IMG/VR virus record: IMGVR_UViG_3300035698_006372
Coordinates: 1 to 58,738 of that record
Origin: a virus
Strand: one strand, 5' to 3'
Length of the DNA: 58,738 nucleotides
Part shown: positions 1-58,738 of the stretch, in pieces
How the letters are laid out: every line of letters starts with the position of its first letter
Numbering within the stretch: position 1 is the stretch's first letter
Translations under genes and position numbers: made by a program
The notes under the pieces: generated by a model
What the model was told of the DNA's origin: nothing
The model's input: only the letters and a program-made list of their open reading frames with translations
Database searches by the model: none

Positions 1-126
1 ATAGTTCAGCCGTATTGCCGGTGCAAAGTTGGCGGCGGTACGCGGGCGCACCCTGAGTTTGCGAACGGGGTGCGAGTGCGGTCGGTGGTAGCGAGCTGGG
101 GCAACGGCGGGAATGGCGACGGATGA
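1..126 (+). CDS. C-terminal end of an unidentified protein (cut by window edge)
   Basis: An open frame runs from the first base to a TGA at 124-126 and would encode about 41 residues rich in Gly, Val and Arg, ending in a Gly/Asn/Asp tail. Its stop overlaps the ATG of the next gene in an ATGA arrangement, the coupling used throughout this window, which supports it as the end of a real gene. No domain can be recognised from so short a piece. Confidence 0.45.
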   Translation: MVQPYCRCKVGGGTRAHPEFANGVRVRSVVASWGNGGNGDG

Positions 127-254
127 GCATACAGGCGATATTGCTTTCAATCGGGCTGCTTGCGTTTGCGGCCCTGGTGTACGAGTTTGCGCGGCTGCTG
201 TACGTGGGTGGCCGCGATCACCTAAACGAAGCGTTGCGGAAGATGGGAAAATAA
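123..254 (+). CDS. Small single-pass membrane protein (43 aa)
   Basis: A 43-residue frame starts at an ATG overlapping the upstream stop. Residues 3-20 form an uninterrupted hydrophobic helix, and a basic C-terminal tail ends in RKMGK. The shape is that of a small inner-membrane protein. With two exported proteins and a lipoprotein just downstream, a role in lysis or envelope interaction is possible, but no holin or spanin signature is conclusive. Start choice rests on the ATGA overlap; no strong ribosome binding site is visible. Confidence 0.5.
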   Translation: MSIQAILLSIGLLAFAALVYEFARLLYVGGRDHLNEALRKMGK

Positions 255-268
255 CACAGGAGGACGGG

Positions 269-655
269 ATGAAGAAGGCAGCGATGGCGGCGATGCTGCT
301 TGCCCTGACTGTCCCGGCAATCAGCGGCACCAATGCGTCCGTTTCGCTGACGTGGACCATGCCAACGCGTAACATAGACGGCACGCCGCTCACCGATCTC
401 GCCGGGGCGAAAGTCTACTACGGCACGGCGAGCAGCAATTACATGCACGTCGTTGATGTAGGGCTGTGCGAGGCGGCGACGATTACCGGGCTGACGGCGG
501 GGGCGACGTACTATCTCAACGGGACGGCCTACAACGCGGCGGGACTCGAAAGCGATTTCTGCGCGGAGGTGGCAAAGCAGGCGCGGCTTGCCATCGTTGC
601 GCCCACATTGTTTATATTCACGGGCGACGGCGGACAACAGGAGGCGGCGGAATGA
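269..655 (+). CDS. Secreted fibronectin type III-like protein (128 aa)
   Basis: The start at 269 is preceded by AGGAGG at the right distance. Residues 1-22 look like a signal peptide (MKKAAMAAMLLALTVPAISG). The rest resembles one fibronectin type III beta-sandwich: a SLTWTMP strand, AKVYYGT, and the ITGLTAGATYYLNGTAYN segment typical of the late strands of that fold. Such domains occur on phage virion surface proteins, but a signal peptide suggests export, so an envelope-located or lysis-stage role is also possible. The last codons overlap the start of the next gene. Confidence 0.7.
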   Translation: MKKAAMAAMLLALTVPAISGTNASVSLTWTMPTRNIDGTPLTDLAGAKVYYGTASSNYMHVVDVGLCEAATITGLTAGATYYLNGTAYNAAGLESDFCAEVAKQARLAIVAPTLFIFTGDGGQQEAAE

Positions 656-1326
656 AGCAGGTAGTGTTGGCGGCGGTGTTGGCGGCGGGGGCAATGGTAG
701 CGCAAGGGGCCACGAAAGATCAGTTTGTTGTGTCAATCGTGCACGACGGAAAGCCCGTCAAAGAACTCGTGGAGAATGGCGAACGCAGAGTCGCGTTACC
801 GTTCCATGAGGAATACAAGGTCAGGCTGAAAAATGAACACAGTCGTAAGGCGACCGCAAGAGTCAGCCTGGATGGTTGTCTCGTAAGCAAGCTGGGCGAT
901 ATCGTGATTGACAGCCACGGAGTTATTGACCTGGAGCGGTTTCTCGATTCATCGCTTACTGAGGGAAAGCGGTTCAAGTTTGTCCCCGTAAGTCACGAAG
1001 ATGTTGACGACCCATTCAGCGAGCAGAATGGAATCGTTGAGGTAGAGTTCAGGCTCGAAAAGGAAACGGTTATGATTCAACAGCCGTTTTTCTATCAGTG
1101 GGCTCCGCAGATTCAGCAATGGACGAACGGGTCCGGGGGTCTGTATTTCATCATGGACCTCTCATCGACAACCATTGACTGCTGCTCGACATTCTGCTCC
1201 GCCACGAGTCCGGGCGCGACTATTGGCGGAAGTGTGTCACAACAGGCGTTTAGCAAAGTGGAAATGGAAACGGATGGCACGGTTGTTCGGGTAGCGTTGA
1301 AAATCGTCGGAATAAAGGAAGAGTAA
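652..1326 (+). CDS. Secreted hypothetical protein (224 aa)
   Basis: This gene starts inside the stop of the FnIII-like gene (ATGA overlap). Residues 1-20 form a signal-peptide-like segment ending AQGA. The middle (about 25-140) is a charged beta-rich region with an SIVHDGKPV start and a conserved-looking HEEYKVRLKNEH stretch. The C-terminal third carries a Cys-rich segment (IDCCSTFC) and ends VALKIVGIKEE. The function is not recognised. The C-terminal phrase recurs in degenerate form in the tiny frame immediately downstream. Confidence 0.6.
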   Translation: MKQVVLAAVLAAGAMVAQGATKDQFVVSIVHDGKPVKELVENGERRVALPFHEEYKVRLKNEHSRKATARVSLDGCLVSKLGDIVIDSHGVIDLERFLDSSLTEGKRFKFVPVSHEDVDDPFSEQNGIVEVEFRLEKETVMIQQPFFYQWAPQIQQWTNGSGGLYFIMDLSSTTIDCCSTFCSATSPGATIGGSVSQQAFSKVEMETDGTVVRVALKIVGIKEE

Positions 1327-1397
1327 TGAAAAGATCAGTGATGATGGCGGCGGCGGTTTCGGTAACGCTGAGGATTGTTGGAATAAAGAAGTCATGA
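1326..1397 (+). pseudogene. Tiny duplicated frame (23 aa), probable duplication remnant
   Basis: A 23-residue frame starts at an ATG overlapping the previous stop. Its end, LRIVGIKKS, matches the end of the upstream protein (LKIVGIKEE) at protein and nearly at DNA level, and its beginning, MKRSVMMAAAVS, resembles the start of the next gene (MKLSVMTVMAS). It therefore looks like a scar of a small tandem duplication rather than a functional gene. Confidence 0.35.
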
Positions 1398-1561
1398 AAC
1401 TATCAGTGATGACGGTAATGGCATCGCTACTGTGCGGTGGGTGCAGCAATGTGCCGGACAATGAGTGCGTCCCAGCTTCGGATGTAATAGTGATTATTGT
1501 CGATGGAAGCCCTTATCCTGATGCTAGCAATCCCACCAACAAGTTGCATATTACGCGGTGA
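1394..1561 (+). CDS. Small lipoprotein (55 aa)
   Basis: The frame begins with a short hydrophobic signal and a lipobox-like LCGGC around residues 13-17, after which a mature protein of about 39 residues would be lipid-anchored. Its ATG overlaps the stop of the preceding frame. Phage-encoded small lipoproteins can be outer-membrane spanin subunits or superinfection-exclusion factors; nothing here decides between them. The mature part is not proline-rich as Rz1-type spanins usually are. Confidence 0.5.
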   Translation: MKLSVMTVMASLLCGGCSNVPDNECVPASDVIVIIVDGSPYPDASNPTNKLHITR

Positions 1562-1575
1562 CGAATGATTGATTG

Positions 1576-1704
1576 ATGGTTGGAAAGATGAGTGTAACGG
1601 GCAATTCAATGGCGATTGAAGGGCGTAAGCGGATATCGCATCTGTGTGAACAACGCGACATGGAAACGGGCTACATCTTCGTCTTGGCAGGGTTGTGTTC
1701 GTAA
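1576..1704 (+). CDS. Doubtful small ORF (42 aa)
   Basis: This is the only plausible frame in the stretch between the lipoprotein and the membrane protein at 1747. It starts at an ATG with no clear ribosome binding site and encodes 42 residues with no recognisable feature. Confidence 0.2.
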   Translation: MVGKMSVTGNSMAIEGRKRISHLCEQRDMETGYIFVLAGLCS

Positions 1705-1746
1705 GCAGATTTCTGTATATTGGCAGGGAAGAAAGGTCTGGACAAG

Positions 1747-2490
1747 ATGGCTATGGGAACAGCTTACATTGCTGGGGGGATAGCCGCAGTAGTCATATTG
1801 ACGGTTGTCGTTTGTCGATTGGTCAGAAGGGGCATCGCCTTGTATATTCGCAGCTTGTGCAGGCATGAGTATCCCGGAGCGGAATTCATCAAGCAGAATC
1901 GTGACATCTATACGGACATCGTTGAGATGCGAGCTTTGACAGATTCCGACCGGGCCTATGTCGTCCAGTTCCATAACGGACACGAGTTCCTGCTGAGCAA
2001 TCCGGTTTGGATGCTGACCAATACGCACGAGGTCGTTCGGCCCGGCGTGACGTATGAGGCGAGCAATGTCCAGAATATCTTGGTATCAAGGGTGGCAGAA
2101 CTGATTGAACCTGTCATTTCTGGTGATTTCGATGGCCCCGGCATACACCTGTCGCCTCTTTGTTCCCATTGCCCGTTTTTGACAAGGTGCAAGAAGGACA
2201 GGAAGTTTCTTTCCGTTGTTCAGGTGGATGAGCTTCCTGTCGGATTCAGTCGGTACTTCCTTGAGAATCAGAACGTCAAGACCATTGTCCAATGCGGCAT
2301 GAGCAACAAGCATGGGGCCTTTGGTTTCGTGGGCGTTGACTTCTGCGGGAAGGCGATTACAGACCCGGCTGCTATTTCAGATATATCAGCACATGTTTGT
2401 CAGTCGGCAGAGATAGTTCAGCATGCCCTCCAGTACAAAAAGACGCCATCCCGGCGCATTTCAAAAAAACTCCCGAATAATAACGTCTGA
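1747..2490 (+). CDS. Membrane-anchored protein with GAF-like soluble domain (247 aa)
   Basis: The chosen ATG gives a short N-terminus followed by one transmembrane helix (about residues 7-27, IAGGIAAVVILTVVV) and a basic RLVRR stop-transfer signal. The remaining ~210 residues contain YVVQFHNGHEF, a motif seen in a group of GAF-like sensor domains, and a Cys cluster (LCSHCPFLTRC) around residue 140. The topology suggests a cytoplasmic ligand-sensing or scaffold domain held at the membrane. A TTG start at 1720 would add nine residues. The function is unknown. Confidence 0.55.
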   Translation: MAMGTAYIAGGIAAVVILTVVVCRLVRRGIALYIRSLCRHEYPGAEFIKQNRDIYTDIVEMRALTDSDRAYVVQFHNGHEFLLSNPVWMLTNTHEVVRPGVTYEASNVQNILVSRVAELIEPVISGDFDGPGIHLSPLCSHCPFLTRCKKDRKFLSVVQVDELPVGFSRYFLENQNVKTIVQCGMSNKHGAFGFVGVDFCGKAITDPAAISDISAHVCQSAEIVQHALQYKKTPSRRISKKLPNNNV

Positions 2491-2514
2491 AAAATCTCTT
2501 CCCGGTGTATAATG
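2488..2514 (+). promoter_or_regulatory. Class C promoter (TATAAT type)
   Basis: A TGTATAAT box (TATAAT at 2508-2513) sits just after the stop of the preceding gene. The upstream TGAAAAATCTCTTCCCGG resembles the sequence before the helicase promoter near 41048. It would start transcription just ahead of the gene at 2535. Confidence 0.6.
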
Positions 2515-2534
2515 AAGCAAACACTGGAGGAGTA

Positions 2535-2840
2535 ATGGCGGCGTTCCATTGGCGGGAAGTTCGAGGACATAAGTTCAACGCGGAGGAAGCACAGGAGGCG
2601 TCTGACTTCGTTGAGGTACTGAAGTGCTTCGCATTTGACCCTGTGTCCGCCTACAGGATGTTCAAGGAAGAGGCTTCCCTGACCGTAGCCAAGCGGCTCG
2701 TGTTCGCGGAGAAGATAGACCTCCACAGCGCCACCACCCTTCTTCTGTGTGACCCTGATGAGCGTGTTCGGGGTGTCGTAGAGAATCGACTGGAAGAACA
2801 CCGGGAGGAAGAGAATGGCGGCATTATCATCACCGGCTAA
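2535..2840 (+). CDS. Small helical protein with variant leucine-repeat-like C-terminus (101 aa)
   Basis: The ATG follows CTGGAGGAGTA, a good ribosome binding site, and lies about 20 nt after a TATAAT box. The protein is helical; residues 75-92 (LCDPDERVRGVVENRLEE) resemble one repeat of the LRV/HEAT type. The gene overlaps the start of the metallopeptidase gene by 26 nt, so the two are probably translated together. No specific function can be assigned. Confidence 0.6.
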   Translation: MAAFHWREVRGHKFNAEEAQEASDFVEVLKCFAFDPVSAYRMFKEEASLTVAKRLVFAEKIDLHSATTLLLCDPDERVRGVVENRLEEHREEENGGIIITG

Positions 2841-4134
2841 GGGGACTGCGTCCTCGCTGGCATCGGGCGTCATAATCACTCCGGGGAGGGAGAAGTCCAT
2901 GCCCTTGGATGATGCCACAAAGGCCCGAGTGAGGAAAGAGGTCGTCAAGGGTATCGTCAACATCTCCCGCCACAAAGAGTTTTATGGCCACATTATCCAG
3001 CAGTTCGAAAAGGTCTTCGTGAATGCCGGTCACGAGGTCAATACGGCAGCCGTTGGCCGGTATCCGGGACTGCGGTTTATCAAGCTCTGGCTGAGCCTTC
3101 CATTCTTCCGTGGCATCCTTGAGGGTGCGGACATTAAGCAGTCCCGGACGTGGCTCAAGGGTGTTCTGGAGCATGAGATACTTCATATCGTGTTCGGACA
3201 TCTCTTTCTGAAGCTGGAGGATAATACTCGTGGCGGCGTGGCTACGGACTGTGTCATTAACTCGATTCTGAACCCGGAAGACAAGAAGGATGTCCTGCCG
3301 GGCAACTACGCTCATCCGGCACATTACGGCTTTCCGCTGGACAAGTCTGCGCTGTGGTACTATACCCATCTTCGCGAGAATGAGAAGTTCAAGAGGCAGT
3401 GCGCTTCCGGGGCTTTTGGAGTGGGAGGCATTCTGTCGCACATCATGCGGTCGCACGGGGCCTGGAAGGATGTCGAAGATGACCCGGTGACCAAGGAGTT
3501 CGCCAAGGACATTATTCGCAAGTCCCGTGACCTATGCAATAAGGACTATGGCAAGGTGCCCGGCAGGGTCATACAGCAGATTGAGGAGCTTCTGAAGCGC
3601 AAGAAGGCGATTGTTCCGTGGAACAAGGTGCTGAGGATGTTCGTAGCTTCCTGTGCTGAGTCCGTTTTGGACTACACCATTAAGCGTATCAGCAGGCGTT
3701 ATGGAACCCGGCCCGGCACCCGTAAGGGTGACGTGCTCAGAATAGCCGTAGCGATTGACACTTCGAGTTCCATTAATGATGAGCAGTTGAAGCTCTTCTG
3801 GAACGAAATCAGGTGGATTTGGAAGAACGGGGCTCAGGTGTGGGTTTACGAGTGTGACACACATCTATCTGCGAGGTCTCCCTTCCGCTTCAAGGGCCGT
3901 TGGGATGGCAAGGTGCATGGAAGGGGCGGTACGAGAATCGAGCCTCCTCTGGCGCATGCTGAGGGCAAATACGACGCTCTTATTTACTTCACTGACTTCT
4001 ATGCGCCGAAGGTGAGCCGGAAGTACCGGATTCCGACGCTATGGATACTCTTGACGGAGATGAGCAAGGACGAATACCCATACCCATGGGGCCGTCATAT
4101 CAAGATTGAGGACGGGAAGGCGTTGGTGGCATAA
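2815..4134 (+). CDS. VWA-like putative metallopeptidase (DUF2201-type, 439 aa)
   Basis: Two signatures are visible. Around residue 120, EHEILHIVFGH is an HExxH zinc site with a third His. Around residue 315, VAIDTSSSI is the DxSxS metal-binding motif of a von Willebrand A-like domain. This order matches the family of putative metallopeptidases with a C-terminal VWA-like domain, usually about 400 aa. In bacteria these are often paired with MoxR-type ATPases; none is visible in this window. Two starts are possible: 2815 (GGAGG upstream, overlapping the previous gene) and 2899 (GGGAGGGAG upstream). Confidence 0.75.
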   Translation: MAALSSPAKGTASSLASGVIITPGREKSMPLDDATKARVRKEVVKGIVNISRHKEFYGHIIQQFEKVFVNAGHEVNTAAVGRYPGLRFIKLWLSLPFFRGILEGADIKQSRTWLKGVLEHEILHIVFGHLFLKLEDNTRGGVATDCVINSILNPEDKKDVLPGNYAHPAHYGFPLDKSALWYYTHLRENEKFKRQCASGAFGVGGILSHIMRSHGAWKDVEDDPVTKEFAKDIIRKSRDLCNKDYGKVPGRVIQQIEELLKRKKAIVPWNKVLRMFVASCAESVLDYTIKRISRRYGTRPGTRKGDVLRIAVAIDTSSSINDEQLKLFWNEIRWIWKNGAQVWVYECDTHLSARSPFRFKGRWDGKVHGRGGTRIEPPLAHAEGKYDALIYFTDFYAPKVSRKYRIPTLWILLTEMSKDEYPYPWGRHIKIEDGKALVA

Positions 4135-4150
4135 CCGCAGGAGGAAACGA

Positions 4151-4507
4151 ATGAAGACACTCTTTGTCGTGTCAGAGAAGAAGGTTGATGACCATGTTGG
4201 GGAGGAGTACGATTACATTCTTCAGGTGGATGACGAGCCCACGACCGACAACATTCAGGAGTTGGCGAACCGGGTACGTACCAAGATTCGTTCGCTTTGG
4301 ATGGAGCAGGAAGAGGACGACGACCGGAGGGTAGTGTGCCACTTGGATGCGGCGAGTCCGTTCAACGCCATGCTTATCGACCTCCAGTTGATTCTGAATG
4401 AGGAAGAGGATATCGTTATCGAGTTGCCGTACCTGCCCGAGGGGGAGAGGATACCCGGAGACCCGGAGGCACGGGCACTCATCGAGAAGATTGGCAGCAA
4501 GGGCTAG
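4151..4507 (+). CDS. Acidic hypothetical protein (118 aa)
   Basis: The gene starts after AGGAGGAAACGA, 16 nt downstream of the metallopeptidase, so it is likely in the same operon. The protein is strongly acidic, with alternating strand- and helix-like segments (KTLFVVSEKK at the start, DIVIELPYL near residue 93). No family is recognised. Confidence 0.6.
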   Translation: MKTLFVVSEKKVDDHVGEEYDYILQVDDEPTTDNIQELANRVRTKIRSLWMEQEEDDDRRVVCHLDAASPFNAMLIDLQLILNEEEDIVIELPYLPEGERIPGDPEARALIEKIGSKG

Positions 4508-4526
4508 CGACTCTGCTTATCCGCGC

Positions 4527-4555
4527 CTTCGGGCTAGGGCTTGACACGCCCGAAG
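4527..4555 (+). other. Intergenic hairpin (8-bp stem) in a 132-nt gap
   Basis: CTTCGGGC at 4527-4534 pairs perfectly with GCCCGAAG at 4548-4555. There is no T run after it, so it is not a classical terminator; it may be a processing site or translation-control hairpin. A TTGACA lies in its loop, but no convincing -10 follows at normal spacing. Confidence 0.4.
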
Positions 4556-4639
4556 AATCAATCTGTCAGGGCGTATTGTCGTGTCGTAAGGAAGTCTGGC
4601 CCGGACGGAGCGACACGGCGCTAACTAAAGGAGAGCATC

Positions 4640-5167
4640 ATGGCAAAGTTCGGCGATTGGGAGACGTGGCAGGAAGGAAGGAACATTGTAGACCGGTTCC
4701 TTGCGAAGTTCCCTCTGATATTTAAGGGGCTCTGTGCGGATGAGGTCTACTTTGTGATGAACAAGACCAAGAAGTCGAAGGAGCCCGTCAAGGTTCACGT
4801 CTCCGGTCATCCGTTCCACCTGTTTACGAAGCCTTATGCGTTCGAGTGCTTCGACCTTTGGTGGAAGGATATGGATGACAAGAAGAAGAATCTCGCGGTC
4901 TGGCGAGCCATGTGCGCGGTGCCAGAGGGCGGTTTTGATGACCAGTCCAAGGACTTCGGGAAGAAGCTCCAGCCGGAAATCAAGATGTTTCTCAAGGAAT
5001 ATGCGGCGTGTGGTGGTGTCCCGAACTGGATTGAGAATCCGGCGGCGAAAGACCCTATGGAACGCACGGCTGACGAGTTGGCCGAGGACGTGCCGAAGGT
5101 CGAGGCCATTCCCGGCCAGAGCATGAAGCGGACTCCCGTGACCGTTGACGATGTTGAGGCGGCGTAA
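4640..5167 (+). CDS. Hypothetical protein, possible degenerate phage metallopeptidase (175 aa)
   Basis: The start follows AAAGGAGAGCATC. The layout (helical FPLIFKGL near residue 25, a strand with VKVHVSGH near residue 53, then a FECFDLWWKD helix) recalls the SprT-like putative phage metallopeptidase family, but the place where HExxH would be expected reads WRAMCAV. If related, it has lost the zinc site. The C-terminal 40 residues are an acidic, probably unstructured tail. This assignment is weak. Confidence 0.5.
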   Translation: MAKFGDWETWQEGRNIVDRFLAKFPLIFKGLCADEVYFVMNKTKKSKEPVKVHVSGHPFHLFTKPYAFECFDLWWKDMDDKKKNLAVWRAMCAVPEGGFDDQSKDFGKKLQPEIKMFLKEYAACGGVPNWIENPAAKDPMERTADELAEDVPKVEAIPGQSMKRTPVTVDDVEAA

Positions 5168-5788
5168 ATGGAAATCCTCTACCCAGACCAGATTCTTGCG
5201 CTGTCTGACGAGAGCAGGAAGCGTCTCCGGCTAAGGAGGTGCCGAAGGGGCAGGCAGCGCGAGAAGAGGGAAAGGCTCACTCGCGAGGGGCTTATTGGAT
5301 ATCTAAGAGATAACGGATTCAATAGCTCCCGCAAGTTGAGCGATGGCAGGAATCCCGGTGAGCCCACGGTAAGCGATTGCCGCCGGGAGTTCGGCTCATG
5401 GCAGAAGGCAAAGGATGCCGCCTTTGCGAAAGACTTCAGACCGGACGTAACGGCGAACTACTTGATGAAGACAGTCCTGTTCTACGGGATTGAGACCTAC
5501 GATGAGTATATCGCAAAGCGTGAAGAGCTTCCTGAAATCGTTCCATCTTTCAGGTCTGTGAGGAAGTACTTTGACACATGGGGGAATCTGAAGGAGTGTG
5601 CTGACCGGAAGTCGCTTCAGGAAATCTTGGAGAAGTACAGGCGGCTTGTCAGGACGTTCGGAAGGTTTCCGTCGGTAAAGGATGTCGAGAGGAAGGGCAA
5701 GATAACCATCAAGGAGGCGATGGCGCACTTTGATGGTGACAAGAAAAAGCTGGACGCTTTTGTCAGGGAGATGGGAGGAACATCATGA
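5168..5788 (+). CDS. DNA-binding protein with homing-endonuclease-associated repeats (206 aa)
   Basis: A basic N-terminus is followed by modules of the form helix, P-T-V-S-D, helix, FGSW, as in the homing endonuclease associated repeat: residues 38-80 (LIGYLRDNGF to FGSWQKAKDA), a second degenerate unit near 110-145, and a third at 155-190 (RTFGRFPSVKDV). These repeats bind DNA. No nuclease motif is present, so this is probably a regulator or an orphan DNA-binding arm. It is four nt coupled to the next gene. Confidence 0.55.
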   Translation: MEILYPDQILALSDESRKRLRLRRCRRGRQREKRERLTREGLIGYLRDNGFNSSRKLSDGRNPGEPTVSDCRREFGSWQKAKDAAFAKDFRPDVTANYLMKTVLFYGIETYDEYIAKREELPEIVPSFRSVRKYFDTWGNLKECADRKSLQEILEKYRRLVRTFGRFPSVKDVERKGKITIKEAMAHFDGDKKKLDAFVREMGGTS

Positions 5789-6231
5789 GGAGCGATGCTG
5801 AAATACGTCAGAAGCTCGACAAGATGATAGCCTCTCGTCTACGGAAACGGCGTCATGGTTTTCTGTCAAAGACGTATCGGAACTGTGTCTTCAACACGCG
5901 GTTTCGGGTCAAGGATTCAGGCTGGACGGGATTCTGTCAGTGTTCTAAGGTACTTTCAGGGTTGAAGACGAATGTTTTCGTATGCAATGATGACAGCACG
6001 GCTTCAGCTTGTAAGTGCTTTGCGTGCAAGAATACGCAGGAATCTGTAGACCGGGATTTCCGGGAGATTCTAAAGGTTCCGTCCTTGTGCGGCGAGAAGT
6101 ACCCGAAGATTGCAATGCTGTTGTGGGTCGTCCAAAGGCCACGTTCAGACAGTCGATGGAAGAGGCTGGGTGAGTATATGAAGGACATGCTGGTCTTGGT
6201 TCGCGTGTTTTTCCTCTTCCGGTGGTGGTGA
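5785..6231 (+). CDS. Cys-containing basic hypothetical protein (148 aa)
   Basis: The ATG overlaps the previous stop. The N-terminus is very basic (ASRLRKRRHGF), and Cys residues appear as CQC, CN and CKCFACK between residues 51 and 80, compatible with a small zinc-binding site. The C-terminus is hydrophobic and aromatic (LVLVRVFFLFRWW). The function is unknown. It directly precedes the NusG-like gene. Confidence 0.5.
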   Translation: MRSDAEIRQKLDKMIASRLRKRRHGFLSKTYRNCVFNTRFRVKDSGWTGFCQCSKVLSGLKTNVFVCNDDSTASACKCFACKNTQESVDRDFREILKVPSLCGEKYPKIAMLLWVVQRPRSDSRWKRLGEYMKDMLVLVRVFFLFRWW

Positions 6232-6232
6232 C

Positions 6233-6958
6233 GTGAGTAAAGCAATGGGGATTTTGACACCTTCAGGGCTATGGGTTTGCTTGGCTGTCAAGTCGTCCTA
6301 TTATCGCGGTGACAAGGATGCTATCGCATCTGAAGTTAAGCGCATATTCAGGGATGACATGAGCGAGGCCCGGATAGTCTGTGATGATGCCATGGAGTCG
6401 TCTGGTGAGTATTTCGTGTTCGTCAGAGTAGTGAGTTCCGAGGCTTACTTCGAACATGTCGATGACTTGACTCGTAGTCCTGCAATAGCCCGAGTCATAC
6501 CGTCCTATGCCGAACCGTCGTTCATTTCGCAGGCAGAGGTGGATGAGTTTTCCAAGTCCATCGAGGATTGCAAGGACGGCCCGTTCATCTATGGCGACAT
6601 TGTCAGGGTTAAGGATTCCGATAGCGAACACCCCCATTTGACGGGTCTTACCGGCATCGTGATTCGGATAGGTGGCGACTGGAGGGAAAAGCGGAAAATC
6701 AGAAAGAACCATTATGGGGTATTTTTCCGTTTCTCAACAACTAGTTTCTTGGAAGTAATTTCCGTGACACACCTTGAGTTTGTTGATAACGTGTTTGCAC
6801 ATCTTCGGATAGCTCCGTTCAAACGTACGGTCATGCGCAAGAGACTGTTCAAGAGCGACATGACTAAACGTGGAAGAAAAGCGGCATTAAACATTGTCAG
6901 CAGTGATAAAATATGTCGGGGAAAATGTAGAGCGCATGAAGCGTCCTACTATCGCTGA
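6233..6958 (+). CDS. NusG-like transcription elongation/antitermination factor (241 aa)
   Basis: The protein starts with an NGN-like fold (GLWVCLAVKSSYYRG, then EYFVFVRVVSS and a SPAIARVIPSYAEPSFIS segment equivalent to the end of the NusG N-terminal domain). A KOW motif follows (GDIVRVKDS to LTGLTGIVIRIGG, about residues 121-150) and then FFRFSTTSFLEVISVTHLEFV, where NusG has its closing strands. NusG binds RNA polymerase clamps and, as paralogues, directs antitermination. The start is GTG at 6233, with ATG at 6245 as alternative. It is followed by the sigma-like gene, so the pair looks like a transcription-control unit. Confidence 0.7.
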   Translation: MSKAMGILTPSGLWVCLAVKSSYYRGDKDAIASEVKRIFRDDMSEARIVCDDAMESSGEYFVFVRVVSSEAYFEHVDDLTRSPAIARVIPSYAEPSFISQAEVDEFSKSIEDCKDGPFIYGDIVRVKDSDSEHPHLTGLTGIVIRIGGDWREKRKIRKNHYGVFFRFSTTSFLEVISVTHLEFVDNVFAHLRIAPFKRTVMRKRLFKSDMTKRGRKAALNIVSSDKICRGKCRAHEASYYR

Positions 6959-7529
6959 CACCGGCGGACTTCCCGCATTCACCCCCCAACAAGTTCGCTC
7001 ATTCCGTCCCATCTTCGGCTTTCTAAACGACAAAGACCGGGACATCTTGTACTTGATTTTTGTTTCCCGGAAGCGTCAAATTGACGTTCGGGAGATACTT
7101 GGGCGTACTCAGTCTTCCCTTGCCTACGACATCAAACGTATCCGAAACCGGCTCCAGTTTATCCACTATCTCAACAAGGTCTTCGATATTTTTCTCGGCT
7201 TTATGTGCCGGGAGAGGGGCGAGGGCAATTTCACCCCGGAGGACATGCAGGTTCTCATTCTCATGTTCTACACCTCCAGCTTCACTTTGACGGCCCAGAT
7301 TATCGGGACATCGCAAGTCCGGGTGAGGCATAGCTACACGAAATCGCTGAGGAAGATGTGTGAATTGGCGGAGGAGTGTCATCAGAATAGGGACAAGGAT
7401 GGCACCTCCATGTGGTTCGGCGTGTACGAGATATTTAACATCATTCGGTCTCGTCTGAACATTATTCGGCGCATTTACACGGGGGCGAAGAGCCGGGGTA
7501 GGTGCAAAGTTTCTTCTCCAGAATCGTAA
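6936..7529 (+). CDS. Sigma region 4-like helix-turn-helix protein (197 aa)
   Basis: Two helix-turn-helix modules are visible. The first (about residues 27-75, LNDKDRDILYLIF to SLAYDIKRIRNRLQ) has the pattern of sigma-70 region 4. The second (about 100-135, LTAQIIGTSQVRVRHSYTKSLRKM) is similar. There is no region 2, so it could be a partial sigma factor or a co-activator contacting -35-type DNA. The start used is ATG 6936, overlapping the NusG-like gene; TTG 6894 would add 14 residues. It is a candidate for recognising the phage-specific class A or B promoters (inference). Confidence 0.6.
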   Translation: MKRPTIADTGGLPAFTPQQVRSFRPIFGFLNDKDRDILYLIFVSRKRQIDVREILGRTQSSLAYDIKRIRNRLQFIHYLNKVFDIFLGFMCRERGEGNFTPEDMQVLILMFYTSSFTLTAQIIGTSQVRVRHSYTKSLRKMCELAEECHQNRDKDGTSMWFGVYEIFNIIRSRLNIIRRIYTGAKSRGRCKVSSPES

Positions 7530-7560
7530 TTTTTCTTTGATATTACTTCCAAGTGTAGGA
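7525..7560 (+). promoter_or_regulatory. Class B promoter-like element
   Basis: TAATTTTTCTTTGATATT followed by CTTCCAAGTGTAGGA fits the class B pattern found nine times in this window, always shortly upstream of a gene start. It precedes the gene at 7568. Confidence 0.6.
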
Positions 7561-7567
7561 GGCCACT

Positions 7568-7819
7568 ATGGACATCTTGGAAGATTTCACATGGCATAGT
7601 TCCATCGGAATAGACTGTGCGCTGGACGGTAAACGGTTCGTAACCCGTATTGCCAACAACCGGCGGGCTCTGGGAATGTTCGAGGCCGGGGGCAATGATT
7701 TACTGATACACAAGACGACCCGGTGTCTTTGGAAGATGTCGGAAGACAAGAAGTTCATCGAGCCTGTTTTCAGCAACGACGTGCTGACGAGTGATGACCT
7801 GAGCGAGATGGAGGAATAG
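7568..7819 (+). CDS. Hypothetical protein (83 aa)
   Basis: It follows a class B promoter and GTAGGAGGCC. The protein has a strand-rich N-terminus (IGIDCALDGKRFVTRIANN) and an acidic C-terminus. There is no recognised domain. It begins the transcription unit that leads into the packaging genes. Confidence 0.55.
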   Translation: MDILEDFTWHSSIGIDCALDGKRFVTRIANNRRALGMFEAGGNDLLIHKTTRCLWKMSEDKKFIEPVFSNDVLTSDDLSEMEE

Positions 7820-7820
7820 G

Positions 7821-8960
7821 ATGAACCTGACGAGCTTTTTGAAGAAGGATGCGGCGATTGTAGACCACGAGTGGATGAAGAGGGGACTTACTGAGCCCGA
7901 GATGCCGGATGGGTCGGTATTCGACCTTGAGGCCGTAACGAACCCGAATAATATCGGTCCCGAATTGGAAATCCAGTGGGGCGGAGCTACCGGTGCTGAT
8001 TTCGAGTTCAATGAGCCTGCTGGTGTCGTCCAGCGGAATCTCCCGGATGGCGCGGAAGGAGACTCCAAGGGCGTCATTATCTTCGCTCGTGACCTGATGA
8101 ACAGGGGTGTCATGGGCCGCGACTTGACCGGCGCTCTCCGTGAAAGGTTCAGCCAAGAGGCGCTTCGGGCGTCAGCCGTCGAACTCCGAGAGCAGTTCAA
8201 GCTCGAAGGTATTGTGGGCTGCATCGCTGTGGATGGCCGTGGTTACAAGGACTGTCAGGCGGCGTTAAAGGTTGCTGAGAACTCGCCGTACAAGCGTTTC
8301 ATCAAGTACGTCATCGGGTGCCAGTGTGGCGACCCTCAGAGCATCGCTGCGTCAGCACCGGGCGGTCTGTTCGACGATATTGCCGAGGGTACGACGGGCA
8401 ATGCAGCCGATGACTTCTTGGCCGATACCAAGAAGCATGTGACCGCAATGGTCTCGCACTGCCGTTCGACGATGCTGCCAATCATGGGTCAGGATATCGA
8501 CCCTTCCGAGGTGGATAGCGGACTTATCGACCTCGTCCGGGTGAACGATCTTCCCGAGGATGAGGCAGATAAGCTTGACCAGGACCGTCACAACGACAAG
8601 TACGCATCGAACAAAGCCGTCCTTCAGGCGGCGTTCAGGCGGGCTCAGGCTCTCCGTGAGGCGGCTGTTGACGCGCCGTACACAGCACCGGTGGACACCT
8701 CGGGGTTCAAGCTCAGGCGGGCGGACAACGAGATTGAGTTCGCTGCGGCGTCCATGCCTGCCATCGAAATTGACACCGTACCGGCTCCCGTCGAGATGGG
8801 CGTCGAAGTGGCGGCGTTCGAGACACAGGACATCGACATGGCTCCTCTCCTTGTAGAGGGGTTCGAGGGAACGGATGTCATTGACCTTGACGCACTGAAG
8901 ACCCCTGACCGGGATTTGGACGTTAGTTTCAGTGACCCGTTGGGTGGTATTCAGCTATGA
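7821..8960 (+). CDS. Hypothetical protein upstream of the packaging genes (379 aa)
   Basis: The start follows GGAGGAATAGG, 1 nt after the previous stop. The N-terminal half is mixed alpha/beta and includes CIAVDGRGYKDCQAALKVAE (about residues 137-156), while residues 240-379 are acidic and rich in Ala, Asp and Pro, a probably disordered tail. Its position directly before a small-terminase-like gene and the large terminase suggests a virion or packaging role. No family match is recognised. Confidence 0.5.
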   Translation: MNLTSFLKKDAAIVDHEWMKRGLTEPEMPDGSVFDLEAVTNPNNIGPELEIQWGGATGADFEFNEPAGVVQRNLPDGAEGDSKGVIIFARDLMNRGVMGRDLTGALRERFSQEALRASAVELREQFKLEGIVGCIAVDGRGYKDCQAALKVAENSPYKRFIKYVIGCQCGDPQSIAASAPGGLFDDIAEGTTGNAADDFLADTKKHVTAMVSHCRSTMLPIMGQDIDPSEVDSGLIDLVRVNDLPEDEADKLDQDRHNDKYASNKAVLQAAFRRAQALREAAVDAPYTAPVDTSGFKLRRADNEIEFAAASMPAIEIDTVPAPVEMGVEVAAFETQDIDMAPLLVEGFEGTDVIDLDALKTPDRDLDVSFSDPLGGIQL

Positions 8961-9544
8961 GCGAAACGGAGCTTGAGGTTTCTGGTCAAGGAGTCGTCGA
9001 GGTGATGGAGCCAGGACGTGGCATTGTTCCACGTAGAACAGGGGGTGTCGCCTCTGTCCCTGCCAGCGTCATTCAGTACCGTGACAAGCTTGTCAGGGAC
9101 TATCATGGTGGCGTATCGGGACTCATCGAGCGTTTGCGTAAGGATGGAAAGAGCGACTACGAGGCCCTACTCGTTGCGCTCATCGACGAAATCGTAAAGG
9201 AGTCTGATAATCTGCTCGGCAATGGGCTCGTCGCGACTCATAACGGCGACCTGCGTGATGCCTCTGTCATCTCTGTAAAGCGTGCTGAAATCATTGAGAA
9301 GGCTCTCAGGGCTGTTCAGGATAAGCAGAAGTTTGAGCAGTCGCGAGGTACCTTTGACGTGGACTCTCCGGCGATGATGGAGGTATTTCGGTTCTTCATG
9401 AAGAAGTCGAAGGATACGCTTGAACACATGGACGTGGACACGGAGATGAGAGACTTGTTCTTTCGCACGTTTGGCGATATTTCGTCGAACTGGAAGAAGG
9501 AACTGAAGGAACGGCTTCAGTCCACAAGTAGAAAAGACAGGTAG
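8957..9544 (+). CDS. Possible small terminase subunit (195 aa)
   Basis: The protein is helical, with a disordered N-terminus and a long helical region (YRDKLVRDYHGG near residue 42, ISVKRAEIIEKALRAVQDKQKF near 105). It lies 12 nt upstream of the large terminase gene and overlaps the preceding gene by 4 nt. Small terminases of large phages are typically 150-200 helical residues in this position. The call is positional; no helix-turn-helix can be assigned with certainty. Confidence 0.45.
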   Translation: MSETELEVSGQGVVEVMEPGRGIVPRRTGGVASVPASVIQYRDKLVRDYHGGVSGLIERLRKDGKSDYEALLVALIDEIVKESDNLLGNGLVATHNGDLRDASVISVKRAEIIEKALRAVQDKQKFEQSRGTFDVDSPAMMEVFRFFMKKSKDTLEHMDVDTEMRDLFFRTFGDISSNWKKELKERLQSTSRKDR

Positions 9545-9555
9545 CGGGAGATGGG

Positions 9556-11397
9556 ATGGCTTCGAGCAACATTATTGCTGAGATTGCCAAGGAGTTTATC
9601 AGTGATAACACCGAGGAAGTGGTTGATGTCATCACTTTCGCGGAGGCTTCTTGGGGCTTAAATCTCGAACTCTACCCCTCTCAAAAGTTCACTCTGAAGT
9701 GCTTTTACGGGCTACCTCTCGATGGGACTGCCAAGAGCATCCGTGTCCCGGATATGATGAACGACAGAACCCTCTACACATTCACTGAGAGAGAGTTTCT
9801 GTCATGGATGTATGACGAAGGCCGGAGCAACACTGACGAGACAGAGGGTAAGTTATTTCAAGAGCTTATTCTTTCCTTCGGACGACGGAGCGGGAAGTCC
9901 GCCCTTGCCTCGTTTATTTCGAGCTATGAACTCTACAAGCTCATCAAGCGGGGCGACCCTGCTGGCTACTATAAGCACCAGTCTGGTTCCAAGGTCTATG
10001 TCCTGAACGTGGCCCCGACGGATGACCAAGCAGGTGTTGTCTTTGACATGATTCAGCAGCAGTCGGCTGAGTGTCCATACGTCCGGGATAGAATCCAGAA
10101 CAAGACCATGACGTACTTCAACATTCAGGTGGACTCCGACCTCAAGAATGCCGTCAACAAGAAGAGGGCGAGCTTGGTCATTCTTGCTGGTGGCTGTTCG
10201 TCGAACGGCTTGCGGGGACGTAATGCTATCGTTGTCATCATGGACGAGATGGCTTTCTTCATTGACAACGCCGGTCGCTTTTCCGGGTCTCAGGTTTACG
10301 ATGCGCTGACCCCATCCGTTGCGTCTTTCGGGAATGACGGCAAGACCATCTGTATCTCTTCTCCTTACGCCAAGTACGGCAAGTTCTACGAGCGCTGGCT
10401 GGAATCTTTCCATGAGACTGATTTTACGTTGTCCTTCAAGATGTATACCGCGTTGGCAAATCCGACCATTAAGCCGCAATACCTGAAGGCGAAAAGGCGG
10501 CAGAACCGAATCACCTTCGCGTGCGAGTTCGGGGCCGAGTTCAGTGATGCCGTGACAGCTTGGGTGGATGATGAAGCCGAGTTCAGAAGGTGCATCGCTC
10601 GAAAGGAAGTATCTGGTCGCGGTCAGCCGGATGTCAATTATTTCATGGGTATCGACCTTGGGTTCAAAAATGATGGCACTGCCATTGCTATTGTTCATCG
10701 GGACGAACAGACCCGTCGCATCATTCTGGACTATGCCGAGGTCTGGTTTTCAGGTGCGTCTGACGTGTGGGACTTTGACGACAGCATTTACAAGGGATGC
10801 ACAAAGTACGCTCATCTTGAACTGCTCAGGATGGCGGACATCGTGGCGGAGATAAAGGAGCTTACGAAGTGGTTCACGATAAAGGGCGGTATTTTCGACC
10901 AGAGCAATGGATATGCTTTGCAGGAGTTGCTGGGCAAGGAGAATCTCAAGCAAGTCGAGATGGAGAACTTTACGGATACGACGAACCATCAGGTCTATGA
11001 ATTGACCAAGCGGATGTATGCCGAGCAGTTGCTCGACCTCTATGAGCATCCCGTGCTTGTTCCTGAGATGTTGACCCTGGAGGCCGAGAAGAAGGCCAAG
11101 AATAAGATTCTAGTACGGGCTCCCGTTCGTCGCGGGGCACATGATGATATCTCGGATGCCGTCGCTCGTGCTGTTTGGATGTGCTACAAGGCCCATAAGC
11201 AGCGGCCCCCTTACCTTGTGACTGGTGCAGGTGGGGTGACGGGTGGCGGTCATGTCGTGGGTCATCATGGCCCGGCGTCGATGAGAGTGAAGCAGCAGAC
11301 TCAAGCGTCTTTTTTCATCGACCGAAGGAAGAAGCACGGCGAGCATCCTCGCGATAAGAAACGGCTCATGAGGCGTATGCCGGGAGCAGTAAGATAA
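9556..11397 (+). CDS. terL: Terminase large subunit (613 aa)
   Basis: This is the DNA-packaging motor ATPase and headful or site-specific nuclease. Visible motifs are the Walker A variant FGRRSGKSALAS (about residues 108-119), the Walker B AIVVIMDEMAFF (about 223-234), the RNase H-like nuclease start GIDLGFKNDGTAIAI (about 361-375) and a late HDDISDAVARAV acidic motif (about 530). The length suits the family. The arginine-rich C-terminal tail (KKHGEHPRDKKRLMRRM) is lineage specific. The stop overlaps the ATG of the topoisomerase gene by one base. Confidence 0.93.
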   Translation: MASSNIIAEIAKEFISDNTEEVVDVITFAEASWGLNLELYPSQKFTLKCFYGLPLDGTAKSIRVPDMMNDRTLYTFTEREFLSWMYDEGRSNTDETEGKLFQELILSFGRRSGKSALASFISSYELYKLIKRGDPAGYYKHQSGSKVYVLNVAPTDDQAGVVFDMIQQQSAECPYVRDRIQNKTMTYFNIQVDSDLKNAVNKKRASLVILAGGCSSNGLRGRNAIVVIMDEMAFFIDNAGRFSGSQVYDALTPSVASFGNDGKTICISSPYAKYGKFYERWLESFHETDFTLSFKMYTALANPTIKPQYLKAKRRQNRITFACEFGAEFSDAVTAWVDDEAEFRRCIARKEVSGRGQPDVNYFMGIDLGFKNDGTAIAIVHRDEQTRRIILDYAEVWFSGASDVWDFDDSIYKGCTKYAHLELLRMADIVAEIKELTKWFTIKGGIFDQSNGYALQELLGKENLKQVEMENFTDTTNHQVYELTKRMYAEQLLDLYEHPVLVPEMLTLEAEKKAKNKILVRAPVRRGAHDDISDAVARAVWMCYKAHKQRPPYLVTGAGGVTGGGHVVGHHGPASMRVKQQTQASFFIDRRKKHGEHPRDKKRLMRRMPGAVR

Positions 11398-12473
11398 TGG
11401 ATGACAAACTCATGACTAAGGAAGAGGCGGTGCGTCGTCAGAAGAAGACGAAGTCCGTTCGCAGTTTGGCTCAGCAGATAGGTACTTTGAGGGGTCGGGT
11501 TCGGCGTGATTTGCGTTCGAAGGACGAGAAGATACGACTGACGGCGCTCGCGGTCGCCCTGATGGATAAGACGGCTGAGCGCGTGGGAAATAATGCCTCT
11601 GCCAAGGATGGACATTTCGGTGTCACGGGCTGGACGAAGAAGCACATCACCATCAGCGGAAACAAGGTTACGCTCAAGTATGTCGGTAAGTCCGGTGTCA
11701 AGCAGGACAAGTCGTTTACGGACAAAACGCTGGCCTCGATGATGAAGGCGTGCTTGAAGGGCAAGAAGGCGACGCTCCTGACCATGGATGACGGGACAGA
11801 GATTCGGTCGGCTCAGGTGAATAAGTATCTGAAGGACTTCGGTATCACGGCGAAGGATATCCGGGGCTACCGGGCGAACGACTTGCTGGTGAAGATTCTC
11901 AAGGCGACCAAGGCCCCGTCTACCCCGGAAGAGCGCAAGAAGACGCTCAAGGAAGCCATGAAGCAGGTCGCTGAGGCTGTTGGCCATCAGCAGGCTACGC
12001 TGAAGAAGCACTACATTCTGCCGGGCGTCGAGGAGAGCTACATCAGTAGTGGCTCTGTCAAGAAGGTCAGGAACGCGGCTCTCGTGACGAGAATTGCATT
12101 TCTGACGCAGAACGTGGCTGATTCCGAGTATTTCCGCCAGTTGACGGAGTGCTACGTTGCGGAAATCATACCAATATTGGAAGGGGCACATGAGAGGATG
12201 ATAGGCCCTCTGACGAATCAGGTCGTCATTCATATTGCCGTGACAGATGATGGCTTGCCAGAGGGGAAGGTGGGCTCATTTCAGCATCCCGATGACGGGG
12301 AGAGGGATGGTCTTCTCAAAATAAGCCCTCGCGCTTTTGAGTCAAATCATTGGAAAAACGTTGCGCTGCATGAGGTTATACACGCCATGCTCGGAGAGAG
12401 GGAAGACCCGCATTGCGAAGATTTTGATATTTTGTCCAAGGTGATGGGACTACCTGTCGAGTTTCGAGACTGA
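11397..12473 (+). CDS. Topoisomerase IB-like domain fused to a zincin-like C-terminal domain (358 aa)
   Basis: Residues 1-225 resemble the catalytic part of type IB topoisomerases: a GHFGVTGWTKKHI entry, a YVGKSG lysine segment (about 94), KDIRGYRAND with the probable catalytic Arg (about 155), and GHQQATLKKHYILP with the expected His and nucleophilic Tyr (about 197-210). Residues 240-358 form a separate domain with LHEVIHAML (about 325), an HExxH zinc site, and a downstream H and DFD, similar to SprT-like proteases. Both halves are continuous in one frame. It lies between the terminase and virion genes. Confidence 0.7.
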   Translation: MDDKLMTKEEAVRRQKKTKSVRSLAQQIGTLRGRVRRDLRSKDEKIRLTALAVALMDKTAERVGNNASAKDGHFGVTGWTKKHITISGNKVTLKYVGKSGVKQDKSFTDKTLASMMKACLKGKKATLLTMDDGTEIRSAQVNKYLKDFGITAKDIRGYRANDLLVKILKATKAPSTPEERKKTLKEAMKQVAEAVGHQQATLKKHYILPGVEESYISSGSVKKVRNAALVTRIAFLTQNVADSEYFRQLTECYVAEIIPILEGAHERMIGPLTNQVVIHIAVTDDGLPEGKVGSFQHPDDGERDGLLKISPRAFESNHWKNVALHEVIHAMLGEREDPHCEDFDILSKVMGLPVEFRD

Positions 12474-12483
12474 AGAGGACACT

Positions 12484-13095
12484 ATGGGCGACCAATACTA
12501 TCCTTTGAAAGATGGAGAAGAAATCCCGGTCGAGCCGGTCGGTACGCTTGCGACGAGTGGCTGGATGTCGGGGACATGGGTGACGTATGCCGGGACAGCG
12601 GTAAGCTGGTCTGGGGCGATTGCCACGGTTGACCTTTCGGATGGCACGGGCATTCTTGCTGGGTTTCTCGTTACGGGGCCTCCGCATTTGACGCCAGTCA
12701 GTCAGTTGAGCGACATGTGGACGACAGACACCCGGCAGTCTGCCGGTGGCTCGGTCAAGGCGGACTGGGGTCCGTTCGATGCTTCGGCCAGATATCAGTT
12801 CGACTCGAACAGTCAGCTTCAGAGGATTGGTACGAGGATTGTGACGATGGTCGTCCCGCCGACGGGATATCATAAGTTCTACGTGTTCGAGACGAACAAT
12901 CTTGCAGAGAGGACGACGACGGGTACCGGGGCGGCCTTGACGTATTCGCCCGGAGACAGGCTCTATGTGAGCAACCGGGGGCTTCTGACGAGCGAGCAGG
13001 AGAGCGGAAGCCACGGCTGGACTGGTTTTGTCGTAGTGAAGGCCAGTACGGACGAAGAGGGAAGTTATCTGATTGCTGTCGCGGCAATGGGATAG
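12484..13095 (+). CDS. Beta-rich hypothetical virion protein (203 aa)
   Basis: The gene follows GAAGAGGACACT after the topoisomerase gene. The sequence is rich in Gly, Ser, Thr and aromatic residues with alternating strands (GTWVTYAGTAVSWSG near residue 32, RIVTMVVPPTGYHKFYVFETNN near 120), typical of phage surface or decoration proteins. No catalytic motif is visible, and the role is inferred from composition and location. Confidence 0.55.
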   Translation: MGDQYYPLKDGEEIPVEPVGTLATSGWMSGTWVTYAGTAVSWSGAIATVDLSDGTGILAGFLVTGPPHLTPVSQLSDMWTTDTRQSAGGSVKADWGPFDASARYQFDSNSQLQRIGTRIVTMVVPPTGYHKFYVFETNNLAERTTTGTGAALTYSPGDRLYVSNRGLLTSEQESGSHGWTGFVVVKASTDEEGSYLIAVAAMG

Positions 13096-13104
13096 GAGAT
13101 TGTC

Positions 13105-13512
13105 ATGGACAGATTTGAGAGAATAGCGAATAGGATTGCCATGGACAGCATGGGGGTTGACCCCATGTCGATGAAGGTTGCCCAGTTTTTCAAGGACAAC
13201 CCGGCTCCCAGCGACAGCGATTTTCATAGCTGGTGCGAGGATTCGGGAATTGACGAACACATGGCTGAGGCGGCGGCTTATCGCTTGGGGACAATTCTCA
13301 CGACGTTCCTTTTCCAAGGGCGAGCGGCGGAGAAGAACTTCACCGAGAGGGATGCTGACTCGGCGGAGCTTTCAATGGGCATCGCGGTTGAAATGGAGCA
13401 TACATCGTGCATGTTTTTAGCCAAGCGTATTGCCATCGATCATTTGGCAGAGATAAAGGATTACTACACACGCTTGAAGGCGATGGAAGAAGAAGCGGGT
13501 ATCAAGGACTAG
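13105..13512 (+). CDS. DUF5661-like protein (135 aa)
   Basis: The N-terminus (MDRFERIANRIAMDSMG) is the short helical motif shared by many proteins in this window. Residues 98-125 (MEHTSCMFLAKRIAIDHL then EIKDYYTRL) match the pattern of DUF5661, an uncharacterised helical domain common in large phages. It lies between virion genes and has good ribosome binding (GGAGATTGTC). Confidence 0.65.
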   Translation: MDRFERIANRIAMDSMGVDPMSMKVAQFFKDNPAPSDSDFHSWCEDSGIDEHMAEAAAYRLGTILTTFLFQGRAAEKNFTERDADSAELSMGIAVEMEHTSCMFLAKRIAIDHLAEIKDYYTRLKAMEEEAGIKD

Positions 13513-13545
13513 TCGTAAGGCAATCACCCCAATGAGGAGGGCAAT

Positions 13546-14103
13546 ATGAGTAAGATAGGCGCGAGTACACTGGAAGGCGTGAGGGCGGCAGAGAGCGGGC
13601 TGAAGCGTGCCGAGTTCAATAATATGTTGAAGTCGTTGCCGGAAGGTCATCCGCTGAAGGATGAGGCCGACCGGGTAGCGGAAGAAGTTGGTGGTGACTT
13701 GGCGGGATTGCCGGACGGCCATCCGCTTATTGTGCAGCTACAGATGGCCAAGGAGAGATACGACTCCGCCATTGCTGAAGAAACAGACGACGCACAGAAG
13801 AAGACTCGCAAACTGAAGAAGGCCAGGAAGCTTGACGCAGCGAAGAAGAGGCGCAAGCGAATCGCTCAAGATGAAGACAGGGAGTCGAGGCACCGGGAGG
13901 CAGCCAAGTCGGTCAATAACGGCATTGACAATGTGATGGATTCTCTGAAGGAACTGTATGAGATACTGGCAGCCCAAGAAGAGACTCTCAATGCTGACCA
14001 TCTGACCAGGAATAAGATGTTGCGTCTCAAGAGGATGCTCTACGCGGCGGAACGAGGGCTTTCGGATAGCCGTATAAACAGGAGAGTGAATCATGGCCGT
14101 TAA
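13546..14103 (+). CDS. Coiled-coil, highly basic protein before the portal (185 aa)
   Basis: Two short repeats, LPEGHPLKDEADRV (about residue 30) and LPDGHPLIVQLQM (about 54), precede a Lys/Arg-rich coiled coil (KKTRKLKKARKLDAAKKRRKR, about 86-106) and a long helix. The gene overlaps the portal start. Basic helical proteins here could be scaffold-associated or bind DNA in the head; this is inference. Confidence 0.5.
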   Translation: MSKIGASTLEGVRAAESGLKRAEFNNMLKSLPEGHPLKDEADRVAEEVGGDLAGLPDGHPLIVQLQMAKERYDSAIAEETDDAQKKTRKLKKARKLDAAKKRRKRIAQDEDRESRHREAAKSVNNGIDNVMDSLKELYEILAAQEETLNADHLTRNKMLRLKRMLYAAERGLSDSRINRRVNHGR

Positions 14104-16030
14104 AAGTACAATCAGAAGGACACCGGTTCTGACCACGAAGGGCGGCATAAAGCGTCCCAAGGTGGTAACTGCAAAGGCTGACCCCATAAAGGCAAGGATT
14201 GCCAGGAAGGCAATTTCCGCCGGAGGGTTTGGGGGAAGTCGTCAGGCTGGTATGCTGATTGATACTTCTCAGCAGTCATCCTCCTATCGTTCTGGCTACG
14301 TGCTGGACACATACCGTACGTCCTACGCTTACGGCTTGGGTGACCGGTCTGGCACGTATGACATTCCGACGTACTTTGTTCAGATGAACGAGCAGAACGG
14401 TGGGTTGCTTTACTGGCCGACTACCCTGCGGGAGAAGTACAGTTGGTATCGTTATTGGGCTCGGTCGGATGCCTACATCGGTCGGTCTCTGGAATTGCTT
14501 TCCGATTTGCCGATGTCGAAGCTTACGCTCAACATGCCCAAACCCAAGGGGAAGCTGACCAAGCCCTTGAGGCAGGAGATTCTGGACTTCTTCACGTACC
14601 AGATGGAAGTCATCGGCGGCTTCAACCTGTGCCAGTCAATCCTCTGGGAATGGAATATGATTGGCAACGTGTTCCTCTTTCATGAGTGGGACGACGAGAA
14701 GAAGATGTGGTCTCGGGCCGTAATGCTTCCGCCGGAAGAGGTCTCTGTCTTCCAGTATCCTTTCAGTGACAACAAGCGGGTCGAGTACAAGCCGGACAGG
14801 CTCATTAAGCTCATTAAGGATGGCGAGGCGGGTTACGGCGATGGCAAGTCCTCCCTGCCGAGCGGAGAGTATGACCGCTCAGGTATGAACGCCGAGATTG
14901 TTGAAAATGTCCCGGATGAACTCGTCAAGATGGTTCAGGAAAAGGGTTGCATCGTAATGGACAGCGACCCGATGACGGGCTCGTTCGTGCATCACATCGC
15001 ACGCCGTCGTTCTCCGTATATGGACTTGGGCGCATCTGTGTTGGAGCGCGTACTGGTGCCAATGTTGCAGAAGGAGCATTACAAGTATACCCAGTTGAGC
15101 TTGGCCAGCAGGAACATGACGCCGAAGAACATAATTTCGGCTCCGGGATTGCTTCCGCCAGAACTGGACGACCTTCGCACTCAGGTTGACCTGAGCTATC
15201 TTGACCCCGAGTACAGTATCATCACCAACTACGAGGTTTCATGGGAACAGATTGGCACGAGTGACCGACTGCTTGACCTCACGTCGGAGTACGAACGCAT
15301 CGAGGCTCAGATTTTTGCTGCTATGGGCGTGACTCGCGAACTTCTGACGGGCGAGGGCGTGTTCTCGGGCAGCAAAATCACCGTGGATATCTTAAATACG
15401 ATGTTCCTCCTGACCCGTAATGTTCTTCGCGACTATATTGAGCGCAGCCTGTTCATCCCGGTGTGCGAGAAACATGGCTGGTACGAAGAGGACGGGAACG
15501 GCATCAAGAAGTACTGGTATCCCGAGATTGGCTTCAATCGTTTGACTATTCGTGACAACGCGGAAGTTTTCGATTCGTTGTTCCAGTTGTATCAGAAGGG
15601 CAGTCTCCCGGTGGACATTATTTACGAACTGTTCAACCTCAATGCCGACGAGATTGACGAGAAGCTCCGGGAGGATTTGTTCACGGTCAAGGACGCCAAC
15701 TTCAACCGGACGATTGAAGAGATGTCTTCTGAGGTTGGCAGGACACTTGCTGAGCGCTCGAACATTGCCGAGAAGATGGCCAAGTACCTGTCGCTGGATT
15801 ATCAACAGGTAGCGCCCGAGGGCGACGGCGAGGGAGGCTTTGGCGCTGATGAGGAAGGAGGGGGCTTTGACGAAAGTGGTTTTAGCGGTTTCGACGACGA
15901 GTCGGAAGACGCCGGAATGAGTGGAGAAGAGCATGATGCTTTGGTCAATACGGTGGTCGATAGATTGCCGGATGGTGCGTCTGATGAAGATATCGTCAGA
16001 ACTGTAGAAGAGGTCGCAGCGACCGTATAG
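14093..16030 (+). CDS. Portal protein (645 aa)
   Basis: This is the dodecameric head-vertex portal through which DNA is packaged. The pattern of large-phage portals is visible: a basic flexible N-terminus (1-70), a TTLREKYSWYRYWARSDAYIG core start (about 110), an aromatic SILWEWNMIGNVFLFHEW wing segment (about 182), a stem/crown ILNTMFLLTRNVLRDYIERS region (about 430) and an acidic Gly-rich C-terminal tail. The length and the order terminase then portal support the call. Confidence 0.85.
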   Translation: MAVKSTIRRTPVLTTKGGIKRPKVVTAKADPIKARIARKAISAGGFGGSRQAGMLIDTSQQSSSYRSGYVLDTYRTSYAYGLGDRSGTYDIPTYFVQMNEQNGGLLYWPTTLREKYSWYRYWARSDAYIGRSLELLSDLPMSKLTLNMPKPKGKLTKPLRQEILDFFTYQMEVIGGFNLCQSILWEWNMIGNVFLFHEWDDEKKMWSRAVMLPPEEVSVFQYPFSDNKRVEYKPDRLIKLIKDGEAGYGDGKSSLPSGEYDRSGMNAEIVENVPDELVKMVQEKGCIVMDSDPMTGSFVHHIARRRSPYMDLGASVLERVLVPMLQKEHYKYTQLSLASRNMTPKNIISAPGLLPPELDDLRTQVDLSYLDPEYSIITNYEVSWEQIGTSDRLLDLTSEYERIEAQIFAAMGVTRELLTGEGVFSGSKITVDILNTMFLLTRNVLRDYIERSLFIPVCEKHGWYEEDGNGIKKYWYPEIGFNRLTIRDNAEVFDSLFQLYQKGSLPVDIIYELFNLNADEIDEKLREDLFTVKDANFNRTIEEMSSEVGRTLAERSNIAEKMAKYLSLDYQQVAPEGDGEGGFGADEEGGGFDESGFSGFDDESEDAGMSGEEHDALVNTVVDRLPDGASDEDIVRTVEEVAATV

Positions 16031-16039
16031 GAGAATGAG

Positions 16040-16900
16040 ATGAACAAACTGACAAGGCTCGTGGTGGCATCGGTAGCGACCTGTTCTGTCTTCGAGCGAT
16101 TTGCCAAGCTGTCGGACAAAGACAAGGCTGTCGTGGTGAAGAAGGTCAAGGAGAAGGTCAACGGCAAGGGCAAGAAGGACGAGAAGCCTCCCAAGGGAAA
16201 GAAGGAAGAGACTCCGCCGGAAGAGGTCGTGGACGAGAAGTCCGAGGGCACCAAGGAAGTTCCGGCCAAGAAGGACGAAACCACTCCTGCCAAGAAGCTA
16301 GAAGATGCGGCCAAGGGAAAGACCGAAGAGACTACGGAAGAGGCCCCGGACATGCAGGGTATCGTCGATGGTCTCGTGAAGGAAGTTGAGGTCATCAAGA
16401 GCGACGGCCAGATTACGCCTGCCGAGGTTCTGGGTCTGGTGGACAACATTGTGCAGATGGTCGGTCTGCTTGTGTCGGCTAAGCCTCTTCGTCAGCCCAA
16501 GGCTGCAAGCCGGGAAAAGCGCATCACGGCGAAGCTCGTGGCGGAAAGAACTGCTGGGCACAGTTATGCCGTGAAAAGGCTCACCTTGGAAGTGGAAGGG
16601 TGGTATCCGGTCAATGTAGATGTCCTGCGGGCTATCGGACAGATATGGTTCGATGCGGAGGACGACCAGGGGGAAGAATTGGAAGGGAATATGACTTCCC
16701 TTCGTTATGACCGAATCAGCCCTCGGAAGTACCTGACACATGGCGAAGAGCAGGCCATGAAGAAGCGGGGCGAAGCTCCGGTGCAGAGTATCACCGGAAT
16801 GATTCCAAAAGGGTCTCATCGGGCGGCGGCGAAGGCTCTCGCAAGAATGCTCAAGCAGAAGTTTGGGCTCAAGGTTATCAAGTCAAAAACATCAAGATGA
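16040..16900 (+). CDS. Hypothetical protein with Lys/Glu-rich linker downstream of portal (286 aa)
   Basis: A hydrophobic-basic N-terminus is followed by a low-complexity Lys/Glu/Pro segment (about residues 30-110). A short helical region and a boundary motif KAASREKRITAKLVAERTAG (about 155) come next, resembling the TASRR-type motifs in other virion-region genes. The C-terminal 110 residues look folded (LTLEVEGWYPVNVDVLRAI). Such linkers are common in head-internal or scaffold proteins. The function is unassigned. Confidence 0.5.
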   Translation: MNKLTRLVVASVATCSVFERFAKLSDKDKAVVVKKVKEKVNGKGKKDEKPPKGKKEETPPEEVVDEKSEGTKEVPAKKDETTPAKKLEDAAKGKTEETTEEAPDMQGIVDGLVKEVEVIKSDGQITPAEVLGLVDNIVQMVGLLVSAKPLRQPKAASREKRITAKLVAERTAGHSYAVKRLTLEVEGWYPVNVDVLRAIGQIWFDAEDDQGEELEGNMTSLRYDRISPRKYLTHGEEQAMKKRGEAPVQSITGMIPKGSHRAAAKALARMLKQKFGLKVIKSKTSR

Positions 16901-16962
16901 ACGTCGAGCGCATAGTCCAGAACATCGTCATCGATACCATCGCGAGTCGGGTGGCCTCATGA
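16897..16962 (+). pseudogene. Orphan 21-aa N-terminal fragment interrupted by endonuclease gene
   Basis: The reading frame MNVERIVQNIVIDTIASRV stops after 21 codons. It is exactly the helical N-terminal motif that begins many longer genes in this window, so it is best read as the start of a gene truncated by the endonuclease whose ATG lies inside its stop. The likely remainder is the gene at 18119, which has its own replacement N-terminus. Confidence 0.45.
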
Positions 16963-18122
16963 GAAAGAAGTCTCAAGATGATGTGATTACGTCTTTTCGG
17001 AAAATTCACCGGGACGACTATGACTATTCTCAGGTCCGATATGGTGGCGCTGATAAAAAGGTTAGAATATATTGTAAAGAGTGCGGGAGCGGCTTTGACA
17101 TGCGCCCTCGCGCACACGCCAGAGGACAGGGCTGCCCAGATTGTGGTTTAAGAAAAATGAGGAACGGAAAGAAAGCAATGAAGGAAGATGCGGCTAAAAA
17201 GATAGTCTCTCGCTTCCAAGAAGTTCATGGCGACAGGTATGATTATTCTGGATTTATTTATGATGGGGCGGACAAAAAGGGCTTGGTAAAGTGTAGGTGT
17301 GGGAATGAGTTCTTAATACTTGCCGGTAATCATCTAAAAGGGAAGGGTTGCAGAGTATGTTCCAGTCGAATGAGGGCCGAGGGTGTCATTGCTTCCATGT
17401 CTCTTCAGATAGTAGAGGACTTTAGATCAGTCCATGGCGATAAGTATGACTATAGCCAAGTGTCTTACTCGGGGACAGACATCAGGGTCAAGATTGGATG
17501 CAGGGAATGCAAAGAAGTGTTTTTTCAGACTCCTGCTTCTCACAAAAAGGGTAACGGGTGCAGAAGGTGTGCTGACCGCCTTGAGGGAGTCCGAAGAATT
17601 CGTGCAGTGGATGAAGTAATTAAGGACTTTGAAGGCGTCCATGGCAATAGGTATGATTATTCAGAAATGGAATATGTCCGGTCTGATAGGAAGGTCGAGA
17701 TAATTTGCAATGATTGCAGAGAACACTTTTGGCAAACTCCTGACCATCACAGGACGGGAAATGGATGTCCGAGATGCAGGGAGTCTCACGGGGAAAGAGC
17801 AGTCGGGAGAGAGCTTGATGGAATGGGAATACTCTTCAAAAGACAGAAAAAGTTTAGAGGATGCAGGAATATAAGGGAGCTTCCGTTTGATTTCTATTTC
17901 AATCATCACGGAGTTCCGTTTGTGGTCGAATTTAATGGAAGACAGCATTATGAGCCAGTCTCGGTTTTTGGCGGGGAAGAGGGGTTTAAGGACTGTGTCC
18001 ATCGGGACTCCCTCAAGAGAGATTTTTGCCGAGAGAACGGAATAAGGATGATTAAGATTAGCCATGAAGTCCCTCGGGAGGAGTTCGGGGCTGCGATAAG
18101 AAGAGGGATAGGATCTGCATGA
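16959..18122 (+). CDS. Homing endonuclease: four zinc repeats plus Vsr-like nuclease (387 aa)
   Basis: Four units of about 70 residues share a VHGDxYDYS start, a CxxC, a short HxxGxGC segment and a final CxxC, a repeat type found in phage mobile endonucleases. The C-terminal ~100 residues resemble a PD-(D/E)xK/Vsr-like nuclease (LPFDFYFNHH, VVEFNGRQHY, then DSLKRDFCRENGIRMIKIS). The DNA is more A/T-rich than its neighbours and uses AGA and AAA more, consistent with recent transfer. Its stop overlaps the start of the next gene. Confidence 0.75.
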   Translation: MRKKSQDDVITSFRKIHRDDYDYSQVRYGGADKKVRIYCKECGSGFDMRPRAHARGQGCPDCGLRKMRNGKKAMKEDAAKKIVSRFQEVHGDRYDYSGFIYDGADKKGLVKCRCGNEFLILAGNHLKGKGCRVCSSRMRAEGVIASMSLQIVEDFRSVHGDKYDYSQVSYSGTDIRVKIGCRECKEVFFQTPASHKKGNGCRRCADRLEGVRRIRAVDEVIKDFEGVHGNRYDYSEMEYVRSDRKVEIICNDCREHFWQTPDHHRTGNGCPRCRESHGERAVGRELDGMGILFKRQKKFRGCRNIRELPFDFYFNHHGVPFVVEFNGRQHYEPVSVFGGEEGFKDCVHRDSLKRDFCRENGIRMIKISHEVPREEFGAAIRRGIGSA

Positions 18123-18682
18123 CAAAAGAGGCGACAGCACTATTGGTTATCGCAAGGGAACTGCTTGGAGTTTCTTTATGTGGGCAGCGTGGGCAGCAGG
18201 TTGTCCGCAAGGATAAGGACTTGATGCAGGACACGGGAGGCACGTCCAAGGGCCGTGACAACGAGCCTGATTTCAAGCCCCCGCGTGACGATGTGAAGGA
18301 GCGTCATCGTGACCGCAGGCTTGTACCGGAGAAGAAGGACAAGGACACCAACGAGGATAACAGGGACAGGCCGGTCAAGCATCCGAGCCGTAGACCGCAG
18401 GTGCGCAAGTCGTCTCATCCTCTGGACAGGACTGAGATAGGGACTTGGAGTGAGTTTCCTGAGCAGAACTTTCATCGGAGAGTGTCCGGGGCCTTGTGGG
18501 GAATTATCGAGAGAGAGAACGGGATATCGGAGAAGGACTTCACGAGACAGGACTGGATAAAGGCTGAGTGTAACCGAGTGGTGCGCAGCTCCGAGGCCGA
18601 GGAAATCATACAGCGGTTTGCAGACCGCAGGCCGGAGTATTGCGCCGAATGTATCTTCGACCAGATTTTGGGATGTAAATGA
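18119..18682 (+). CDS. Charged hypothetical protein with helical N-terminal motif (187 aa)
   Basis: It begins MTKEATALLVIARELLGVSL, the recurrent N-terminal helix, continues with a disordered charged segment (KERHRDRRLVPEKKDKD, about residues 60-80) and ends in a helical domain (FHRRVSGALWGIIEREN to FDQILGCK). It lies directly behind a homing endonuclease; its first ~20 codons may have arrived with that element. The function is unknown. Confidence 0.5.
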   Translation: MTKEATALLVIARELLGVSLCGQRGQQVVRKDKDLMQDTGGTSKGRDNEPDFKPPRDDVKERHRDRRLVPEKKDKDTNEDNRDRPVKHPSRRPQVRKSSHPLDRTEIGTWSEFPEQNFHRRVSGALWGIIERENGISEKDFTRQDWIKAECNRVVRSSEAEEIIQRFADRRPEYCAECIFDQILGCK

Positions 18683-18834
18683 CGCATGTCGCAACAGAGA
18701 TACTTAGGATTGCCAAGGTGCTTATCGCTTCTTCAGCGGAGAAGGAAGTCGAGAAGCTCTTCAAGGCAATACTGCGAGGGACACCCTTCGCCGGTAAGGT
18801 TTTTGCCGTGGGAGGGTATGTCATAATTATTTGA
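18679..18834 (+). pseudogene. Truncated N-terminus of a CCA-adding enzyme gene
   Basis: The 51-residue frame begins MTHVATEILRIAKVLIASS, runs through VEKLFKAILRGTPF and breaks off after GKVFAVGGYV. It aligns along its whole length with residues 1-45 of the intact enzyme at 19810 (IIRIAKLLLSRS, FRNRVFSVGGHV). The break falls at the GG motif of the nucleotidyltransferase site, where the class B promoter and endonuclease gene begin. This is therefore the displaced original 5-prime end. Confidence 0.7.
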
Positions 18835-18855
18835 TATTCATCTCTTATGTAGGAG
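18821..18855 (+). promoter_or_regulatory. Class B promoter-like element
   Basis: TCATAATTATTTGATATT then CATCTCTTATGTAGGAGG fits class B and lies just upstream of the endonuclease start at 18862. The motif overlaps the end of the truncated CCA-gene fragment. Confidence 0.55.
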
Positions 18856-18861
18856 GTGAGT

Positions 18862-19809
18862 ATGAGTGTGAAAGTGGGAGTGTCTCTTCCGAAGAAGAGT
18901 TTTTGTGGCATTGATTTTGGGCATCATAGGTGGTTTCGACATTTGGGGACATGTGCTGAATGCTCGGAGAAGTGGGAAGATTACAAGGAAAGAGAAAGAG
19001 AAAAATCAGTCAGGCTTTGGAATAAGAAGTGTGAATGTGGGTGTGGCAAACTTGCTGCTTTTAATAAGAGATTCACAAATGGGCATTCTGTTCAAACTGA
19101 CGAAAGACGCAGAAGGCGTTCTGATGCAATGTTGGAGAATAATCCGATGTGGTCTGATGATGCCAAGAAAAAGATAAGCAAGGTATGGACTGGACGAAAG
19201 CGACCGGGACAATCGGGGGAGAAAAATTCTGCAAAGAGAGATGATGTCCGCAGGAAGATTTCAGAAAACAACCCGATGAAGAATGTAGAATACCGGAAAA
19301 AGCAGCGTGCCGCTTGCTTGACGGATAAGGAAGTAAAAAGAAGGTCTGCTGTGATGAAGCGGGTGGTGGACGGATTCGATTCTTCGATGAGGGAGAGAAT
19401 CACGGAAACATACACGAAAAGATTGGCAGCAGGGGGGTATCACATTCGGAACAGGTGGAAGACGGGATGGTATGCTCGGGTCAATGGGCAGAAGGAATGG
19501 TACGACAGTTCCTATGAGTTGAGCCAAATGCAAGAATACGACAAGGCAGGAATAAATTGGACTAAGAAGCATGGCATTCGTATTCCGTATGTTTCTGCAA
19601 AGGGACTTTTGACATATTATGTTCCAGATTTTCTAGTAAGGACCAGCGATGGTAATATGTTGGTTGAGGTAAAAGGGTGGCTTTCTGAATCTGCTCGCTT
19701 GAAAGCCCGTGTTGCAATCGAATATTGTCGTACGGCGGAAATGAAATATCTGTTTTTGCTTGGCAAGAGTAGGAGTGTCTGTCCGGGTTTGTCTTTTGGG
19801 GTTGCTTGA
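18862..19809 (+). CDS. NUMOD3 homing endonuclease with PD-(D/E)xK nuclease (315 aa)
   Basis: AGGAGG lies five bases before the ATG. The protein has a Cys-rich N-terminus (CAECSEKW, CECGCGKL), several NUMOD3-type DNA-binding motifs (ENNPMWSDDAKKKIS, SENNPMKNVEYRKKQR) and a C-terminal nuclease with YYVPDFLV and MLVEVKGWL (about residues 253-275), the D and ExK of a TnsA/PD-(D/E)xK site. The gene is A/T-rich compared with its surroundings. It splits the CCA gene: a truncated copy lies before it and the intact gene begins at the base after its stop. Confidence 0.75.
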   Translation: MSVKVGVSLPKKSFCGIDFGHHRWFRHLGTCAECSEKWEDYKEREREKSVRLWNKKCECGCGKLAAFNKRFTNGHSVQTDERRRRRSDAMLENNPMWSDDAKKKISKVWTGRKRPGQSGEKNSAKRDDVRRKISENNPMKNVEYRKKQRAACLTDKEVKRRSAVMKRVVDGFDSSMRERITETYTKRLAAGGYHIRNRWKTGWYARVNGQKEWYDSSYELSQMQEYDKAGINWTKKHGIRIPYVSAKGLLTYYVPDFLVRTSDGNMLVEVKGWLSESARLKARVAIEYCRTAEMKYLFLLGKSRSVCPGLSFGVA

Positions 19810-21285
19810 ATGAAAGTGGAACAAGAAATAATACGAATTGCGAAATTGCTTCTCAGTCGTTCTCCAACATCTGAAGTTGAGAGATTGATTATGGCGATAA
19901 TTCCGAAGACCCCTTTTAGGAATCGCGTGTTTAGCGTAGGAGGACATGTTCGTGATGAAGTGCTGGGGATAGATGCCAAGGACTTGGATGTCGTCATTGA
20001 AATGAAGGGTGGGGCTAAAAAGCTCACCGCCTTCATTCACAAGATGTTCTCGGGGGCTACAAACAGACCGCATCAGTTGGGAGCGTATCCCATTTGGGCC
20101 ATCGAGTTCCGTGACAATGTCGAGCACAAAGGAACAACCTATAGGACAAAGGGTGCTGAGATTGAGGTGGCAGACACTCAGAAGGAGAGCTTCCCGGATG
20201 AGAGGTCGCGGCAGAGGGTAACGGAGCCCGGAACGCTCAAGGAAGACAACGAGCGCCGGGACTTCACCGTCAACATGCTCTTGAAGGACTTGAGTACAGG
20301 TGAACTGAAAGACATGACCGGGACGAGCGTGGCTGACATCAGGGACGGCGTTTTGCGAGGTCATCCCGGCGTGGATTTCAATGAGATTTTGAGGCAAGAC
20401 CCGCTCAGGATGATTCGGTTGGTACGGTTTCAGGCGAAGTATGGATGGCGAGTTCCTTTGTCGGTCATGAAGGTCGTCAGGAAGAACGCCAAGAGGATAC
20501 GGATTGTTTCTGGCGAACGCATCCGGGATGAACTGGTCAAGCTGATGAAGATTGGCAAGCTGGCTCAGGGCATCCGGCTCATGAAGGCACTCGGGTTGCT
20601 CAAGTACGTGCTCCCGGAAATTGAGACGCTAACGCAGACAGACCATGACACGTCGAGAGGCCATCATCAGGAGGGCGATGTTTTCCGTCACACGATGCTG
20701 GTGCTGAGAAGTGCAAAACCGGGTGTTGAAAATCAGTTGGCGGCGTTGTTGCATGACGTGGGTAAGCCTGCGACTCAGGAGATTCTGGATGACGTGATTC
20801 ATTTTCATGGGCATGAGGATGTCAGCGGTGAGATTGCAGAGGCCATCATGAGACGGCTCAAGTTTGACAAGAACACCGTTCGGGCGGTTCGGCGCATGGT
20901 GGAGAATCATATGGGGCCGCACAACCTGATGAGGGGCAATCCCGGCCCGAAGGCACTCAGGAGGTTTGTCAGGAAGGTGGGAGAGGAACTGGTTGACGCG
21001 GTGCTGGATTTGGCTGAGGCGGACTCGCTGGGGAACCTTCCGCCGGTGAATGACATTCCCCAGCTTCGGAAGATGATTGAGGACGTGCAGAAGGTAGCCC
21101 CGGCTGGCGAGAAGCCTCCTCTCAACGGGCACGAGATTATGACTCTGCTCGGTGTCAATTCTGGCCGAGTGGTGGGAGAGGCCGTGCAGGTTATGCGGGA
21201 CGCGATGGATGAACTCGCGGACAAGGGTGAGGTTTTGACGAAGTTGATGGCGAAGACGTTGCTGCTGGAACATTTTGGAGAATGA
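19810..21285 (+). CDS. cca: tRNA CCA-adding nucleotidyltransferase with HD domain (491 aa)
   Basis: This enzyme adds or repairs CCA at tRNA 3-prime ends. Motifs are FSVGGHVRDEVLG (about residues 41-53) and KDLDVVIE with the two catalytic Asp (about 57-64), ERRDFTVNML (about 147-156), and a C-terminal HD phosphohydrolase with LLHDVGKPA and FHGHEDVS (about 313-340). The length suits class II enzymes with an HD domain. The first ~150 bp are A/T-rich like the endonuclease and unlike the rest of the gene. The phage tmRNA ends without encoded CCA, which gives this enzyme an obvious substrate. Confidence 0.85.
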   Translation: MKVEQEIIRIAKLLLSRSPTSEVERLIMAIIPKTPFRNRVFSVGGHVRDEVLGIDAKDLDVVIEMKGGAKKLTAFIHKMFSGATNRPHQLGAYPIWAIEFRDNVEHKGTTYRTKGAEIEVADTQKESFPDERSRQRVTEPGTLKEDNERRDFTVNMLLKDLSTGELKDMTGTSVADIRDGVLRGHPGVDFNEILRQDPLRMIRLVRFQAKYGWRVPLSVMKVVRKNAKRIRIVSGERIRDELVKLMKIGKLAQGIRLMKALGLLKYVLPEIETLTQTDHDTSRGHHQEGDVFRHTMLVLRSAKPGVENQLAALLHDVGKPATQEILDDVIHFHGHEDVSGEIAEAIMRRLKFDKNTVRAVRRMVENHMGPHNLMRGNPGPKALRRFVRKVGEELVDAVLDLAEADSLGNLPPVNDIPQLRKMIEDVQKVAPAGEKPPLNGHEIMTLLGVNSGRVVGEAVQVMRDAMDELADKGEVLTKLMAKTLLLEHFGE

Positions 21286-21286
21286 T

Positions 21287-21556
21287 ATGAGTGACATAAA
21301 GACGAGGATTATTAACATGGCGAACAAGATAGCTGAAGAAGAGCAGGGCGTTGAGGATACGCCTTTGGAAATGGTTGACCAAGCCATTGACACCATCATC
21401 GCCTCGTTGATGGTCATGGACAAGTATCTTCCGCAGGTGAAGGCCCAAAACGTGCCAGAGCAGGCAGCGCTGGACGCGATTCGGGAGTTGATGGATGAGG
21501 CGGTCGCCCCGTATATGGCGGATATTGCCAAGGCCGCACAGACATTCGGAGATTAA
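21287..21556 (+). CDS. Small helical protein (89 aa)
   Basis: It follows GGAG at six bases. It begins MSDIKTRIINMANKIAEEE, a version of the recurrent N-terminal helix, then TPLEMVDQAIDTIIASLMVMDKYLP, an all-helical amphipathic protein. It sits between the CCA enzyme and virion genes. No function is assigned. Confidence 0.55.
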   Translation: MSDIKTRIINMANKIAEEEQGVEDTPLEMVDQAIDTIIASLMVMDKYLPQVKAQNVPEQAALDAIRELMDEAVAPYMADIAKAAQTFGD

Positions 21557-21572
21557 GAAAGAGAGGTGAATC

Positions 21573-21971
21573 ATGGCTGACAATGACAGACTCGTCGTAA
21601 CGACGAATGACTTGAGTGCCGGACAGCAGGCGGCGTCACAGGCCAGCCGGACGGAATTTTATCCGGGCAAGGCGGCTTCCCGTCAGAATGACCTTCCGTG
21701 GGAGGCGGACTTCAGGATTCCGACCGGGACGCCCGCTTTTGATGGCGAGGCAGTCGGGCCGGTCGAGATGGAGCGGAATAGAATCGTCAAGCTGCATCGC
21801 GGGACGGTCTCTGACCAGACCATCGGTGCGCCGACGGTTCTGAGTACGAGAGTTGAGGCCGTGGCGGATGATTACATCAACGGCACTCACACGGTGCAGG
21901 AGACGCAGACCGAAGATGACCTGGACGAGCCTGAGCGTCTAGCCGGGAATGACAGGATAGCGGGAGCGTAA
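21573..21971 (+). CDS. Hypothetical virion-region protein (132 aa)
   Basis: The start follows AGAGAGGTGAATC. The protein is polar and mostly disordered in composition, with QASRTEFYPGKAASRQNDLP near residue 25 and an acidic C-terminus. It is followed after one base by the next gene, suggesting an operon with 21973-23109. Unknown function. Confidence 0.5.
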   Translation: MADNDRLVVTTNDLSAGQQAASQASRTEFYPGKAASRQNDLPWEADFRIPTGTPAFDGEAVGPVEMERNRIVKLHRGTVSDQTIGAPTVLSTRVEAVADDYINGTHTVQETQTEDDLDEPERLAGNDRIAGA

Positions 21972-21972
21972 T

Positions 21973-22332
21973 ATGAACGTATACACGGTTACAGCAGCGT
22001 ACGACCAAGTTCCCGACAACATTGCGTTGGTCATCGGGGATACGGTCGGGAAGTTGGCGGGTGACACGATTGTGACTGTCAACAGTGTTGAGTACACCAA
22101 TGACGCTTTCTATGCGTGGGTGGGTAGTGTTGACAGTTTGAACTATCTGAACTTCACAGGGACGGTACCCGACCCTGCGACGGGGAGCGGGGTACCTACA
22201 ACTCCGGTGACGGCTCCAGTTACACCTACGTCTACCGGAACACAGGGGACGTGGGCCTTTGACGGGACGTATATGTACTGGTGTCGTGCCACGAATATAT
22301 GGGTGCGATGGGTAGTGGTTAGAAGTTGGTGA
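21973..22332 (+). CDS. Beta-rich hypothetical protein with Trp/Tyr-rich C-terminus (119 aa)
   Basis: Residues 1-65 form repeating strands (AYDQVPDNIALVIGDTV). A Pro/Thr linker (TTPVTAPVTPTSTGTQ) and a short aromatic module (TWAFDGTYMYWCRATNIWVRW) follow. The last module resembles small terminal domains on phage fibres and appendages. The role is inferred from composition. Confidence 0.5.
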   Translation: MNVYTVTAAYDQVPDNIALVIGDTVGKLAGDTIVTVNSVEYTNDAFYAWVGSVDSLNYLNFTGTVPDPATGSGVPTTPVTAPVTPTSTGTQGTWAFDGTYMYWCRATNIWVRWVVVRSW

Positions 22333-22339
22333 TGCAGCA

Positions 22340-22675
22340 ATGACACAGCCCTTTTCATTTCCATATCCTGAGCTTGGGACAACGGTTAGGCCTATCGACC
22401 AAGGATGCAGAACATGCGTGAATTCCCCCTATTGCCCGGCCTTGTACTGGTTCAGGCGTGGGCTTGACAGCCGGGCCTTTCGTGAGCAGCCTATTGCGGA
22501 CAAGAACATGGGCCGCGCCTGTATGTCATGGTCGAATGACCCGGCGGATATGGTGAAGACTATCAATCAGCGCGACCGGGACGAGGAAGAGTACATCTGG
22601 AGACAGGGCATCGGGTCTGAAGCAAATCGGGGCGGAATCACGGCAGCAGTAACAGGTTCAAATAGGTTACCGTAA
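22340..22675 (+). CDS. Cys-containing hypothetical protein (111 aa)
   Basis: Residues 22-32 (QGCRTCVNSPYC) form a CxxCx5C group that could bind a metal or iron-sulphur cluster together with C61. The remaining sequence is charged and polar. It overlaps the next gene by one base. No family is recognised. Confidence 0.5.
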   Translation: MTQPFSFPYPELGTTVRPIDQGCRTCVNSPYCPALYWFRRGLDSRAFREQPIADKNMGRACMSWSNDPADMVKTINQRDRDEEEYIWRQGIGSEANRGGITAAVTGSNRLP

Positions 22676-23109
22676 TGGCAGCAGAAACTTTTCAAGAAGC
22701 GCTACGGAACGACATCGTTAATCTCAAGGATGTCTTCATCGAACGTCAGGAGGCGAAGGCACAGCGCAGGCGTCCTCGGCGCGTGGGCTACAAGCCGAAA
22801 TATGGGACGCTGGCGGCTCGAAGGAACTGGCGTATTGCTGTGGCTGAAGCGGCCATGAGGCGCGTTCAGATTATCCTGACGTATAGGAAAATCACGACGG
22901 GCGAGACCAAGAAGTACGTCGTGGCTCCATATTCATATAGATATAGGAGACTTCGTGCGGGCCGTCGGAAGCTCCTGTTTGCCTACGATATGAAGGACAA
23001 GCACATCAAGGGGTTCGTCACGAGAGTCATCAAGAGGGTGGTTCTGACGGACAGGAAATTCAGGCCCAAATGGCCGGTGGAGATTGGGCCGCCGGGAAGA
23101 AGGCCGTAA
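22675..23109 (+). CDS. WYL-like domain protein (144 aa)
   Basis: A very basic N-terminal helix (QRRRPRRVGYKPK) precedes a domain with the WYL layout: QIILTYRKITTGETKKYVVAPYSYR, then KLLFAYDMKDKHIKGFVTRVIKRVVLTDRKF. WYL domains bind nucleic acids or nucleotides in regulators. The usual helix-turn-helix partner is missing, as in many stand-alone phage versions. A class B promoter begins at its stop. Confidence 0.55.
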   Translation: MAAETFQEALRNDIVNLKDVFIERQEAKAQRRRPRRVGYKPKYGTLAARRNWRIAVAEAAMRRVQIILTYRKITTGETKKYVVAPYSYRYRRLRAGRRKLLFAYDMKDKHIKGFVTRVIKRVVLTDRKFRPKWPVEIGPPGRRP

Positions 23110-23140
23110 TAATTCTTTGATATAGCACCTATAGATGGAG
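23106..23140 (+). promoter_or_regulatory. Class B promoter-like element
   Basis: TAATAATTCTTTGATAT, then CACCTATAGATGGAGGA, is a close match to the elements at 31999 and 57386. It precedes the gene at 23151 by about ten bases. Confidence 0.6.
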
Positions 23141-23150
23141 GACATTACTG

Positions 23151-25466
23151 ATGAAAGAACGTCGCGGAACGGCTCGGCAGGCATCCGACTTGAAGAAGCA
23201 ACTAGGCATCTTCGAGAAAGGAGATGTGGTTACTTCCGTCCTTGCCGGGAGCATTGACTTTATCGGCTCGGTCACTCGTGTTGACCGTAAGGTCGGCAAG
23301 GTTTTCGTGAATTGGGGTGGTAGTAGCGAAACCCAGCATGACCCGGATGAGATTCAGCTTCTCCCGTATGCTGCTGGTGTGAACGTGGCCGACCGGTTCA
23401 GTCGAATTGCTCGGCGGGGGAGGCTCGGAGAGAATGTTCCCTATGGCGACCAGTTCGTGGGCGACCCCGGTACGCATGGCATCGAGAAGCCTCGTGGTGG
23501 AGGGTTCAGCATCATGCAGAACCTTCAAAAGGACTTGGCCCCGGAGAGTTTGGAAGAGGCCAAGGATGGCCCCAAGGTTGCCCCGGTAGGGGTCATTGAG
23601 ATACCCGAGGAGGGTGGTGGCGACCAGAACCGGGCAGCCAATATGAAGACGGCCAGCGTTATAGACCGTATTGCCGACGTGTTTGCCCGGTTTTTGATTG
23701 GCGATCGTAAGTCCGCCATCATGCAGCTTCGTTCGCTTATGAACGTCAAGACTTTCCCGTGGAATACTGACGTCGATGAGTACAACAGGGAGTATTCGAG
23801 ACTTGTTGATAAGCTCAGTAAGGTTCTCAAGGCAGAAGTGAAGACAGCCTCCAGAGGACGCCGGGTAAAGAATGCGGCTATCGTTGAGACCATCGTGACC
23901 AAGTGGGAAGACGACGGATCGACTGTGCAGACGACCAGCACGGAGTGGGATTCGGAAGCACCAGTGACGGCCTCAAGGCGTGAGAGCATGAGAACAGCAG
24001 CAAAGAGCATTGGAAAGGCTTCTGGCGAGGAAATCTTCAATGAGTACGACAAGTTGTACGGAGACTTCTCCGACCTCAAGAAGAAGGAGGATGACGGGAA
24101 TGTCCCCAAGGGCACTTACGAAAAGTCCAAGAAAGAATGGGTCGGGACGTTTGGCGAGTGGGTTTCCAAGGTTTCTAGTGCCGTAAAGTCAGATGATTCC
24201 GTGGCATTCGCGAAGGAGGTAAGTCTTAGCCGGAGCAATTATCTTGGCAAGAAGACCAAGTCTTTGATGAACGTGATGGGTATTCGTCGGGTTAAGAACT
24301 TGGGGGACTTGTTACGGCAGATGTCTGGCAAGACAGCTTCAAGGAGTGGTCACGTTGCCCGGAGGCCCCAAGAAGGGGAAGAGATTCGGTTTACTGGTCC
24401 AGACGGGGCGATGACGGTAGACACGATTTATGATGTCTTCGGTAACGATGTTGAGACTGAGAAGACGGAGACGACGTTTCCACAGAGACGGCTTCGCTGG
24501 AGAGGCCGGTATTGGCAGGCTTCGGAAGTCCCGGTGATGACCTCAAGGCGCGACCGTGTTGCAGCAAAAGTGGTTATGAGAAAAGGCCCTTTGTCTATTA
24601 CTGAAGATACTTATGGGTTTCGTGCCAGTTTAAGTGGTGACCCCAAAATGACGAAGAAGGCTTTCGTTGATAGGTATTACAAAGAACTTTCTAGCCTGAT
24701 GGATGATTTTGACAGAGAAAGGCATGTCGTTGGAACCATCAATTTCAAGGGAGCGATGGGAAGATTAGACACGGCTTTTCGAGATTGGGTTGAGAATGCC
24801 ATTGAAAAAGGAAAAAAGATTTCTGCCAAGGCGATGGATGGGATAGACGAAGACGATGGCGGTGACAGCTTTGGTAAGATGTGGGAATTGGAGGATTTGG
24901 CCGAAAAGGAAGGATACGTTCTCGATGGCTCCTACTACGTCAAGCAGCGTCGGAGGGCTTCGGAAGCCCCGGTGATGACCTCAAGGCGCGACCGTGTTGC
25001 GCTCAGTGTCCCGGAGAAGCACCAGAAGGCTATCGCCTTGAAGACGCTCAAGATGAGTGATGCGGGTGCAAAAATCATGGGCGGAATGAACAAAAAGGAG
25101 GCACGGGCCTTCTTGAAGAAAATTGGCTACTCCGAATCGAAAATAAAGAAGCTAGAGGCTTCTGATGCGGAGGGTAAGCAGGGCTCGGATTTTAGCGAAC
25201 TGAAGAGCCGCCGGGCATTGTACTGGGGAGGCCCCGGTCGAGTGTATCGGCAGACTCGTGGAGAGCAGGGCAATGGGGCATTTACCTGTCCGAGATGCAA
25301 GAGCGAGATGGAGAGACAGCCCTTTACGAAGAGTGAGAAACTCTATACGTGTCCCGAATGCGGGTTTAAGATTCCCAGTGGGAGCCTGACAACGAAGAAG
25401 ATTGAGATTGAAATCGAGCCGGACGGCAGCGTTGAGGTTGAGATTGAACCGGCTGGAGCGGAATGA
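23151..25466 (+). CDS. Multi-module protein with repeated TASRR motifs and C-terminal zinc ribbon (771 aa)
   Basis: Modules in order are: an N-terminal KOW/SH3-like barrel (KGDVVTSVLAGSIDFIGSVT, about 23-60), helical segments, a second small barrel (about 400-460), and a C-terminal zinc ribbon with CPRC and CPEC (about 705-740). Modules are separated by short linkers with KTASV, KTASRGRRV, TASRRESMR, KTASRSGH and two copies of VMTSRRDRVA. The repeated linkers suggest processing or internal duplication. It lies in the virion gene region under its own class B promoter. The molecular role is unknown. Confidence 0.55.
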   Translation: MKERRGTARQASDLKKQLGIFEKGDVVTSVLAGSIDFIGSVTRVDRKVGKVFVNWGGSSETQHDPDEIQLLPYAAGVNVADRFSRIARRGRLGENVPYGDQFVGDPGTHGIEKPRGGGFSIMQNLQKDLAPESLEEAKDGPKVAPVGVIEIPEEGGGDQNRAANMKTASVIDRIADVFARFLIGDRKSAIMQLRSLMNVKTFPWNTDVDEYNREYSRLVDKLSKVLKAEVKTASRGRRVKNAAIVETIVTKWEDDGSTVQTTSTEWDSEAPVTASRRESMRTAAKSIGKASGEEIFNEYDKLYGDFSDLKKKEDDGNVPKGTYEKSKKEWVGTFGEWVSKVSSAVKSDDSVAFAKEVSLSRSNYLGKKTKSLMNVMGIRRVKNLGDLLRQMSGKTASRSGHVARRPQEGEEIRFTGPDGAMTVDTIYDVFGNDVETEKTETTFPQRRLRWRGRYWQASEVPVMTSRRDRVAAKVVMRKGPLSITEDTYGFRASLSGDPKMTKKAFVDRYYKELSSLMDDFDRERHVVGTINFKGAMGRLDTAFRDWVENAIEKGKKISAKAMDGIDEDDGGDSFGKMWELEDLAEKEGYVLDGSYYVKQRRRASEAPVMTSRRDRVALSVPEKHQKAIALKTLKMSDAGAKIMGGMNKKEARAFLKKIGYSESKIKKLEASDAEGKQGSDFSELKSRRALYWGGPGRVYRQTRGEQGNGAFTCPRCKSEMERQPFTKSEKLYTCPECGFKIPSGSLTTKKIEIEIEPDGSVEVEIEPAGAE

Positions 25467-25801
25467 TGGCATGGGAATGGGTTGCCATGGCGATAATCGT
25501 TGGCTGGCTAATCCGAAATGAACGGGAGAGAAGACGAATGAGTGCAGCACTGGACGCATTGAGGCAGAGAATTGCCGAACTCGACGAACGTGATGACCAA
25601 ATCGTGGACCTCGTGAATGACCTGAAGTCCCAAGTTGCGGCCTTGCAGGAGCAAGTGTCCGGGGCAGATACCGAGATTCAGGCGACAGCGGACCAGATTG
25701 TCGAAACCATTGGTAAACTCGATGGAGCCCTGAGCCCTGTCGATCCGAAAGAGCCCGTCGAAGAGCGAAGCCAGTACAATATCGAGAATCGGCTCGGATA
25801 A
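25463..25801 (+). CDS. Membrane-anchored coiled-coil protein (112 aa)
   Basis: The ATG overlaps the previous stop. Residues 2-17 (MAWEWVAMAIIVGWLI) form a transmembrane or signal-anchor helix; residues 25-90 are a heptad coiled coil (ALRQRIAELDERDDQIVDLVNDLKS). Such proteins often work as inner-membrane spanin-like or tail-associated factors; neither is proven. Confidence 0.55.
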   Translation: MMAWEWVAMAIIVGWLIRNERERRRMSAALDALRQRIAELDERDDQIVDLVNDLKSQVAALQEQVSGADTEIQATADQIVETIGKLDGALSPVDPKEPVEERSQYNIENRLG

Positions 25802-25839
25802 GGGCTGCGAAAAGAAGAGCAACAGATTTAGATTTTAGG

Positions 25840-26142
25840 TTGAAGGATATTCTTCGGAAGAGGGTTCGGAACGCATTGCTCGGCACAGCGAAGGCCGAGA
25901 CGACAATGAATCTTCTTGGATGCTCAATGGAAGAGCTTCGGAGACACTTGGAGTCAAATTTTGAAGAGGGGATGAGTTGGGGCAATCATGGAATCCATGG
26001 ATGGCACATCGACCATAAGATTCCGTGTTCGGCATTCGACCTGACTGACCCAGAACAGCAGAAAGAGTGTTTTAATTTCAGGAATCTTCAGCCTTTGTGG
26101 GCAAAAGATAACTGGAGCAAGGGAAACAAGATAGCGGCATAA
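25840..26142 (+). CDS. HNH endonuclease, N-terminally truncated (about 100 aa)
   Basis: The frame contains GWHIDHKIPCSAFDLTDPEQQ and FRNLQPLWAKDNWSKGNKI, the complete HNH nuclease core of phage homing endonucleases. Related proteins usually carry an N-terminal zinc-binding region of about 60 residues. Here the frame has only a TTG start without a ribosome binding site, and the open upstream frame overlaps the coiled-coil gene. It may be a remnant or be translated from an unrecognised start. Confidence 0.6.
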   Translation: MKDILRKRVRNALLGTAKAETTMNLLGCSMEELRRHLESNFEEGMSWGNHGIHGWHIDHKIPCSAFDLTDPEQQKECFNFRNLQPLWAKDNWSKGNKIAA

Positions 26143-26159
26143 GCCGCAAGGAGGAAATA

Positions 26160-26402
26160 GTGAGCTATTCCACTGCATACCAGACGGTGACTGCCGGTCG
26201 CGTTCGTGAGGACGAGGCTATTGGGTTCTTCGGTGACAACAAGGTTGCGACGCCTGCACGGGTGACCAACTTCAAGACCACAGCTTCGGCAAAGCAGCCT
26301 GTCCTGTCCACCGACCATCTGAACCACGTAGGCCGTGGCAAGGCTGGTACGACTTCGGACAACATCGGGGCCTACAAGGCTGACACGGTCAACATCTCCT
26401 AA
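26160..26402 (+). CDS. Small hypothetical protein (80 aa)
   Basis: A GTG start follows AAGGAGGAAATA at a good distance. The sequence is polar with Gly, Thr and Ala (AYQTVTAGRVREDEAIGFFGDNK) and ends in ADTVNIS. Nothing is recognised; it lies among virion-region genes. Confidence 0.5.
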   Translation: MSYSTAYQTVTAGRVREDEAIGFFGDNKVATPARVTNFKTTASAKQPVLSTDHLNHVGRGKAGTTSDNIGAYKADTVNIS

Positions 26403-26431
26403 CAGCACCTTATGGTAACGGAGGGGCTGTT

Positions 26432-26767
26432 ATGAACGAGCGCCGGTTGAACTCTATCGCGGAACGGGTAGTGTCCCAACATTTGGGGCCTACCCGGACG
26501 GCACGACCTGTGATGAAGATTGATGATGTCATTCTGGCGATTCGGAATATTGACGAAGGACGATTGGATGCTGACTCTTACGAAGGAAGAGAAGTCCATG
26601 GTTTCTTGGCAATGAAGGCAGCGAGACTACAGGACGTGGGCAAGTATTTGGAGACGAGGGCCAAGGAGTTCTCTGACTTCATCGCTACGGACGGCGGAGC
26701 ACACTCAAATATGCTTGGATATTTAAGGAAAGCCCTTGAGAGGCTTCGGAGGGACGGGTTGATATGA
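26432..26767 (+). CDS. Small helical protein with N-terminal motif (111 aa)
   Basis: The start follows ACGGAGGGGCTGTT. It begins MNERRLNSIAERVVSQHLGP followed by TRTARPV, the recurrent N-terminal helix plus TAR-type boundary. The rest is helical (FLAMKAARLQDVGKYLETRAKEFSDF). It overlaps the next gene by four bases. Unknown function. Confidence 0.5.
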   Translation: MNERRLNSIAERVVSQHLGPTRTARPVMKIDDVILAIRNIDEGRLDADSYEGREVHGFLAMKAARLQDVGKYLETRAKEFSDFIATDGGAHSNMLGYLRKALERLRRDGLI

Positions 26768-27084
26768 ATGACACGCGAATAGCTCAAGAGTTGCTGGCAG
26801 TTGCAAGGCTGTTAAGTCCTGCCCGCACTGCGGTTAATGCCGATGTCGATGCGGCGGCTGAACTGATTGAGTCTTCTGGTCCGATTGTGGACAGGCTCGT
26901 GGACATGGTCGATGACCTGCGAAAAGGCTTTGACAGGGCGCGAGACCAGATGGTGAGGGCTCAGAAAGCCGGGATTGGCGTGACGGAATCCGACACGTTT
27001 CTCAGTCCTCGACTGAGTGAACTGGAAAAAATACGCAAGTATTCCGACCAGATGATTCGCGTTGTTGGCAGGGCATTAAGGTAG
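26764..27084 (+). CDS. Small helical protein with N-terminal motif (106 aa)
   Basis: It begins MNDTRIAQELLAVARLLSPA then RTAVNAD, another copy of the motif. The body is helical (IVDRLVDMVDDLRKGFDRARDQMV). ATGA coupling to the upstream gene is visible. No domain is recognised. Confidence 0.5.
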   Translation: MNDTRIAQELLAVARLLSPARTAVNADVDAAAELIESSGPIVDRLVDMVDDLRKGFDRARDQMVRAQKAGIGVTESDTFLSPRLSELEKIRKYSDQMIRVVGRALR

Positions 27085-27092
27085 GGGATGCC

Positions 27093-27188
27093 TTGGGCAA
27101 GCTGGATAACATTGACGAGAGCCAGATGGTAGATGTAGGCGAAGACCCGCTTCATCCCTATCAGCGAGGATACCCATCCTATCTATAG
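27093..27188 (+). CDS. Doubtful 31-aa ORF
   Basis: A TTG start after AAGGTAGGGGATGCC encodes about 31 residues ending PYQRGYPSYL. It could also be the tail of a frameshifted upstream gene, since the frame stays open into 26764-27084. Confidence 0.2.
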   Translation: MGKLDNIDESQMVDVGEDPLHPYQRGYPSYL

Positions 27189-27218
27189 GGGCCAGTTCAA
27201 AATGAGGATTATGTAGTC

Positions 27219-27433
27219 ATGAGCGACGCACGGGCAGCGAGAGAACTGGTGGCAGCGGCCCGAGAACTGACAGCAGCAGCGTTCCAGCACTGGAGTTGTT
27301 GGGGGGATATTCCTATCGGCAAAAAGTTCAAGTACAAGCGGCAAGGTTCGTGAAAGTTGACAAGAGTCATGCCGTCAACGTCAAGGACTTCAAGACCTTC
27401 AAAGATGACGGGGATATGTACGAGATGGGATAG
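27219..27433 (+). pseudogene. Gene with apparent frameshift (N-terminal motif protein)
   Basis: The first 44 codons read MSDARAARELVAAARELTAA and continue to KFKYKRQGS, then stop at 27353. Just before this stop the next frame continues as FVKVDKSHAVNVKDFKTF to DMYEMG, ending 27433. The two parts read as one protein of about 70 residues broken near 27349. It may be a real mutation, a recoding site or a sequencing error. Its N-terminus is nearly identical in DNA to that at 46106. Confidence 0.45.
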
Positions 27434-27439
27434 GACATA

Positions 27440-30400
27440 ATGGAAAGACGCTGTACAACCGAGTCATGCCTGCTGATGGCAGGGACGAAGTTCACTCTCG
27501 ACCTTCCCGTGGTTTCCGTTCTCACGAGGCCAAGACAAGAATGGAACACTCTGGCTCATGGCCATGGTGGCGTCCGGGTAGCTCGTGACATCGAGGTGGA
27601 TTGGGGAACCTTTACGGCTGACAGTCATCTCTTCACGCATTGTTTTCCTGCCGGGACGGAAATCCTTATGGCGGACGGTACGGGAAAGCCTATAGAATCA
27701 ATCATAGAGGGGGATATGGTTCTGTCTCATAAGGGTATTTCTAGGGCTGTGAAAGCCACGATGATCCGAGAAGTTGATGAAGAACTTGTGGGACTGGATG
27801 TGGCATCCGTTGGTAAGGTTTTCAGCACATCTGAACATCCTTATTGGATTATTCCGAAAGAAAAGTCTTGGTGTGTTCACAATAAGGGGTGGAAGAAGTG
27901 CATTTATGGAGTTGGCGGGAGATGTAAAAAGTGGTCTTGTTCGGGGAATGGGGAAGATTGCTCTTTCGTGGAGGCAGGAGATATTAAGGCTGGAGACTTG
28001 ACATTCACTCCTTCCTTGCATGGAGAGGTGGATAACACAGAGTTCGGCCTTGGGAGATTCAGACTTCTTGGTTATTACACGGCAGAAGGGCGAATCGACA
28101 AGGACGATAGAGGTAATGCTCAAGATTCTGTACGATTTAGCATTTCGAGAAAAGAGTTGGACACAATTGGTGCAGAAATCATTTCGCTGATGTCGGATTG
28201 CTTTGGGACTGACTCCTATTCCAAGTTCGGAGACCCATTAGAAGATGGGGTTACTCTTTCGTTTACGGGCAACTCTGCCGCGTCGTGGTTCCGTCGGATG
28301 GTTGGGGTTGGAAGCCTGAAGAAGAGATTCTCATTTGACGTAATGGTTGCCCCGAAAGAATATCAGGTTGAATTACTTGATGCTTGGATTGCTGGTGATG
28401 GTAATTTAGGGAAGAGGGATTCCAATGTCAGGCTCTCCACCTCAAGTAAATATCTCGCGTCACAAGCGGAAGTTCTATTCGACCGGGTTGGAGCATTAGG
28501 GATTAAGCATGGAATGAAAAATTCCGGCGGCCCAACCAATAGGGACAAGGAGTGCTTCATTTGGCAGATTGATGTCCAGAACGCAAGACTTGGTATGCTT
28601 GCAAGTAGATTTCCGGCTAAAGAATATTCACGATGGCCTCGGACAGGAGAAAGATATCGCCATGCAGCTTGTGTTGTAAGCAAGATTCGCTCTGTGTCTC
28701 GAAAATCATTTAAGGGAACAGTCTACAACCTTTCCGTTGATATTGATGAAAGCTATGTCGCTGAAAGGTGTGCTGTCCACAACTGTACCATCGTCGCATC
28801 CGTGGCCGCCGAAGAAAACGGCTACCACATCAAGCCCGCCTGTAACGGATTGGTAAACAACAACGGCAACGCTTGGACGAATGAAGTCCTCCTGTCCACG
28901 TTCAGGTCGTTTGTGGGTGGCGAGAACTATCTGGAGCATATCCAGATTCCTGAGCTTTCCAAGGGCAAGATTCTGGACGCCGTACTTCGTCCGGTCACCT
29001 ACAAGGACTCTCAGGGCCGCGAGGCCGATGTCTACTACTGCTTTTCCGGCGAGTCGAAAGTTCTCCTTGCAGATGGTTCTGTTTCTGAAATTAAGGATAT
29101 CCTTCCGGGGGTGGAGGTTATTTCTGGAGATGGGACGGTTCAGGAAGTTCTTGCGCTCAGTCACAGATTCGTACCTTCCGAGGACTTGGTAAAGGTTTCG
29201 GTGAGGGGGGTAATTGATGACACGGCGGTAACGGGGAATCACGGCCTTTGGGCTAAGAAGAACCTAGATGAAGAATGGGGATGGGTTGAAGCGAACTGTC
29301 TTGAAAAAAACTGGTGGGTTCTTCAGCCTACGCCAGATATTTGTGGGGATAAGAAGGTGTCGTCGGATTTTGCATGGCTTACTGGCGAATATGCCGCTGA
29401 GGGCTCTCTTGTGCAGCGCAAGGGGGCAGATGGTTCTCCATATTGGTCATTCACCCAATTTACTTGCCATATTGATGAAAAGGATGTGATTACCAAAGCG
29501 ACTGAATCTGTCTTAGATGAAATGGGAACTTACGATGTGCCGTTTTTCAGATCGAGATGGAACAGTGATGCACATAATATCCGAAAATGTTCTGGTTCGA
29601 TAGACTCTCGTGACAAGGGAAACGGTAGCAACATTCGAGTGGGGCATCGGGAATTGGCCTCTCGGATGTTTGACTTGTGCGGAAAAGGGGCAGCGTCAAA
29701 GAGTCTATCATCCGAGATATTGGTTGACTGGGACGATGAGTCGAAACTGCATTTCTTGGCTGGATTGATTGACGGGGATGGACACGCTCGGCGTAATGTT
29801 GTTTCTGTCAAGTCTGTAAGTAATGGCATGATTCGACAAGTAGAGTTCATTTTGTCTTCTTTAGGGATGGCTTATTCGAGCACGGGCAACTGGCACAATG
29901 GCCCTTATTCTGGATGTGTGACGATTGAACTTGATTGCTATTCGTCTGACCGCTTGCGCCCATATTTGAGAATCAAGAATGGATTTGACAAGCCTCCCGT
30001 GGAAGTTTCGATGAACAATCGGGCATCTCTTGCTGTTGATGGCGGGATAGCGAGAAGGGTTTCAGAAACGCAAAAGATGCAGGGCGAAGTGGAAATCCCT
30101 GTTTACAATATAGAGGTATCTGAAAACCACACCTATATTGTTCACAATGTGAAAGTGAAAAATTGCGACATCCTCGTGGCTACCGATAGGAGGCACGCCG
30201 GACTGGTGACCAAAATTGCAGGCGGCAAGCTCAATACCATGAGCATGGGTTGCGGAATAGCAGGAACCCCTGTGACAATGGCCGATGGGGCAACAAGGCC
30301 CGTTGAGGATATTGTTGTAGGAGACAAGGTGATTACCCATACCGGGGGAATTGCCGAGGTTGAGTCTACAAGGGTTCGCCAGACAACTTCGGGAGAACTG

Positions 30401-31897
30401 AGAAGACTTTCCGTAACCGGGATTCCAGACACGTATGTGACGAGTGAGCATCCATACTGGGCCTTGACTGGTTATGATGTTTGCACTGGATGTGGAAAGG
30501 AAATGGGTAGAAGTAAGGCCATCTCTTGGAGTTTGGACCAAGTCCTTCATCCATGGTGTTCGTCTTCTTGTCGGCAAAGGCACGTCAATTCCAACCCGAA
30601 ATGCAAAAAGAGCTTTGAGCCAATAGCTCAGAAGGTAAAATTTGGATGGGTGCCAGTATCGGAACTACGCAAGGGAGACTATGTTGCGGTTCCTCTTGGA
30701 AGGCCAGAGAAGGACAGGCGGGTGATTGACAGGTTCAAAGCAAGGCTTCTTGGATACTATGCCGCTGAGGGAAATCTTCAGCGTGCGAAAAACGGGCATA
30801 TTCGAGCGGTTGAGTTCACACTTCATGCCGACGAGCCAGCCGGAGACGAGATTGTTGAGCTTGCAAGAGAATGGGGCATAACTGAAGACAAAATATATTC
30901 ACAAGTCAGGAAAAGAAAGAGCGGGAAAAGCCGTCGAATTGTAATTCATGATTCGGGAATGGCGAAATGGCTCAAGAAGACATGTGGAGAGCATTGCGAC
31001 AAGAAGAGGCTTGAGTCATGGGTCTTAGATGCTTGTGACGATTCTCTTCTTGAGGTACTTGGTTCGTATATCAGTGGAGATGGTCATTGTCGGAAAGACT
31101 CTGCTCGTTTTACGACTGCAAGCTGTAGTCGTTCTCTCAGTGAACAGGTTTTGACAATGCTGATGGCAGTCGGGATTCCTGCAAATATCTCTTTGTCTCA
31201 GCAAAAGGGTAAAAAGCCAGCATGGTATGTGAACACAAGGAAGGGACATGCCGGAATCCTTAAGGGACGGACTTCCAAGTTTCTTCCTCAGCAGGAAAAC
31301 AACGCAAAGGTGTCCAGTGTTGGCGGATATATGCTCCGCAGAGTTAAGTCAAACGTGTCTGTGGACTTGGTTTGTGATGTTTTCAATATCCATGTCGTCA
31401 ATTCGACGAACGACCATTCATATATCATGAACGGGATTGCTGTCCACAACTGCTTGGCCGACTACGTGCAATGCTCTCGTTGCGGAAAAATCTTTGCAGA
31501 CAGTGAGCCCAGTTGCGAGCATATCGAGCGGCAGCTTCTTCAGTCTTTCACGGATGAGGACGGCGTTGAGAGAATTGTTGCGGAACTGTGTGGCCGCACG
31601 CTGGTTCAAGACGGTAATCGTGTCGGCGATGAGGGGTCTTGCAATTTCATTGAGGCGTCATGGGTCGAGAGGCCCGCCTTCTATGGCGCTGTCTTGAATC
31701 ATTATCTTACTGAACTTCCCGTGACGGCTCAGGTCCTTCAGTTCTCGACGCCGAAGCTGGCCGAGGTGGTGGATGATATTTTCCGGCTGAGGGTGGCAGA
31801 CCGTGCGGGAATGATTACGCTCAGGGTGGCTCGGGCCGAATTGATGCGTAGAAAGCGCAAGGCGATGGTGAGCCGGGTTGCGAACAGTTTCATGTAA
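27440..31897 (+). CDS. Head-maturation-type virion protein interrupted by three inteins (1485 aa precursor)
   Basis: Removing three inteins leaves about 329 residues. The extein contains HCTIVASVAAEENGY, then ENYLEHIQIPELSKGKILDA, YYCDILVATDRRHAGLVTKI, LNTMSMGCLADYVQCSRCG and FIEASWVERPAFYGAVL, a combination I recognise from the conserved protein just upstream of capsid genes in many large phages, often called a head maturation protease. Catalytic residues cannot be assigned with confidence. All three inteins sit before a Cys of conserved segments. The N-terminal ~40 residues before the first conserved segment may be affected by frame disturbance upstream. Confidence 0.65.
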   Translation: MERRCTTESCLLMAGTKFTLDLPVVSVLTRPRQEWNTLAHGHGGVRVARDIEVDWGTFTADSHLFTHCFPAGTEILMADGTGKPIESIIEGDMVLSHKGISRAVKATMIREVDEELVGLDVASVGKVFSTSEHPYWIIPKEKSWCVHNKGWKKCIYGVGGRCKKWSCSGNGEDCSFVEAGDIKAGDLTFTPSLHGEVDNTEFGLGRFRLLGYYTAEGRIDKDDRGNAQDSVRFSISRKELDTIGAEIISLMSDCFGTDSYSKFGDPLEDGVTLSFTGNSAASWFRRMVGVGSLKKRFSFDVMVAPKEYQVELLDAWIAGDGNLGKRDSNVRLSTSSKYLASQAEVLFDRVGALGIKHGMKNSGGPTNRDKECFIWQIDVQNARLGMLASRFPAKEYSRWPRTGERYRHAACVVSKIRSVSRKSFKGTVYNLSVDIDESYVAERCAVHNCTIVASVAAEENGYHIKPACNGLVNNNGNAWTNEVLLSTFRSFVGGENYLEHIQIPELSKGKILDAVLRPVTYKDSQGREADVYYCFSGESKVLLADGSVSEIKDILPGVEVISGDGTVQEVLALSHRFVPSEDLVKVSVRGVIDDTAVTGNHGLWAKKNLDEEWGWVEANCLEKNWWVLQPTPDICGDKKVSSDFAWLTGEYAAEGSLVQRKGADGSPYWSFTQFTCHIDEKDVITKATESVLDEMGTYDVPFFRSRWNSDAHNIRKCSGSIDSRDKGNGSNIRVGHRELASRMFDLCGKGAASKSLSSEILVDWDDESKLHFLAGLIDGDGHARRNVVSVKSVSNGMIRQVEFILSSLGMAYSSTGNWHNGPYSGCVTIELDCYSSDRLRPYLRIKNGFDKPPVEVSMNNRASLAVDGGIARRVSETQKMQGEVEIPVYNIEVSENHTYIVHNVKVKNCDILVATDRRHAGLVTKIAGGKLNTMSMGCGIAGTPVTMADGATRPVEDIVVGDKVITHTGGIAEVESTRVRQTTSGELRRLSVTGIPDTYVTSEHPYWALTGYDVCTGCGKEMGRSKAISWSLDQVLHPWCSSSCRQRHVNSNPKCKKSFEPIAQKVKFGWVPVSELRKGDYVAVPLGRPEKDRRVIDRFKARLLGYYAAEGNLQRAKNGHIRAVEFTLHADEPAGDEIVELAREWGITEDKIYSQVRKRKSGKSRRIVIHDSGMAKWLKKTCGEHCDKKRLESWVLDACDDSLLEVLGSYISGDGHCRKDSARFTTASCSRSLSEQVLTMLMAVGIPANISLSQQKGKKPAWYVNTRKGHAGILKGRTSKFLPQQENNAKVSSVGGYMLRRVKSNVSVDLVCDVFNIHVVNSTNDHSYIMNGIAVHNCLADYVQCSRCGKIFADSEPSCEHIERQLLQSFTDEDGVERIVAELCGRTLVQDGNRVGDEGSCNFIEASWVERPAFYGAVLNHYLTELPVTAQVLQFSTPKLAEVVDDIFRLRVADRAGMITLRVARAELMRRKRKAMVSRVANSFM
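27641..28783 (+). other. Intein 1 of the head-maturation-type protein (381 aa, LAGLIDADG)
   Basis: It starts at Cys in CFPAGTEILMADGTGKPI, a standard intein N-terminal block, and ends with YVAERCAVHN before Cys +1 of CTIVAS. Inside are two LAGLIDADG-type motifs (LLGYYTAEG and LDAWIAGDG), so it is a full intein with homing endonuclease. It should splice itself out to join HLFTH to CTIVA. Confidence 0.9.
29039..30163 (+). other. Intein 2 of the head-maturation-type protein (375 aa, atypical C-terminus)
   Basis: It begins CFSGESKVLLADGSVSEI and ends TYIVHNVKVKN before Cys of CDILVA. Endonuclease motifs are WLTGEYAAEG and FLAGLIDGDG. The usual penultimate His is replaced by Lys (VKN), while an HN pair lies five residues earlier; splicing chemistry at this end may be altered. 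Confidence 0.85.
30251..31450 (+). other. Intein 3 of the head-maturation-type protein (400 aa, LAGLIDADG)
   Basis: It begins CGIAGTPVTMADGATRPVED and ends MNGIAVHN before Cys of CLADYVQC. Endonuclease motifs are LLGYYAAEG and VLGSYISGDG. A small Cys-rich insertion (CTGCGKEMG and CSSSCRQRH) lies between the N-terminal splicing block and the endonuclease. Confidence 0.9.
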
Positions 31898-31998
31898 TCC
31901 TCCTCGTGGATGACATGTGTAATAAGTAACCAAAAAAATTAATCATTCACGGGGCGGATTCTTTTTTCTTCACATTTCCATCTTCCCATCAAAAAGAG

Positions 31999-32032
31999 TG
32001 TAATAATTTTTTGATATTCCATCTATAGGTGA
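31999..32032 (+). promoter_or_regulatory. Class B promoter-like element before scaffold genes
   Basis: TGTAATAATTTTTTGATATT then CCATCTATAGGTGAA is one of the best class B matches. It lies in the ~200-bp A/T-rich gap between the intein-bearing gene and the scaffold-like genes. No terminator is evident in that gap. Confidence 0.65.
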
Positions 32033-32097
32033 AGCTCAGTGTGTGTTTGCTCCACGATAGAGTAGCCGGTTGGGACACTAGAGAAGGAGGCTTAGAG

Positions 32098-32723
32098 ATG
32101 GCGAAGGAACTGACAGATAGGGTGGCCATGCTTGAACGTAAGCTTGGCATTCAAGCATCAACGCGTCGTCCCAAAACGCTCATTGCCGAAATCGAGGACG
32201 TTGAGAAACGTATCGAGGCGATGGGCTACATGGACGACGAAGCGGTCTTGGAAGCGCCTGTCGATGACATGTCATTCATGGATGATGACTTCGATGACAT
32301 CGGTGAAGAGCCGGTTGGATTCATTGATGACGAAGAAGACATCGTCGATTTCATGGACATGGATACCGGCATGGATACCGGCATGGATACCGGCATGGAC
32401 GACGGCATGGACGACGGCAGTGGGCTGATGGTCGGCTCCGAGCACGAGGCTGCAAAGCCCGGCATCGAGAACGATATCGACCAAGACTACCTGTCCGAAG
32501 TCGTTGACCTCGTTCGTGGTGGTGACTCTCAGGTCATCGACAAGTCAATGTTGGACACGGCACGGTCCGGGTCTGAAGAACGTGTCATTCTTTTGAGGCG
32601 TGCGACTGCGCGTCTTGACCGGGTGGCTACGCATCTGGAAAAAACGGGGCGCGAGAAGATGGCATACAAAATCGACCAGATTTCGGATGCCATCAGTGCC
32701 CGTATCAGGGGAGGGCGTCAGTA

Positions 32724-32724
<1 letters not shown>
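32098..32724 (+). CDS. Acidic scaffold-like protein with MDTG repeats (208 aa)
   Basis: The start follows GAAGGAGGCTTAGAG. A short N-terminal coiled coil (AMLERKLGIQ) is followed by a very acidic region with three tandem copies of a 15-bp unit encoding TGMD and two DDGMD units (about residues 80-105), then a helical C-terminus (LLRRATARLDRVATHLEKTG). Acid-rich proteins before the capsid gene are typically scaffold or core proteins. Class B promoter upstream. Confidence 0.55.
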
Positions 32725-33941
<1,217 letters not shown>

Positions 33942-33972
33942 GCCGGAACAAACGTAAGAAAGGAGAGCCAAA

Positions 33973-34467
33973 ATGGCACTCACAATTCTGATTCGTGGAC
34001 AGTTGAACTCAATCCCGGTTCTGTCGGACGCTTGCTTCACGCAGGCCAACTACGGCAACAACACCAACACGACCCTCTCGGTCAACACCCCGCGTGGTGT
34101 GTTGGGTGGCTCGGTTGCGGCGGTCTCCGCCGGACTCGACTACACCGTCGTTCCGATGACAACCGGACTGATGCCGGTCGGTCTGTTCGTCAATGACGCA
34201 GCAGGCGCGGCCTTCGAGAACAGCCCGGCGGTGGCGAGCGGCAAGCTGGCCGTCATGAAGGCACAGGCATCGGTGGAAGTCGATGTCTATGAGACGCGGA
34301 ACGCAGCGGACAGTGCAGACCTCACCTACGCGGTGGGCGAGTACCTGTACGGCTCGGCATGGGGCCTCCTGACCAACGAGACGACGGCTTCGGCCATCCA
34401 AATCGCTGTGGTTACGAAGGCACCAAGTGTCTCCAGCCCGACGCTGGGACTCGACGAGCGCATCTAA
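33973..34467 (+). CDS. Head decoration-type protein (164 aa)
   Basis: The start follows GAAAGGAGAGCCAAA. The sequence has the Gly/Ala/Val/Thr-rich, beta-type composition of capsid decoration proteins (YTVVPMTTGLMPVGLFVNDAAG about residue 56; YAVGEYLYGSAWGLLTNE about 118). It directly precedes the major capsid gene, the usual position. Its high GC and strong ribosome binding site suggest high expression. Confidence 0.65.
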   Translation: MALTILIRGQLNSIPVLSDACFTQANYGNNTNTTLSVNTPRGVLGGSVAAVSAGLDYTVVPMTTGLMPVGLFVNDAAGAAFENSPAVASGKLAVMKAQASVEVDVYETRNAADSADLTYAVGEYLYGSAWGLLTNETTASAIQIAVVTKAPSVSSPTLGLDERI

Positions 34468-34474
34468 GGTGCTA

Positions 34475-34508
34475 GGGGTTGTCCTTTGGGACGACCCCGA
34501 CCCCTTTT
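34475..34508 (+). terminator. Hairpin with short T tract between decoration and capsid genes
   Basis: A perfect 10-bp stem (GGGGTTGTCC at 34475-34484 with GGACGACCCC at 34489-34498) is followed by GACCCCTTTT. The T tract is short, so it may be an attenuator or processing site that separates expression of the two abundant capsid genes rather than a full terminator. Confidence 0.5.
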
Positions 34509-34608
34509 ACCCAGATTGTCTGGGAGACGAAGAAATAGAACGCTGAAGGACAGGGCGGCGATAACGCCGACTGAGACCGGAAGCACAACAAGGAAGGAAT
34601 GGTGCAAC

Positions 34609-35469
34609 ATGGCAGTTGACAACCAAACCAAGCAGGAAATCATCGGTCAGCACATTCGCACCGCCGCAGGGCGTCAGCGTCTCGCTTCCTCGATGATTCA
34701 GCCCCTTCGCCGTCGCCGGGATTATACGTCAGTTGGCCGCAAGGCTTTCTACGTCGAGTCTCTGCCTGATGGCGCACTTCCCGTCTATGACAAAGACCCG
34801 ACCATTACGGCCTACGTCATCGGCGAGGAAGGCGAGAACATTGTCGCGGTGGCCAAGCCCAAGCGCGTCATGTTCCCGCTGTTCGAGATTGCCTCGAACC
34901 CCGAGATTCAGCTTACCGAAATCAAGCAGCGTCGTTTCGACCTGATTGAACGTTCGGTTGACCTCGCGAAGAGCGAGATTCAGGCCGAAGAGGACCGCAA
35001 GGTCTTTGCGGTCATGGACGCACTGGCGGCTGACCCGACGAACCCGAACCCGTCCATCCCTGTCACGGGCAACCTGACCGCCAACGCACTGGCCGACGCC
35101 TTCGCGAACGTGGAGCGTACCGACATTCGTGTCGCGACCGTCTTCCTGAACGCCAAGGATTACGCCGACCTGCGTAAGTGGGACAGGGACACCCTCGACA
35201 TCGAGACGCAGGCCCTTCTGCTGAAGACCGGCCTGATGGCAACTCTCTGGGGTGCCAAGCTCATGGTGAGTCGTATCGTCACGGAAGGCACGGTCTACGT
35301 GTGTGGCGAGCCCGAGTTCTTCGGTCGCATTCCGGTGCGGACGGAACTCACGGTCCTGTCGGCGGATGACCCGAAAAACCGTCTCATCGGTTTCTCCATC
35401 TTCGAACAACTGGGAATTGGGGCCTACAATCCATTTTCACTGCAAGTCCTTGAGATAACGAGAGTTTAG
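34609..35469 (+). CDS. Major capsid protein, HK97-type (286 aa)
   Basis: The chosen ATG follows AAGGAAGGAATGGTGC. The protein has the layout of short HK97-type capsid proteins in large phages: N-terminal helix (RQRLASSMIQPLRRRRD), E-loop region (VYDKDPTITAYVIGEEGE), spine helix (LIERSVDLAKSEIQAEED) and A-domain strands (RVATVFLNAKDYADLRKW, KLMVSRIVTEGTVYVCG). It is preceded by scaffold and decoration genes and followed by a strong terminator. A second gene at 40392 shares its C-terminal domain. Confidence 0.85.
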   Translation: MAVDNQTKQEIIGQHIRTAAGRQRLASSMIQPLRRRRDYTSVGRKAFYVESLPDGALPVYDKDPTITAYVIGEEGENIVAVAKPKRVMFPLFEIASNPEIQLTEIKQRRFDLIERSVDLAKSEIQAEEDRKVFAVMDALAADPTNPNPSIPVTGNLTANALADAFANVERTDIRVATVFLNAKDYADLRKWDRDTLDIETQALLLKTGLMATLWGAKLMVSRIVTEGTVYVCGEPEFFGRIPVRTELTVLSADDPKNRLIGFSIFEQLGIGAYNPFSLQVLEITRV

Positions 35470-35500
35470 TCGTAACTGACTGAATCCGAGTGGTTTAGGA

Positions 35501-35533
35501 GCCTCCCGATTAACCTCGGGAGGCTTCTTTTTG
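35501..35533 (+). terminator. Rho-independent terminator after the capsid gene
   Basis: GCCTCCCGA and TCGGGAGGC form a 9-bp stem around TTAACC, followed by TTCTTTTT. It closes the structural operon. Confidence 0.9.
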
Positions 35534-35561
35534 CTCTATAATATGAAAATCAAAAACAGTG

Positions 35562-35597
35562 GTTGACATTCTTCGGTTATTTTGAGATATTGCACCT
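35562..35597 (+). promoter_or_regulatory. Promoter before the methyltransferase gene (class B with TTGACA)
   Basis: TTGACA at 35562 is followed after 17 bases by GATATT, which is also the class B core (TTATTTTGAGATATT then GCACCTATGAG). A TATAAT at 35536-35541 lies further upstream. The gene starts at the ATG in CACCTATG, so a short or absent leader is likely. Confidence 0.55.
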
Positions 35598-37862
35598 ATG
35601 AGATACAGCAGCTTAGAAAAAAGATTCGACGAATTAACGCCCGACTGGATTGTTTCAACAGGGAAGGCGATAATTGAATTAGGGGATAGACTGGACAAAA
35701 AGAGTAAGTGGGACTTCTCTGTTCCGTTTAGCGAAAGGTCCGTGAGTAAAGCCCGGTATGAGGACGGGCAATGGGTGGATGTTGATACCAGCATTGCAAT
35801 CCCTGATTTTGTCGTGATGTCCAAGAGTGCTTTTCTTCGCTACTCCGCAATGCTGGCAAGGGCAAGACATGGTCTTCAAACCATTGATCCTTTTCGCCAT
35901 TTGGGATGCAAGACAGGATTCTATGTAGAGGTTCATGGGGACAGGTTTCACTCTGGGAAATATGTCAGAGGATTGTCGAGAGAGGAACACGAGAGTGAGA
36001 TGGAAGCGGCATATGCGTCCGCCGGGGCGAAGGTGTTGCAATTATGGGAGTCTGATGTAAACGAGCGATGGGAAGAAATCTGCCTGCCACTGATTAAGGA
36101 TTTCCTCAAAAAGGCATCTCAAGAGATAGATATTCCAGAGTGGTCAGTTGGTAAAGGTGAGAGCTTTTTGGCCTTGGACGAGAACACATGGAAGTCTCTC
36201 GCGGATTCTGCTTATTGGAAACGACTGGACAAGAAGAATAGGAATACTGTTGTCGAGAATCTTCTTAAGACGTACGACGGGATTGATTTTCCGTATCCAG
36301 ATAAGAATATGGCGAAGTCTGACTTTAGAAGATTTTGTGATTGGGCGTCCCGTGGCACTGGCAAGCCGACCCGATTCGGTTCTGATTGTTGTAAGTACTA
36401 TGTCGGTTCCGTCGTGGATTCAAGGGTAAGGGGAAAGTCGTCATTAAGGGAGGTATGGAAAGACCGCGAGTTGATGCGTTTCTCCATTGACTGGCAGTTG
36501 TCAAATGAGAATGGCTCGCACCATGCGATAAGATTTCTTAATGCGATGTGTCATTCCAGTGGATTCAGAGTCATTTCAAACCTTCATCCTTCAAAGGTGG
36601 TATGCTGGCTGAGACAATATTCAAAAGTGGGCGGGATATTTTTTGACCCGTGCGCGGGCTGGGGTGGCCGGATGTTGGCGGCCCATGCTTTGGGAATGAG
36701 ATACCGGGCCATAGATGCAAACCCTGTTCTTGTCGGTGAACTGAATAAGATGGCCAGCGAGCTAGGGATTGACGCAGAGGTGGTTTACGGTTCAAGTACG
36801 AATAGGGCACTGGTCGAGTCTTTGATGGACGGAGAGAAGGCCGACCTTATTTTTACCTCTCCTCCCTATTTCAACAAGGAAATATACGGAGATGACCCAA
36901 GCCAGAGTATTGTTTTGTTCCCGGAAGCCAGAGAATGGCATGAAGGGTTTTTTGGAGGAATGGTTCGGAATGCTATGGACGTGCTATGTCGTGGCGGAGT
37001 AGCGGCCTTCAATGTTCCCAAGAAGTTTAAGCTTGAATGGTCAAGACGGGTAATCGGAGGTGTTGCTGTTTCGGACCGGGATATTTCGATTGAGCATGCC
37101 CGGCGCATGGCAACTGAGAGAATTGTTGAATTCAGGCACGGTAATGATGATGGGTCCGAACCGGAGGATTTTGTCTCGTGTAGGATTTGCCACCGTCGAT
37201 TTTCTGAAATAGGATGGCACCTGAAAAAGAGGCACGGCATGTCAAAAGATGACTACCTTAAAGAATACCCTAATGCGCTGATGATTTCGAGTGATAGGAG
37301 TTTAGAGGTGTCTTCTTCGTTGTCTGGACAGAAGAGGGGCAGCTACAAACAGCGCACGGCATATCGCTGCCCTGACGGCAGAATTGTAAAGAAGCGTGAT
37401 GCATGGAAGCGAGCATGGGCTCCGGGCGAGCCACCTTCCGATTCGGCCCTTGATGCAGAAGATGCAGAGCTTGACCCATTTGCTGGCCAAGCTGAAGGAG
37501 AGTCATATGTTTCCTGCAATATCTGTGGTCATAAGGGAAAGAACATCACGAGGCATATTGGGCGAGAGCATGACCTTGATACTTACAAAGGTCCCCTGAA
37601 GAGTGAGTTATCCATTGAGAAAGCACAACAGGCTGCAAATAAGACGTGGGATATCCGTGGCCGGAAGCCAGAGAGGGACAGGTCGAAGAACAAGACACAC
37701 AAGGTCAATGCCCTTGATGAGGACACGCTGAAGAGGCTGTATGTCGATGACGGGCTGTCTGATGCAAAGATAGGGACCACGTTCGGGATGACAGGCGAGG
37801 GAGTGGCCTATCGGCGGAAAAAGTGGGGAATTGAGACAAGGAAGAGAATCAAAACGGGGTGA
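35598..37862 (+). CDS. DNA methyltransferase with C-terminal zinc fingers and HTH (754 aa)
   Basis: Residues 1-340 form an unrecognised N-terminal region. The methyltransferase follows: AdoMet-binding FFDPCAGWGGRMLAA (about 348-362) and catalytic FTSPPYF (about 420), the SPPY form of amino-methyltransferases acting on A or C. Two MucR-like zinc-finger modules come after it (CRICHRRF to HLKKRH about 528-546; CNICGHKG to HIGREH about 640-658) and a final helix-turn-helix (DAKIGTTFGMTGEGVAYRRKKWG). A role in modifying phage DNA, or mobile behaviour, is likely. A/T-rich versus the capsid genes. Confidence 0.75.
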   Translation: MRYSSLEKRFDELTPDWIVSTGKAIIELGDRLDKKSKWDFSVPFSERSVSKARYEDGQWVDVDTSIAIPDFVVMSKSAFLRYSAMLARARHGLQTIDPFRHLGCKTGFYVEVHGDRFHSGKYVRGLSREEHESEMEAAYASAGAKVLQLWESDVNERWEEICLPLIKDFLKKASQEIDIPEWSVGKGESFLALDENTWKSLADSAYWKRLDKKNRNTVVENLLKTYDGIDFPYPDKNMAKSDFRRFCDWASRGTGKPTRFGSDCCKYYVGSVVDSRVRGKSSLREVWKDRELMRFSIDWQLSNENGSHHAIRFLNAMCHSSGFRVISNLHPSKVVCWLRQYSKVGGIFFDPCAGWGGRMLAAHALGMRYRAIDANPVLVGELNKMASELGIDAEVVYGSSTNRALVESLMDGEKADLIFTSPPYFNKEIYGDDPSQSIVLFPEAREWHEGFFGGMVRNAMDVLCRGGVAAFNVPKKFKLEWSRRVIGGVAVSDRDISIEHARRMATERIVEFRHGNDDGSEPEDFVSCRICHRRFSEIGWHLKKRHGMSKDDYLKEYPNALMISSDRSLEVSSSLSGQKRGSYKQRTAYRCPDGRIVKKRDAWKRAWAPGEPPSDSALDAEDAELDPFAGQAEGESYVSCNICGHKGKNITRHIGREHDLDTYKGPLKSELSIEKAQQAANKTWDIRGRKPERDRSKNKTHKVNALDEDTLKRLYVDDGLSDAKIGTTFGMTGEGVAYRRKKWGIETRKRIKTG

Positions 37863-37875
37863 TATCGGATTCTGT

Positions 37876-37921
37876 GGCAGAAAGTTGCCGGGAGAATCCG
37901 AGGAGAAGGGTATAATAGGGC
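37876..37921 (+). promoter_or_regulatory. Class C promoter, near-leaderless start
   Basis: AAAGTTGCCGGGAGAATCC then GAGGAGAAGGGTATAAT, with TATAAT at 37911-37916 and the gene ATG at 37922. The start codon would coincide with or follow the transcription start by a few bases. The whole element is repeated at 38215. Confidence 0.6.
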
Positions 37922-38218
37922 ATGAATGAAAAACCATATGTGGGTCAGGTCGTTTACAATAGAGATGGTAGAAAATGTACGGTGACCCAAAAGGATGTGG
38001 ACAGGTTCTATGCTATGATTGGGCAGAAGACAGCTTTTCTTGCAAAGACGCTGCGGGAACGGGGAATTGTTCCAGAGGCTATTCCTGATGCAATTGATTC
38101 GGTCGCGAGTGAGGAGATAGGTGTGGATGGCTTAGTCGAGCGGATTCAGGACAATGTTTTTGACGATTTTAATGATGGAAGACTGGATAAAGAGTCGGCC
38201 CGGCGGCTGATTCTGTGA
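37922..38218 (+). CDS. Small hypothetical protein (98 aa)
   Basis: The protein begins with a short beta segment (KPYVGQVVYNRDGRKCTVTQ) and continues helical (FLAKTLRERGIVPEAIPDAI). The ATG lies six bases after TATAAT with no Shine-Dalgarno sequence, suggesting leaderless translation. Function unknown. Confidence 0.55.
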   Translation: MNEKPYVGQVVYNRDGRKCTVTQKDVDRFYAMIGQKTAFLAKTLRERGIVPEAIPDAIDSVASEEIGVDGLVERIQDNVFDDFNDGRLDKESARRLIL

Positions 38219-38262
38219 AAGAAAGTTGCAGGGAAAATCCTCGCAGAAGGGTATAATAGGAC
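38215..38262 (+). promoter_or_regulatory. Class C promoter, duplicate of 37876
   Basis: AAAGTTGCAGGGAAAATCC then GCAGAAGGGTATAAT (TATAAT 38252-38257) repeats the promoter at 37876 with few changes. It is followed by a 160-nt leader to the gene at 38423. Confidence 0.6.
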
Positions 38263-38376
38263 ATGACATACGCATGACGGAAACGGGGAGTGGAAGCCGG
38301 TTATTGTGGTGAATCGAGACACCGACGATTGGCTTCTTAGCCGTCTTGTAGGTTCTCGAAATCACCCGCGCCTGAG

Positions 38377-38430
38377 GCATGACGTGTTGGAGAACTGTGA
38401 AACGAGTGGAGGAGAGGTTGAGATGGAGGT
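38377..38430 (+). repeat. Leader repeat, copy 1
   Basis: GCATGACGTGTTGGAGAAC, then AAACGAGTGGAGGAG and TTGAGATG, recurs at 39002 ahead of the next gene. It carries the ribosome binding site and start codon, so it looks like a duplicated translation-initiation region. Confidence 0.65.
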
Positions 38431-39007
38431 TAGATTGAACAGAAGTGAATGTCCTATTCAAGAGAATGGCAAGAGTGGAATGGCTGTTCTTGACGACTTA
38501 GCTGGGTCAACAATTGTCAAGGCAGGACTCGTTGACTACTCTCGGCTGGACAGTCAAATCGAGGGCGGATTTGTCATTGACTATCGCAAAGATGGTGTTG
38601 TCAGCCGTGTAGTGCTTGGTTTTACAGAACTTGGCATGTGGGTTGACTGGAACGGAGTCAAGGGTCAGAAGAATGAGCGTGACCTTTTGTTTGACCGAAT
38701 GTTGTCATTCTATCGTTCATATCTTGAGGATGATTTCGGTGCTGATGTCTGGAGTATAAATGACAAGCCGCTAGAGCGACGGTATTCCTTTGTCAAGAAT
38801 GGTCATGAGTATTTGTCTCTGAGTATCAAGGAGTTAAGGGAGATGGGTATGGCTCGTCTTTTTGGACAGATGGAGAGGGACATAGGGGAGATAACGTCTG
38901 CTATCTATCAATGGTTTTGCATCAATTGTCCCAACTCATTCCTAGAAGATGTCGCTGAGAACGGAGACATTCGGGCTCTTGAAGATGATTTAATGCCCGA
39001 AGCATGA
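38423..39007 (+). CDS. Hypothetical protein (194 aa)
   Basis: The start follows GTGGAGGAGAGGTTGAG. The protein is alpha/beta with VLGFTELGMWVDWNGVKGQ around residue 75 and helical LFDRMLSFYRSYLEDD about 95. A GTG at 38306 is in frame and would add 39 residues, but that stretch includes the duplicated leader, so the shorter form is preferred. No known family. Confidence 0.5.
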   Translation: MEVRLNRSECPIQENGKSGMAVLDDLAGSTIVKAGLVDYSRLDSQIEGGFVIDYRKDGVVSRVVLGFTELGMWVDWNGVKGQKNERDLLFDRMLSFYRSYLEDDFGADVWSINDKPLERRYSFVKNGHEYLSLSIKELREMGMARLFGQMERDIGEITSAIYQWFCINCPNSFLEDVAENGDIRALEDDLMPEA

Positions 39008-39066
39008 CGTGTTGGAGAACTTGGAAGTGACCGGGAAACGAGTGGAGGAGTGATTGAGATGAAGGT
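39002..39066 (+). repeat. Leader repeat, copy 2
   Basis: The same leader as at 38377 with a small insertion (TTGGAAGTGACCGGG). It overlaps the end of the previous gene and ends in the start of the gene at 39059. Confidence 0.65.
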
Positions 39067-39250
39067 GAAGACAACGGTTTCTATTCATAAGGACGAACTC
39101 AGAAAAGAGCGATATGCCGTTCTGGTTCAAGGGTTGAATATTGCGTTGGCAGACATCGAATCTGATATTCGGGTTGCTGATGTTTCAAATGATGATGTCA
39201 ACTTATCAATGGAGTTCTCTCGCAAAAAGAAGAGTGTGATTAAGACGTGA
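39059..39250 (+). CDS. Small hypothetical protein (63 aa)
   Basis: The start follows GTGGAGGAGTGATTGAG in the repeated leader. The protein is basic with one probable strand-helix unit (TTVSIHKDELRKERYAVLVQ). Unknown function. Confidence 0.5.
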   Translation: MKVKTTVSIHKDELRKERYAVLVQGLNIALADIESDIRVADVSNDDVNLSMEFSRKKKSVIKT

Positions 39251-39273
39251 CCACAAACGAGTAAAGGAGTGAT

Positions 39274-39630
39274 ATGCCAGTAACACAAAATAAAAAGCTC
39301 AATTTGTTCCGGTTCTTGTCGTGGAAACAGTCGAGGCATATCGCTTTTCTGGAAGCCTTGACCTGTATTGCTCACTACGAGAAACAGGCGGAAGAGAATC
39401 ATGACCAAGATGCTTGTTGGACTACTGGTTGCATTATGGATAGGTTGGCTGCATTTATTGGGGCCAGAGTCGCGACAAAATATGTTCGCGAGGGGAGGCG
39501 GCCATCCCAAGCTTTCCCGTCTGAGGAGTTGTTTGTCCCGATTCCTTCAAGCAGTCCACAGCAGGAGATGGTCTACAATGCTGCGATTGCCACGGCTCGT
39601 TGGAAGCTGGGAAGATTGATTGCTGTCTAG
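39274..39630 (+). CDS. Small helical hypothetical protein (118 aa)
   Basis: The start follows AAAGGAGTGAT. Residues 20-60 are helical (HIAFLEALTCIAHYEKQAEEN) and the C-terminus is basic. It is the last gene before a long perfect inverted repeat. No family. Confidence 0.5.
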   Translation: MPVTQNKKLNLFRFLSWKQSRHIAFLEALTCIAHYEKQAEENHDQDACWTTGCIMDRLAAFIGARVATKYVREGRRPSQAFPSEELFVPIPSSSPQQEMVYNAAIATARWKLGRLIAV

Positions 39631-39670
39631 TTCGCGCTTCAGGTTTTGGGAATCATTCGCGTATAACAGT

Positions 39671-39723
39671 GCCGGGCATTTTCAGAGGCACCCCTTCATG
39701 GGGTGCCTCTGAAAATGCCCGGC
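39671..39723 (+). repeat. Perfect 24-bp inverted repeat (53-nt hairpin)
   Basis: GCCGGGCATTTTCAGAGGC with its continuation CACCCC pairs perfectly with the second half around a TTCAT-type loop. Its inner 10 bp (AGAGGCACCC) match the terminators at 40235 and 41012, but no T run follows. It could be an extended bidirectional terminator, an RNase III site or a palindrome made by duplication. Confidence 0.85.
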
Positions 39724-39740
39724 TCAGGTGCACGAGAGTC

Positions 39741-39775
39741 TTTTATTTTGATATTGTGACCCTTTATGATATGAC
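39741..39775 (+). promoter_or_regulatory. Class B promoter-like element
   Basis: TTTTATTTTGATATT then GTGACCCTTTATGATATG resembles class B with a slightly different 3-prime part. It precedes the gene beginning near 39809. Confidence 0.45.
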
Positions 39776-39808
39776 CTTCTGTGCAAAAGATAGCTGGAGG
39801 ATAGCCCT

Positions 39809-40218
39809 ATGGCCAAGATAAAGAATTTTTGACGGAGAGGACGGCAATCCGAAATGCCGACAAGGCTGGGATAAGGCCTCATGACTGGCTCAACGTCCGG
39901 CGAGAGGAGCTTGAGAAGAAGACTCATGTGAAGTGGAGCATCTCTCATGCTCACGGCGGATATGCTTTCGACCCGATTGACGAGGGAGTCTCGGCTGGCC
40001 CGGTCAGTGATGAGGTGATTGACTCGATTCTGTGGGCGCACGGGAAGGCTGAGTCTGATGGGTTTTCCGGGTATGTGAGATATCTCAGTGTCTATCAGGA
40101 AATTGGGTATCTTCCTCTGTCCATGATTATGCGGGCTGTGAAGTGGCTGGAGAAGAAGGGACGGGTGCGTCGGACAGTCAATCGAATGGGTAAGGGATAC
40201 GCCTTCAAACTGGTGTAG
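39809..40218 (+). CDS. Winged-helix-like protein with frame change after codon 7 (about 135 aa)
   Basis: An ATG at 39809 with CTGGAGG upstream encodes MAKIKNF and then stops at a T5 run. The main frame (from TTG 39829) has no ribosome binding site of its own. Either -1 slippage on the T run joins them, or a deletion error is present, or MAKIKNF is a leader peptide. The body contains WLNVRREELEKKTHVKWSIS and a winged-helix-like C-terminus (MRAVKWLEKKGRVRRTV, then GKGYAFKL). Likely a DNA-binding regulator. Confidence 0.5.
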
Positions 40219-40234
40219 GCCGGTTAGAAGACCA

Positions 40235-40262
40235 GAGGCCCCCTACGGGGTGCCTCTTTTTG
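40235..40262 (+). terminator. Rho-independent terminator
   Basis: AGAGGCCCCC TACG GGGTGCCTCT followed by TTTTTG: strong stem, short loop, T run. Same sequence family as 41012. Confidence 0.85.
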
Positions 40263-40264
40263 TG

Positions 40265-40294
40265 TTGACACTTCTTCCTGAAATTTCGTATCGT
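40265..40294 (+). promoter_or_regulatory. Sigma-70-like promoter before the capsid-domain paralogue
   Basis: TTGACA (40265-40270), 18-bp spacer, TATCGT (40289-40294). It is the best consensus -35 in the window and is immediately downstream of a terminator. Confidence 0.65.
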
Positions 40295-40391
40295 ATTGTT
40301 GCTCTTACCGGATGAGTTGAAACTCCGAGATACTCTGAATCTCACCTCCTGAACGGAGCGTACTCTAAACACGAGCAAGGAGTAACTCGTA
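40295..40391 (+). promoter_or_regulatory. Structured ~90-nt leader of the capsid-domain paralogue
   Basis: The leader holds GAGTTGAAACTC and GAGATACTCTGAATCTC hairpins, a CTCCTGAACGGAG hairpin, and then AAGGAGTAACTCGTA before the ATG. CTCCT can pair with the AAGGAGT ribosome binding site, so translation control is possible (inference). Confidence 0.4.
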
Positions 40392-41003
40392 ATGACAACA
40401 GTAGAAGTCCCCTCCCGTGTAGTGTTCCTCAACGTCAAAGACGGCAACGCTTTCTTTGATTGCTCCCCCGCCGAAGCCCGTATGGCGTCCAAGCTCATCA
40501 AGGAGATGCGTGACGCTGGCGAATCCAACATCGACTTCATTGTCCGGTTCAAGACGGACATAGGGGCGGTTGTGAAGTCTGCCATTGTTGTCCCTCGTGA
40601 TGATGAATGGACAGTTGGGGGGTTTTCGGTCCCCATCATCATGAACGGCTTCAAAGCCCTGGAAGGGCGTGATGTGCGCGTGACTCACGTCATTATGAAT
40701 GCACAGGAGTATGCCAGTGTCCGCTTGTTCGACCGTGATTGTATGGAGGCTATGACCGAGGCGTGGAAGCTCCGGGCTGGAGTCATGGCGGTTATGTGGG
40801 GTGCATTCCTCGTTGTGACGAAGGATATTCCCAAGGGTTCGGTCGTGTTTTGTGCTATGGAAGGGGATACTTCTGAATTCTTCAGGATTGACCTGAAATA
40901 CGACAAAGATTCCGATTACGGACGGCCCACAAAGACTGTCTCTCCAGACGTGATGAATGACAAGCTGGACAAGATTCTTGAAATGCTTGGCGAAAGTTCT
41001 TGA
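40392..41003 (+). CDS. Capsid C-terminal-domain paralogue (203 aa)
   Basis: Residues 92-160 (DVRVTHVIMNAQEYASVRLF, then RAGVMAVMWGAFLVVTKDI and GSVVFCAMEG) align with the A-domain of the major capsid protein (DIRVATVFLNAKDYADLRKW; GLMATLWGAKLMVSRIV; GTVYVCGEPE). The N-terminal 90 residues are unrelated to the capsid N-arm and E-loop. It is transcribed alone between two terminators from a consensus promoter. It might be a minor vertex protein, an assembly regulator or a dominant-negative exclusion factor. Confidence 0.7.
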   Translation: MTTVEVPSRVVFLNVKDGNAFFDCSPAEARMASKLIKEMRDAGESNIDFIVRFKTDIGAVVKSAIVVPRDDEWTVGGFSVPIIMNGFKALEGRDVRVTHVIMNAQEYASVRLFDRDCMEAMTEAWKLRAGVMAVMWGAFLVVTKDIPKGSVVFCAMEGDTSEFFRIDLKYDKDSDYGRPTKTVSPDVMNDKLDKILEMLGESS

Positions 41004-41011
41004 AAGACCAG

Positions 41012-41041
41012 AGAGGCACCCCGTGTGGGGTGCCTCTTTTT
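41012..41041 (+). terminator. Rho-independent terminator
   Basis: AGAGGCACCCC GTGT GGGGTGCCTCT then TTTTTG. It ends the capsid-domain paralogue transcript just before the helicase promoter. Confidence 0.9.
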
Positions 41042-41047
41042 GTGCCT

Positions 41048-41077
41048 GAAAATCTCGTTTCAGGTGTATAATGGAAC
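41048..41077 (+). promoter_or_regulatory. Class C promoter, near-leaderless start of the helicase gene
   Basis: AAATCTCGTTTCAGGTGTATAAT with TATAAT at 41067-41072 and the ATG at 41078, only five bases later. No Shine-Dalgarno sequence is present between them. Confidence 0.65.
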
Positions 41078-44000
41078 ATGACAACATTACTGGACAAGAT
41101 ACGAGCGAAAAACCTTGCTGGGCAGGCTCCGGCTCCCATGGTGACAACCTCTCCCGGCAAGCCAGCCAAAAGCCTCAGAATGAGCGCTAGGGAGGCTCTC
41201 AAAGTCTTCGGACATGAAGCCTTCAGGGAAGGACAGGAGGAGGTCGTCAACGAGGTTGTGAGTGGCACAGGCGGCGTTCTGGCTATCTTCCCAACAGGTT
41301 ACGGGAAATGCTTGGGAGGCGATGTGGGCGTTTTGATGTATAGCGGAAGAACAAAGAACGTGAAGGACGTGCGGTCCGGCGATGAGTTGATGGGGCCAGA
41401 CAGTAGTCCAAGGCGGGTCGTCAGTATTACAAGCGGGCATGGAGACCTGTATGAGGTTGTCCCGAGAAAAGGTGACCCGTATGTGACGAATGGGGAGCAT
41501 CTTATTTCATTAAGGCGAACTGAGAAAGAATTGGCCGGGAAGCTGTCTACCGTGGCTGCGAAGGACTGGGAATCAAAGACCAATAATTTCAAACATGTGC
41601 ATAAGGGCTGGAGAACGGGGGTTGATTTTCCAGAATGCTATGTCAGTGAAATTGTTACACCCTATTTCTTGGGATTGTGGCTAGGGGACGGGTCGTCGGA
41701 CTTCCCTCACATTACGACCGCAGATGGGGAAATCAAGGATTTCGTCAGGAGCCATGCTGCGAAGTTGTGCTTAAAAGTGAGAACAAACTGGAAAAAGGGG
41801 AGTCTCGCAAACACATACTGCATAACGAGCGGGAGGAGCGGAGGGGGAGCGGGTCACCATCCAAATCAACTCCTACACGCGATGCGAGAAATGGGCGTCA
41901 TAAATGACAAACATATTCCCTATGAATATCTGGTCAATAGTCGGGAAAACAGGTTGGAGTTACTGGCTGGACTTATCGACAGCGACGGATGTCTGAATGG
42001 AGAATGTTGTTATGAATTGACATTTAAGATAGAGCGATTGGCTAAAGATGCCGTGTTTTTGGCACGGTCTTTGGGTCTGGCGGCATATTGTACCAAGTGC
42101 AGGAAGAAGTGCTTCAACAATGGCAAGACTGGCACATATTTCCGAATTGGTATAAGCGGGGATGTTGAAGAAATCCCCGTCTTGCTGAAAAGAAAAAGAG
42201 CGAAAAAGAGAATCGCAATTAAAAACCATATGAATGTGGGGATAACCGTTAAGCCGTATGGAAAGGGCAATTACTACGGCTTCATGCTTGACGGCGACCA
42301 TCTGTTTCTTCTGGATGATTTTACCGTAACCCATAACTCCTTAGTTTACCAGCTTCCCTCGCTCATGTCGAACAATCTGACCGTGGTCGTATCCCCACTC
42401 ATCGCCCTAATGAAAGACCAAGTGGACAAACTCCAGAGTCTTGGGGTCAACGCCATTCTTATCAACTCGACTCTTTCCGAAATGGAGACCAGAATTGCGC
42501 TCGCGGAAGTGTCGAGTGGCGGCATCACGGCTCTGTACGTGGCTCCCGAGAGGTTTCGTAACAAGCAGTTCATCGGGGCCATCAGTAATATGGACATCGA
42601 CATTCTTGCCATTGACGAGGCCCATTGTTTCATTGGGGATACGATGGTTTTGACGCCTTACGGTGAGCGACGAATTGACTCTCTCCGGGTGGGGGACGAA
42701 GTCATTTCAGGTCAAGATGTAGAGCCTGTTGTCCGCAAGGTGTCGCGACTGTTCCTTCATCGTGGTCTGGACGTGTGGAAGATTAGTATCAACGGGCGAG
42801 ACATTTATTGCGATGGTGGTCAGCAGTTTTTCGTAAAAAGCATTGGCTTCGTTCGTGTGGACAATATACGATGTGGGCATGAAATCATTATCGAAGAGTC
42901 AGACGGTGGTGTGCGAAGTTTGCGGGACTGTCCGGGAGATGCGACTCAGGAAAGGTCGTCCGCCGAGCAAGTATTGTTCTCGGGGATGCCAGAGGAAGGG
43001 GTCGGGGAAGACCAGAAGTGTTCCGACGGTGGGGAAGACATGTCCGTCGTGCGGGGAGACATTTCAGACCAAGCCGGGATACAGGACTCGGCACTGTTCG
43101 ACTCTGTGTGGCCAGCGTTCGGAAGCGAAGAAGCTGGAGGCATCGGAGAGGATGACTCGGGACAACCCAATGAAGAGGGAAGAAGTCAGAAAGGCCGTTG
43201 GGGATATTTTGGCTGGGAAGGACAAGTTCAAGACGAACCGGGGCGGAAACGGTCGAGGCTCAACGAGGCCGGAGAAGTCACTGGCGGTTGCGGGGAGATT
43301 CTCGCTGAACCACATTGTAAGGACAGGACATTGCCGGGATGGGAGTGGTTATCCAACACATTACAAACTGGACTTGTCGTGGCCATCTCTGAAGGTGGCA
43401 GTGGAAGTGGACGGCCCGTCGCACAAGGCGTTGAAGATACAAGACGCAGACCAGCGGAAGGAGTTGTTTTTAAGGTCGCTCGGGTGGAAGGTGTTTCGCG
43501 TGTCGAACGAGGAAGCACTCTTACAACCGGGGAATGCCTTGGGAAGAATCCGGTTGGGGTGCGGCTTTACGACATCGAAGTTGAAGGAAGTCATAACTTC
43601 TTTGCAAATGGCTCCTTAGCTCACAACTGTATCAGCCGATGGGGACATGACTTCCGTCCAGCTTATTCCGACCTTGGTGGGGCTGCCGAAATGCTCAACC
43701 CGAGGATGGTTGTCGCCTTGACGGCTACGGCTACAACGAAGGTGCAAGACGATATCTGTCATGTGCTGGGAATGCCCAATGCCAAGAGGTTCGTGAGAAG
43801 CGTCTACCGGAGCAATCTTCAACTCGCCGTGGTGCATCAGTCCGGGTATGGCCGGATGCAGTGCATCACCGAAGTGGCGAAGGACTTCATAGGCGAGGGG
43901 AACAATACCGGAATTATCTATTCCACGACACGGAAAGAAGCAGAGGAAATCTGCGCATATCTACGGGAAAGGAATGTCCCGGCCATGTTCTATCATGCCG

Positions 44001-46009
44001 GACTGAAGCCCGCTATCCGTGAGAAAGTTCAGAACGAGTGGTCTCAGAATGGTGGTGTCATCGTGGCGACCTGTGCTTTCGGCATGGGTATTGACAAGCC
44101 CGATGTCCGGTTCGTCATCCACTCGGGGCTTTCCCCGAGCATTGAGGACTGGTATCAGGCGTGTGTCTATCCAGATTCGATGATATTAACGCCAGAAGGG
44201 GAGATGGAGGCATCTGATATCTCCGAGGGGGATATTGTAGCAACCATTGGGGAAGATGGTGATATATCTTCAAACAGGGTCGTTAAGAAAATTCTAGGAC
44301 ATTCTAGCGAGTGGGTCAGAATCAGGACAAAATACGGTTCTGAAATACTGGTGACTCCGAATCATCCTGTGTATTTGCGAATGGACAAGCGGTACGAAAG
44401 AGCGGATAAGTGCAAAACTGGAGATGGAATACTCAATGCCGAACACTCAAGGGAATATTCTCCAAAGGATTACAATTTTCTCGATTTCGTGAATACCGAC
44501 TTGACCTATGTTATGGTGTCACCATCTGTTTTAGACAAGGTGCGGAGTGCTCTTTCTCCTGTTGAAATGCAGAGAATATTCCAACTAAATCGTCCGCATG
44601 ATTATTCTGCATACGGGAAAGGGAAGAGGGCTCGGCTATCATGCTGGGCTGATGCGTGTAGAAAAGCAGGGGTAGAGACAGAAGAGCTATATAAGAATGT
44701 CTCAAAAATAGGCACGAGGAGCGGCACCTCTCTTGCTCGGCCTTGTTCTATGGATGGAGATTTTGGATGGCTATTGGGGATACTTGTGACAGATGGGCAC
44801 ATAAAACAAGTCAAGTCCAAGAGAATGGGAGACACCAGAAGAATTACGTTTGGTAATACTGATTCTAAAATCTTGTTAAAATTTGAGAGAATTGTTGGCT
44901 CATACGGACTTAATTGCAGCAAATACAAAAGAAAAGAGAGACAAGGAGAAAAAGAGTTTTGGGAGCTTTCCGTGTCCTCTCAACCATTGGTTGATGTTCT
45001 CGTCGCATTCGGAATGAAGGTGGGTGCAAAGTCGTACAATGTTTTATGTGATGACAAGATTAAATCTGCACCCCTTGGTTTTATCGGGGGATTCCTCGCG
45101 GGTTGTTTTGACGGAGACGGCAATTACTCAAAGCAAAATAATTCTTTCAGAATACATTCGGCATCTTGGGCGATGGTATCCTCGATGGTTGGTATTCTTC
45201 GCATGCACGGAATAAGAATGAAAATTCACACCGAGACATATCGTGGACCCGATAAGTTTGGTGCGAAGTCCCCATTCGGCTACTGTGGGGCGATATCTGG
45301 TGCCGGGAGCATTTCAGAGTTCTTGGCTCTTACTTCTGATTATAGCGTAAAGGAACAATCCTGTGATATTGAGAGCATTCGATGTCGAAGGAAAAGGAAA
45401 CCGTGCGAAGAAGATGCCATAATAGAGATTGAATCTGTCAGCATGAGTTCTCCTACGGTCAATTTTGCAGTAGAGTCCGACAATAATTATTTTGTGGATG
45501 GCGTTTTAACTCATAATTGTGGACGGGCCGGGCGTGACGGCAAGGAATCTCTTTGTCTGACCGTCTGCGACTTCAAAGACGATTATCGGACTCAGATGTT
45601 CCTGATTGACATGACGAACCCGACCGGGGCCGATGTGAAAAGGTTCTGGGCATGGCTCCAACTTGTAGCGTCGAAACAGATGGCTCCCGGAGAGAAGACG
45701 ACCGAAGTTAAGATGACTCAGAAAGTCATGAAAGAGGAGTCCGGGTGTCTCAACGTCGGCGCGTGTATCTCAGTTCTAAAGAAGAGCGGACTCGTTGAGA
45801 CGCTCGGCAGGGGCCGGTACAAGGTCAATCTGAAGGACGTGGTCATCGAAACTGATGTGCTCACGGCTGCGAGAAACGATAAGGTTGCGAAGCTCAATCA
45901 GGTCTGTGACTTCTATCGGATGTCCGGGTGCCGCTTCAAGTTCGTCTGTGACTATTTCGGGGATATGTCCTTTCCGGGTAGCTGTGGGAATTGTGACAAC
46001 TGTACGTAA
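41078..46009 (+). CDS. recQ: RecQ-type DNA helicase with three inteins (1643 aa precursor)
   Basis: The extein of about 514 residues carries RecQ superfamily 2 helicase motifs: FREGQEEVVNEVV, Walker A PTGYGK|SLVYQLP, VVVSPLIALMKDQV, ALYVAPERFR, Walker B IDEAH|CISRWGHDFRP, LTATAT, GIIYSTTRKEAEEICAYL, and motif VI HSGLSPSIEDWYQA|CGRAGRDG, plus a zinc-binding/winged-helix C-terminus (CNVGAC-like, ending CGNCDNCT). Bars mark intein positions. Each intein interrupts a catalytic motif, so the helicase is inactive until all three splice. The gene starts almost directly at its TATAAT promoter. Confidence 0.88.
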   Translation: MTTLLDKIRAKNLAGQAPAPMVTTSPGKPAKSLRMSAREALKVFGHEAFREGQEEVVNEVVSGTGGVLAIFPTGYGKCLGGDVGVLMYSGRTKNVKDVRSGDELMGPDSSPRRVVSITSGHGDLYEVVPRKGDPYVTNGEHLISLRRTEKELAGKLSTVAAKDWESKTNNFKHVHKGWRTGVDFPECYVSEIVTPYFLGLWLGDGSSDFPHITTADGEIKDFVRSHAAKLCLKVRTNWKKGSLANTYCITSGRSGGGAGHHPNQLLHAMREMGVINDKHIPYEYLVNSRENRLELLAGLIDSDGCLNGECCYELTFKIERLAKDAVFLARSLGLAAYCTKCRKKCFNNGKTGTYFRIGISGDVEEIPVLLKRKRAKKRIAIKNHMNVGITVKPYGKGNYYGFMLDGDHLFLLDDFTVTHNSLVYQLPSLMSNNLTVVVSPLIALMKDQVDKLQSLGVNAILINSTLSEMETRIALAEVSSGGITALYVAPERFRNKQFIGAISNMDIDILAIDEAHCFIGDTMVLTPYGERRIDSLRVGDEVISGQDVEPVVRKVSRLFLHRGLDVWKISINGRDIYCDGGQQFFVKSIGFVRVDNIRCGHEIIIEESDGGVRSLRDCPGDATQERSSAEQVLFSGMPEEGVGEDQKCSDGGEDMSVVRGDISDQAGIQDSALFDSVWPAFGSEEAGGIGEDDSGQPNEEGRSQKGRWGYFGWEGQVQDEPGRKRSRLNEAGEVTGGCGEILAEPHCKDRTLPGWEWLSNTLQTGLVVAISEGGSGSGRPVAQGVEDTRRRPAEGVVFKVARVEGVSRVERGSTLTTGECLGKNPVGVRLYDIEVEGSHNFFANGSLAHNCISRWGHDFRPAYSDLGGAAEMLNPRMVVALTATATTKVQDDICHVLGMPNAKRFVRSVYRSNLQLAVVHQSGYGRMQCITEVAKDFIGEGNNTGIIYSTTRKEAEEICAYLRERNVPAMFYHAGLKPAIREKVQNEWSQNGGVIVATCAFGMGIDKPDVRFVIHSGLSPSIEDWYQACVYPDSMILTPEGEMEASDISEGDIVATIGEDGDISSNRVVKKILGHSSEWVRIRTKYGSEILVTPNHPVYLRMDKRYERADKCKTGDGILNAEHSREYSPKDYNFLDFVNTDLTYVMVSPSVLDKVRSALSPVEMQRIFQLNRPHDYSAYGKGKRARLSCWADACRKAGVETEELYKNVSKIGTRSGTSLARPCSMDGDFGWLLGILVTDGHIKQVKSKRMGDTRRITFGNTDSKILLKFERIVGSYGLNCSKYKRKERQGEKEFWELSVSSQPLVDVLVAFGMKVGAKSYNVLCDDKIKSAPLGFIGGFLAGCFDGDGNYSKQNNSFRIHSASWAMVSSMVGILRMHGIRMKIHTETYRGPDKFGAKSPFGYCGAISGAGSISEFLALTSDYSVKEQSCDIESIRCRRKRKPCEEDAIIEIESVSMSSPTVNFAVESDNNYFVDGVLTHNCGRAGRDGKESLCLTVCDFKDDYRTQMFLIDMTNPTGADVKRFWAWLQLVASKQMAPGEKTTEVKMTQKVMKEESGCLNVGACISVLKKSGLVETLGRGRYKVNLKDVVIETDVLTAARNDKVAKLNQVCDFYRMSGCRFKFVCDYFGDMSFPGSCGNCDNCT
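41309..42337 (+). other. RecQ intein 1 in the P-loop (343 aa, LAGLIDADG)
   Basis: Begins CLGGDVGVLMYSGRTKNVKD and ends LLDDFTVTHN before Ser of SLVYQLP, the Walker A serine. Endonuclease motifs are FLGLWLGDG and LLAGLIDSDG. Insertion between GK and S is a common intein site because the codons are so conserved. Confidence 0.9.
42626..43627 (+). other. RecQ intein 2 in the DEAH box, with overprinted endonuclease (334 aa)
   Basis: N-terminal splicing block CFIGDTMVLTPYGERRID and VGDEVIS; C-terminal block VRLYDIEVEGSHNFFANGSL then AHN before Cys of CISRWG. The ~230 residues between have no LAGLIDADG or HNH motif and a strange Gly/Glu/Arg/Ser composition, because the same DNA encodes a real endonuclease in the +1 frame (42879-43619). 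The intein frame stays open throughout. Confidence 0.85.
42879..43619 (+). CDS. Vsr-like homing endonuclease encoded out of frame inside RecQ intein 2 (246 aa)
   Basis: In the +1 frame relative to the helicase, an ATG opens a 246-residue protein with two zinc ribbons (C12-C15-C33-C37 and C55-C58-C73-C77), a NUMOD3-type motif (RMTRDNPMKREEVRKAVG, about 91-108), and a C-terminal PD-(D/E)xK/Vsr-like nuclease (HYKLDLSWPSLKVAVEVDGP then RKELFLRSLGWKVFRVSNEE). Its stop lies nine bases before the intein ends. All expected domains of a mobile endonuclease are intact. Free-standing Vsr-like endonucleases are known inside split inteins; here the host intein is not split but overprinted. Confidence 0.85.
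   Translation: MKSLSKSQTVVCEVCGTVREMRLRKGRPPSKYCSRGCQRKGSGKTRSVPTVGKTCPSCGETFQTKPGYRTRHCSTLCGQRSEAKKLEASERMTRDNPMKREEVRKAVGDILAGKDKFKTNRGGNGRGSTRPEKSLAVAGRFSLNHIVRTGHCRDGSGYPTHYKLDLSWPSLKVAVEVDGPSHKALKIQDADQRKELFLRSLGWKVFRVSNEEALLQPGNALGRIRLGCGFTTSKLKEVITSLQMAP
44162..45517 (+). other. RecQ intein 3 in helicase motif VI (452 aa, LAGLIDADG)
   Basis: Begins CVYPDSMILTPEGEMEASDI and ends NYFVDGVLTHN before Cys of CGRAGRDG, the arginine-finger motif. Endonuclease motifs are LLGILVTDG and FLAGCFDGDG. The intein DNA is A/T-rich relative to the extein. Confidence 0.9.
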
Positions 46010-46026
46010 GCGAAGTACAGGCCGGA

Positions 46027-46058
46027 AGCCCCTTCCGGGAGACCGGAGGGGGCTTTTT
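46027..46058 (+). terminator. Rho-independent terminator after recQ
   Basis: AGCCCCTTCCGG GAGA CCGGAGGGGGCT then TTTTC. Strong 11-12 bp stem with a GAGA loop. Confidence 0.9.
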
Positions 46059-46061
46059 CTT

Positions 46062-46096
46062 TACGAATTATTTGATATTGCGAGCCTATGTAGAAG
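46062..46096 (+). promoter_or_regulatory. Class B promoter-like element
   Basis: TACGAATTATTTGATATT then GCGAGCCTATGTAGAAGGAG: class B followed at once by a ribosome binding site for the gene at 46106. Confidence 0.6.
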
Positions 46097-46105
46097 GAGA
46101 CCCCA

Positions 46106-46385
46106 ATGAATGATACACGGGCAGCGAGAGAATTGGTGGCAGCCGCGAGAGAGCCTGAGGCTGCGAGGGTACTGACTCCCGGCGTCTACATGGGATGGGC
46201 ACCTGAAGCTATGGAGGCTATCGTCAGGCCCATGTTTCAGGCCACAGAGCACATGAAGAGTGCTCAGGAGTACACCAGTGGCAAGGATAGAGAGCTTGAC
46301 TCACCTCAAGCGGATGGTTAAAGTTTCCGCTGACAGTGCCAAGATTCGGGCTGACATTCAGAAAGCCATGAATGGTCGCGCCTGA
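46106..46385 (+). pseudogene. N-terminal-motif gene with apparent frameshift
   Basis: It starts MNDTRAARELVAAAREPEAA and reads to a stop at 46319-46321. In the next frame a continuation LTHLKRMVKVSADSAKIRAD ends at 46385, so one ~93-residue protein seems broken near 46300. The first 40 bases are almost identical to the start at 27219, which also has a frame break. Sequencing error, pseudogene or recoding remain possible. Confidence 0.45.
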
Positions 46386-46428
46386 TTTTCCGTATTTCTC
46401 ATGGTCTCTGTCAGTATAGTGACATGAG
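46386..46428 (+). promoter_or_regulatory. Class A promoter-like element
   Basis: TTTCCGTATTTCTCATGGTC, then TGTCAGTATAGTGACATGAGG. The TTCCGTATT and AGTATAGTGA boxes are shared with five other sites. Precedes the gene at 46445. Confidence 0.7.
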
Positions 46429-46444
46429 GACAACGGAGGGGACT

Positions 46445-47572
46445 ATGGACTTTGAAGGAATTGCCAATCGCGTGGCCGCTTCAGTGGTAGGGCGTTTTCG
46501 TGTCCCAGACCATCTTTCTGGTGGTCGGCTTAGTCGGGTGAAGGCTGCACTGGCAGTCCTTGAGGCAGGATATCAGAACAAGCAAATCTGGAATGTTGAC
46601 TACAAGGAAGCCAAGGAGGCCCTGATCCGTGCCGTGGAAGGGGCCGGAGATGTCTTGCAGTCCGACTTTCTGAGCTACTGGAAAGAGCAGAGAAGGCTTC
46701 ATGGCGAAGAGACATGGACTGAGTCCGTCTCCGATGTGTATTACGGTTTTCCGAGCGGGCTCTATCAGTTGGGTTCATTCGTCAAGAAGCTGAGGAAATA
46801 TGACGGGTATCTTCTTTCCGAGATGGACGAGTTCATCGAGCAGTGGCTCCCTGTTGCGAAGGCGATAAAGGAACTCAAGCCTTTCATCGAGAAGGGTCGT
46901 AAGCTGAACCCGGACGCCAAGCCCAAGGATGTGTATGTGGCCCCGAGAACATCGACGGCTGGTCTGAAAATGATTCGGGATGCACTGGAGAAGGTCGTTG
47001 TCCATGAGAGGGGCAAGCTGGAAGACCAAGTCGCCGGACGGTACATGAAGGCCGCACGGCGCTTTCTGGACGGGCGCGAGTCTAGTCAAATCGTCTATGA
47101 CTTCTACAAGCGTGACCCCGAAATCCGTCCTGTCGTTGACCGGATGGTCGTTGAGACAGGCGAGAAGAGCTATCGTCGGTCCGACCCCAAAACCTTCGAG
47201 CTTTCCGGGGATGCCGAGGGTGTCGCCATGCGGGCAGCCAAGGGGGCCGTGAAGGACATCGTCGAGCGCTACCTTTACAAGAATCAGAACAAGATAGGGT
47301 CTATCGTCGAGCGTAAGGGTGGACTAGAGAAAATCAAGGTTGCCTATGGCAGCTTGGCGGGTTGGGGATTTGAGGGAGAGCTGGTTTGCGTGTTTGGTGA
47401 TGGCACTCAGTTTACTGTGAGGAACAAGGTGGTCTACAAGATGAGCATGCGCGGGACGGATTTTGTTCAGTTTCCGACGACCTTCCATCGGGTTGTCTGG
47501 CCGGACGGCAAGCGGAGCGCCATGGTTCCTGAGAAGCAGATGAATGAGGATTGGGCAAAGGCGGTGTTATGA
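46445..47572 (+). CDS. Hypothetical protein, first gene of a three-gene operon (375 aa)
   Basis: The start follows ACGGAGGGGACT. It begins MDFEGIANRVAASVVGRFRV, the recurrent N-terminal motif. The middle is helical (MDEFIEQWLPVAKAIKELKP, about 136-155) with a charged region, and the C-terminus is beta-rich (LAGWGFEGELVCVFGDGTQF). The stop overlaps the start of the ParB-like gene. Function unknown. Confidence 0.55.
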   Translation: MDFEGIANRVAASVVGRFRVPDHLSGGRLSRVKAALAVLEAGYQNKQIWNVDYKEAKEALIRAVEGAGDVLQSDFLSYWKEQRRLHGEETWTESVSDVYYGFPSGLYQLGSFVKKLRKYDGYLLSEMDEFIEQWLPVAKAIKELKPFIEKGRKLNPDAKPKDVYVAPRTSTAGLKMIRDALEKVVVHERGKLEDQVAGRYMKAARRFLDGRESSQIVYDFYKRDPEIRPVVDRMVVETGEKSYRRSDPKTFELSGDAEGVAMRAAKGAVKDIVERYLYKNQNKIGSIVERKGGLEKIKVAYGSLAGWGFEGELVCVFGDGTQFTVRNKVVYKMSMRGTDFVQFPTTFHRVVWPDGKRSAMVPEKQMNEDWAKAVL

Positions 47573-48561
47573 TGGGCAAGTGGGTACAGTTTGACGACCT
47601 CCCGGATGAGACGCAGGATGATATCATCGGCGAGATTGAGGAACGCTTTGATGTTGAGCATGCTGTAGATGAATTGGGCGGACTTGTCAAGCCTCCGATG
47701 TTCTATGTGCATGACATGCCGATACGCAAGATTACCGGATACCGCCGAACCCCTTCCATGGCTGCGGTGAAGAAGTTCGTTCGGATGCTGAAACACAGCG
47801 AAGCCCCTCCAATCCTCGTCTCCGGGAACAAGTTCATTGACGGTGGTCATCGGTTCGCTGCCTACGTGGAAGCAGGCCGAGAGACAATCCCTGTGATAGA
47901 CGTAGGACGGCTCTTCAAGATGTGGCCCGAATGGGCGCAAGGCGGGGCCGATGAATTGGAGCGGGTGGCATCAAGGGAAGCCAGAATCGCCAACCGGATA
48001 GTCATGGCGTATAAGCAGCCCTTTGACATGGCAAAAATTGCGAAGTACCGGAAGGACTTCCTCATGCTGATGAAGAACATCGGCAGGGTGCATGATTATG
48101 ACGAAGTCCAGATTTGGGCCTCCTATGTCTCGAAATGGAGCCGGGACTTGGATGCCTACCTCTACCGTTACCTGATAGAAGACCTCAAGAACATGCGGTT
48201 CAGGAAGGAGATATCGGAAAGCGATTGGAAGTATTGGGACAAGCGTATCCGAGAGGAGACATGGGGCTTCGTCATCGACATGCGGGTTCCCATTAGCCGA
48301 GCCGATGATTACTGGACCAAGGAAGCGCGTTTCAATCAGTACGAGCGGGAAGTGAAGACGTGGGAGCGGAAAGTCCGGGCACAGTCGCGGAAGGCTTGGA
48401 GGGTGCTTCGGGACTTCGTGGACTGGTACGTCAGACAGAATGAGGGAAGTGCTCCTGTCGTGGATGTCCCTCAGGACGAAAAGATATCAGTGGAAGGCTT
48501 GCTGTCACTTTCCGAGGGCATGATTCAGCGTACAAATTCGAAAAGAGCTTCGGCATATTGA
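47569..48561 (+). CDS. ParB-like N-terminal domain protein (330 aa)
   Basis: ATGATG overlaps the previous stop. Residues 55-112 hold a ParB/sulfiredoxin-like fold with ILVSGNKFIDGGHRFAAYVE, the GGHR phosphate-binding motif, preceded by VKPPMFYVHDMPIRK. In that superfamily this motif binds nucleotide (CTP in ParB). A second part (about 130-300) starts with REARIANRIVMAYKQPF, the recurrent motif placed internally, and is helical. The role could be DNA partition, a nuclease or a modification enzyme. Confidence 0.65.
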   Translation: MMGKWVQFDDLPDETQDDIIGEIEERFDVEHAVDELGGLVKPPMFYVHDMPIRKITGYRRTPSMAAVKKFVRMLKHSEAPPILVSGNKFIDGGHRFAAYVEAGRETIPVIDVGRLFKMWPEWAQGGADELERVASREARIANRIVMAYKQPFDMAKIAKYRKDFLMLMKNIGRVHDYDEVQIWASYVSKWSRDLDAYLYRYLIEDLKNMRFRKEISESDWKYWDKRIREETWGFVIDMRVPISRADDYWTKEARFNQYEREVKTWERKVRAQSRKAWRVLRDFVDWYVRQNEGSAPVVDVPQDEKISVEGLLSLSEGMIQRTNSKRASAY

Positions 48562-49538
48562 AGACTGCCCTTCGCACGTACAAGATCCGTGCGAAGAGGG
48601 TGCTTCCGATGCTTCTGAGGCACCAGCTACCCCTTGTTGTGAACTTCAAGGAACACACGAATGCAGGGGAATACCAGTATCGGAACATTGCGATTTCCAT
48701 GTGGGCGTTTGAGAACCCTACAAGGCTTACCCATATTCTCGCTCACGAGATGGCCCACCACCTGTGGAATATAATCGGAACGGCAGCACAGTCTTTCTGG
48801 TCGAAAATGGTTTCCGGCGACCTCGGAAAGCTGGACTTACGGGAAGTGGTTAAGAAGTACAAGACTGGCTGGATTTTCGACAACAAGGAGATTAAGAGGA
48901 AAGAGCCGGTCGTCTACAACCAGTTGATGGGCTTGGAATACGGGCACTTCGGAAAACTGTCGAAGGTCACCACGATTGAAGAACTACAGGAATACCTTGA
49001 TGAGGGTGGAGCCCCCGTCATCACAGTAAACGCAAAACCTGTTTCCGGGTACGCGAATAAGAACACAAATGAAGCATTTTGCGAAGCGGTTGGTCAGCTT
49101 GTGGCGTATGGCCCTCGGACAGTTCCTTCCGAAGTGGTGTCATGGCTGAAGCAAATCTTGCCAAGTTTGAAGACCGCTTTTGAGTCCGAGGAGAGGGTGG
49201 CTCGCGTTGCCGGGAACATCACGGCTGGAATCATCCAGCCTCCTCCGGCCATGGTGGACGAAATCTACCGGTGGGCGAATGCGCAGGTCGCGGCGCATCA
49301 GGTTCATAATCTCCAGTATAATTTGAAGCTCAATATCGAGTTCGCGGAAGGGGCCGAAGAACAGGCGCGTCAGTCTCGGGCGAAAATCAAGAAGCTGACT
49401 GATGAGGGACGTTCTCCACTTCATTTTTCGATAGAGACTGAGCATGCCGAAGAGCGCGAGAAGCGGGCGAGACAAATTCGGGAACAGCAGGCTTACCACG
49501 AGAAGAAAATCGCCGAACTGGCTAAGGCGGTGTTGTAA
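48558..49538 (+). CDS. Putative zinc metallopeptidase (HEMAHH, 326 aa)
   Basis: Around residue 70, THILAHEMAHHLW is an HExxH zincin motif; TNEAFCEAVGQLVAYGP (about 172) provides a Glu in the position of the third ligand helix. The C-terminus is a coiled coil (RQSRAKIKKLTDEGRSPL; EKRARQIREQQAYHEKKI). The start is a TTG overlapping the upstream stop by four bases; ATG 48609 would remove part of the conserved N-terminal strand. It is the third zincin-type protein in this window. Confidence 0.65.
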   Translation: MKTALRTYKIRAKRVLPMLLRHQLPLVVNFKEHTNAGEYQYRNIAISMWAFENPTRLTHILAHEMAHHLWNIIGTAAQSFWSKMVSGDLGKLDLREVVKKYKTGWIFDNKEIKRKEPVVYNQLMGLEYGHFGKLSKVTTIEELQEYLDEGGAPVITVNAKPVSGYANKNTNEAFCEAVGQLVAYGPRTVPSEVVSWLKQILPSLKTAFESEERVARVAGNITAGIIQPPPAMVDEIYRWANAQVAAHQVHNLQYNLKLNIEFAEGAEEQARQSRAKIKKLTDEGRSPLHFSIETEHAEEREKRARQIREQQAYHEKKIAELAKAVL

Positions 49539-49540
49539 GT

Positions 49541-49581
49541 TTTCCGTATTTGGTTGGTGCCTCATCAGTATAGCGATGTGA
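49541..49581 (+). promoter_or_regulatory. Class A promoter-like element
   Basis: TTTCCGTATTTGGTTGGTGC, then TCATCAGTATAGCGATGTGAG. Followed by the shared leader GCGACAACAACC and GGAGAACACGATG. Confidence 0.7.
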
Positions 49582-49607
49582 GCGACAACAACCAAACGGA
49601 GAACACG

Positions 49608-50030
49608 ATGAGTTCAGCGACATTCACTTTCCCGACACGTCTCCCAATGAACAAGGGCTTTTCCGGCCCGGACTTCCCCGGTTGTATCAATAGTGGTTTC
49701 GCTCCGGCTCTTCTGAAGAGCAAAAGCGCGGCGACCTATCTGGGCAAGCCTTTCATGGTGGGCGGTTCTTTCGCGGTCAAGTTCAGTCAGACCGACTGCA
49801 TTCTGTCTGTCATGCGCGGCAAGCGTACCAAAGAGATGAAGCGTTACAAGGTGCGCTTCTTCAAGACGTATTCGGCTGCCAAGAAGTACTTCTTGAAGCT
49901 GATGGAGCCTATCTCGGCTCAGCGAAAGGAGACCCGTCAGGCGGCTGAAGAGCTTCGTGACGCCAAGTTCGGCACGCCGGGCTACATGAGCGCACTGCTC
50001 AGTGCCAATGACTACGGTCTGGTGGCTTAA
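49608..50030 (+). CDS. Small basic hypothetical protein (140 aa)
   Basis: Class A promoter, shared leader and GGAGAACACG before the ATG. The N-terminal half is beta-rich (GKPFMVGGSFAVKFSQTDCI); the C-terminal half is helical (KYFLKLMEPISAQRKETRQA). High G+C and a strong leader suggest robust expression. Function unknown. Confidence 0.55.
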   Translation: MSSATFTFPTRLPMNKGFSGPDFPGCINSGFAPALLKSKSAATYLGKPFMVGGSFAVKFSQTDCILSVMRGKRTKEMKRYKVRFFKTYSAAKKYFLKLMEPISAQRKETRQAAEELRDAKFGTPGYMSALLSANDYGLVA

Positions 50031-50047
50031 CGGAACGGGGAATTCAA

Positions 50048-50200
50048 ATGAAAGCCAAAACAATGAGGCTTACTCGGGTTTGCTCGTATTGCGGACTGCC
50101 GAAGACATACCGTTCTGAAGATGCTTTACGTCGGGCTGAAAAATCAGGTGGGCACATTCATACTATCTGTGTAAAGAATTTGAAGAAAGGCATTGTATAG
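50048..50200 (+). CDS. Very small zinc-binding-like protein (50 aa)
   Basis: A frame of 50 codons starts 17 nt after the previous stop following ACGGGGAATTCAA. It has CSYCG at residues 12-16 and H-x-H plus C near 38-43, a possible compact zinc finger, with a basic C-terminus (CVKNLKKGIV). A terminator follows directly. Confidence 0.5.
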   Translation: MKAKTMRLTRVCSYCGLPKTYRSEDALRRAEKSGGHIHTICVKNLKKGIV

Positions 50201-50232
50201 CCCGGCTTTCTGAGTCGGGCTTTTCTCTTTTT
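50199..50232 (+). terminator. Rho-independent terminator
   Basis: AGCCCGGCTTTCTGAGTCGGGCT followed by TTTCTCTTTTT. Stem of 5-7 bp; the T tract runs into the class A promoter. Confidence 0.75.
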
Positions 50233-50270
50233 CCGTATTCCTGAGTTGCTCTGTCAGTATAGTGATGTGA
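50230..50270 (+). promoter_or_regulatory. Class A promoter-like element
   Basis: TTTCCGTATTCCTGAGTTGC, then TGTCAGTATAGTGATGTGAG, near-consensus. Followed by AGACAACAACAG and the ribosome binding site of the gene at 50297. Confidence 0.7.
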
Positions 50271-50296
50271 GAGACAACAACAGAATGGAGAACACG

Positions 50297-50617
50297 ATGA
50301 GCGACATCAGTGGGAAGACGATTCTGGCACAGTTGGGCGGAAACCGGTTCCGTGCGATGACCGGCGCGAAGGGCCTTGTGGGTACCGACAACAGTCTGAG
50401 CTTTCGTCTTCCTGGTGGTGGCGGCTTCTGCGAGCACAACATCAACGCTGTGCGCATCACCCTGAACGGTTCCGACCTGTACGACGTGGTCTATATGCGT
50501 ATCCGGGGTAGCAAGCTTACGACTGTGGAAGAGGTCAACGACCTCTACTTCGACAGCTTGCAGGACAGCTTTGAGCGGGCGACGGGTCTGGCGACAAGCC
50601 TGGGAGCGAGGCGGTAA
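50297..50617 (+). CDS. Small conserved phage protein (106 aa)
   Basis: It begins SDISGKTILAQLGGNRFRAM and contains GLVGTDNSLSFRLPG, then AVRITLNGSDLYDVVYMRIRG. I recognise this as a small protein widespread in phages and mobile elements but without an established function. The promoter and leader are shared with the genes at 49608 and 51496. Confidence 0.65.
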   Translation: MSDISGKTILAQLGGNRFRAMTGAKGLVGTDNSLSFRLPGGGGFCEHNINAVRITLNGSDLYDVVYMRIRGSKLTTVEEVNDLYFDSLQDSFERATGLATSLGARR

Positions 50618-50619
50618 CG

Positions 50620-50745
50620 ATGACCGAAGGCAAGACCATTACAATCCCCACGGCAAATGGAACGACGATGACAGTCCATGTCCATGACGGCAACACGACC
50701 GATGAGGACGCCTATTGTGAGCGCATGAGCGCGTACACGAACTGA
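50620..50745 (+). CDS. Very small hypothetical protein (41 aa)
   Basis: The ATG follows the previous stop by two bases. It encodes TIPTANGTTMTVHVHDGNTT and a Cys-containing tail. The spacing implies translational coupling. Function unknown. Confidence 0.4.
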   Translation: MTEGKTITIPTANGTTMTVHVHDGNTTDEDAYCERMSAYTN

Positions 50746-50747
50746 AA

Positions 50748-50960
50748 TTGACTGATGAGTTTTGCTACGGTGTCCGGGACGAACAGACGGGCAAGATAGT
50801 TACTCGTAGCCGGGAAGGGTGGCGAGCCGGGGATAGGGCCAAGGCATTGAACCGTAAAGGTAATTGCCGGGAGAAGCGGACTCAGCCCGACACCATGGGT
50901 CGTCCGGTCTGGACGAAGGCTCTCGGGAGCCGGTACGTGGTTGTGATGAAACAGGACTGA
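50748..50960 (+). CDS. Small basic hypothetical protein (70 aa)
   Basis: TTG start two bases after the upstream stop. The sequence YGVRDEQTGKIVTRSREGWR is a beta-hairpin-like start followed by a basic segment. Start uncertain; operon context supports it. Confidence 0.4.
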   Translation: MTDEFCYGVRDEQTGKIVTRSREGWRAGDRAKALNRKGNCREKRTQPDTMGRPVWTKALGSRYVVVMKQD

Positions 50961-50962
50961 AC

Positions 50963-51211
50963 GTGAGAGTAAAAGAAAGCCAGAATCTACCAGCCGTGAT
51001 TCAAGAGTTGTGCCTTGCGTGTCGGGAATTGGCTACTGGTTTGGGTTATGTGTGTCTGCGTGACATTCTTCATCGCTTGGGCCGTATGTCTGATTATGAC
51101 GAGATAAGGATATCTATCGAAAAGGCGTATCTTGAAAATCAGGATGGTTGGTATTTCACCACAACGAGAATGGGGAATGACATACAAATACAAATTGACA
51201 GGAATGAATAA
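50963..51211 (+). CDS. Small helical hypothetical protein (82 aa)
   Basis: GTG start two bases after the previous stop. Helical (LPAVIQELCLACRELATGLG) and then a winged-helix-like end with DIQIQIDRNE. Overlaps the next ATG by one base. Confidence 0.4.
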   Translation: MRVKESQNLPAVIQELCLACRELATGLGYVCLRDILHRLGRMSDYDEIRISIEKAYLENQDGWYFTTTRMGNDIQIQIDRNE

Positions 51212-51420
51212 TGAATGATTGGGACAAGTATTTTCTGAAGAGCCTCAAAAAGATTCCTGAAGACGACTCCAAGATATTCTACTGGATAAGCGGGGGACGG
51301 AAAGGCATGGCCAAGAAGCTGCCCGGCGGAGACATCCGGTGGTTCCCGGTGGACGTAGGTGACTCCAATGCGGTCACAGTGACGGTAGAAGAGTGCGTGG
51401 AGCAGTTTGGGTATCATTGA
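51211..51420 (+). CDS. Small hypothetical protein (69 aa)
   Basis: The start overlaps the preceding stop. It contains YWISGGRKGMAKKLPGGDIR, a short strand-loop element, then acidic VEECVEQFGYH. Unknown function; last gene of the 50297 unit. Confidence 0.45.
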   Translation: MNDWDKYFLKSLKKIPEDDSKIFYWISGGRKGMAKKLPGGDIRWFPVDVGDSNAVTVTVEECVEQFGYH

Positions 51421-51425
51421 GGACA

Positions 51426-51466
51426 AATTCGTATTTTTGACCTTCTCCGTCAGTATAGAAATGTGA
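51426..51466 (+). promoter_or_regulatory. Class A promoter-like element
   Basis: AATTCGTATTTTTGACCTTC, then CGTCAGTATAGAAATGTGAG, the most diverged class A copy, with the shared GCGACAAC leader after it. Confidence 0.6.
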
Positions 51467-51495
51467 GCGACAACGGCACAGCCAAGGAGACGACG

Positions 51496-52269
51496 ATGAA
51501 ACACCGGATTTGTGAGTGGGAAGACAACGGGTACGACGACAGTGATTTCTACGGGGCCTACTTCGATTCCGATACTGGCACGGTCAAAACCATGCTCATT
51601 GGTACGACTCGCGGGGCCATGTCAGTTCCCGAGGAATGGAGAGGGATGCTCCTTCCGACTATTGGGGTCGTGGAGCAGGCCCGTCAGTGGCTTCAGGGGC
51701 ACATCTATGGTGTCATTCATGCGGCGGAACATCGGGACGTTTCTGAGCCCTCTCTGTCCATCCTGAACAAGGGTGTCCGGGTGAAGCTGACGAAGTCCCA
51801 CCGGAATGTGGTCAAAGAGACCGAGCCTTGCCGGAAGTGTGGCGGTACCGGATATTGGGTCAATCCCCGGAACTCTACTGACAAGCGTGAGTGCTTCAAC
51901 TGCAATGGTACCGGCGAGCGCAAGACCCGGACGCGAAAGAAGGATGAGAACGGCAAGCAGGTCTACGTGGTCTTCGCTGAAGGGACCGAGGGCGACATCG
52001 CGGGCACGGCGACCTACGGTACCTTCTACCGGAACGGATACAACAAGCCCGGTCGCCACAATACGACCCTCAAGGTCAAGTTGGATGATGGTATGGTTGT
52101 CAATGTCCCGGCTGAGAAGGTTGCACTTGCCAGGGAGCCCTTGACGGATGAGGAGCTTCAGAAGCAGGCCAAGAAGTCGAGTTACGGGTACCAGTGGGGT
52201 ATGGCGGCTGGGTGTAAGGCTTGGCTGAGCAAGGATTACACGACGACACTACACGGCAACGCGGCATGA
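51496..52269 (+). CDS. Protein with DnaJ-type zinc finger (257 aa)
   Basis: ATG after AAGGAGACGACG. Residues 114-135 contain CRKCGGTGYW and CFNCNGTGERK, two CxxCxGxG half-sites forming the DnaJ central-type zinc finger. No J domain is present. The rest is alpha/beta, with DDGMVVNVPAEKVALARE near 195. Such fingers bind unfolded polypeptide or nucleic acid. The finger falls within a larger unknown protein. Confidence 0.6.
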   Translation: MKHRICEWEDNGYDDSDFYGAYFDSDTGTVKTMLIGTTRGAMSVPEEWRGMLLPTIGVVEQARQWLQGHIYGVIHAAEHRDVSEPSLSILNKGVRVKLTKSHRNVVKETEPCRKCGGTGYWVNPRNSTDKRECFNCNGTGERKTRTRKKDENGKQVYVVFAEGTEGDIAGTATYGTFYRNGYNKPGRHNTTLKVKLDDGMVVNVPAEKVALAREPLTDEELQKQAKKSSYGYQWGMAAGCKAWLSKDYTTTLHGNAA

Positions 52270-52288
52270 CAACAGGAGGATTGACCGA

Positions 52289-52319
52289 GGCCCTTCCGGG
52301 AAACTGGAGGGGCCTTTTT
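52289..52319 (+). terminator. Rho-independent terminator
   Basis: GGCCCTTCCGG GAAA CTGGAGGGGCC then TTTTTG. GAAA tetraloop. Confidence 0.9.
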
Positions 52320-52326
52320 GTTGTGC

Positions 52327-52356
52327 GGATTCTTTGATATTACCTTCAAGTGTAGG
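52327..52356 (+). promoter_or_regulatory. Class B promoter-like element
   Basis: GGATTCTTTGATATT then ACCTTCAAGTGTAGGAG; nearly identical in its 3-prime part to the element at 7525. Confidence 0.6.
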
Positions 52357-52361
52357 AGATC

Positions 52362-53009
52362 ATGATGAGAATCGCTATCCCACATATGCGGCATCACGAC
52401 GAAGATGGAAAAAATCTGTACGTGGATATGTATATCGAGAAGTACGGCACCGGTGAGCTTCCTCTGAAGTATGAGGAGGTCCTTGAGAGGTTCTTTCACA
52501 CGAAGAACAAGAGGGTCATGCTTCGTAAGGCCCTGAGCGGCAAGCATGTCGTCATTCTGTGCCCTCATACTGGTAAAATTGAGATTATGGACAGGAAGAC
52601 CGGTGAGGTAGTCAAGAGGATTGGCTCTCAGACCCTCCTGAAGGCCGCTCGAATGACCTTCGACCGGGATGATGATGGATATGCAGAGGTGTCTTGTCGA
52701 GTGCGCGGGGACGGCTTGACGAGTCTCCTGAAGATTCTCAGGCACATGCAGAGCATCGGCGGCATGGGGCACTCTTATTCCATCGAGCTTGACCCGGACG
52801 ATAGCGACTATCGAATGAGCGTTGGCTGGGACGGTGACGGTTCTGACCATGTCAAGGACATCAAGGTCAACGGAAAGACGTTGGACAAGAAGCAATTCGA
52901 CAAAGAGGCGGCTATTGCGGACAGGGTGACGAAGCGTATCGTCTCTGAAGGGCGAGAGGGGCGGATTGCTGAAAGTGTCCTTCATGGTGTCATCGAAGAA
53001 AACTCGTAA
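52362..53009 (+). CDS. Hypothetical protein (215 aa)
   Basis: Starts after GTAGGAGATC. The N-terminal half is alpha/beta (VVILCPHTGKIEIMDRKTGE near 62); the central part includes LLKILRHMQSIGGMGHSYSI near 127. The C-terminus ends with AAIADRVTKRIVSEGREGRI, again like the recurrent helical motif, here at the end of a protein. Function unknown. Confidence 0.55.
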   Translation: MMRIAIPHMRHHDEDGKNLYVDMYIEKYGTGELPLKYEEVLERFFHTKNKRVMLRKALSGKHVVILCPHTGKIEIMDRKTGEVVKRIGSQTLLKAARMTFDRDDDGYAEVSCRVRGDGLTSLLKILRHMQSIGGMGHSYSIELDPDDSDYRMSVGWDGDGSDHVKDIKVNGKTLDKKQFDKEAAIADRVTKRIVSEGREGRIAESVLHGVIEENS

Positions 53010-53017
53010 TTTCTTGC

Positions 53018-53046
53018 TTGTTTTCTGAGGCTGTAGAGTATAATGG
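53018..53046 (+). promoter_or_regulatory. Class C promoter
   Basis: TTGTTTTCTGAGGCTGTAGAG then TATAAT (53039-53044). Precedes the gene at 53067. Confidence 0.55.
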
Positions 53047-53066
53047 GTTCAGATGTGAGGAGACAG

Positions 53067-53459
53067 ATGAGCCAGACGAAGCCCCAGAAGCGAAAGCAGC
53101 AGAAGAAGACGGTCCGAAACAAGAACTGGCGAAAGCATAGGAACGCCCAACACAACGCCGCTCCGAAGAAATGGCGACTGGATGTCTTTTACAAGGGCTG
53201 CTGGAACATCGGATTTAAGGAGTTCAGCAAATGGACTCACGTTGAGAAGTTCCGGGATGAAACAGAAGCCCTTCGTAAGAAGGGTGCTGAGGTTATTCCT
53301 GGAAGGGTCGTAAGCCTGATGACTGGGAAGGTCGTCCTTGAGATTAAGCCTTCCGCGAAAGAAGCAGACCCGAAAGCGCTTGGCGATAAGATGGCCGGGC
53401 CGGATGCGGCGAAGGCTGGAGGGAAGAAGGGTATCCTTGAAAGGATGGGATTGAAATAA
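53067..53459 (+). CDS. Basic small hypothetical protein (130 aa)
   Basis: The ATG follows TGAGGAGACAG; an earlier in-frame ATG lies inside the -10 box and is not used. The first 35 residues are extremely Lys/Arg/Gln-rich (KPQKRKQQKKTVRNKNWRKH), as in nucleic-acid-binding tails. The rest includes WRLDVFYKGCWNIGFKEF and a flexible Ala/Gly/Lys end. It lies directly before the large RNA locus, so RNA binding is worth considering (inference). Confidence 0.55.
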   Translation: MSQTKPQKRKQQKKTVRNKNWRKHRNAQHNAAPKKWRLDVFYKGCWNIGFKEFSKWTHVEKFRDETEALRKKGAEVIPGRVVSLMTGKVVLEIKPSAKEADPKALGDKMAGPDAAKAGGKKGILERMGLK

Positions 53460-53498
53460 ATCCGTATTCCCGAGCAGTCCTTCCAGTATAGTGATGTG
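53459..53498 (+). promoter_or_regulatory. Class A promoter driving RNA unit 1
   Basis: AATCCGTATTCCCGAGCAGT, then TTCCAGTATAGTGATGTG. No open reading frame follows; the downstream sequence is structured RNA. Confidence 0.7.
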
Positions 53499-53952
53499 TT
53501 CATTGAAAACAAGTGAGTGGCGACTCGGGCGAACGGATCACCGAATGTGTCAGATGATTAGTCCAACCCACTGCGCGTCTGATAGTAAGATTGAGCTATT
53601 GCATATCGTCGCCACTCCTTGAAGGAGCTGGATGGAAGGTGGTACATGCGCCGTAACCGTAACACCTGGACTCAGGGGCCAAGTCATCCGACTTCTTCAA
53701 GGAGCGATGCCGTGCCAAACTGTGCGTGCGAAAAGCCGTCAGGCCGGTATCACTCAGGTTCTTTTACAATTTTGCGGGAGAGGCCCACTCAAAAGGTGGA
53801 AGCTCCCACGTGGAAGACCGGAGACGGTGACTGAAAGCCACTGTCATCGGGACAGGATGCTCAGGCAGGTGAGCGAAGTACAAGCTCACTCAAGGCGAGA
53901 GTCATTAGGTGGGATGCCAGCCTGAGTAGCCGCGTTGACTTCCTCCCGCATT

Positions 53953-53962
53953 TGTTCTTTGA
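53953..53962 (+). promoter_or_regulatory. BoxA-like element
   Basis: TGTTCTTTGA matches the rRNA-leader boxA pattern recognised by NusB-NusE. It lies inside RNA unit 1, in single-stranded context as far as visible. Confidence 0.4.
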
Positions 53963-54063
53963 TTTTGGGATGACGGTAAGCATAAGGCTTGTGGGCGGTT
54001 GTCACGATAGATGGATAGCCTATAGTGCTCAGTGATATGGCAGGCGTGGTCTTATCGTCGTCT

Positions 54064-54073
54064 TGTTCTTTGA
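54064..54073 (+). promoter_or_regulatory. BoxA-like element
   Basis: TGTTCTTTGA followed by AAACAAG, between the two closing helices of the domains of RNA unit 1. Confidence 0.4.
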
Positions 54074-54524
54074 AAACAAGTTTTCGACCAGCAGCGGTAC
54101 GGCACTGCCAGAGGATTGTGGTGAGCCGTGTCTTTCGGGTAAGTCGGAGTGTGAATCTCGTAGTAGCATTTCGATACTGTCTGAAGCCGGAACGAATCAT
54201 CACGTACCCAATGACGTAACGTACCTGCGTGTCCAAGTCTCCACACGCGACAAATTCCCTAGTAGGATAGTAACTGAACGGGTCGCCGCAAGGTGAAGCA
54301 AGCCACTCCCGGTGATTTACCGGCGGACGAGGGATGCGAGCCCCTACGTCGTGGTGAGTGATAGAGATCCCGTAGCCCCCGGTTGGGGTGGAGCAACTAA
54401 TAAGCATTGGACTGTAGTCATTGACCCGAGGACATCGAAGCCATGGTCCTACGTGGAGGAATCGGGTAGGCAAGTGTGTCGGTGAGAATCCGGCCTGCTG
54501 GTTGTTTTTGAAAACTTGAAATGA

Positions 54525-54564
54525 TTTCCGTACTGCGGACATAGTCTGACAGTATAGTGATGTG
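54525..54564 (+). promoter_or_regulatory. Class A promoter driving RNA unit 2
   Basis: TTTCCGTACTGCGGACATAG, then TGACAGTATAGTGATGTG, followed by TTCATTGACAATTG, which parallels TTCATTGAAAACAAG after the promoter of unit 1. Confidence 0.7.
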
Positions 54565-56157
54565 TTCATTGACAATTGAATATGACGAAAGTCCTCCGAC
54601 AAGTGGGGAGCAAGACACGGAAGCGGGTGCGAGGGAAACAGGACGCGCAACCCAGCGGACTTTCAGAGTACCGAGTTGGCCATAGTCTTCGGATATTTTG
54701 GCCACGGGCTTTTAAGCAACGTGTAGGGAAAGAGAGTCGGGATTGGGCACTGTGTGACAGTAGACAGCCCTCTGGGGCATGGTGGGCAACCACTGGAAGC
54801 CAGACCTCAGTCTACGGAGCGGGCCTGAGATAGCGTATCGCGCCGGACACACTTGTGTGAGCCGGGTGGCTGAAACTTGCGCCTCACTTGTCGAAGGACT
54901 TTCGTAAGAAAATGCGAGTGAATTCAGTAGTGATATTGAATGGTGACGTGCGCTGGCAGACTTGGAAACCAACATCTCTTCGGAGTGCGCTGGTAAACCC
55001 ATAGCCGCCCGGAAACACAGGCCGGGCCACTCGTTCCATTTCGTCGGACGGTCGTAAAAGCAATCCGAGTCGCCCTTTAGCGGGAGGAGAGGCAGGGGAA
55101 GCGATAGACTGTAAAAGCGAGGTAGCCCTCGCCCCGGCACATTTTCGCCCCCGATGTTGGAAACAGAGTCCAGTGGCCAAGATAAAAACAGTGTGGCATC
55201 AGTGCTGACTCCCCTGACTGAAGGGGGCGCTCTTTTCGTCAGGCGGGTGGCTAACTCAGTCTCCGCTTGGCTGGTTCCCGGCACCTTATCAAAAGCCGGG
55301 TGGTGGAGTCGGCGGGAAAACCAGAGTTAAACCTCTGTGTGAAACGTCGCCCTATGGAACCACACCCCACTCCTCGTAACAGCGGAGGCAAAACAGGGCA
55401 TGTGTCCGGGATGCGTAAACCGGAGTTCGTAGTGGATTCGTTCCGACCGTGAGCCTCATGGCAGGTACAGTGACAGATTCGGCACATGTCGGGCAGCGTT
55501 CCGGCGAAACTCGTAGAAGCCTTCTTCGAGATGAAATATGGGTGTCGGAAGAACTGCGGGAAGCAAACAGCCCGCTCTGGCCCTGTGGCGAACAAGCCTG
55601 CCCCTATTTTTGAGGGAGAAGCGGACGTGCAGTCCATAACGCCTTAGATGCACATCGAGGAAGCGGGCACTTGTGCAAGAACCCGTGATGGCAGAACGAA
55701 GCGCGGCCCTCTCGTTTTTGATTTTATGGTTCGCAAAGCGTACCCACCAAGCACCGGAATGAGTCAGCGAGGTGGCGGATGGCGAATGAAAAACTGTCCG
55801 GCAGGCCCAAAAGGCAGGCACACAAACGCAAGCTGTAAAAAGACCCTGCGGGATTGACTCCCTCGGAGGAGTGTCTTACCATATTGACTTTGTGGAGATG
55901 ATGATGACAAGGCTGTCAATCCGAGTGGGAAAAAACTTGCGAGGTCGGCAGCCAGTCGGTTCCCGTGAGAAGGTAAACCTGTCACGGCACGGGGACGGGT
56001 AAACTTGGCCAATAGCCCTAGTTCTGACAGGATTGCGGGGCGTACAAGGCCGACGGCTCGAAAGCTCGTTATCATCTTCAGTTTTTGAAATCCCGGCTCC
56101 GTAGTCCGAGGTGGGCTTGAGCAATATCGGACCATAGATAGGGCCTTTACCGGGATT
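54565..56157 (+). ncRNA. Large structured non-coding RNA, unit 2 (~1.6 kb)
   Basis: A second gene-free stretch behind its own class A promoter. The first domain is closed by a near-perfect 20-bp helix, CGAAAGTCCTCCGACAAGTG (54586-54605) with 54885-54904, one mismatch. Further hairpins include CACAC/GTGTG near 54850, CCCGGC/GCCGGG near 55280, CAGAG/CTCTG near 55325, CTCGTAGAAG/CTTCTTCGAG near 55513 and AATCCCGG/CCGGGATT at the 3-prime end near 56095-56157. Short GNRA-like and UUCG-like loops are frequent. No rRNA, RNase P or group I/II intron core was recognised. The end runs directly into the tmRNA leader. Confidence 0.7.
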
Positions 56158-56167
56158 CGCTCTTTGA
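56158..56167 (+). promoter_or_regulatory. BoxA-like element before tmRNA
   Basis: CGCTCTTTGA followed by TAATT lies six bases upstream of the tmRNA 5-prime end, the position boxA-like sequences take before stable RNAs. Confidence 0.4.
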
Positions 56168-56172
56168 TAATT

Positions 56173-56589
56173 GGGCGTGACTTGGTTTCGACCTACGAAT
56201 GCAAGTTGCGAACTGCATGTGGAAGCATGGTAAGAGTGGCTTCCTTAAAACTCTTCCAAAACGAAGTAAACGGAAACGTTCTTCAATTCTCTGGTGCCGT
56301 GGCCCCCGTGGCCATGGCTGCCTAACGGCAACCAGCGTTGCGCTCTCGGCTTGCTGAGGAGAGGGATGTAGCGACGATATGACAGCAGAACCCCGGTGGG
56401 TGTCCGGGAAATGGCATCCAATGAGAGTGTGCGACGCCCGTTTACTACGGTGCTCTCTGGAAGAAGAGTCTACTGCGGCCTGCCGGGGGCCTAATCCTGA
56501 TGGCGACATTGGGAAGAAGTACCCGGACAAACATGTAGAGGTTCGTGATAAGCTCGTATGGGACCGGGGTTCGATTCCCCGCACGTCCA
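56173..56589 (+). ncRNA. ssrA: tmRNA (ssrA), 417 nt
   Basis: The 5-prime GGGCGTG pairs with CACGTCC at the 3-prime end (seven pairs, one G-U). The conserved TTTCGAC follows the acceptor strand, and GGGGTTCGATTCCCC forms the T-arm. The mRNA-like part contains a frame ending AVAPVAMAA then TAA at 56323-56325, the Ala-Ala ending typical of degradation tags; the resume codon is near 56257-56260 but not certain. CCA is not encoded (CACGTCC is followed by AAG). It rescues stalled ribosomes and tags their products. Confidence 0.9.
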
Positions 56590-56787
56590 AGTTGGTGATT
56601 TCAGACCACCGCCAAGTGGTACCAACTGGAAACAGCCGAAAGGCTGGCTAAGAGTCTGAAAAATGAGAGTCGATGATATCCTGAATGATTTTCAGGAACT
56701 GGAGATTTTTTATTCGCAGGCCCATCCGGGTTTACTGGCATAGTGGGACATGAGTCTCTCGTGTCTTCATCCGAAGACGGAGGTCGT
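56590..56787 (+). other. tmRNA-ACP spacer with hairpins and possible weak promoter
   Basis: About 200 nt without a convincing gene. It contains CAGCCGAAAGGCTGG, a stable GAAA hairpin just after the tmRNA, and a CCTGAATGATTTTCAGG hairpin. ACTGGCATAGTGGGACATGAG near 56733 resembles the class A 3-prime box. A 26-codon frame at 56664 is not supported. Confidence 0.35.
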
Positions 56788-57027
56788 ATGAAAGCGGTCA
56801 AGGAAAAAATCCGTGAAATCGTCGGTCATATCCTTGAAGTGAACCTACACGAGAGGGATGACGGCAAAACGGTGATGGAGCTTGGTGTTGATTCCCTACA
56901 GTGTATTGAGATTGTCATTGACCTCGAAGAGGAGTTTGGTATCAAGATACAGGATTCAGATGCCGACGGATTGAAGACCGTCAATGACATCGACATCTAC
57001 CTGGAGGCTCGTGGAATCGAAGGATGA
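56788..57027 (+). CDS. acpP: Acyl carrier protein (79 aa)
   Basis: ATG after GACGGAGGTCGT. The 79-residue acidic four-helix protein has the phosphopantetheine site GVDSLQCIE (Ser about 37), followed by EEEFGIKIQDSDAD and a late YLEARGIE, as in bacterial ACPs of the same length. It carries acyl chains on a 4-prime-phosphopantetheine arm added by a host enzyme. No other lipid or polyketide gene is visible here. It lies between the tmRNA and tRNA genes. Confidence 0.88.
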   Translation: MKAVKEKIREIVGHILEVNLHERDDGKTVMELGVDSLQCIEIVIDLEEEFGIKIQDSDADGLKTVNDIDIYLEARGIEG

Positions 57028-57039
57028 AGAAAGTTGAAA

Positions 57040-57075
57040 AAAGTGTTTGGTCTTTCCGGGCTCAGGTGTATAGTA
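57040..57075 (+). promoter_or_regulatory. Class C promoter before the tRNA genes
   Basis: TTTCCGGGCTCAGGTG then TATAGT (57069-57074), 16 bases before the tRNA 5-prime end; the upstream part resembles the helicase promoter. Confidence 0.55.
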
Positions 57076-57090
57076 GATCAGTTTTTTAAT

Positions 57091-57167
57091 TGCGGGGTGG
57101 AGCAGTCCGGTAGCTCGCTAGGCTCATAACCTGGAGATCGCAAGTTCAAATCTTGTCCCCGCTACCA
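57091..57167 (+). tRNA. Initiator tRNA-fMet (CAT)
   Basis: A 77-nt cloverleaf with CCA encoded. Acceptor GCGGGG pairs with CCCCGC while the first position is T1 against T72, an unpaired 1-72 as required for formylation of initiators. The D-arm has GAGC/GCTC with A11-T24, also an initiator mark. The anticodon CAT is at 57125-57127. The anticodon stem has G-C, G-C, A-T next to the loop rather than three G-C pairs. Overall it matches bacterial initiator tRNA closely. Confidence 0.92.
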
Positions 57168-57222
57168 AGACAAGCCGATGACCAGGAGTGGTTGTCCTTT
57201 ATTTTTGGACATCGTATCAGAT

Positions 57223-57306
57223 GGCGGGATGGCCGATTGGATAGGCACCCCAACTCTCTTCGGAGGGCGGGGCACGAAGTAGGTTCGATTCCTGCACCCG
57301 CCGCCA
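57223..57306 (+). ncRNA. tRNA-like RNA without a normal anticodon loop (84 nt)
   Basis: Acceptor GGCGGG pairs with CCCGCC, discriminator G, CCA encoded. D-arm GCC/GGC with TTGG, and T-arm GTAGG TTCGATT CCTGC are normal. The anticodon region instead folds as CCCC, AA, CTCTC, TTCG, GAGGG, C, GGGG: a continuous hairpin capped by a stable UUCG tetraloop. No seven-base loop with U33 can be drawn that also gives a five-bp stem. Only a long-variable-arm tRNA that has lost its anticodon arm could give a similar picture. Confidence 0.7.
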
Positions 57307-57348
57307 TAGATGTGGACGGTCAAGTAGCCGTTCAAGACAGACGTAGAA

Positions 57349-57378
57349 GCCGCAGGGCATAATGCCCTGCGGCTTTTT
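57349..57378 (+). terminator. Rho-independent terminator after the tRNA genes
   Basis: GCCGCAGGGCAT TA ATGCCCTGCGGC then TTTTTG. Very strong stem ending the tRNA unit. Confidence 0.92.
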
Positions 57379-57385
57379 GTTTCTC

Positions 57386-57420
57386 GTAATAATTCTTTGA
57401 TATTCCTTCCATAGTTGGAA
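57386..57420 (+). promoter_or_regulatory. Class B promoter-like element
   Basis: CGTAATAATTCTTTGATATT then CCTTCCATAGTTGGA, the consensus copy, directly after the terminator. Confidence 0.65.
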
Positions 57421-57453
57421 CACTGTCATGCAAACGGACAGATGGAGGATTCA

Positions 57454-57696
57454 ATGTCAACGTATATTGCAAACCCGACAGACAGGAATCAGACGGAGCG
57501 AGAGACTGCCCAGTCTGAGGACGGGATGAGTGTCCAGACTGGCGATGCGAAGACTCGTGTCATCGCAAAGGGTCGTGAGACCGGAGCCCAGAGGACGGCG
57601 AATGCTGGGTCTACCCTGAGAGCCAATGCTGGCGTTATCATGAACAATAACGACGTGCCGAACCGTATGTCCGAGGAGACCCAGGGCAAGGCGTAA
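57454..57696 (+). CDS. Small polar protein (80 aa)
   Basis: ATG after GATGGAGGATTCA, 35 nt after the class B promoter. The composition is polar and probably disordered (TDRNQTERETAQSEDGMSVQ; GAQRTANAGSTLRANAGVIM). Similar in style to the small polar virion-region protein at 26160. Function unknown. Confidence 0.5.
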   Translation: MSTYIANPTDRNQTERETAQSEDGMSVQTGDAKTRVIAKGRETGAQRTANAGSTLRANAGVIMNNNDVPNRMSEETQGKA

Positions 57697-57743
57697 GCGT
57701 TTCTGAGTCCGTTTAACCTTTCACAAACTGGAGGAGAGTACTC

Positions 57744-57998
57744 ATGGATATGCAGAAAAGAGTCCGTGTCGCGAGGGGCCTCTTGGCCCTTGCCCGTGAA
57801 ATCGCTGCCGAAGAGGGCGAAGGTGAAGATACCGTTGACGAGGCGTTCACACAGAAAGTGCGCGGACTGCGTCAGCAGATGACCAAGCTCGGCCCGAAGA
57901 AGCGCAAGCCGCTGAAGACTTTCGGCGTCGGCATGATTCGTCCGAACATGAAGGTCGAAGACCTAGTGGATGCCCTCGCGAAGGTTGTGGAGGCGTAG
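57744..57998 (+). CDS. Small protein with N-terminal motif (84 aa)
   Basis: ATG after CTGGAGGAGAGTACTC. Begins MDMQKRVRVARGLLALAREI then AAEEGE, the recurrent motif. The C-terminal half is basic then helical (KVEDLVDALAKVVEA). Unknown function. Confidence 0.55.
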   Translation: MDMQKRVRVARGLLALAREIAAEEGEGEDTVDEAFTQKVRGLRQQMTKLGPKKRKPLKTFGVGMIRPNMKVEDLVDALAKVVEA

Positions 57999-58013
57999 AT
58001 TCCGAGGCCCGGT

Positions 58014-58583
58014 GTGATTCGGCAACTGGCATCTTTGGTAAAGCGTAAGCTGGGTGGGAGCGAGTATGCGACCACGATGCTTTGTGCTATGTTGATGAAG
58101 AGGTTTGACTCGGAAATGGCAACAAAGCTGCTACAGGTGGCAAATAGGGTGGGCGATATGATTGCATCAGAGAAAATTGCGAAAGAGTTGGTTTTGGCGG
58201 CCAAGGATATTGTGGCGGCAGAGAAACTCGTGGCCAAGAAGGAAGTCCCCGAAGCCTTCAAGAAGCAGTGGAAGAACAAAGACAAGGATGGGGACGGCAA
58301 AGAGAACGAGCCGAAGCCCGATTTCCTGAAGGACAAAGAGAAGAAGTCCAGCCGGAGAGCCCGCCTTACCGCCCGGAGCAAGACGGCGGCTGATTTCCCG
58401 TATGCTTCTCTCATTTTCGGCAAGAACCGGGTTGAGTTCAGAATCGGGTTTGGACCGGATGGCGGAGATGACGCTACGGGTGCCGAGCCCTATGGTCGGA
58501 ACGTTCCGAGGGCTATCGCAAGGGTCTTCAATAGTCTGAAGATGCACAAGGTATCCGACCAGAATGTTGAAGTCATTGCGTAG
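58014..58583 (+). CDS. Hypothetical protein with internal IAKELV motif (189 aa)
   Basis: The GTG start at 58014 has CCGAGG upstream. An in-frame ATG at 58158 would start the protein with MIASEKIAKELVLAAKDIVA, the recurrent motif, and may be the true start. A charged Lys/Asp linker (KNKDKDGDGKENEPKPD) and a basic RRARLTARSKTAADFP boundary precede a folded C-terminus (SLIFGKNRVEFRIGFGPDGG). Function unknown. Confidence 0.5.
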   Translation: MIRQLASLVKRKLGGSEYATTMLCAMLMKRFDSEMATKLLQVANRVGDMIASEKIAKELVLAAKDIVAAEKLVAKKEVPEAFKKQWKNKDKDGDGKENEPKPDFLKDKEKKSSRRARLTARSKTAADFPYASLIFGKNRVEFRIGFGPDGGDDATGAEPYGRNVPRAIARVFNSLKMHKVSDQNVEVIA

Positions 58584-58610
58584 TAGCAGGATATGAACGC
58601 AGGAGTCTCT

Positions 58611-58738
58611 ATGGACACAGAAAGAATTGTTGAAAGAGTGGCCAGAGATTTCACGGGGGCTCTGTCGGGTGGTCTATGGGACTACTACAAGGAGGCTTGG
58701 GGCGGCGTCACCAAAGACCTCATGAAGGCCCTGAACTC
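58611..58738 (+). CDS. N-terminal part of an unidentified protein (cut by window edge)
   Basis: ATG after CGCAGGAGTCTCT. Begins MDTERIVERVARDFTGALSG, the recurrent motif, followed by LWDYYKEAWGGVTKDL. The gene continues beyond the window. Confidence 0.55.
   Translation, partial: MDTERIVERVARDFTGALSGGLWDYYKEAWGGVTKDLMKALN

Follow-up and report, generated by a model that had tools for sequence, protein, structure and literature searches.

The locus described here raises the question of whether a single phage protein can both form covalent links to DNA and clear them. Type IB topoisomerases (TopIB) link to DNA via a 3′-phosphotyrosyl bond. Eukaryotes keep the two roles apart, with TOP1 as the protein that is trapped and SPRTN as a separate protease that clears it; SPRTN is a DNA-dependent protease required to resolve DNA–protein crosslinks (PMC5127644), and TDP1/SPRTN repair TOP1 crosslinks (PMC10547559). 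A compact phage protein joining both folds would provide a tractable system in which to ask if a topoisomerase can clear itself once a protease is tethered to it. The recurrence of TopIB beside terminase and portal genes in large phages prompts the further question of what a type IB topoisomerase is needed for when very large genomes are packaged or ejected.

The gene concerned lies within the DNA-packaging gene cluster of a large phage, in a 58.7-kb virus record (58,738 nucleotides; hereafter the window). It is a single uninterrupted open frame of 358 codons; one base is common to its ATG and to the TAA that ends the terminase gene (TAATG), and the portal gene is located 1.6 kb downstream. 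An earlier note on this DNA had remarked on the position beside packaging genes, which the terminase and portal genes bear out; the order TerL – TopIB/SprT – ... – portal is common to three viral contigs, i.e. the window and two loci denoted L008 and L009.

9556–11397, plus strand: terminase large subunit (TerL; PHROG terminase, E=1.2e-26), directly upstream of the fusion gene in the window, L008 and L009
11397–12473, plus strand: TopIB/SprT-like fusion gene, in a single frame
14093–16030, plus strand: portal protein (PHROG portal, E=1.2e-20), downstream in the window, L008 and L009

Judged from sequence and model, residues 7–223 form the catalytic domain of a type IB topoisomerase, for which relaxation activity is predicted.

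11415–12065, plus strand: TopIB catalytic domain as assigned from Pfam, fold and invariant pentad (residues 7–223), without the N-terminal clamp
12012–12014, plus strand: codon for Y206, the tyrosine predicted to act as nucleophile

The Pfam Topoisom_I family (PF01028) matches residues 13–205 (E=4.4e-30; 105.2 bits against a cut-off of 23.7), and the best PDB sequence match is to D. radiodurans TopIB (2f4q, 8.5e-18), followed by human and poxvirus TopIB. The Lys, Arg, His and Tyr motifs which the earlier note had read in the N-terminal part correspond to K98, R62/R156, H197 and Y206; all five catalytic residues are invariant in a 68-row homologue alignment. In the AlphaFold2 model of the fusion protein, built on 68 homologues, the pLDDT is mostly >90 for residues 11–220; the modelled TopIB half superposes on D. 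radiodurans TopIB 3m4a with a VIA Z of 24.0 (rmsd 2.1 over 214 residues) and gives a Foldseek match of 8.4e-13. Assignment as a tyrosine recombinase instead of a topoisomerase was considered and rejected, the Z of 24 comparing with values of at most 15 (XerH) and Topoisom_I being the only Pfam match.

The catalytic fold and the R-K-R-H-Y pentad are shared with the bacterial and viral enzymes (D. radiodurans 2f4q/3m4a, vaccinia/variola); at the fourth pentad position the window protein has a histidine, as does human TOP1, whereas D. radiodurans has an asparagine in the sequence alignment. The window protein differs from canonical TopIB in its added C-terminal protease, in its location in a terminase/portal cluster, and in the absence of the N-terminal DNA-clamp domain; only ~7 residues precede the TopIB core, and residue 14 of the model aligns to D. 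radiodurans residue 88. The clamp domain lies outside the core definition of PF01028.

Similarity to most other TopIB proteins ends at about residue 223, beyond which the model comprises a linker of low confidence (pLDDT <50 at residues 228–242) and a compact C-terminal domain with an N-terminal helix, three strands, the HExxH helix and a last helix.

12066–12125, plus strand: inter-domain linker (residues 224–243)
12126–12470, plus strand: putative SprT-like zincin domain (residues 244–358), assigned from models, a SPRTN fold match and a Pfam pass in L008
12369–12383, plus strand: HEVIH zinc/catalytic motif (H325–H329), with E326 as the predicted general base
12411–12413, plus strand: H339, the predicted third zinc ligand, in an H..(D/E/K)F motif that is invariant in the three orthologues

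The HEVIH to which attention had been drawn in the C-terminal part is no chance motif, because a homologous C-terminal domain with matching features is present in L008 and L009. These have HELCH or HELIH, retain the third histidine and share a C-terminal '(M)G(L/V)P..(F/M)RD'; H325, E326, H329, H339 and the phenylalanine that follows are kept in all three proteins. Modelling of the C-terminal domain alone gave a pLDDT of 85.7 and a pTM of 0.77 for the best of five models, the only confident one, as the alignment comprises just three rows. The best PDB matches of this model are human SPRTN 6mdw (Z 8.6, rmsd 3.2, 99 aa) and 6mdx (Z 8.4), both of which are 'protease dependent DPC repair' structures, with the minigluzincins tied within 1 Z unit (abylysin/selecase, Z about 8.2). 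Many annotated SprT-like proteins among the BFVD viral models also match it. The Pfam SprT-like family (PF10263; cut-off 25.6 bits) scores 26.3 bits in L008, above the cut-off, and 24.7 and 13.7 bits in L009 and the window, respectively, below it. Comparison of the domain sequence with the PDB returned nothing significant, tblastn in phages gave chance matches only, and the NCBIfam search yielded no meaningful match.

The C-terminal domain shares with SPRTN/Spartan both the HExxH and the downstream H..F motif, at about 12% identity. It differs in its fusion to a topoisomerase and in having no ubiquitin- or p97-binding parts; it stops directly after the last helix, such that a zinc-binding or DNA-binding subdomain like that of SPRTN is absent. 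The minigluzincins/selecases (abylysin 4jiu, selecase 4qhf–4qhj, projannalysin 4jix; Z 7.2–8.2) are of similar minimal size, but are archaeal stand-alone zymogens, and the motif of the window protein is closer to SprT-like members. Structure prediction, proposed in the earlier note as a check on the two assignments, thus supports both folds, by AlphaFold models and by fold comparison; on this evidence the SprT-like assignment is probably right or very close, and protease activity is predicted.

A profile scan of viral contigs identified 80 loci with related TopIB genes, the closest two being L008 and L009, which encode a two-domain protein as in the window. The same two loci, and no others, were recovered with a profile of the C-terminal domain, whilst close-relative scans of viral contigs with the window protein alone or the C-terminal domain alone gave nothing; a scan of genome contigs found two relatives only, both in MAG contigs. 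Since the same fusion occurs at the same place in three contigs of widely differing GC (GC3 of the TopIB part: window 0.74, L008 0.95, L009 0.31), an assembly chimera is rejected, as is a sequencing error joining two genes, the concern raised in the earlier note. The TopIB/SprT fusion is real and is shared by three distantly related phages, and the arrangement is old, having been either transferred or long inherited. No description of it was found in the literature searched, and it is apparently new: the folds are known, the combination is not. According to a jumbo-phage review, as far as its excerpted text goes, subgroup 2.2 jumbo phages have both TopIB (PaBG, Lu11) and SprT-like proteins; these are reported there as separate proteins, with no mention of a fusion (PMC7824862).

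The TopIB halves of the three proteins are 60–61% identical and the protease halves 31–34%; retention of the HExxH and the third histidine despite the latter value suggests that the protease site is under selection. The window, L008, L009 and a further locus, L010, form a clade (100/100) in the maximum-likelihood tree built from TopIB domains. L010 encodes a TopIB-only protein of 251 aa, with no HExxH on its coding strand; as it is nested inside the fusion clade (97/85), it appears to have lost the SprT-like protease. The SprT/TopIB pairing arose once and was clearly inherited as a unit.

The fusion protein belongs to a much broader set. The profile scan of large-phage contigs gave 72 distinct TopIB ORFs, of about 250 to 2834 aa, and TerL or portal genes were located inside the fetched flank at 36 of 71 loci. 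The partners joined to TopIB in these relatives include HAD_SAK_1, 2H phosphoesterase, poly(A)-polymerase head, GNAT, phosphoribosyltransferase-like, DUF5661, gamma-glutamyl cyclotransferase (GGCT) and LPD1 domains, along with other HExxH domains that, sorted by eye, fall into at least five types. LPD1, the 'large polyvalent protein-associated domain', adjoins TopIB in L014 only and is absent from the window protein. Up to about five unrelated enzymatic domains are present per polypeptide in the relatives, compared with two in the window protein, which is a polyvalent-type phage protein and the smallest case of a wider family joining TopIB to changing partners. TopIB is apparently an undescribed recurrent core domain of such proteins beside terminase/portal genes in large phages. 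The polyvalent proteins that Iyer et al. 2017 (PMC5512222) described from phages and conjugative elements similarly carry unrelated enzymes in one chain near virion genes, and have in common with the present family a zincin peptidase hub and LPD1 (L014), 2H, GNAT and HAD partners; the word 'topoisomerase' is confined to the references of that paper, TopIB is not named there as a polyvalent domain, and the SprT-like zincin of the window lies outside the MPTase clades it describes.

Several domains that are fused to TopIB elsewhere occur as separate genes in the window.

13105–13512, plus strand: DUF5661 as a gene of its own; in L011, L045 and L054 this domain is part of a TopIB fusion
48558–49538, plus strand: stand-alone zincin (HEMAHH), matching the TopIB-fused zincin in L072 (phmmer E=1.3e-40) and also those in L050 and L065

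This zincin goes unrecognised by Pfam; the gene next to it (47551–48561) matches the segment lying alongside in L050 and L072. A poly(A) polymerase/HD gene at 19810 likewise stands alone in the window. A recurring short motif, 'LRVAARYK' / 'VASRFL', was observed at one or other end (N- or C-terminal) of numerous proteins, in many cases next to TopIB (L022, L064, L083, L059, L065, L080, L005–L007 and others; in the window at 13105, 23151, 46424 and 47551), and could be a capsid-targeting or processing signal. A second, divergent TopIB-like domain is present in L077 (4348–6678, same polypeptide) and L057 (2835–5330, neighbouring ORF).

The presence of HExxH motifs in 20 of the 72 TopIB ORFs, against a mean of 3.1 after shuffling and 16/163 for other ORFs ≥400 aa in length (Fisher p=0.0007), could be taken to mean that TopIB specifically attracts zincin partners. 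The excess vanishes within the 800–1500 aa length class, where zincins occur in 5/20 TopIB proteins and 6/22 other proteins of the same loci, and a specific TopIB–zincin association is therefore rejected.

With respect to function, the reading to which we tentatively incline, whilst judging it somewhat short of probable, is that the fused protein relaxes phage DNA and that its DNA-held protease removes stuck proteins, possibly including itself. The TopIB half would bind duplex phage DNA, nick it via Y206 and relax torsion during replication, packaging or ejection of the long genome; the protease half, thereby tethered on DNA, would cut bound or covalently stuck proteins, including trapped TopIB, and a DNA-anchored SPRTN analogue of this kind would keep DNA clear for the terminase/portal channel or the incoming genome. 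The TopIB fold and pentad, the best match to SPRTN, the retained zinc-site residues and the position between TerL and portal are consistent with these steps; the single origin, the loss in L010, the lack of a SPRTN-like DNA/zinc subdomain and the Pfam score of 13.7 bits in the window count against them. The narrower proposal of a 'form-and-clear' enzyme, in which a topoisomerase with its own SPRTN-type protease degrades itself when trapped and thus forms a self-contained crosslink-repair unit coupled to packaging, we consider unlikely. Because partner domains have been swapped freely at the TopIB locus, co-residence in one chain need not mean cooperation; self-clearing of DNA–protein crosslinks is put forward as a hypothesis, crosslink clearance being one of several possible roles. 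The varied partners, the loss in L010 and the frequency of zincins in other large proteins favour a polyvalent setting with this range of roles. On a rival, strictly polyvalent reading, the protein would be a virion component that accompanies the DNA on delivery, and the zincin would split itself from TopIB at the linker or process head proteins, with no crosslink role. This is possible, though rather doubtful. It accords with the large multi-domain relatives (LPD1, 2H, HAD, PAP, GNAT, GGCT and several zincin types), with the TerL/portal block, with a linker that is unstructured in the model at residues 228–242, and with the standing of zincin MPTases as the commonest polyvalent-protein domain, for which autoprocessing has been proposed, e.g. 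in P1 DdrB (PMC5512222). However, with no more than two domains the window protein has little to separate; the polyvalent MPTases fall into 12 clades without a specific relationship to those defined earlier, and use Glu as the third ligand (PMC5512222), whereas the window zincin has His and a SprT-like look.

If the protein acts early in infection, the protease might instead, once injected, cut proteins of the host, such as those of the nucleoid or DNA-bound defence proteins, with TopIB serving mainly for DNA targeting or for relaxing incoming DNA. The faster evolution of the protease half (31% versus 61% identity) would fit an arms race, and host proteins have been suggested as targets for the SprT-like enzymes of jumbo phages (PMC7824862), but the gene has a late location, among head genes, and we regard such a role as distinctly unlikely. 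Least probable of all, and in our view very unlikely, is that two useful but functionally unlinked enzymes share a chain only through a local gene order that favours read-through, and that the domain shuffling is neutral: the many partner domains at the same site, the loss in L010 and the single origin speak for it, yet the pairing has persisted to ~61% TopIB identity and across GC3 values of 0.31–0.95 with its active site intact. On the DNA-clearing reading, as on the others, the two activities are predicted ones.

Some further features of the window may be recorded. The gene at 2815–4134 (plus strand) encodes a DUF2201 metallopeptidase/VWA protein; in the jumbo-phage review, proteins of this type are proposed to act as virion-assembly helpers together with a MoxR ATPase (PMC7824862). 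Two genes (27440–31897 and 41078–46009, plus strand) are interrupted by several inteins; one of the pair encodes a helicase of the RecQ type that also carries Hint, intein-splicing and homing-endonuclease domains, and the other is prohead-protease-like by eye, with three intein-like inserts. A tmRNA gene, missed by ARAGORN, was located at 56173–56590 (plus strand; Rfam RF00023, 86.8 bits, E=2.5e-33), next to a tRNA-Met at 57091.

What the first reader, a model, noticed from the sequence alone, without database searches (positions are those of the whole stretch)
42626..43627. A complete homing endonuclease gene overprinted out of frame inside an unsplit intein
RecQ intein 2 keeps an open frame and both splicing ends, yet its interior contains no endonuclease in its own frame. 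In the +1 frame the same DNA encodes 246 residues with two zinc ribbons, a NUMOD3 motif and a Vsr-like nuclease, ending nine bases before the intein end. The intein C-terminal splicing block and the endonuclease C-terminus share bases. Vsr-like endonuclease genes are known between halves of split inteins; an overlapping version that leaves the intein continuous could be a step between the contiguous and split states, or a stable compact form. About 740 bp are dual coding.
Basis: partly seen in the sequence, partly recalled or inferred. Interest (0 to 1): 0.95.

Follow-up and report, generated by a model that had tools for sequence, protein, structure and literature searches.

The report
Homing nuclease gene hidden inside intein
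In this phage the same stretch of DNA is read in two frames, once as a self-splicing protein insert (an intein) and once as the DNA-cutting enzyme thought to spread it, and more than a hundred distantly related phage loci share this double-coded element, which seems also to have given rise to naturally split inteins.

Summary
RecQ intein 2 (42626-43627, 334 aa) is unsplit. In its +1 frame the same DNA encodes a 246-aa zinc-ribbon/DUF559 nuclease (ATG 42879, stop 43617-43619): 741 dual-coding bases. Of 191 loci with a related nuclease, 169 have it overprinted in the +1 frame of an unbroken intein-containing ORF, none in +2. After dereplication (<90% identity) 118 are overprinted. In these, 8,180 nuclease codons could create an intein-frame stop and none does (2,161 expected); split and free relatives show no such avoidance. 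Nearly all sites are Walker B (DE^C/S or DEAH^C) of helicases, clamp loaders or other ATPases; one exact empty site was found. The nuclease models at pLDDT 88.5, nearest I-Bth0305I; in the intein frame, folded Hint halves flank a disordered middle. Window and L009 inteins are far more alike than their RecQ exteins, implying lateral movement. Seven distinct split-intein loci form one clade nested among overprinted ones and keep the same frames, supporting overprinted-to-split evolution. Splicing, expression and cleavage are inferred. The closest published case, the ShiLan out-of-frame HNH, is not an intein; one relevant preprint could not be read.

The parts
41078..46009 (+). recQ ORF carrying three inteins; host gene of the element
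   Evidence: single ORF of 1643 aa; RecQ family and intein matches
42626..43627 (+). RecQ intein 2 (334 aa), inserted IDEAH^CISRWG in motif II (Walker B)
   Evidence: C1, terminal HN and +1 Cys; intein_Cterm and Intein_splicing matches
42626..42907 (+). Hint N-terminal half, intein residues 1-94
   Evidence: pLDDT mostly above 90, Hint fold
42908..43450 (+). intein-frame linker, residues 95-275, predicted disordered; same DNA codes most of the nuclease
   Evidence: pLDDT below 50 nearly throughout
43451..43627 (+). Hint C-terminal half, intein residues 276-334; overlaps the nuclease C-terminus to 43619
   Evidence: pLDDT mostly high; change suppressed in both frames here
42879..43619 (+). overprinted nuclease gene, +1 relative to the intein, 246 aa, ATG 42879, TAG 43617-43619
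   Evidence: DUF559 8.7e-9; model pLDDT 88.5; family alignment. Start codon is the likeliest, not proven
42912..43109 (+). two zinc-ribbon-like CxxC...C sets of the nuclease, putative DNA-binding part
   Evidence: cysteines conserved in the family, second set 90% or more; weak zinc-finger profile matches
43245..43556 (+). catalytic domain of the nuclease (GGNG motif to end of DUF559), conserved D165, E176, D178, H182, D191
   Evidence: invariant columns; Foldseek 3r3p and 3hrl

Best explanation
This is a mobile element with two proteins in one piece of DNA. Reading straight through recQ yields a precursor with a Hint intein: two folded halves joined by a long disordered linker. It is expected to splice out and leave intact RecQ (inferred). 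Ribosomes also start inside the intein, one base out of register, and make a free zinc-ribbon/DUF559 nuclease (internal start supported across the family; expression not shown). The nuclease is expected to cut intein-less alleles at the Walker B codons so that repair copies the whole unit (cleavage inferred; lateral movement and an exact empty site shown). The overlap can persist because in the +1 register an intein-frame stop arises only when a nuclease codon ends in T before AA, AG or GA, and changing that T to C is always silent for the nuclease. When that avoidance lapses, stops appear in the linker and the element becomes a split intein around a nuclease gene; one nested clade appears to have done this.
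For: 169 of 191 loci overprinted in +1, none in +2; 118 distinct at 90%. 0 of 8,180 possible intein-frame stops against 2,161 expected, with normal T use in split/free relatives. Intein C block in the host frame in 118 of 118, N block in 116. Nuclease model pLDDT 88.5, best PDB match I-Bth0305I; Hint halves folded around a disordered middle. Window against L009: exteins 49-51% identical with third-position change 0.62-0.65, intein N part 74% with 0.36. Exact empty site in Vibrio phage 234P10, DNA 88% identical to that of intein-bearing 1.195.O. Strong Shine-Dalgarno at nuclease-frame ATGs in 59 of 116 loci, against 9 and 1 in the other frames. Split clade nested, same frames.
Against: No splicing, expression or cleavage was measured. 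The window and L009 inteins lack the block B Thr/His. The window's own ATG has a weak Shine-Dalgarno match. The tree root rests on distant outgroups with long branches and the intein tree could not be rooted. The first Glu of the EDxHD signature is Gln in many members.
Confidence: 0.87

Rival explanations
1. The nuclease is not started internally but is made by programmed +1 frameshifting from the intein reading, as a fusion of the Hint N half to the nuclease.
For: The relative frame is always +1, as a +1 shift would require; the window start has a weak Shine-Dalgarno match.
Against: Strong Shine-Dalgarno matches at nuclease-frame ATGs in 59 of 116 loci against 9 and 1 in other frames. The upstream nuclease-frame stop is within 5 codons of the profile start in 80 of 116 loci, leaving almost no room for a shift site. 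Split loci have the same nuclease as a separate gene.
Confidence: 0.07
2. The intein frame is only an open passenger: the window insert no longer splices, and RecQ is made inactive or functions with the insert retained, as proposed for the ShiLan domain.
For: Block B Thr/His are missing in window and L009; no splicing assay exists.
Against: C1, terminal His-Asn and the +1 Cys are intact; the Hint halves are modelled with high confidence; window/L009 changes in the N half follow a purifying pattern (0.19, 0.11, 0.36 by codon position). The insert sits in ATPase motif II, where retention should abolish activity. For the family as a whole 122 of 125 keep the block B His.
Confidence: 0.12
3. The split form is ancestral: a nuclease gene between intein halves later lost its intein-frame stops and fused the halves into the overprinted form.
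For: Split inteins with Vsr-like nuclease genes between the halves are known (Dassa and colleagues 2009, recalled, not held). One change explains either direction if the root lies on the split stem.
Against: The split clade is nested with strong support inside overprinted loci, and rooting with distant DUF559 proteins keeps it there. Clearing about 25 intein-frame stops per locus in one step is harder than gaining them.
Confidence: 0.1
4. Artefact: a sequencing or assembly frameshift merges two frames or splits one gene.
For: The window and most relatives are metagenomic assemblies.
Against: Complete isolate phages from several laboratories show the same arrangement, both frames are open along the whole overlap, and 118 diverged loci agree.
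Confidence: 0.01

Closest known systems
ShiLan domain and Pacc40 insertion: out-of-frame HNH endonucleases in phage methylases (Arsenault, Gosselin, Gogarten 2025, PMC11855218)
   Same: An inserted element is open in the host frame while another frame encodes a zinc-finger nuclease thought to drive homing.
   Different: That insert has no detectable intein or intron features and is thought to be retained; its nuclease is HNH and lies in the third frame. Here the host frame is a Hint intein, the nuclease is DUF559-like, and the frame is always +1.
Fractured genes: split inteins with a Vsr-like endonuclease gene between the halves (Dassa and colleagues 2009, NAR; recalled, paper not held)
   Same: Vsr-like nuclease tied to a phage intein; the split loci found here have exactly that layout.
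   Different: Most members here are unsplit, with the nuclease fully overprinted on a continuous intein.
Canonical inteins with an in-frame LAGLIDADG or HNH endonuclease domain (for example inteins 1 and 3 of this recQ)
   Same: Hint splicing halves around a homing endonuclease coding region; insertion in conserved ATPase motifs.
   Different: There the endonuclease is part of the intein protein; here it is a separate protein from another frame and the linker is disordered.
EDxHD homing endonuclease I-Bth0305I (PDB 3r3p, from a group I intron) and DUF559 protein 3hrl
   Same: Catalytic-domain fold and several acidic/His positions.
   Different: Different carrier element; the leading Glu is often Gln here; different DNA-binding parts.
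Actinobacteriophage inteins with non-canonical architecture (Gosselin and colleagues 2025, bioRxiv 10.1101/2025.01.02.630785)
   Same: Title suggests related material; it may report part of this.
   Different: Not held, so it could not be compared.

Membership tests
Intein (Hint protein-splicing element) | nucleophile C1, terminal His-Asn and Cys/Ser/Thr at +1, in frame with the host protein | tested here: met
   Cys 42626, HN ending 43627, Cys 43628; C1 in all 125 and HN conserved across relatives
Intein (Hint protein-splicing element) | Hint fold from N and C splicing blocks | tested here: met
   AlphaFold2 halves at high pLDDT and Foldseek matches to inteins
Intein (Hint protein-splicing element) | block B Thr-x-x-His | tested here: not met
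   Window and L009 have Asp and Gln there; 122 of 125 relatives keep the His. Usual but not universal in inteins, so it weakens the splicing claim for this copy only
Intein (Hint protein-splicing element) | protein splicing | not testable with these tools
   needs expression
Homing endonuclease (DUF559/Vsr-like, EDxHD) | nuclease fold with conserved acidic and His positions | tested here: met
   PF04480 above cut-off; D165, D178, H182, D191 invariant; 3r3p and 3hrl top Foldseek matches
Homing endonuclease (DUF559/Vsr-like, EDxHD) | complete E-D-x-H-D signature | tested here: inconclusive
   candidate first Glu is present in window but Gln in many relatives; sequence match to 3r3p is weak (0.003)
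Homing endonuclease (DUF559/Vsr-like, EDxHD) | cuts the empty site and copies the element | not testable with these tools
   indirect support only: lateral movement and an exact empty site
Fractured gene (split intein with nuclease gene between) | separate intein-N and intein-C genes | tested here: not met
   window intein frame is unbroken; met by relatives L050, L067, L068, L076, L105, L106, L109
ShiLan-type out-of-frame HNH insertion | HNH nuclease in a host-frame insert without intein motifs | tested here: not met
   nuclease is DUF559-like and the insert has intein motifs

The most novel reading that the evidence does not exclude
Inteins have a third, widespread architecture besides in-frame endonuclease and split form: a continuous Hint intein overprinted in the +1 frame by a free nuclease gene, at Walker B sites of P-loop ATPases. 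It is held open by systematic avoidance of T-ending nuclease codons before AA/AG/GA, and it is an evolutionary source of naturally split inteins through stops gained in the dual-coding linker.
Probability: 0.75. Interest if true: 0.93.

Novelty: new variant of a known kind. Interest (0 to 1): 0.92.

Why it matters
How split inteins arise, and how an endonuclease can join an intein, are open questions. Here one family holds the continuous overprinted state, a locus with a single stop, fully split loci with unchanged frames, a split locus with a decaying nuclease, and free nucleases beside helicases, so the path can be tested directly. It is also a large, replicated natural case of overprinting: over a hundred diverged loci with 0 stops where about 2,160 are expected, and a simple coding reason why +1 is the permitted register. 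Practically, annotations hide these nucleases inside 'helicase' genes (CP-T1 gp10, phi673 gp43), and the family offers new intein and nuclease scaffolds.

Tried and rejected
NUMOD3: no Pfam support. Frameshift or assembly error: rejected by isolate genomes. Nuclease in +2: none among 191 loci. Programmed frameshifting: disfavoured by upstream stops and Shine-Dalgarno data. A first start-site comparison was not matched for region and was replaced by a matched one. Rooting by the intein tree failed: few columns, outgroups not together and on long branches; rooting by distant DUF559 proteins gave the nested result but with long branches. A search for relatives of the window's own RecQ C-extein in IMG/VR found none, so the empty site was shown in Vibrio phages instead; the same comparison with phage 1.237.B failed because the simple motif search missed its site, and it was not pursued. 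Literature: Dassa 2009 and the actinobacteriophage intein preprint are not held. Ten searches found no description of an intein with an overprinted endonuclease; the ShiLan paper is the closest.

Full report
CHECK OF THE OBSERVATION. The recQ gene is one ORF, 41078-46009 on the + strand, and contains three inteins. Intein 2 starts at Cys TGT 42626-42628 and ends at Asn AAC 43625-43627, with Cys following. In the +1 frame an ATG at 42879 opens a 246-residue ORF that stops at TAG 43617-43619, 8 bases before the intein end; 741 bases are read twice. The intein frame is recognised as an intein (intein_Cterm 3e-6; PF14890 3.3e-6, the latter below its curated cut-off) and the +1 frame as a DUF559 nuclease (8.7e-9, above its cut-off). 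Recoding the nuclease protein with this phage's codon usage gives on average 15.5 stops in the intein frame and never zero in 20,000 trials.

THE ARCHITECTURE IS SHARED. A protein search of named phages found 42 records, including Vibrio phage CP-T1, many Vibrio lentus phages and Corynebacterium phage phi673. In every region inspected the nuclease match lies one base out of register inside a single annotated helicase (or hypothetical protein) gene, with no separate nuclease gene annotated. Searches of IMG/VR and of bacterial genome contigs brought the total to 191 loci. In 169 the host frame is open across the whole nuclease core; in all of these the nuclease is in +1, and none is in +2. After removing sequences at 90% identity or more, 118 overprinted loci remain. 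The intein C block is in the host frame in all 118, and the N block in 116; in the other two the stored contig begins inside the element. Nearly all sites are DE^C, DE^S or DEAH^C, that is, Walker B. The C-terminal exteins match Helicase_C in 71 of 111, DNA polymerase III delta-prime type clamp loaders in 26, SNF2 in 14 and terminase in 2 (classes overlap).

BOTH FRAMES ARE CONSTRAINED. In the +1 register an intein codon is the third base of one nuclease codon plus the first two of the next. An intein-frame stop therefore needs a nuclease codon ending in T before AA, AG or GA. Because NNT and NNC are always synonymous (genetic code), the nuclease can always avoid it without changing its protein; in +2 some stops, such as Met followed by a codon starting with A, cannot be avoided. 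In the 118 overprinted loci such contexts occur 8,180 times and T is used 0 times, although T is 25.2% of third bases elsewhere (2,161 expected). In split or free relatives T is used 235 of 790 times, as elsewhere (29.7% against 30.7%). Loci were classed by absence of stops, but the classes are far apart: 0 against 9 or more, apart from L159 with exactly one and three distant DUF559 hits. Between window and L009 the middle of the overlap changes mainly at nuclease third positions (0.165, 0.148, 0.341), as expected if mainly the nuclease is constrained there. In the last 40 codons, where the Hint C half is also coded, change drops to 0, 0.10 and 0.05, and intein-frame identity rises from 0.585 to 0.95.

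STRUCTURE. From 60 aligned sequences the nuclease is modelled at mean pLDDT 88.5. The best solved match is the I-Bth0305I catalytic domain, 3r3p (probability 1.00, E 1.3e-3), then the DUF559-like protein 3hrl; profile search agrees (3hrl 1.9e-12, 3r3p 0.003). In the intein frame, residues 1-94 and 276-334 form the Hint halves, mostly above 90, and residues 95-275 are below 50 nearly throughout; Foldseek matches are inteins and related Hint domains. The dual-coding middle thus encodes a disordered linker in one frame and an enzyme in the other.

HOW THE NUCLEASE IS PROBABLY STARTED. In 59 of 116 loci a nuclease-frame ATG near the start has a strong Shine-Dalgarno match, against 9 for intein-frame and 1 for third-frame ATGs in the same regions. 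The upstream nuclease-frame stop is within 5 codons of the profile start in 80 of 116 loci. This favours internal initiation over frameshifting. The window itself has a weak match at its ATG, so its exact start is unproven.

MOBILITY. The RecQ exteins of window and L009 are 49-51% identical with third-position change 0.62-0.65, but the non-overlapping intein N part is 74% identical with 0.36. The intein and nuclease moved more recently than the genes they sit in diverged. L009 also lacks inteins 1 and 3. Vibrio phage 234P10 has the uninterrupted helicase with the exact site QDE|CHHV, its DNA being 88% identical to that of intein-bearing phage 1.195.O.

FROM OVERPRINTED TO SPLIT. Seven distinct loci (L050, L067, L068, L076, L105, L106, L109) have separate intein-N and intein-C ORFs with the nuclease between, overlapping each by roughly 105-140 bases as open frames. 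In every one the two halves and the nuclease keep exactly the frame relation of the overprinted form. They form one clade (support 100) inside a strongly supported clade of otherwise overprinted (53) and free (2) members. L159, in a different overprinted clade, has a single TAG in the intein frame: an incipient split, a dying copy or a sequence error. L111 is split with a broken nuclease ORF. Shown: nesting and frame identity. Inferred: direction, since the outgroups are distant and the intein tree could not be rooted.

COMPARISON WITH WHAT IS KNOWN. The nearest published case is the ShiLan domain (PMC11855218), an out-of-frame HNH in a methylase insertion that its authors could not identify as intein or intron and that lies in the third frame. 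Fractured genes (Dassa and colleagues 2009, recalled, not held) have split inteins around Vsr-like nuclease genes. A standard review describes the endonuclease as translated either free-standing from an intron or fused to an intein (PMC3943268). A continuous intein with a fully overprinted nuclease was not found in ten searches of an open-access library, but one preprint on non-canonical actinobacteriophage inteins (10.1101/2025.01.02.630785) could not be read and may contain part of this. Novelty is therefore set at new variant rather than categorically new.

LIMITS. No activity is shown. The window copy lacks the block B Thr/His kept by nearly all relatives, so its splicing is among the least certain of the family. 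Sampling followed similarity to overprinted queries and is not a census of split or free forms; most loci are metagenomic.

Noticed in passing
41309-42337 and 44162-45517 (+): The same recQ carries two further inteins with in-frame LAGLIDADG-type endonuclease regions, at Walker A (GK^S) and just before CGRAGRDG (motif VI), so all three inteins hit ATPase motifs; L009 recQ has neither of these two.
   Followed up: partly
window 42800-42830; L009; L120: Block B Thr/His of the intein are replaced (CDGGQQFF) in window and L009, and the His in L120, although the rest of the intein evolves under constraint; the splicing chemistry of these copies may be unusual.
   Followed up: partly
L159:3755-3757: A single TAG breaks an otherwise overprinted intein frame in a clamp-loader gene: possible incipient split, dying copy or error.
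   Followed up: partly
L111:2793-2957: A split-intein locus whose nuclease ORF is broken by frame changes, as expected for a decaying endonuclease between intact intein halves.
   Followed up: partly
L082:4150-5200 and L073:4979-5663: Free-standing relatives of the nuclease lie directly upstream of a helicase; in L082 the helicase frame is itself disturbed at motif II (DE...HH), as if something left imprecisely.
   Followed up: no
L001 (JQ177061 gp10), L006 (MG324353 gp43), L002-L007: In the regions inspected the overprinted nucleases are not annotated in the public records; only a helicase or hypothetical protein is shown.
   Followed up: yes
overprinted loci, nuclease stop relative to intein end: Distances from the nuclease stop to the intein end fall into a few values (8, 11, 20, 23, 44, 50, 65 bases), suggesting that the stop codons are embedded in conserved intein motifs.
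   Followed up: partly

Follow-up and report, generated by a model that had tools for sequence, protein, structure and literature searches.

A tRNA-like RNA without a usable anticodon behind tRNA-fMet in a metagenome-derived phage record

Phage tRNAs are usually viewed as decoding molecules, either supplying codons or withstanding cleavage. For several enzymes that meet tRNAs decoding is irrelevant: RNase P, CCA enzymes and T-loop modification enzymes work on the acceptor/T half of the molecule and can dispense with an anticodon. Engineered RNAs in which a tRNA body carries a hairpin in place of the anticodon arm, i.e., the layout described below, are recognised in E. coli, undergo processing and modification there and are stable (PMC3753655), and theta ribozymes are found beside phage tRNAs (PMC10879173). 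An RNA that presents every tRNA contact surface except the anticodon is not explicable by decoding, and it is such an RNA that we describe here.

The window, by which we mean the whole stretch of 58,738 bases analysed, is a virus record (G000) that carries TerL, a CCA-adding enzyme, a tmRNA, an acyl-carrier-like ORF, a tRNA-fMet and the tRNA-like element (Table 1). The element, whose extent had been given exactly by the initial annotation, reads GGCGGGA-UG-GCC(GAUUGGAUA)GGC-A-CCCC(AA)CUCUC-UUCG-GAGGG(C)GGGG- in its 5' part and -CACGAA-GUAGG(UUCGAUU)CCUGC-ACCCGCC-G-CCA in its 3' part, and its predicted fold comprises acceptor, D and T arms, as that annotation had listed along with discriminator and CCA, plus a closed arm at the anticodon position. 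Six of the seven acceptor pairs form, all of them G-C (position 7 is A.A), the 3-bp D arm (GCC-GAUUGGAUA-GGC) has A14 and GG, the T arm (GUAGG-UUCGAUU-CCUGC) has five pairs including one U.G, and both the elbow-forming T loop and the D-loop GG are in place. The stem at the anticodon position had been described as continuous and capped by UUCG; it is indeed closed by a cUUCGg tetraloop, but it is not continuous, as an AA/C internal loop separates 4 bp of CCCC/GGGG from 5 bp of CUCUC/GAGGG (one U.G). Enumeration of the possible arms gave no canonical one (5-bp stem, 7-nt loop with U33). ARAGORN calls the element tRNA-???, and its drawing requires a 5-nt loop and a C.C mismatch; the gene prediction with and without an intron model that had been proposed gives the same outcome, with no canonical arm either way. 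As a member of the tRNA family the element therefore shows the acceptor/D/T order (with one acceptor mismatch), the elbow nucleotides and the CCA, and lacks the 5-bp arm, 7-nt loop and U33; its RF00005 score of 25.7 bits lies below the gathering score of 29. A canonical alternative fold was sought and not found. The element is a tRNA-derived RNA unable to read codons, and the claim that it could not decode stands, there being neither an alternative anticodon nor an intron solution.

Table 1 Coordinates of the tRNA-like element, its neighbours and longer anticodon-less RNAs of other phages. Positions are those of the window unless a locus is named.
Feature	Position	Strand	Remarks
tRNA-like RNA without usable anticodon	57223..57306	+	84 nt including CCA; ARAGORN, RF00005 below gathering score, no canonical arm
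Acceptor 5' strand GGCGGGA	57223..57229	+	partner 57296-57302 ACCCGCC; A7.A66 mismatch
D arm GCC-GATTGGATA-GGC	57232..57246	+	3 bp; A14 and GG of elbow
Closed arm at anticodon position	57248..57272	+	CCCC / AA-C internal loop / CUCUC-UUCG-GAGGG / GGGG
T arm GTAGG-TTCGATT-CCTGC	57279..57295	+	sequence and predicted fold
Discriminator G73 and encoded CCA	57303..57306	+	sequence
tRNA-fMet(CAU)	57091..57167	+	upstream, same orientation as element; ARAGORN, RF00005 59.4 bits
Terminator-like hairpin and U-rich run	57177..57205	+	between fMet and tRNA-like RNA
Strong intrinsic terminator	57345..57377	+	downstream of tRNA-like RNA
CCA-adding enzyme / poly(A) polymerase family protein	19810..21285	+	Pfam PF01743, PF12627, HD
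Phage tmRNA	56173-56590		separate from tRNA-like element
Anticodon-less RNA of 115-140 nt	L282 8033-8167	-	large phage
Anticodon-less RNA of 115-140 nt	L345 6689-6828	-	large phage
Anticodon-less RNA of 115-140 nt	L284 8627-8742	-	large phage
Anticodon-less RNA of 115-140 nt	L285 8652-8785	+	large phage
Anticodon-less RNA of 115-140 nt	L341 5645-5761	-	large phage
Anticodon-less RNA of 115-140 nt	L343 18794-18930	-	large phage

The tRNA body is certainly real and beyond chance: a descriptor of acceptor, D arm and T arm had no match in 2.72 Mb of third-order Markov sequence of the family. The closed hairpin taken alone is within chance, as 430 of 5000 dinucleotide shuffles of the 32-nt interior (9%) were at least as stable, and the fold of the whole element has z = -1.38. 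Given that the interior is rich in C and G runs, which accounts for this weak significance, the supported claim is a tRNA body without a readable anticodon and not a hairpin under selection. When flanking RNA is included, the minimum free energy structure is not a cloverleaf, and the adjacent fMet, plainly a tRNA, fails likewise there. Among viral tRNAs with the same D-arm motif, the anticodon arm had a 7-nt loop and at least two pairs in 119/119 cases (mostly 5/5), and even the weakly paired members are recognisable tRNAs. Of 1196 distinct ARAGORN tRNA calls in the collected phage loci, 11 came without an assigned anticodon, and two of these 11, i.e., the window element and one RNA in record G030, have a closed UUCG arm.

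The terminator-like hairpin between tRNA-fMet and the element has a 5' arm, AAGCCGATG, in common with the fMet terminator of the relative G001. In an alignment of the fMet region with four syntenic relatives the tRNA-like segment is found in the window record only; in these relatives fMet runs directly into its terminator, and the window has a further strong terminator after the element. Owing to this absence we regard the element as a lineage-specific insertion behind tRNA-fMet; its site holds no gene in the four relatives, with an intact anticodon or otherwise. By its 5' part the closest tRNA is a phage tRNA-Gln(UUG) in L172 (24/25 identical over nt 2-26), with Ser- and Cys-type tRNAs close behind. 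G73 is compatible with Gln or Ser. The phage collection contains no homologue beyond the generic T arm, and the acceptor, D arm and T arm of the element, used as exact patterns, matched none of the viral contigs scanned. A 27-mer spanning T arm and acceptor occurs in 0 of the searched bacterial genome contigs, which thus offer no support for the idea that a host tRNA was copied as an attachment site. Searches with TerL returned 12, then 38 viral loci, with close relatives in IMG/VR only and no matches in bacterial genomes. Regarding neighbouring proteins, no relatives were found for one of 84 aa, and one of 189 aa had two partial matches (G001 and G002). The CCA-adding enzyme encoded by the record could in principle maintain CCA ends.

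Several other features of the record deserve mention. A phosphopantetheine-attachment (acyl carrier-like) protein is encoded at 56788-57027, between tmRNA and fMet, and by eye small proteins similar to it occupy the same place in G001 and G013. Upstream of the tmRNA, ca. 2.7 kb (53500-56170) are without convincing sense ORFs and contain blocks conserved in relatives (54361-54509, 76% to G001; 54453-54498, 95.7% over 47 nt to G015; 55382-55603, 68% to G001); Rfam gave no match here at E<=2, and we consider the region a candidate large structured non-coding RNA. In two regions (27440-31897 and 41078-46009) the ORFs are very long and bear intein-like inserts, of which several apparently sit in one gene, according to our reading of the sequence.

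A candidate HDV-like ribozyme (RF02682) is seen at 56590-56660 and also in G001 (L061 1786-1716, minus strand), with scores of 34.3 and 37.8 bits that are below the gathering score of 44. It begins where the phage tmRNA, a gene with no encoded CCA, has its 3' end, and by eye the J4/2 cytosine and helices P1, P2, P3 and P4 are present; position 1 of a 7-bp P1 in the window candidate would be A, not G. Such a ribozyme would release the tmRNA at its discriminator. A pairing of ribozyme and tmRNA was not found in the literature searched, and the main text of the theta ribozyme study (PMC10879173) makes no mention of tmRNA. In G015, a Twister-P5 match just over gathering (L278 832-908, 38.0 vs 37.6 bits) lies close to both the tmRNA and a second fMet-like gene, and at L278 about 1805-2240 the T arm of the tmRNA is apparently split by ca. 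400 inserted nt that precede ...CCCCGCGTCCACCA and may be a group I intron.

A search of related phages for the same form, as the initial annotation had suggested, did reveal comparable anticodon-less tRNA-like RNAs. Scanning ca. 1.36 Mb of TerL relatives for tRNA bodies without an anticodon arm yielded, besides the window element, two RNAs with no usable anticodon. That of G001 (176 nt, G3.U70/A73, a closed GUGAC-GAAA-GUCAC hairpin, a long arm, z -3.41) lies directly downstream of the ribozyme-like RNA behind the G001 tmRNA, and that of G016 (130 nt, G3.U70/A73) has a tRNA-Ala-like body, a 3-bp hairpin and a long arm (z -3.96). Judged by sequence, both could be chargeable without an anticodon, because G3.U70 with A73 constitutes alanine identity; the window element has no G3.U70. 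In BLAST comparisons among ca. 1200 phage tRNAs, the window element and that of G001 pick each other as best match, with so thin a margin (35.4 vs 34.0-35.4 bits) that we do not claim orthology. A U-rich loop, UUAUUUU, common to the G001 and G016 arms was considered and gave no link to the window element.

An independent case with almost the design of the window element comes from more distant phages (TerL about 33%), in which the jumbo phage G030 has a 79-nt RNA that reads GCGGGGG-UA-GCUC..GAGC-A-CCG(C)GGGCC-UUCG-GGUCU(U)CGG-GUAC-GGACG..CGUCC-CCCCCGC-G; its minimum free energy structure, with z -3.30 and 84% of the ensemble, is a perfect cloverleaf in which the UUCG arm is closed. Just downstream of it, at L286 6820-6850, the 5' half of another tRNA is followed by an apparent reading frame, which reads as an interrupted tRNA gene. 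Six further anticodon-less RNAs of 115-140 nt are present in five other distant records (G020, G021, G022, G026 and G029), with a perfect 7-bp acceptor, a structured insert, a canonical T arm and a D stem of mostly 6-7 bp closed by a 3-4-nt loop with GG. Several also have a small GCU..AAGC hairpin just 5' of the T arm, and they possibly form one RNA family; G020 and G021, which have tmRNAs of equal score and tRNA clusters that mirror each other, may be near-duplicate phages. As these forms were selected by a pairing descriptor, their pairs are not independent evidence, and more weight falls on the shuffle-tested folds of G029 (z -3.73), G030, G001 and G016. A loose closed-hairpin filter returned many ordinary tRNAs (7-nt loop with an extra pair), and among its entries those with no canonical arm were kept; most long entries without an anticodon proved to be tRNAs of the ordinary kind with an unusual D arm, tRNAs carrying inserts, or pairs of joined tRNAs. 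Inserts of ca. 40-90 nt in the anticodon arm occur in phage tRNAs of L137 (2928-3098, 3871-4025 and 5005-5161, plus strand), L116 (269-386, minus strand) and L175 (2888-3007, minus strand), and within several of these inserts lies a hairpin resembling a T arm or an entire nested mini tRNA-like fold.

We favour, at a probability of roughly 45%, a non-decoding, tRNA-shaped stable RNA, by analogy a natural counterpart of the engineered "tRNA scaffold". Almost as probable is a relic, i.e., a recently acquired Gln/Ser/Cys-like tRNA gene that lost its anticodon arm by local rearrangement, the rest appearing intact only as the loss would be young. The lineage-specific insertion, the likeness of the 5' half to tRNA-Gln(UUG), the A7.A66 mismatch, an interior hairpin not beyond chance and the existence of 11 phage tRNA calls without an assigned anticodon are all as expected of such a gene. 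A homologue showing a deletion in a normal tRNA was not found, and the collections searched hold no close homologue. However, decay would have been limited to the anticodon arm, with elbow, T arm, G73 and CCA kept, and RNAs that are likewise closed or lack an anticodon turn up again in relatives, the folds of some being far from random. In turn, the acceptor mismatch, the chance-level hairpin and the lack of a counterpart, both at the syntenic site of four relatives and, apart from the generic T arm, in the phage collection, count against a stable RNA.

The remaining explanations appear much weaker. The fold might serve only to mark where RNase P or a 3'-end enzyme cuts, parting fMet from downstream RNA, as in mitochondrial t-elements and the MALAT1 mascRNA, and both the position between fMet and a strong terminator and the fact that RNase P and 3'-end enzymes require only the acceptor/T half would suit this; yet the fMet gene encodes a CCA of its own, and in four relatives, which do without such an element, a terminator comes straight after it, which makes this reading improbable. 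The mascRNA-like model RF01684 did not match the element at E<=10, its sole weak match being the T-arm/acceptor region of the tmRNA (56541-56588). Phage tRNAs with 40-90-nt anticodon-arm insertions lend some plausibility to a tRNA with a very short intron or an unusual anticodon loop that would decode once spliced, but the ARAGORN intron model yields no canonical arm, no 5-bp/7-nt arm exists, and the flanking CCCC/GGGG pairs leave C33 instead of U33, so that we give it very little credence. Equally remote is a metagenome assembly artefact or a chance similarity: the element is known from a single metagenome-derived contig, but a complete tRNA body with CCA is unexpected by chance, its base composition is continuous with the flanks and the surrounding genes have syntenic relatives.

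If the element is a stable non-decoding RNA, its transcription would coincide with that of fMet or follow it closely; host RNase P would generate the 5' end, trimming would leave the CCA at the 3' end, and the product would accumulate in tRNA shape. The tRNA body would protect the RNA and engage proteins that recognise acceptor, T arm and elbow, candidates being RNase P, the CCA enzyme, T-loop modification enzymes, PNPase or Ro-type RNPs; its role would most likely be that of a competitor or decoy for such factors, or of a carrier of the hairpin, and not of a translation adaptor. Among the functions that the initial annotation had offered, a decoy for tRNA-processing enzymes and a processing signal are structurally plausible; the enzymes concerned would be those acting on the tRNA body (RNase P, CCA enzyme, T-loop modifiers), of which the RNA may also be a substrate. 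Anticodon nucleases recognise and cut the anticodon loop, and a decoy for them is unlikely because that loop is gone. GlnRS and CysRS depend on the anticodon, SerRS requires a long variable arm and the AlaRS signal is G3.U70; with Gln/Ser/Cys-like tRNAs as its nearest kin, no G3.U70 and no long variable arm, an aminoacylation sink is not supported. A seryl or alanyl identity, considered in view of the element's Ser/Cys-like D arm, was rejected for want of a long variable arm and of G3.U70.

The presence of at least two longer ones in relatives suggests that this phage group has repeatedly made non-decoding tRNA-like RNAs. It is conceivable, if rather doubtful, that the large tailed phages of the broad group to which this one belongs encode a hitherto unrecognised kind of small RNA, tRNA-shaped, matured by RNase P and CCA enzymes, with the anticodon lost, that mimics tRNA bodies during infection. 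Its members would be the closed-UUCG RNAs of the window and G030 and the longer-armed ones of G001, G016, G020, G021, G022, G026 and G029, and tmRNA is present in these genomes too, as are Ro60-like proteins and CCA-adding enzymes in part of them. Non-decoding tRNA mimics are already known as a kind, and a wider class of them among large phages is possible. An RNA like the window element would provide a natural, genetically tractable probe for the phage-host proteins targeted via the tRNA body, and it predicts an RNA class that annotation pipelines call "undetermined tRNA" or overlook.

Compared with a canonical phage tRNA (RF00005), the element shares acceptor, D and T arms, elbow nucleotides, discriminator, CCA and a place beside tRNA-fMet, but has no anticodon loop and stays under the Rfam gathering score. 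A tmRNA likewise has a tRNA-like domain without an anticodon loop and is charged independently of an anticodon; it differs in its tag reading frame, pseudoknots and missing D stem, and this phage has a separate one. With the theta ribozymes (HDV-like, beside phage tRNAs; PMC10879173) the locus shares a phage RNA-processing module, although here the ribozyme-like RNA abuts the tmRNA and not a tRNA. TROVE-domain (PF05731, Ro60/Rsr-like) proteins of ca. 600 aa are encoded by 7 of the 18 further records that were searched; in G001, G003, G013 and G015 the gene is close to the same fMet, the other three records being G005, G006 and G009, and it is absent from the 58.7-kb, possibly incomplete window record. 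Given these Ro60-like proteins in relatives, the bacterial Y RNA (YrlA, RF02553), a non-decoding tRNA mimic associated with Ro60/Rsr, was considered and ruled out on arm order and model: RF02553 has its T-arm region before its D-arm region (by our reading of the coordinates, T arms correspond to model positions 31-47 and D arms to 63-81) and a Ro60-binding basal stem made from the 5' and 3' ends, whereas the element has D then T and free acceptor ends, and the model had no match in the window record at E<=10. In the engineered tRNA scaffold (PMC3753655), acceptor, T and D arms are kept as here and the anticodon stem-loop is turned into a hairpin insert; that RNA is man-made and carries cargo, whereas the window element is natural and bears a short UUCG hairpin.
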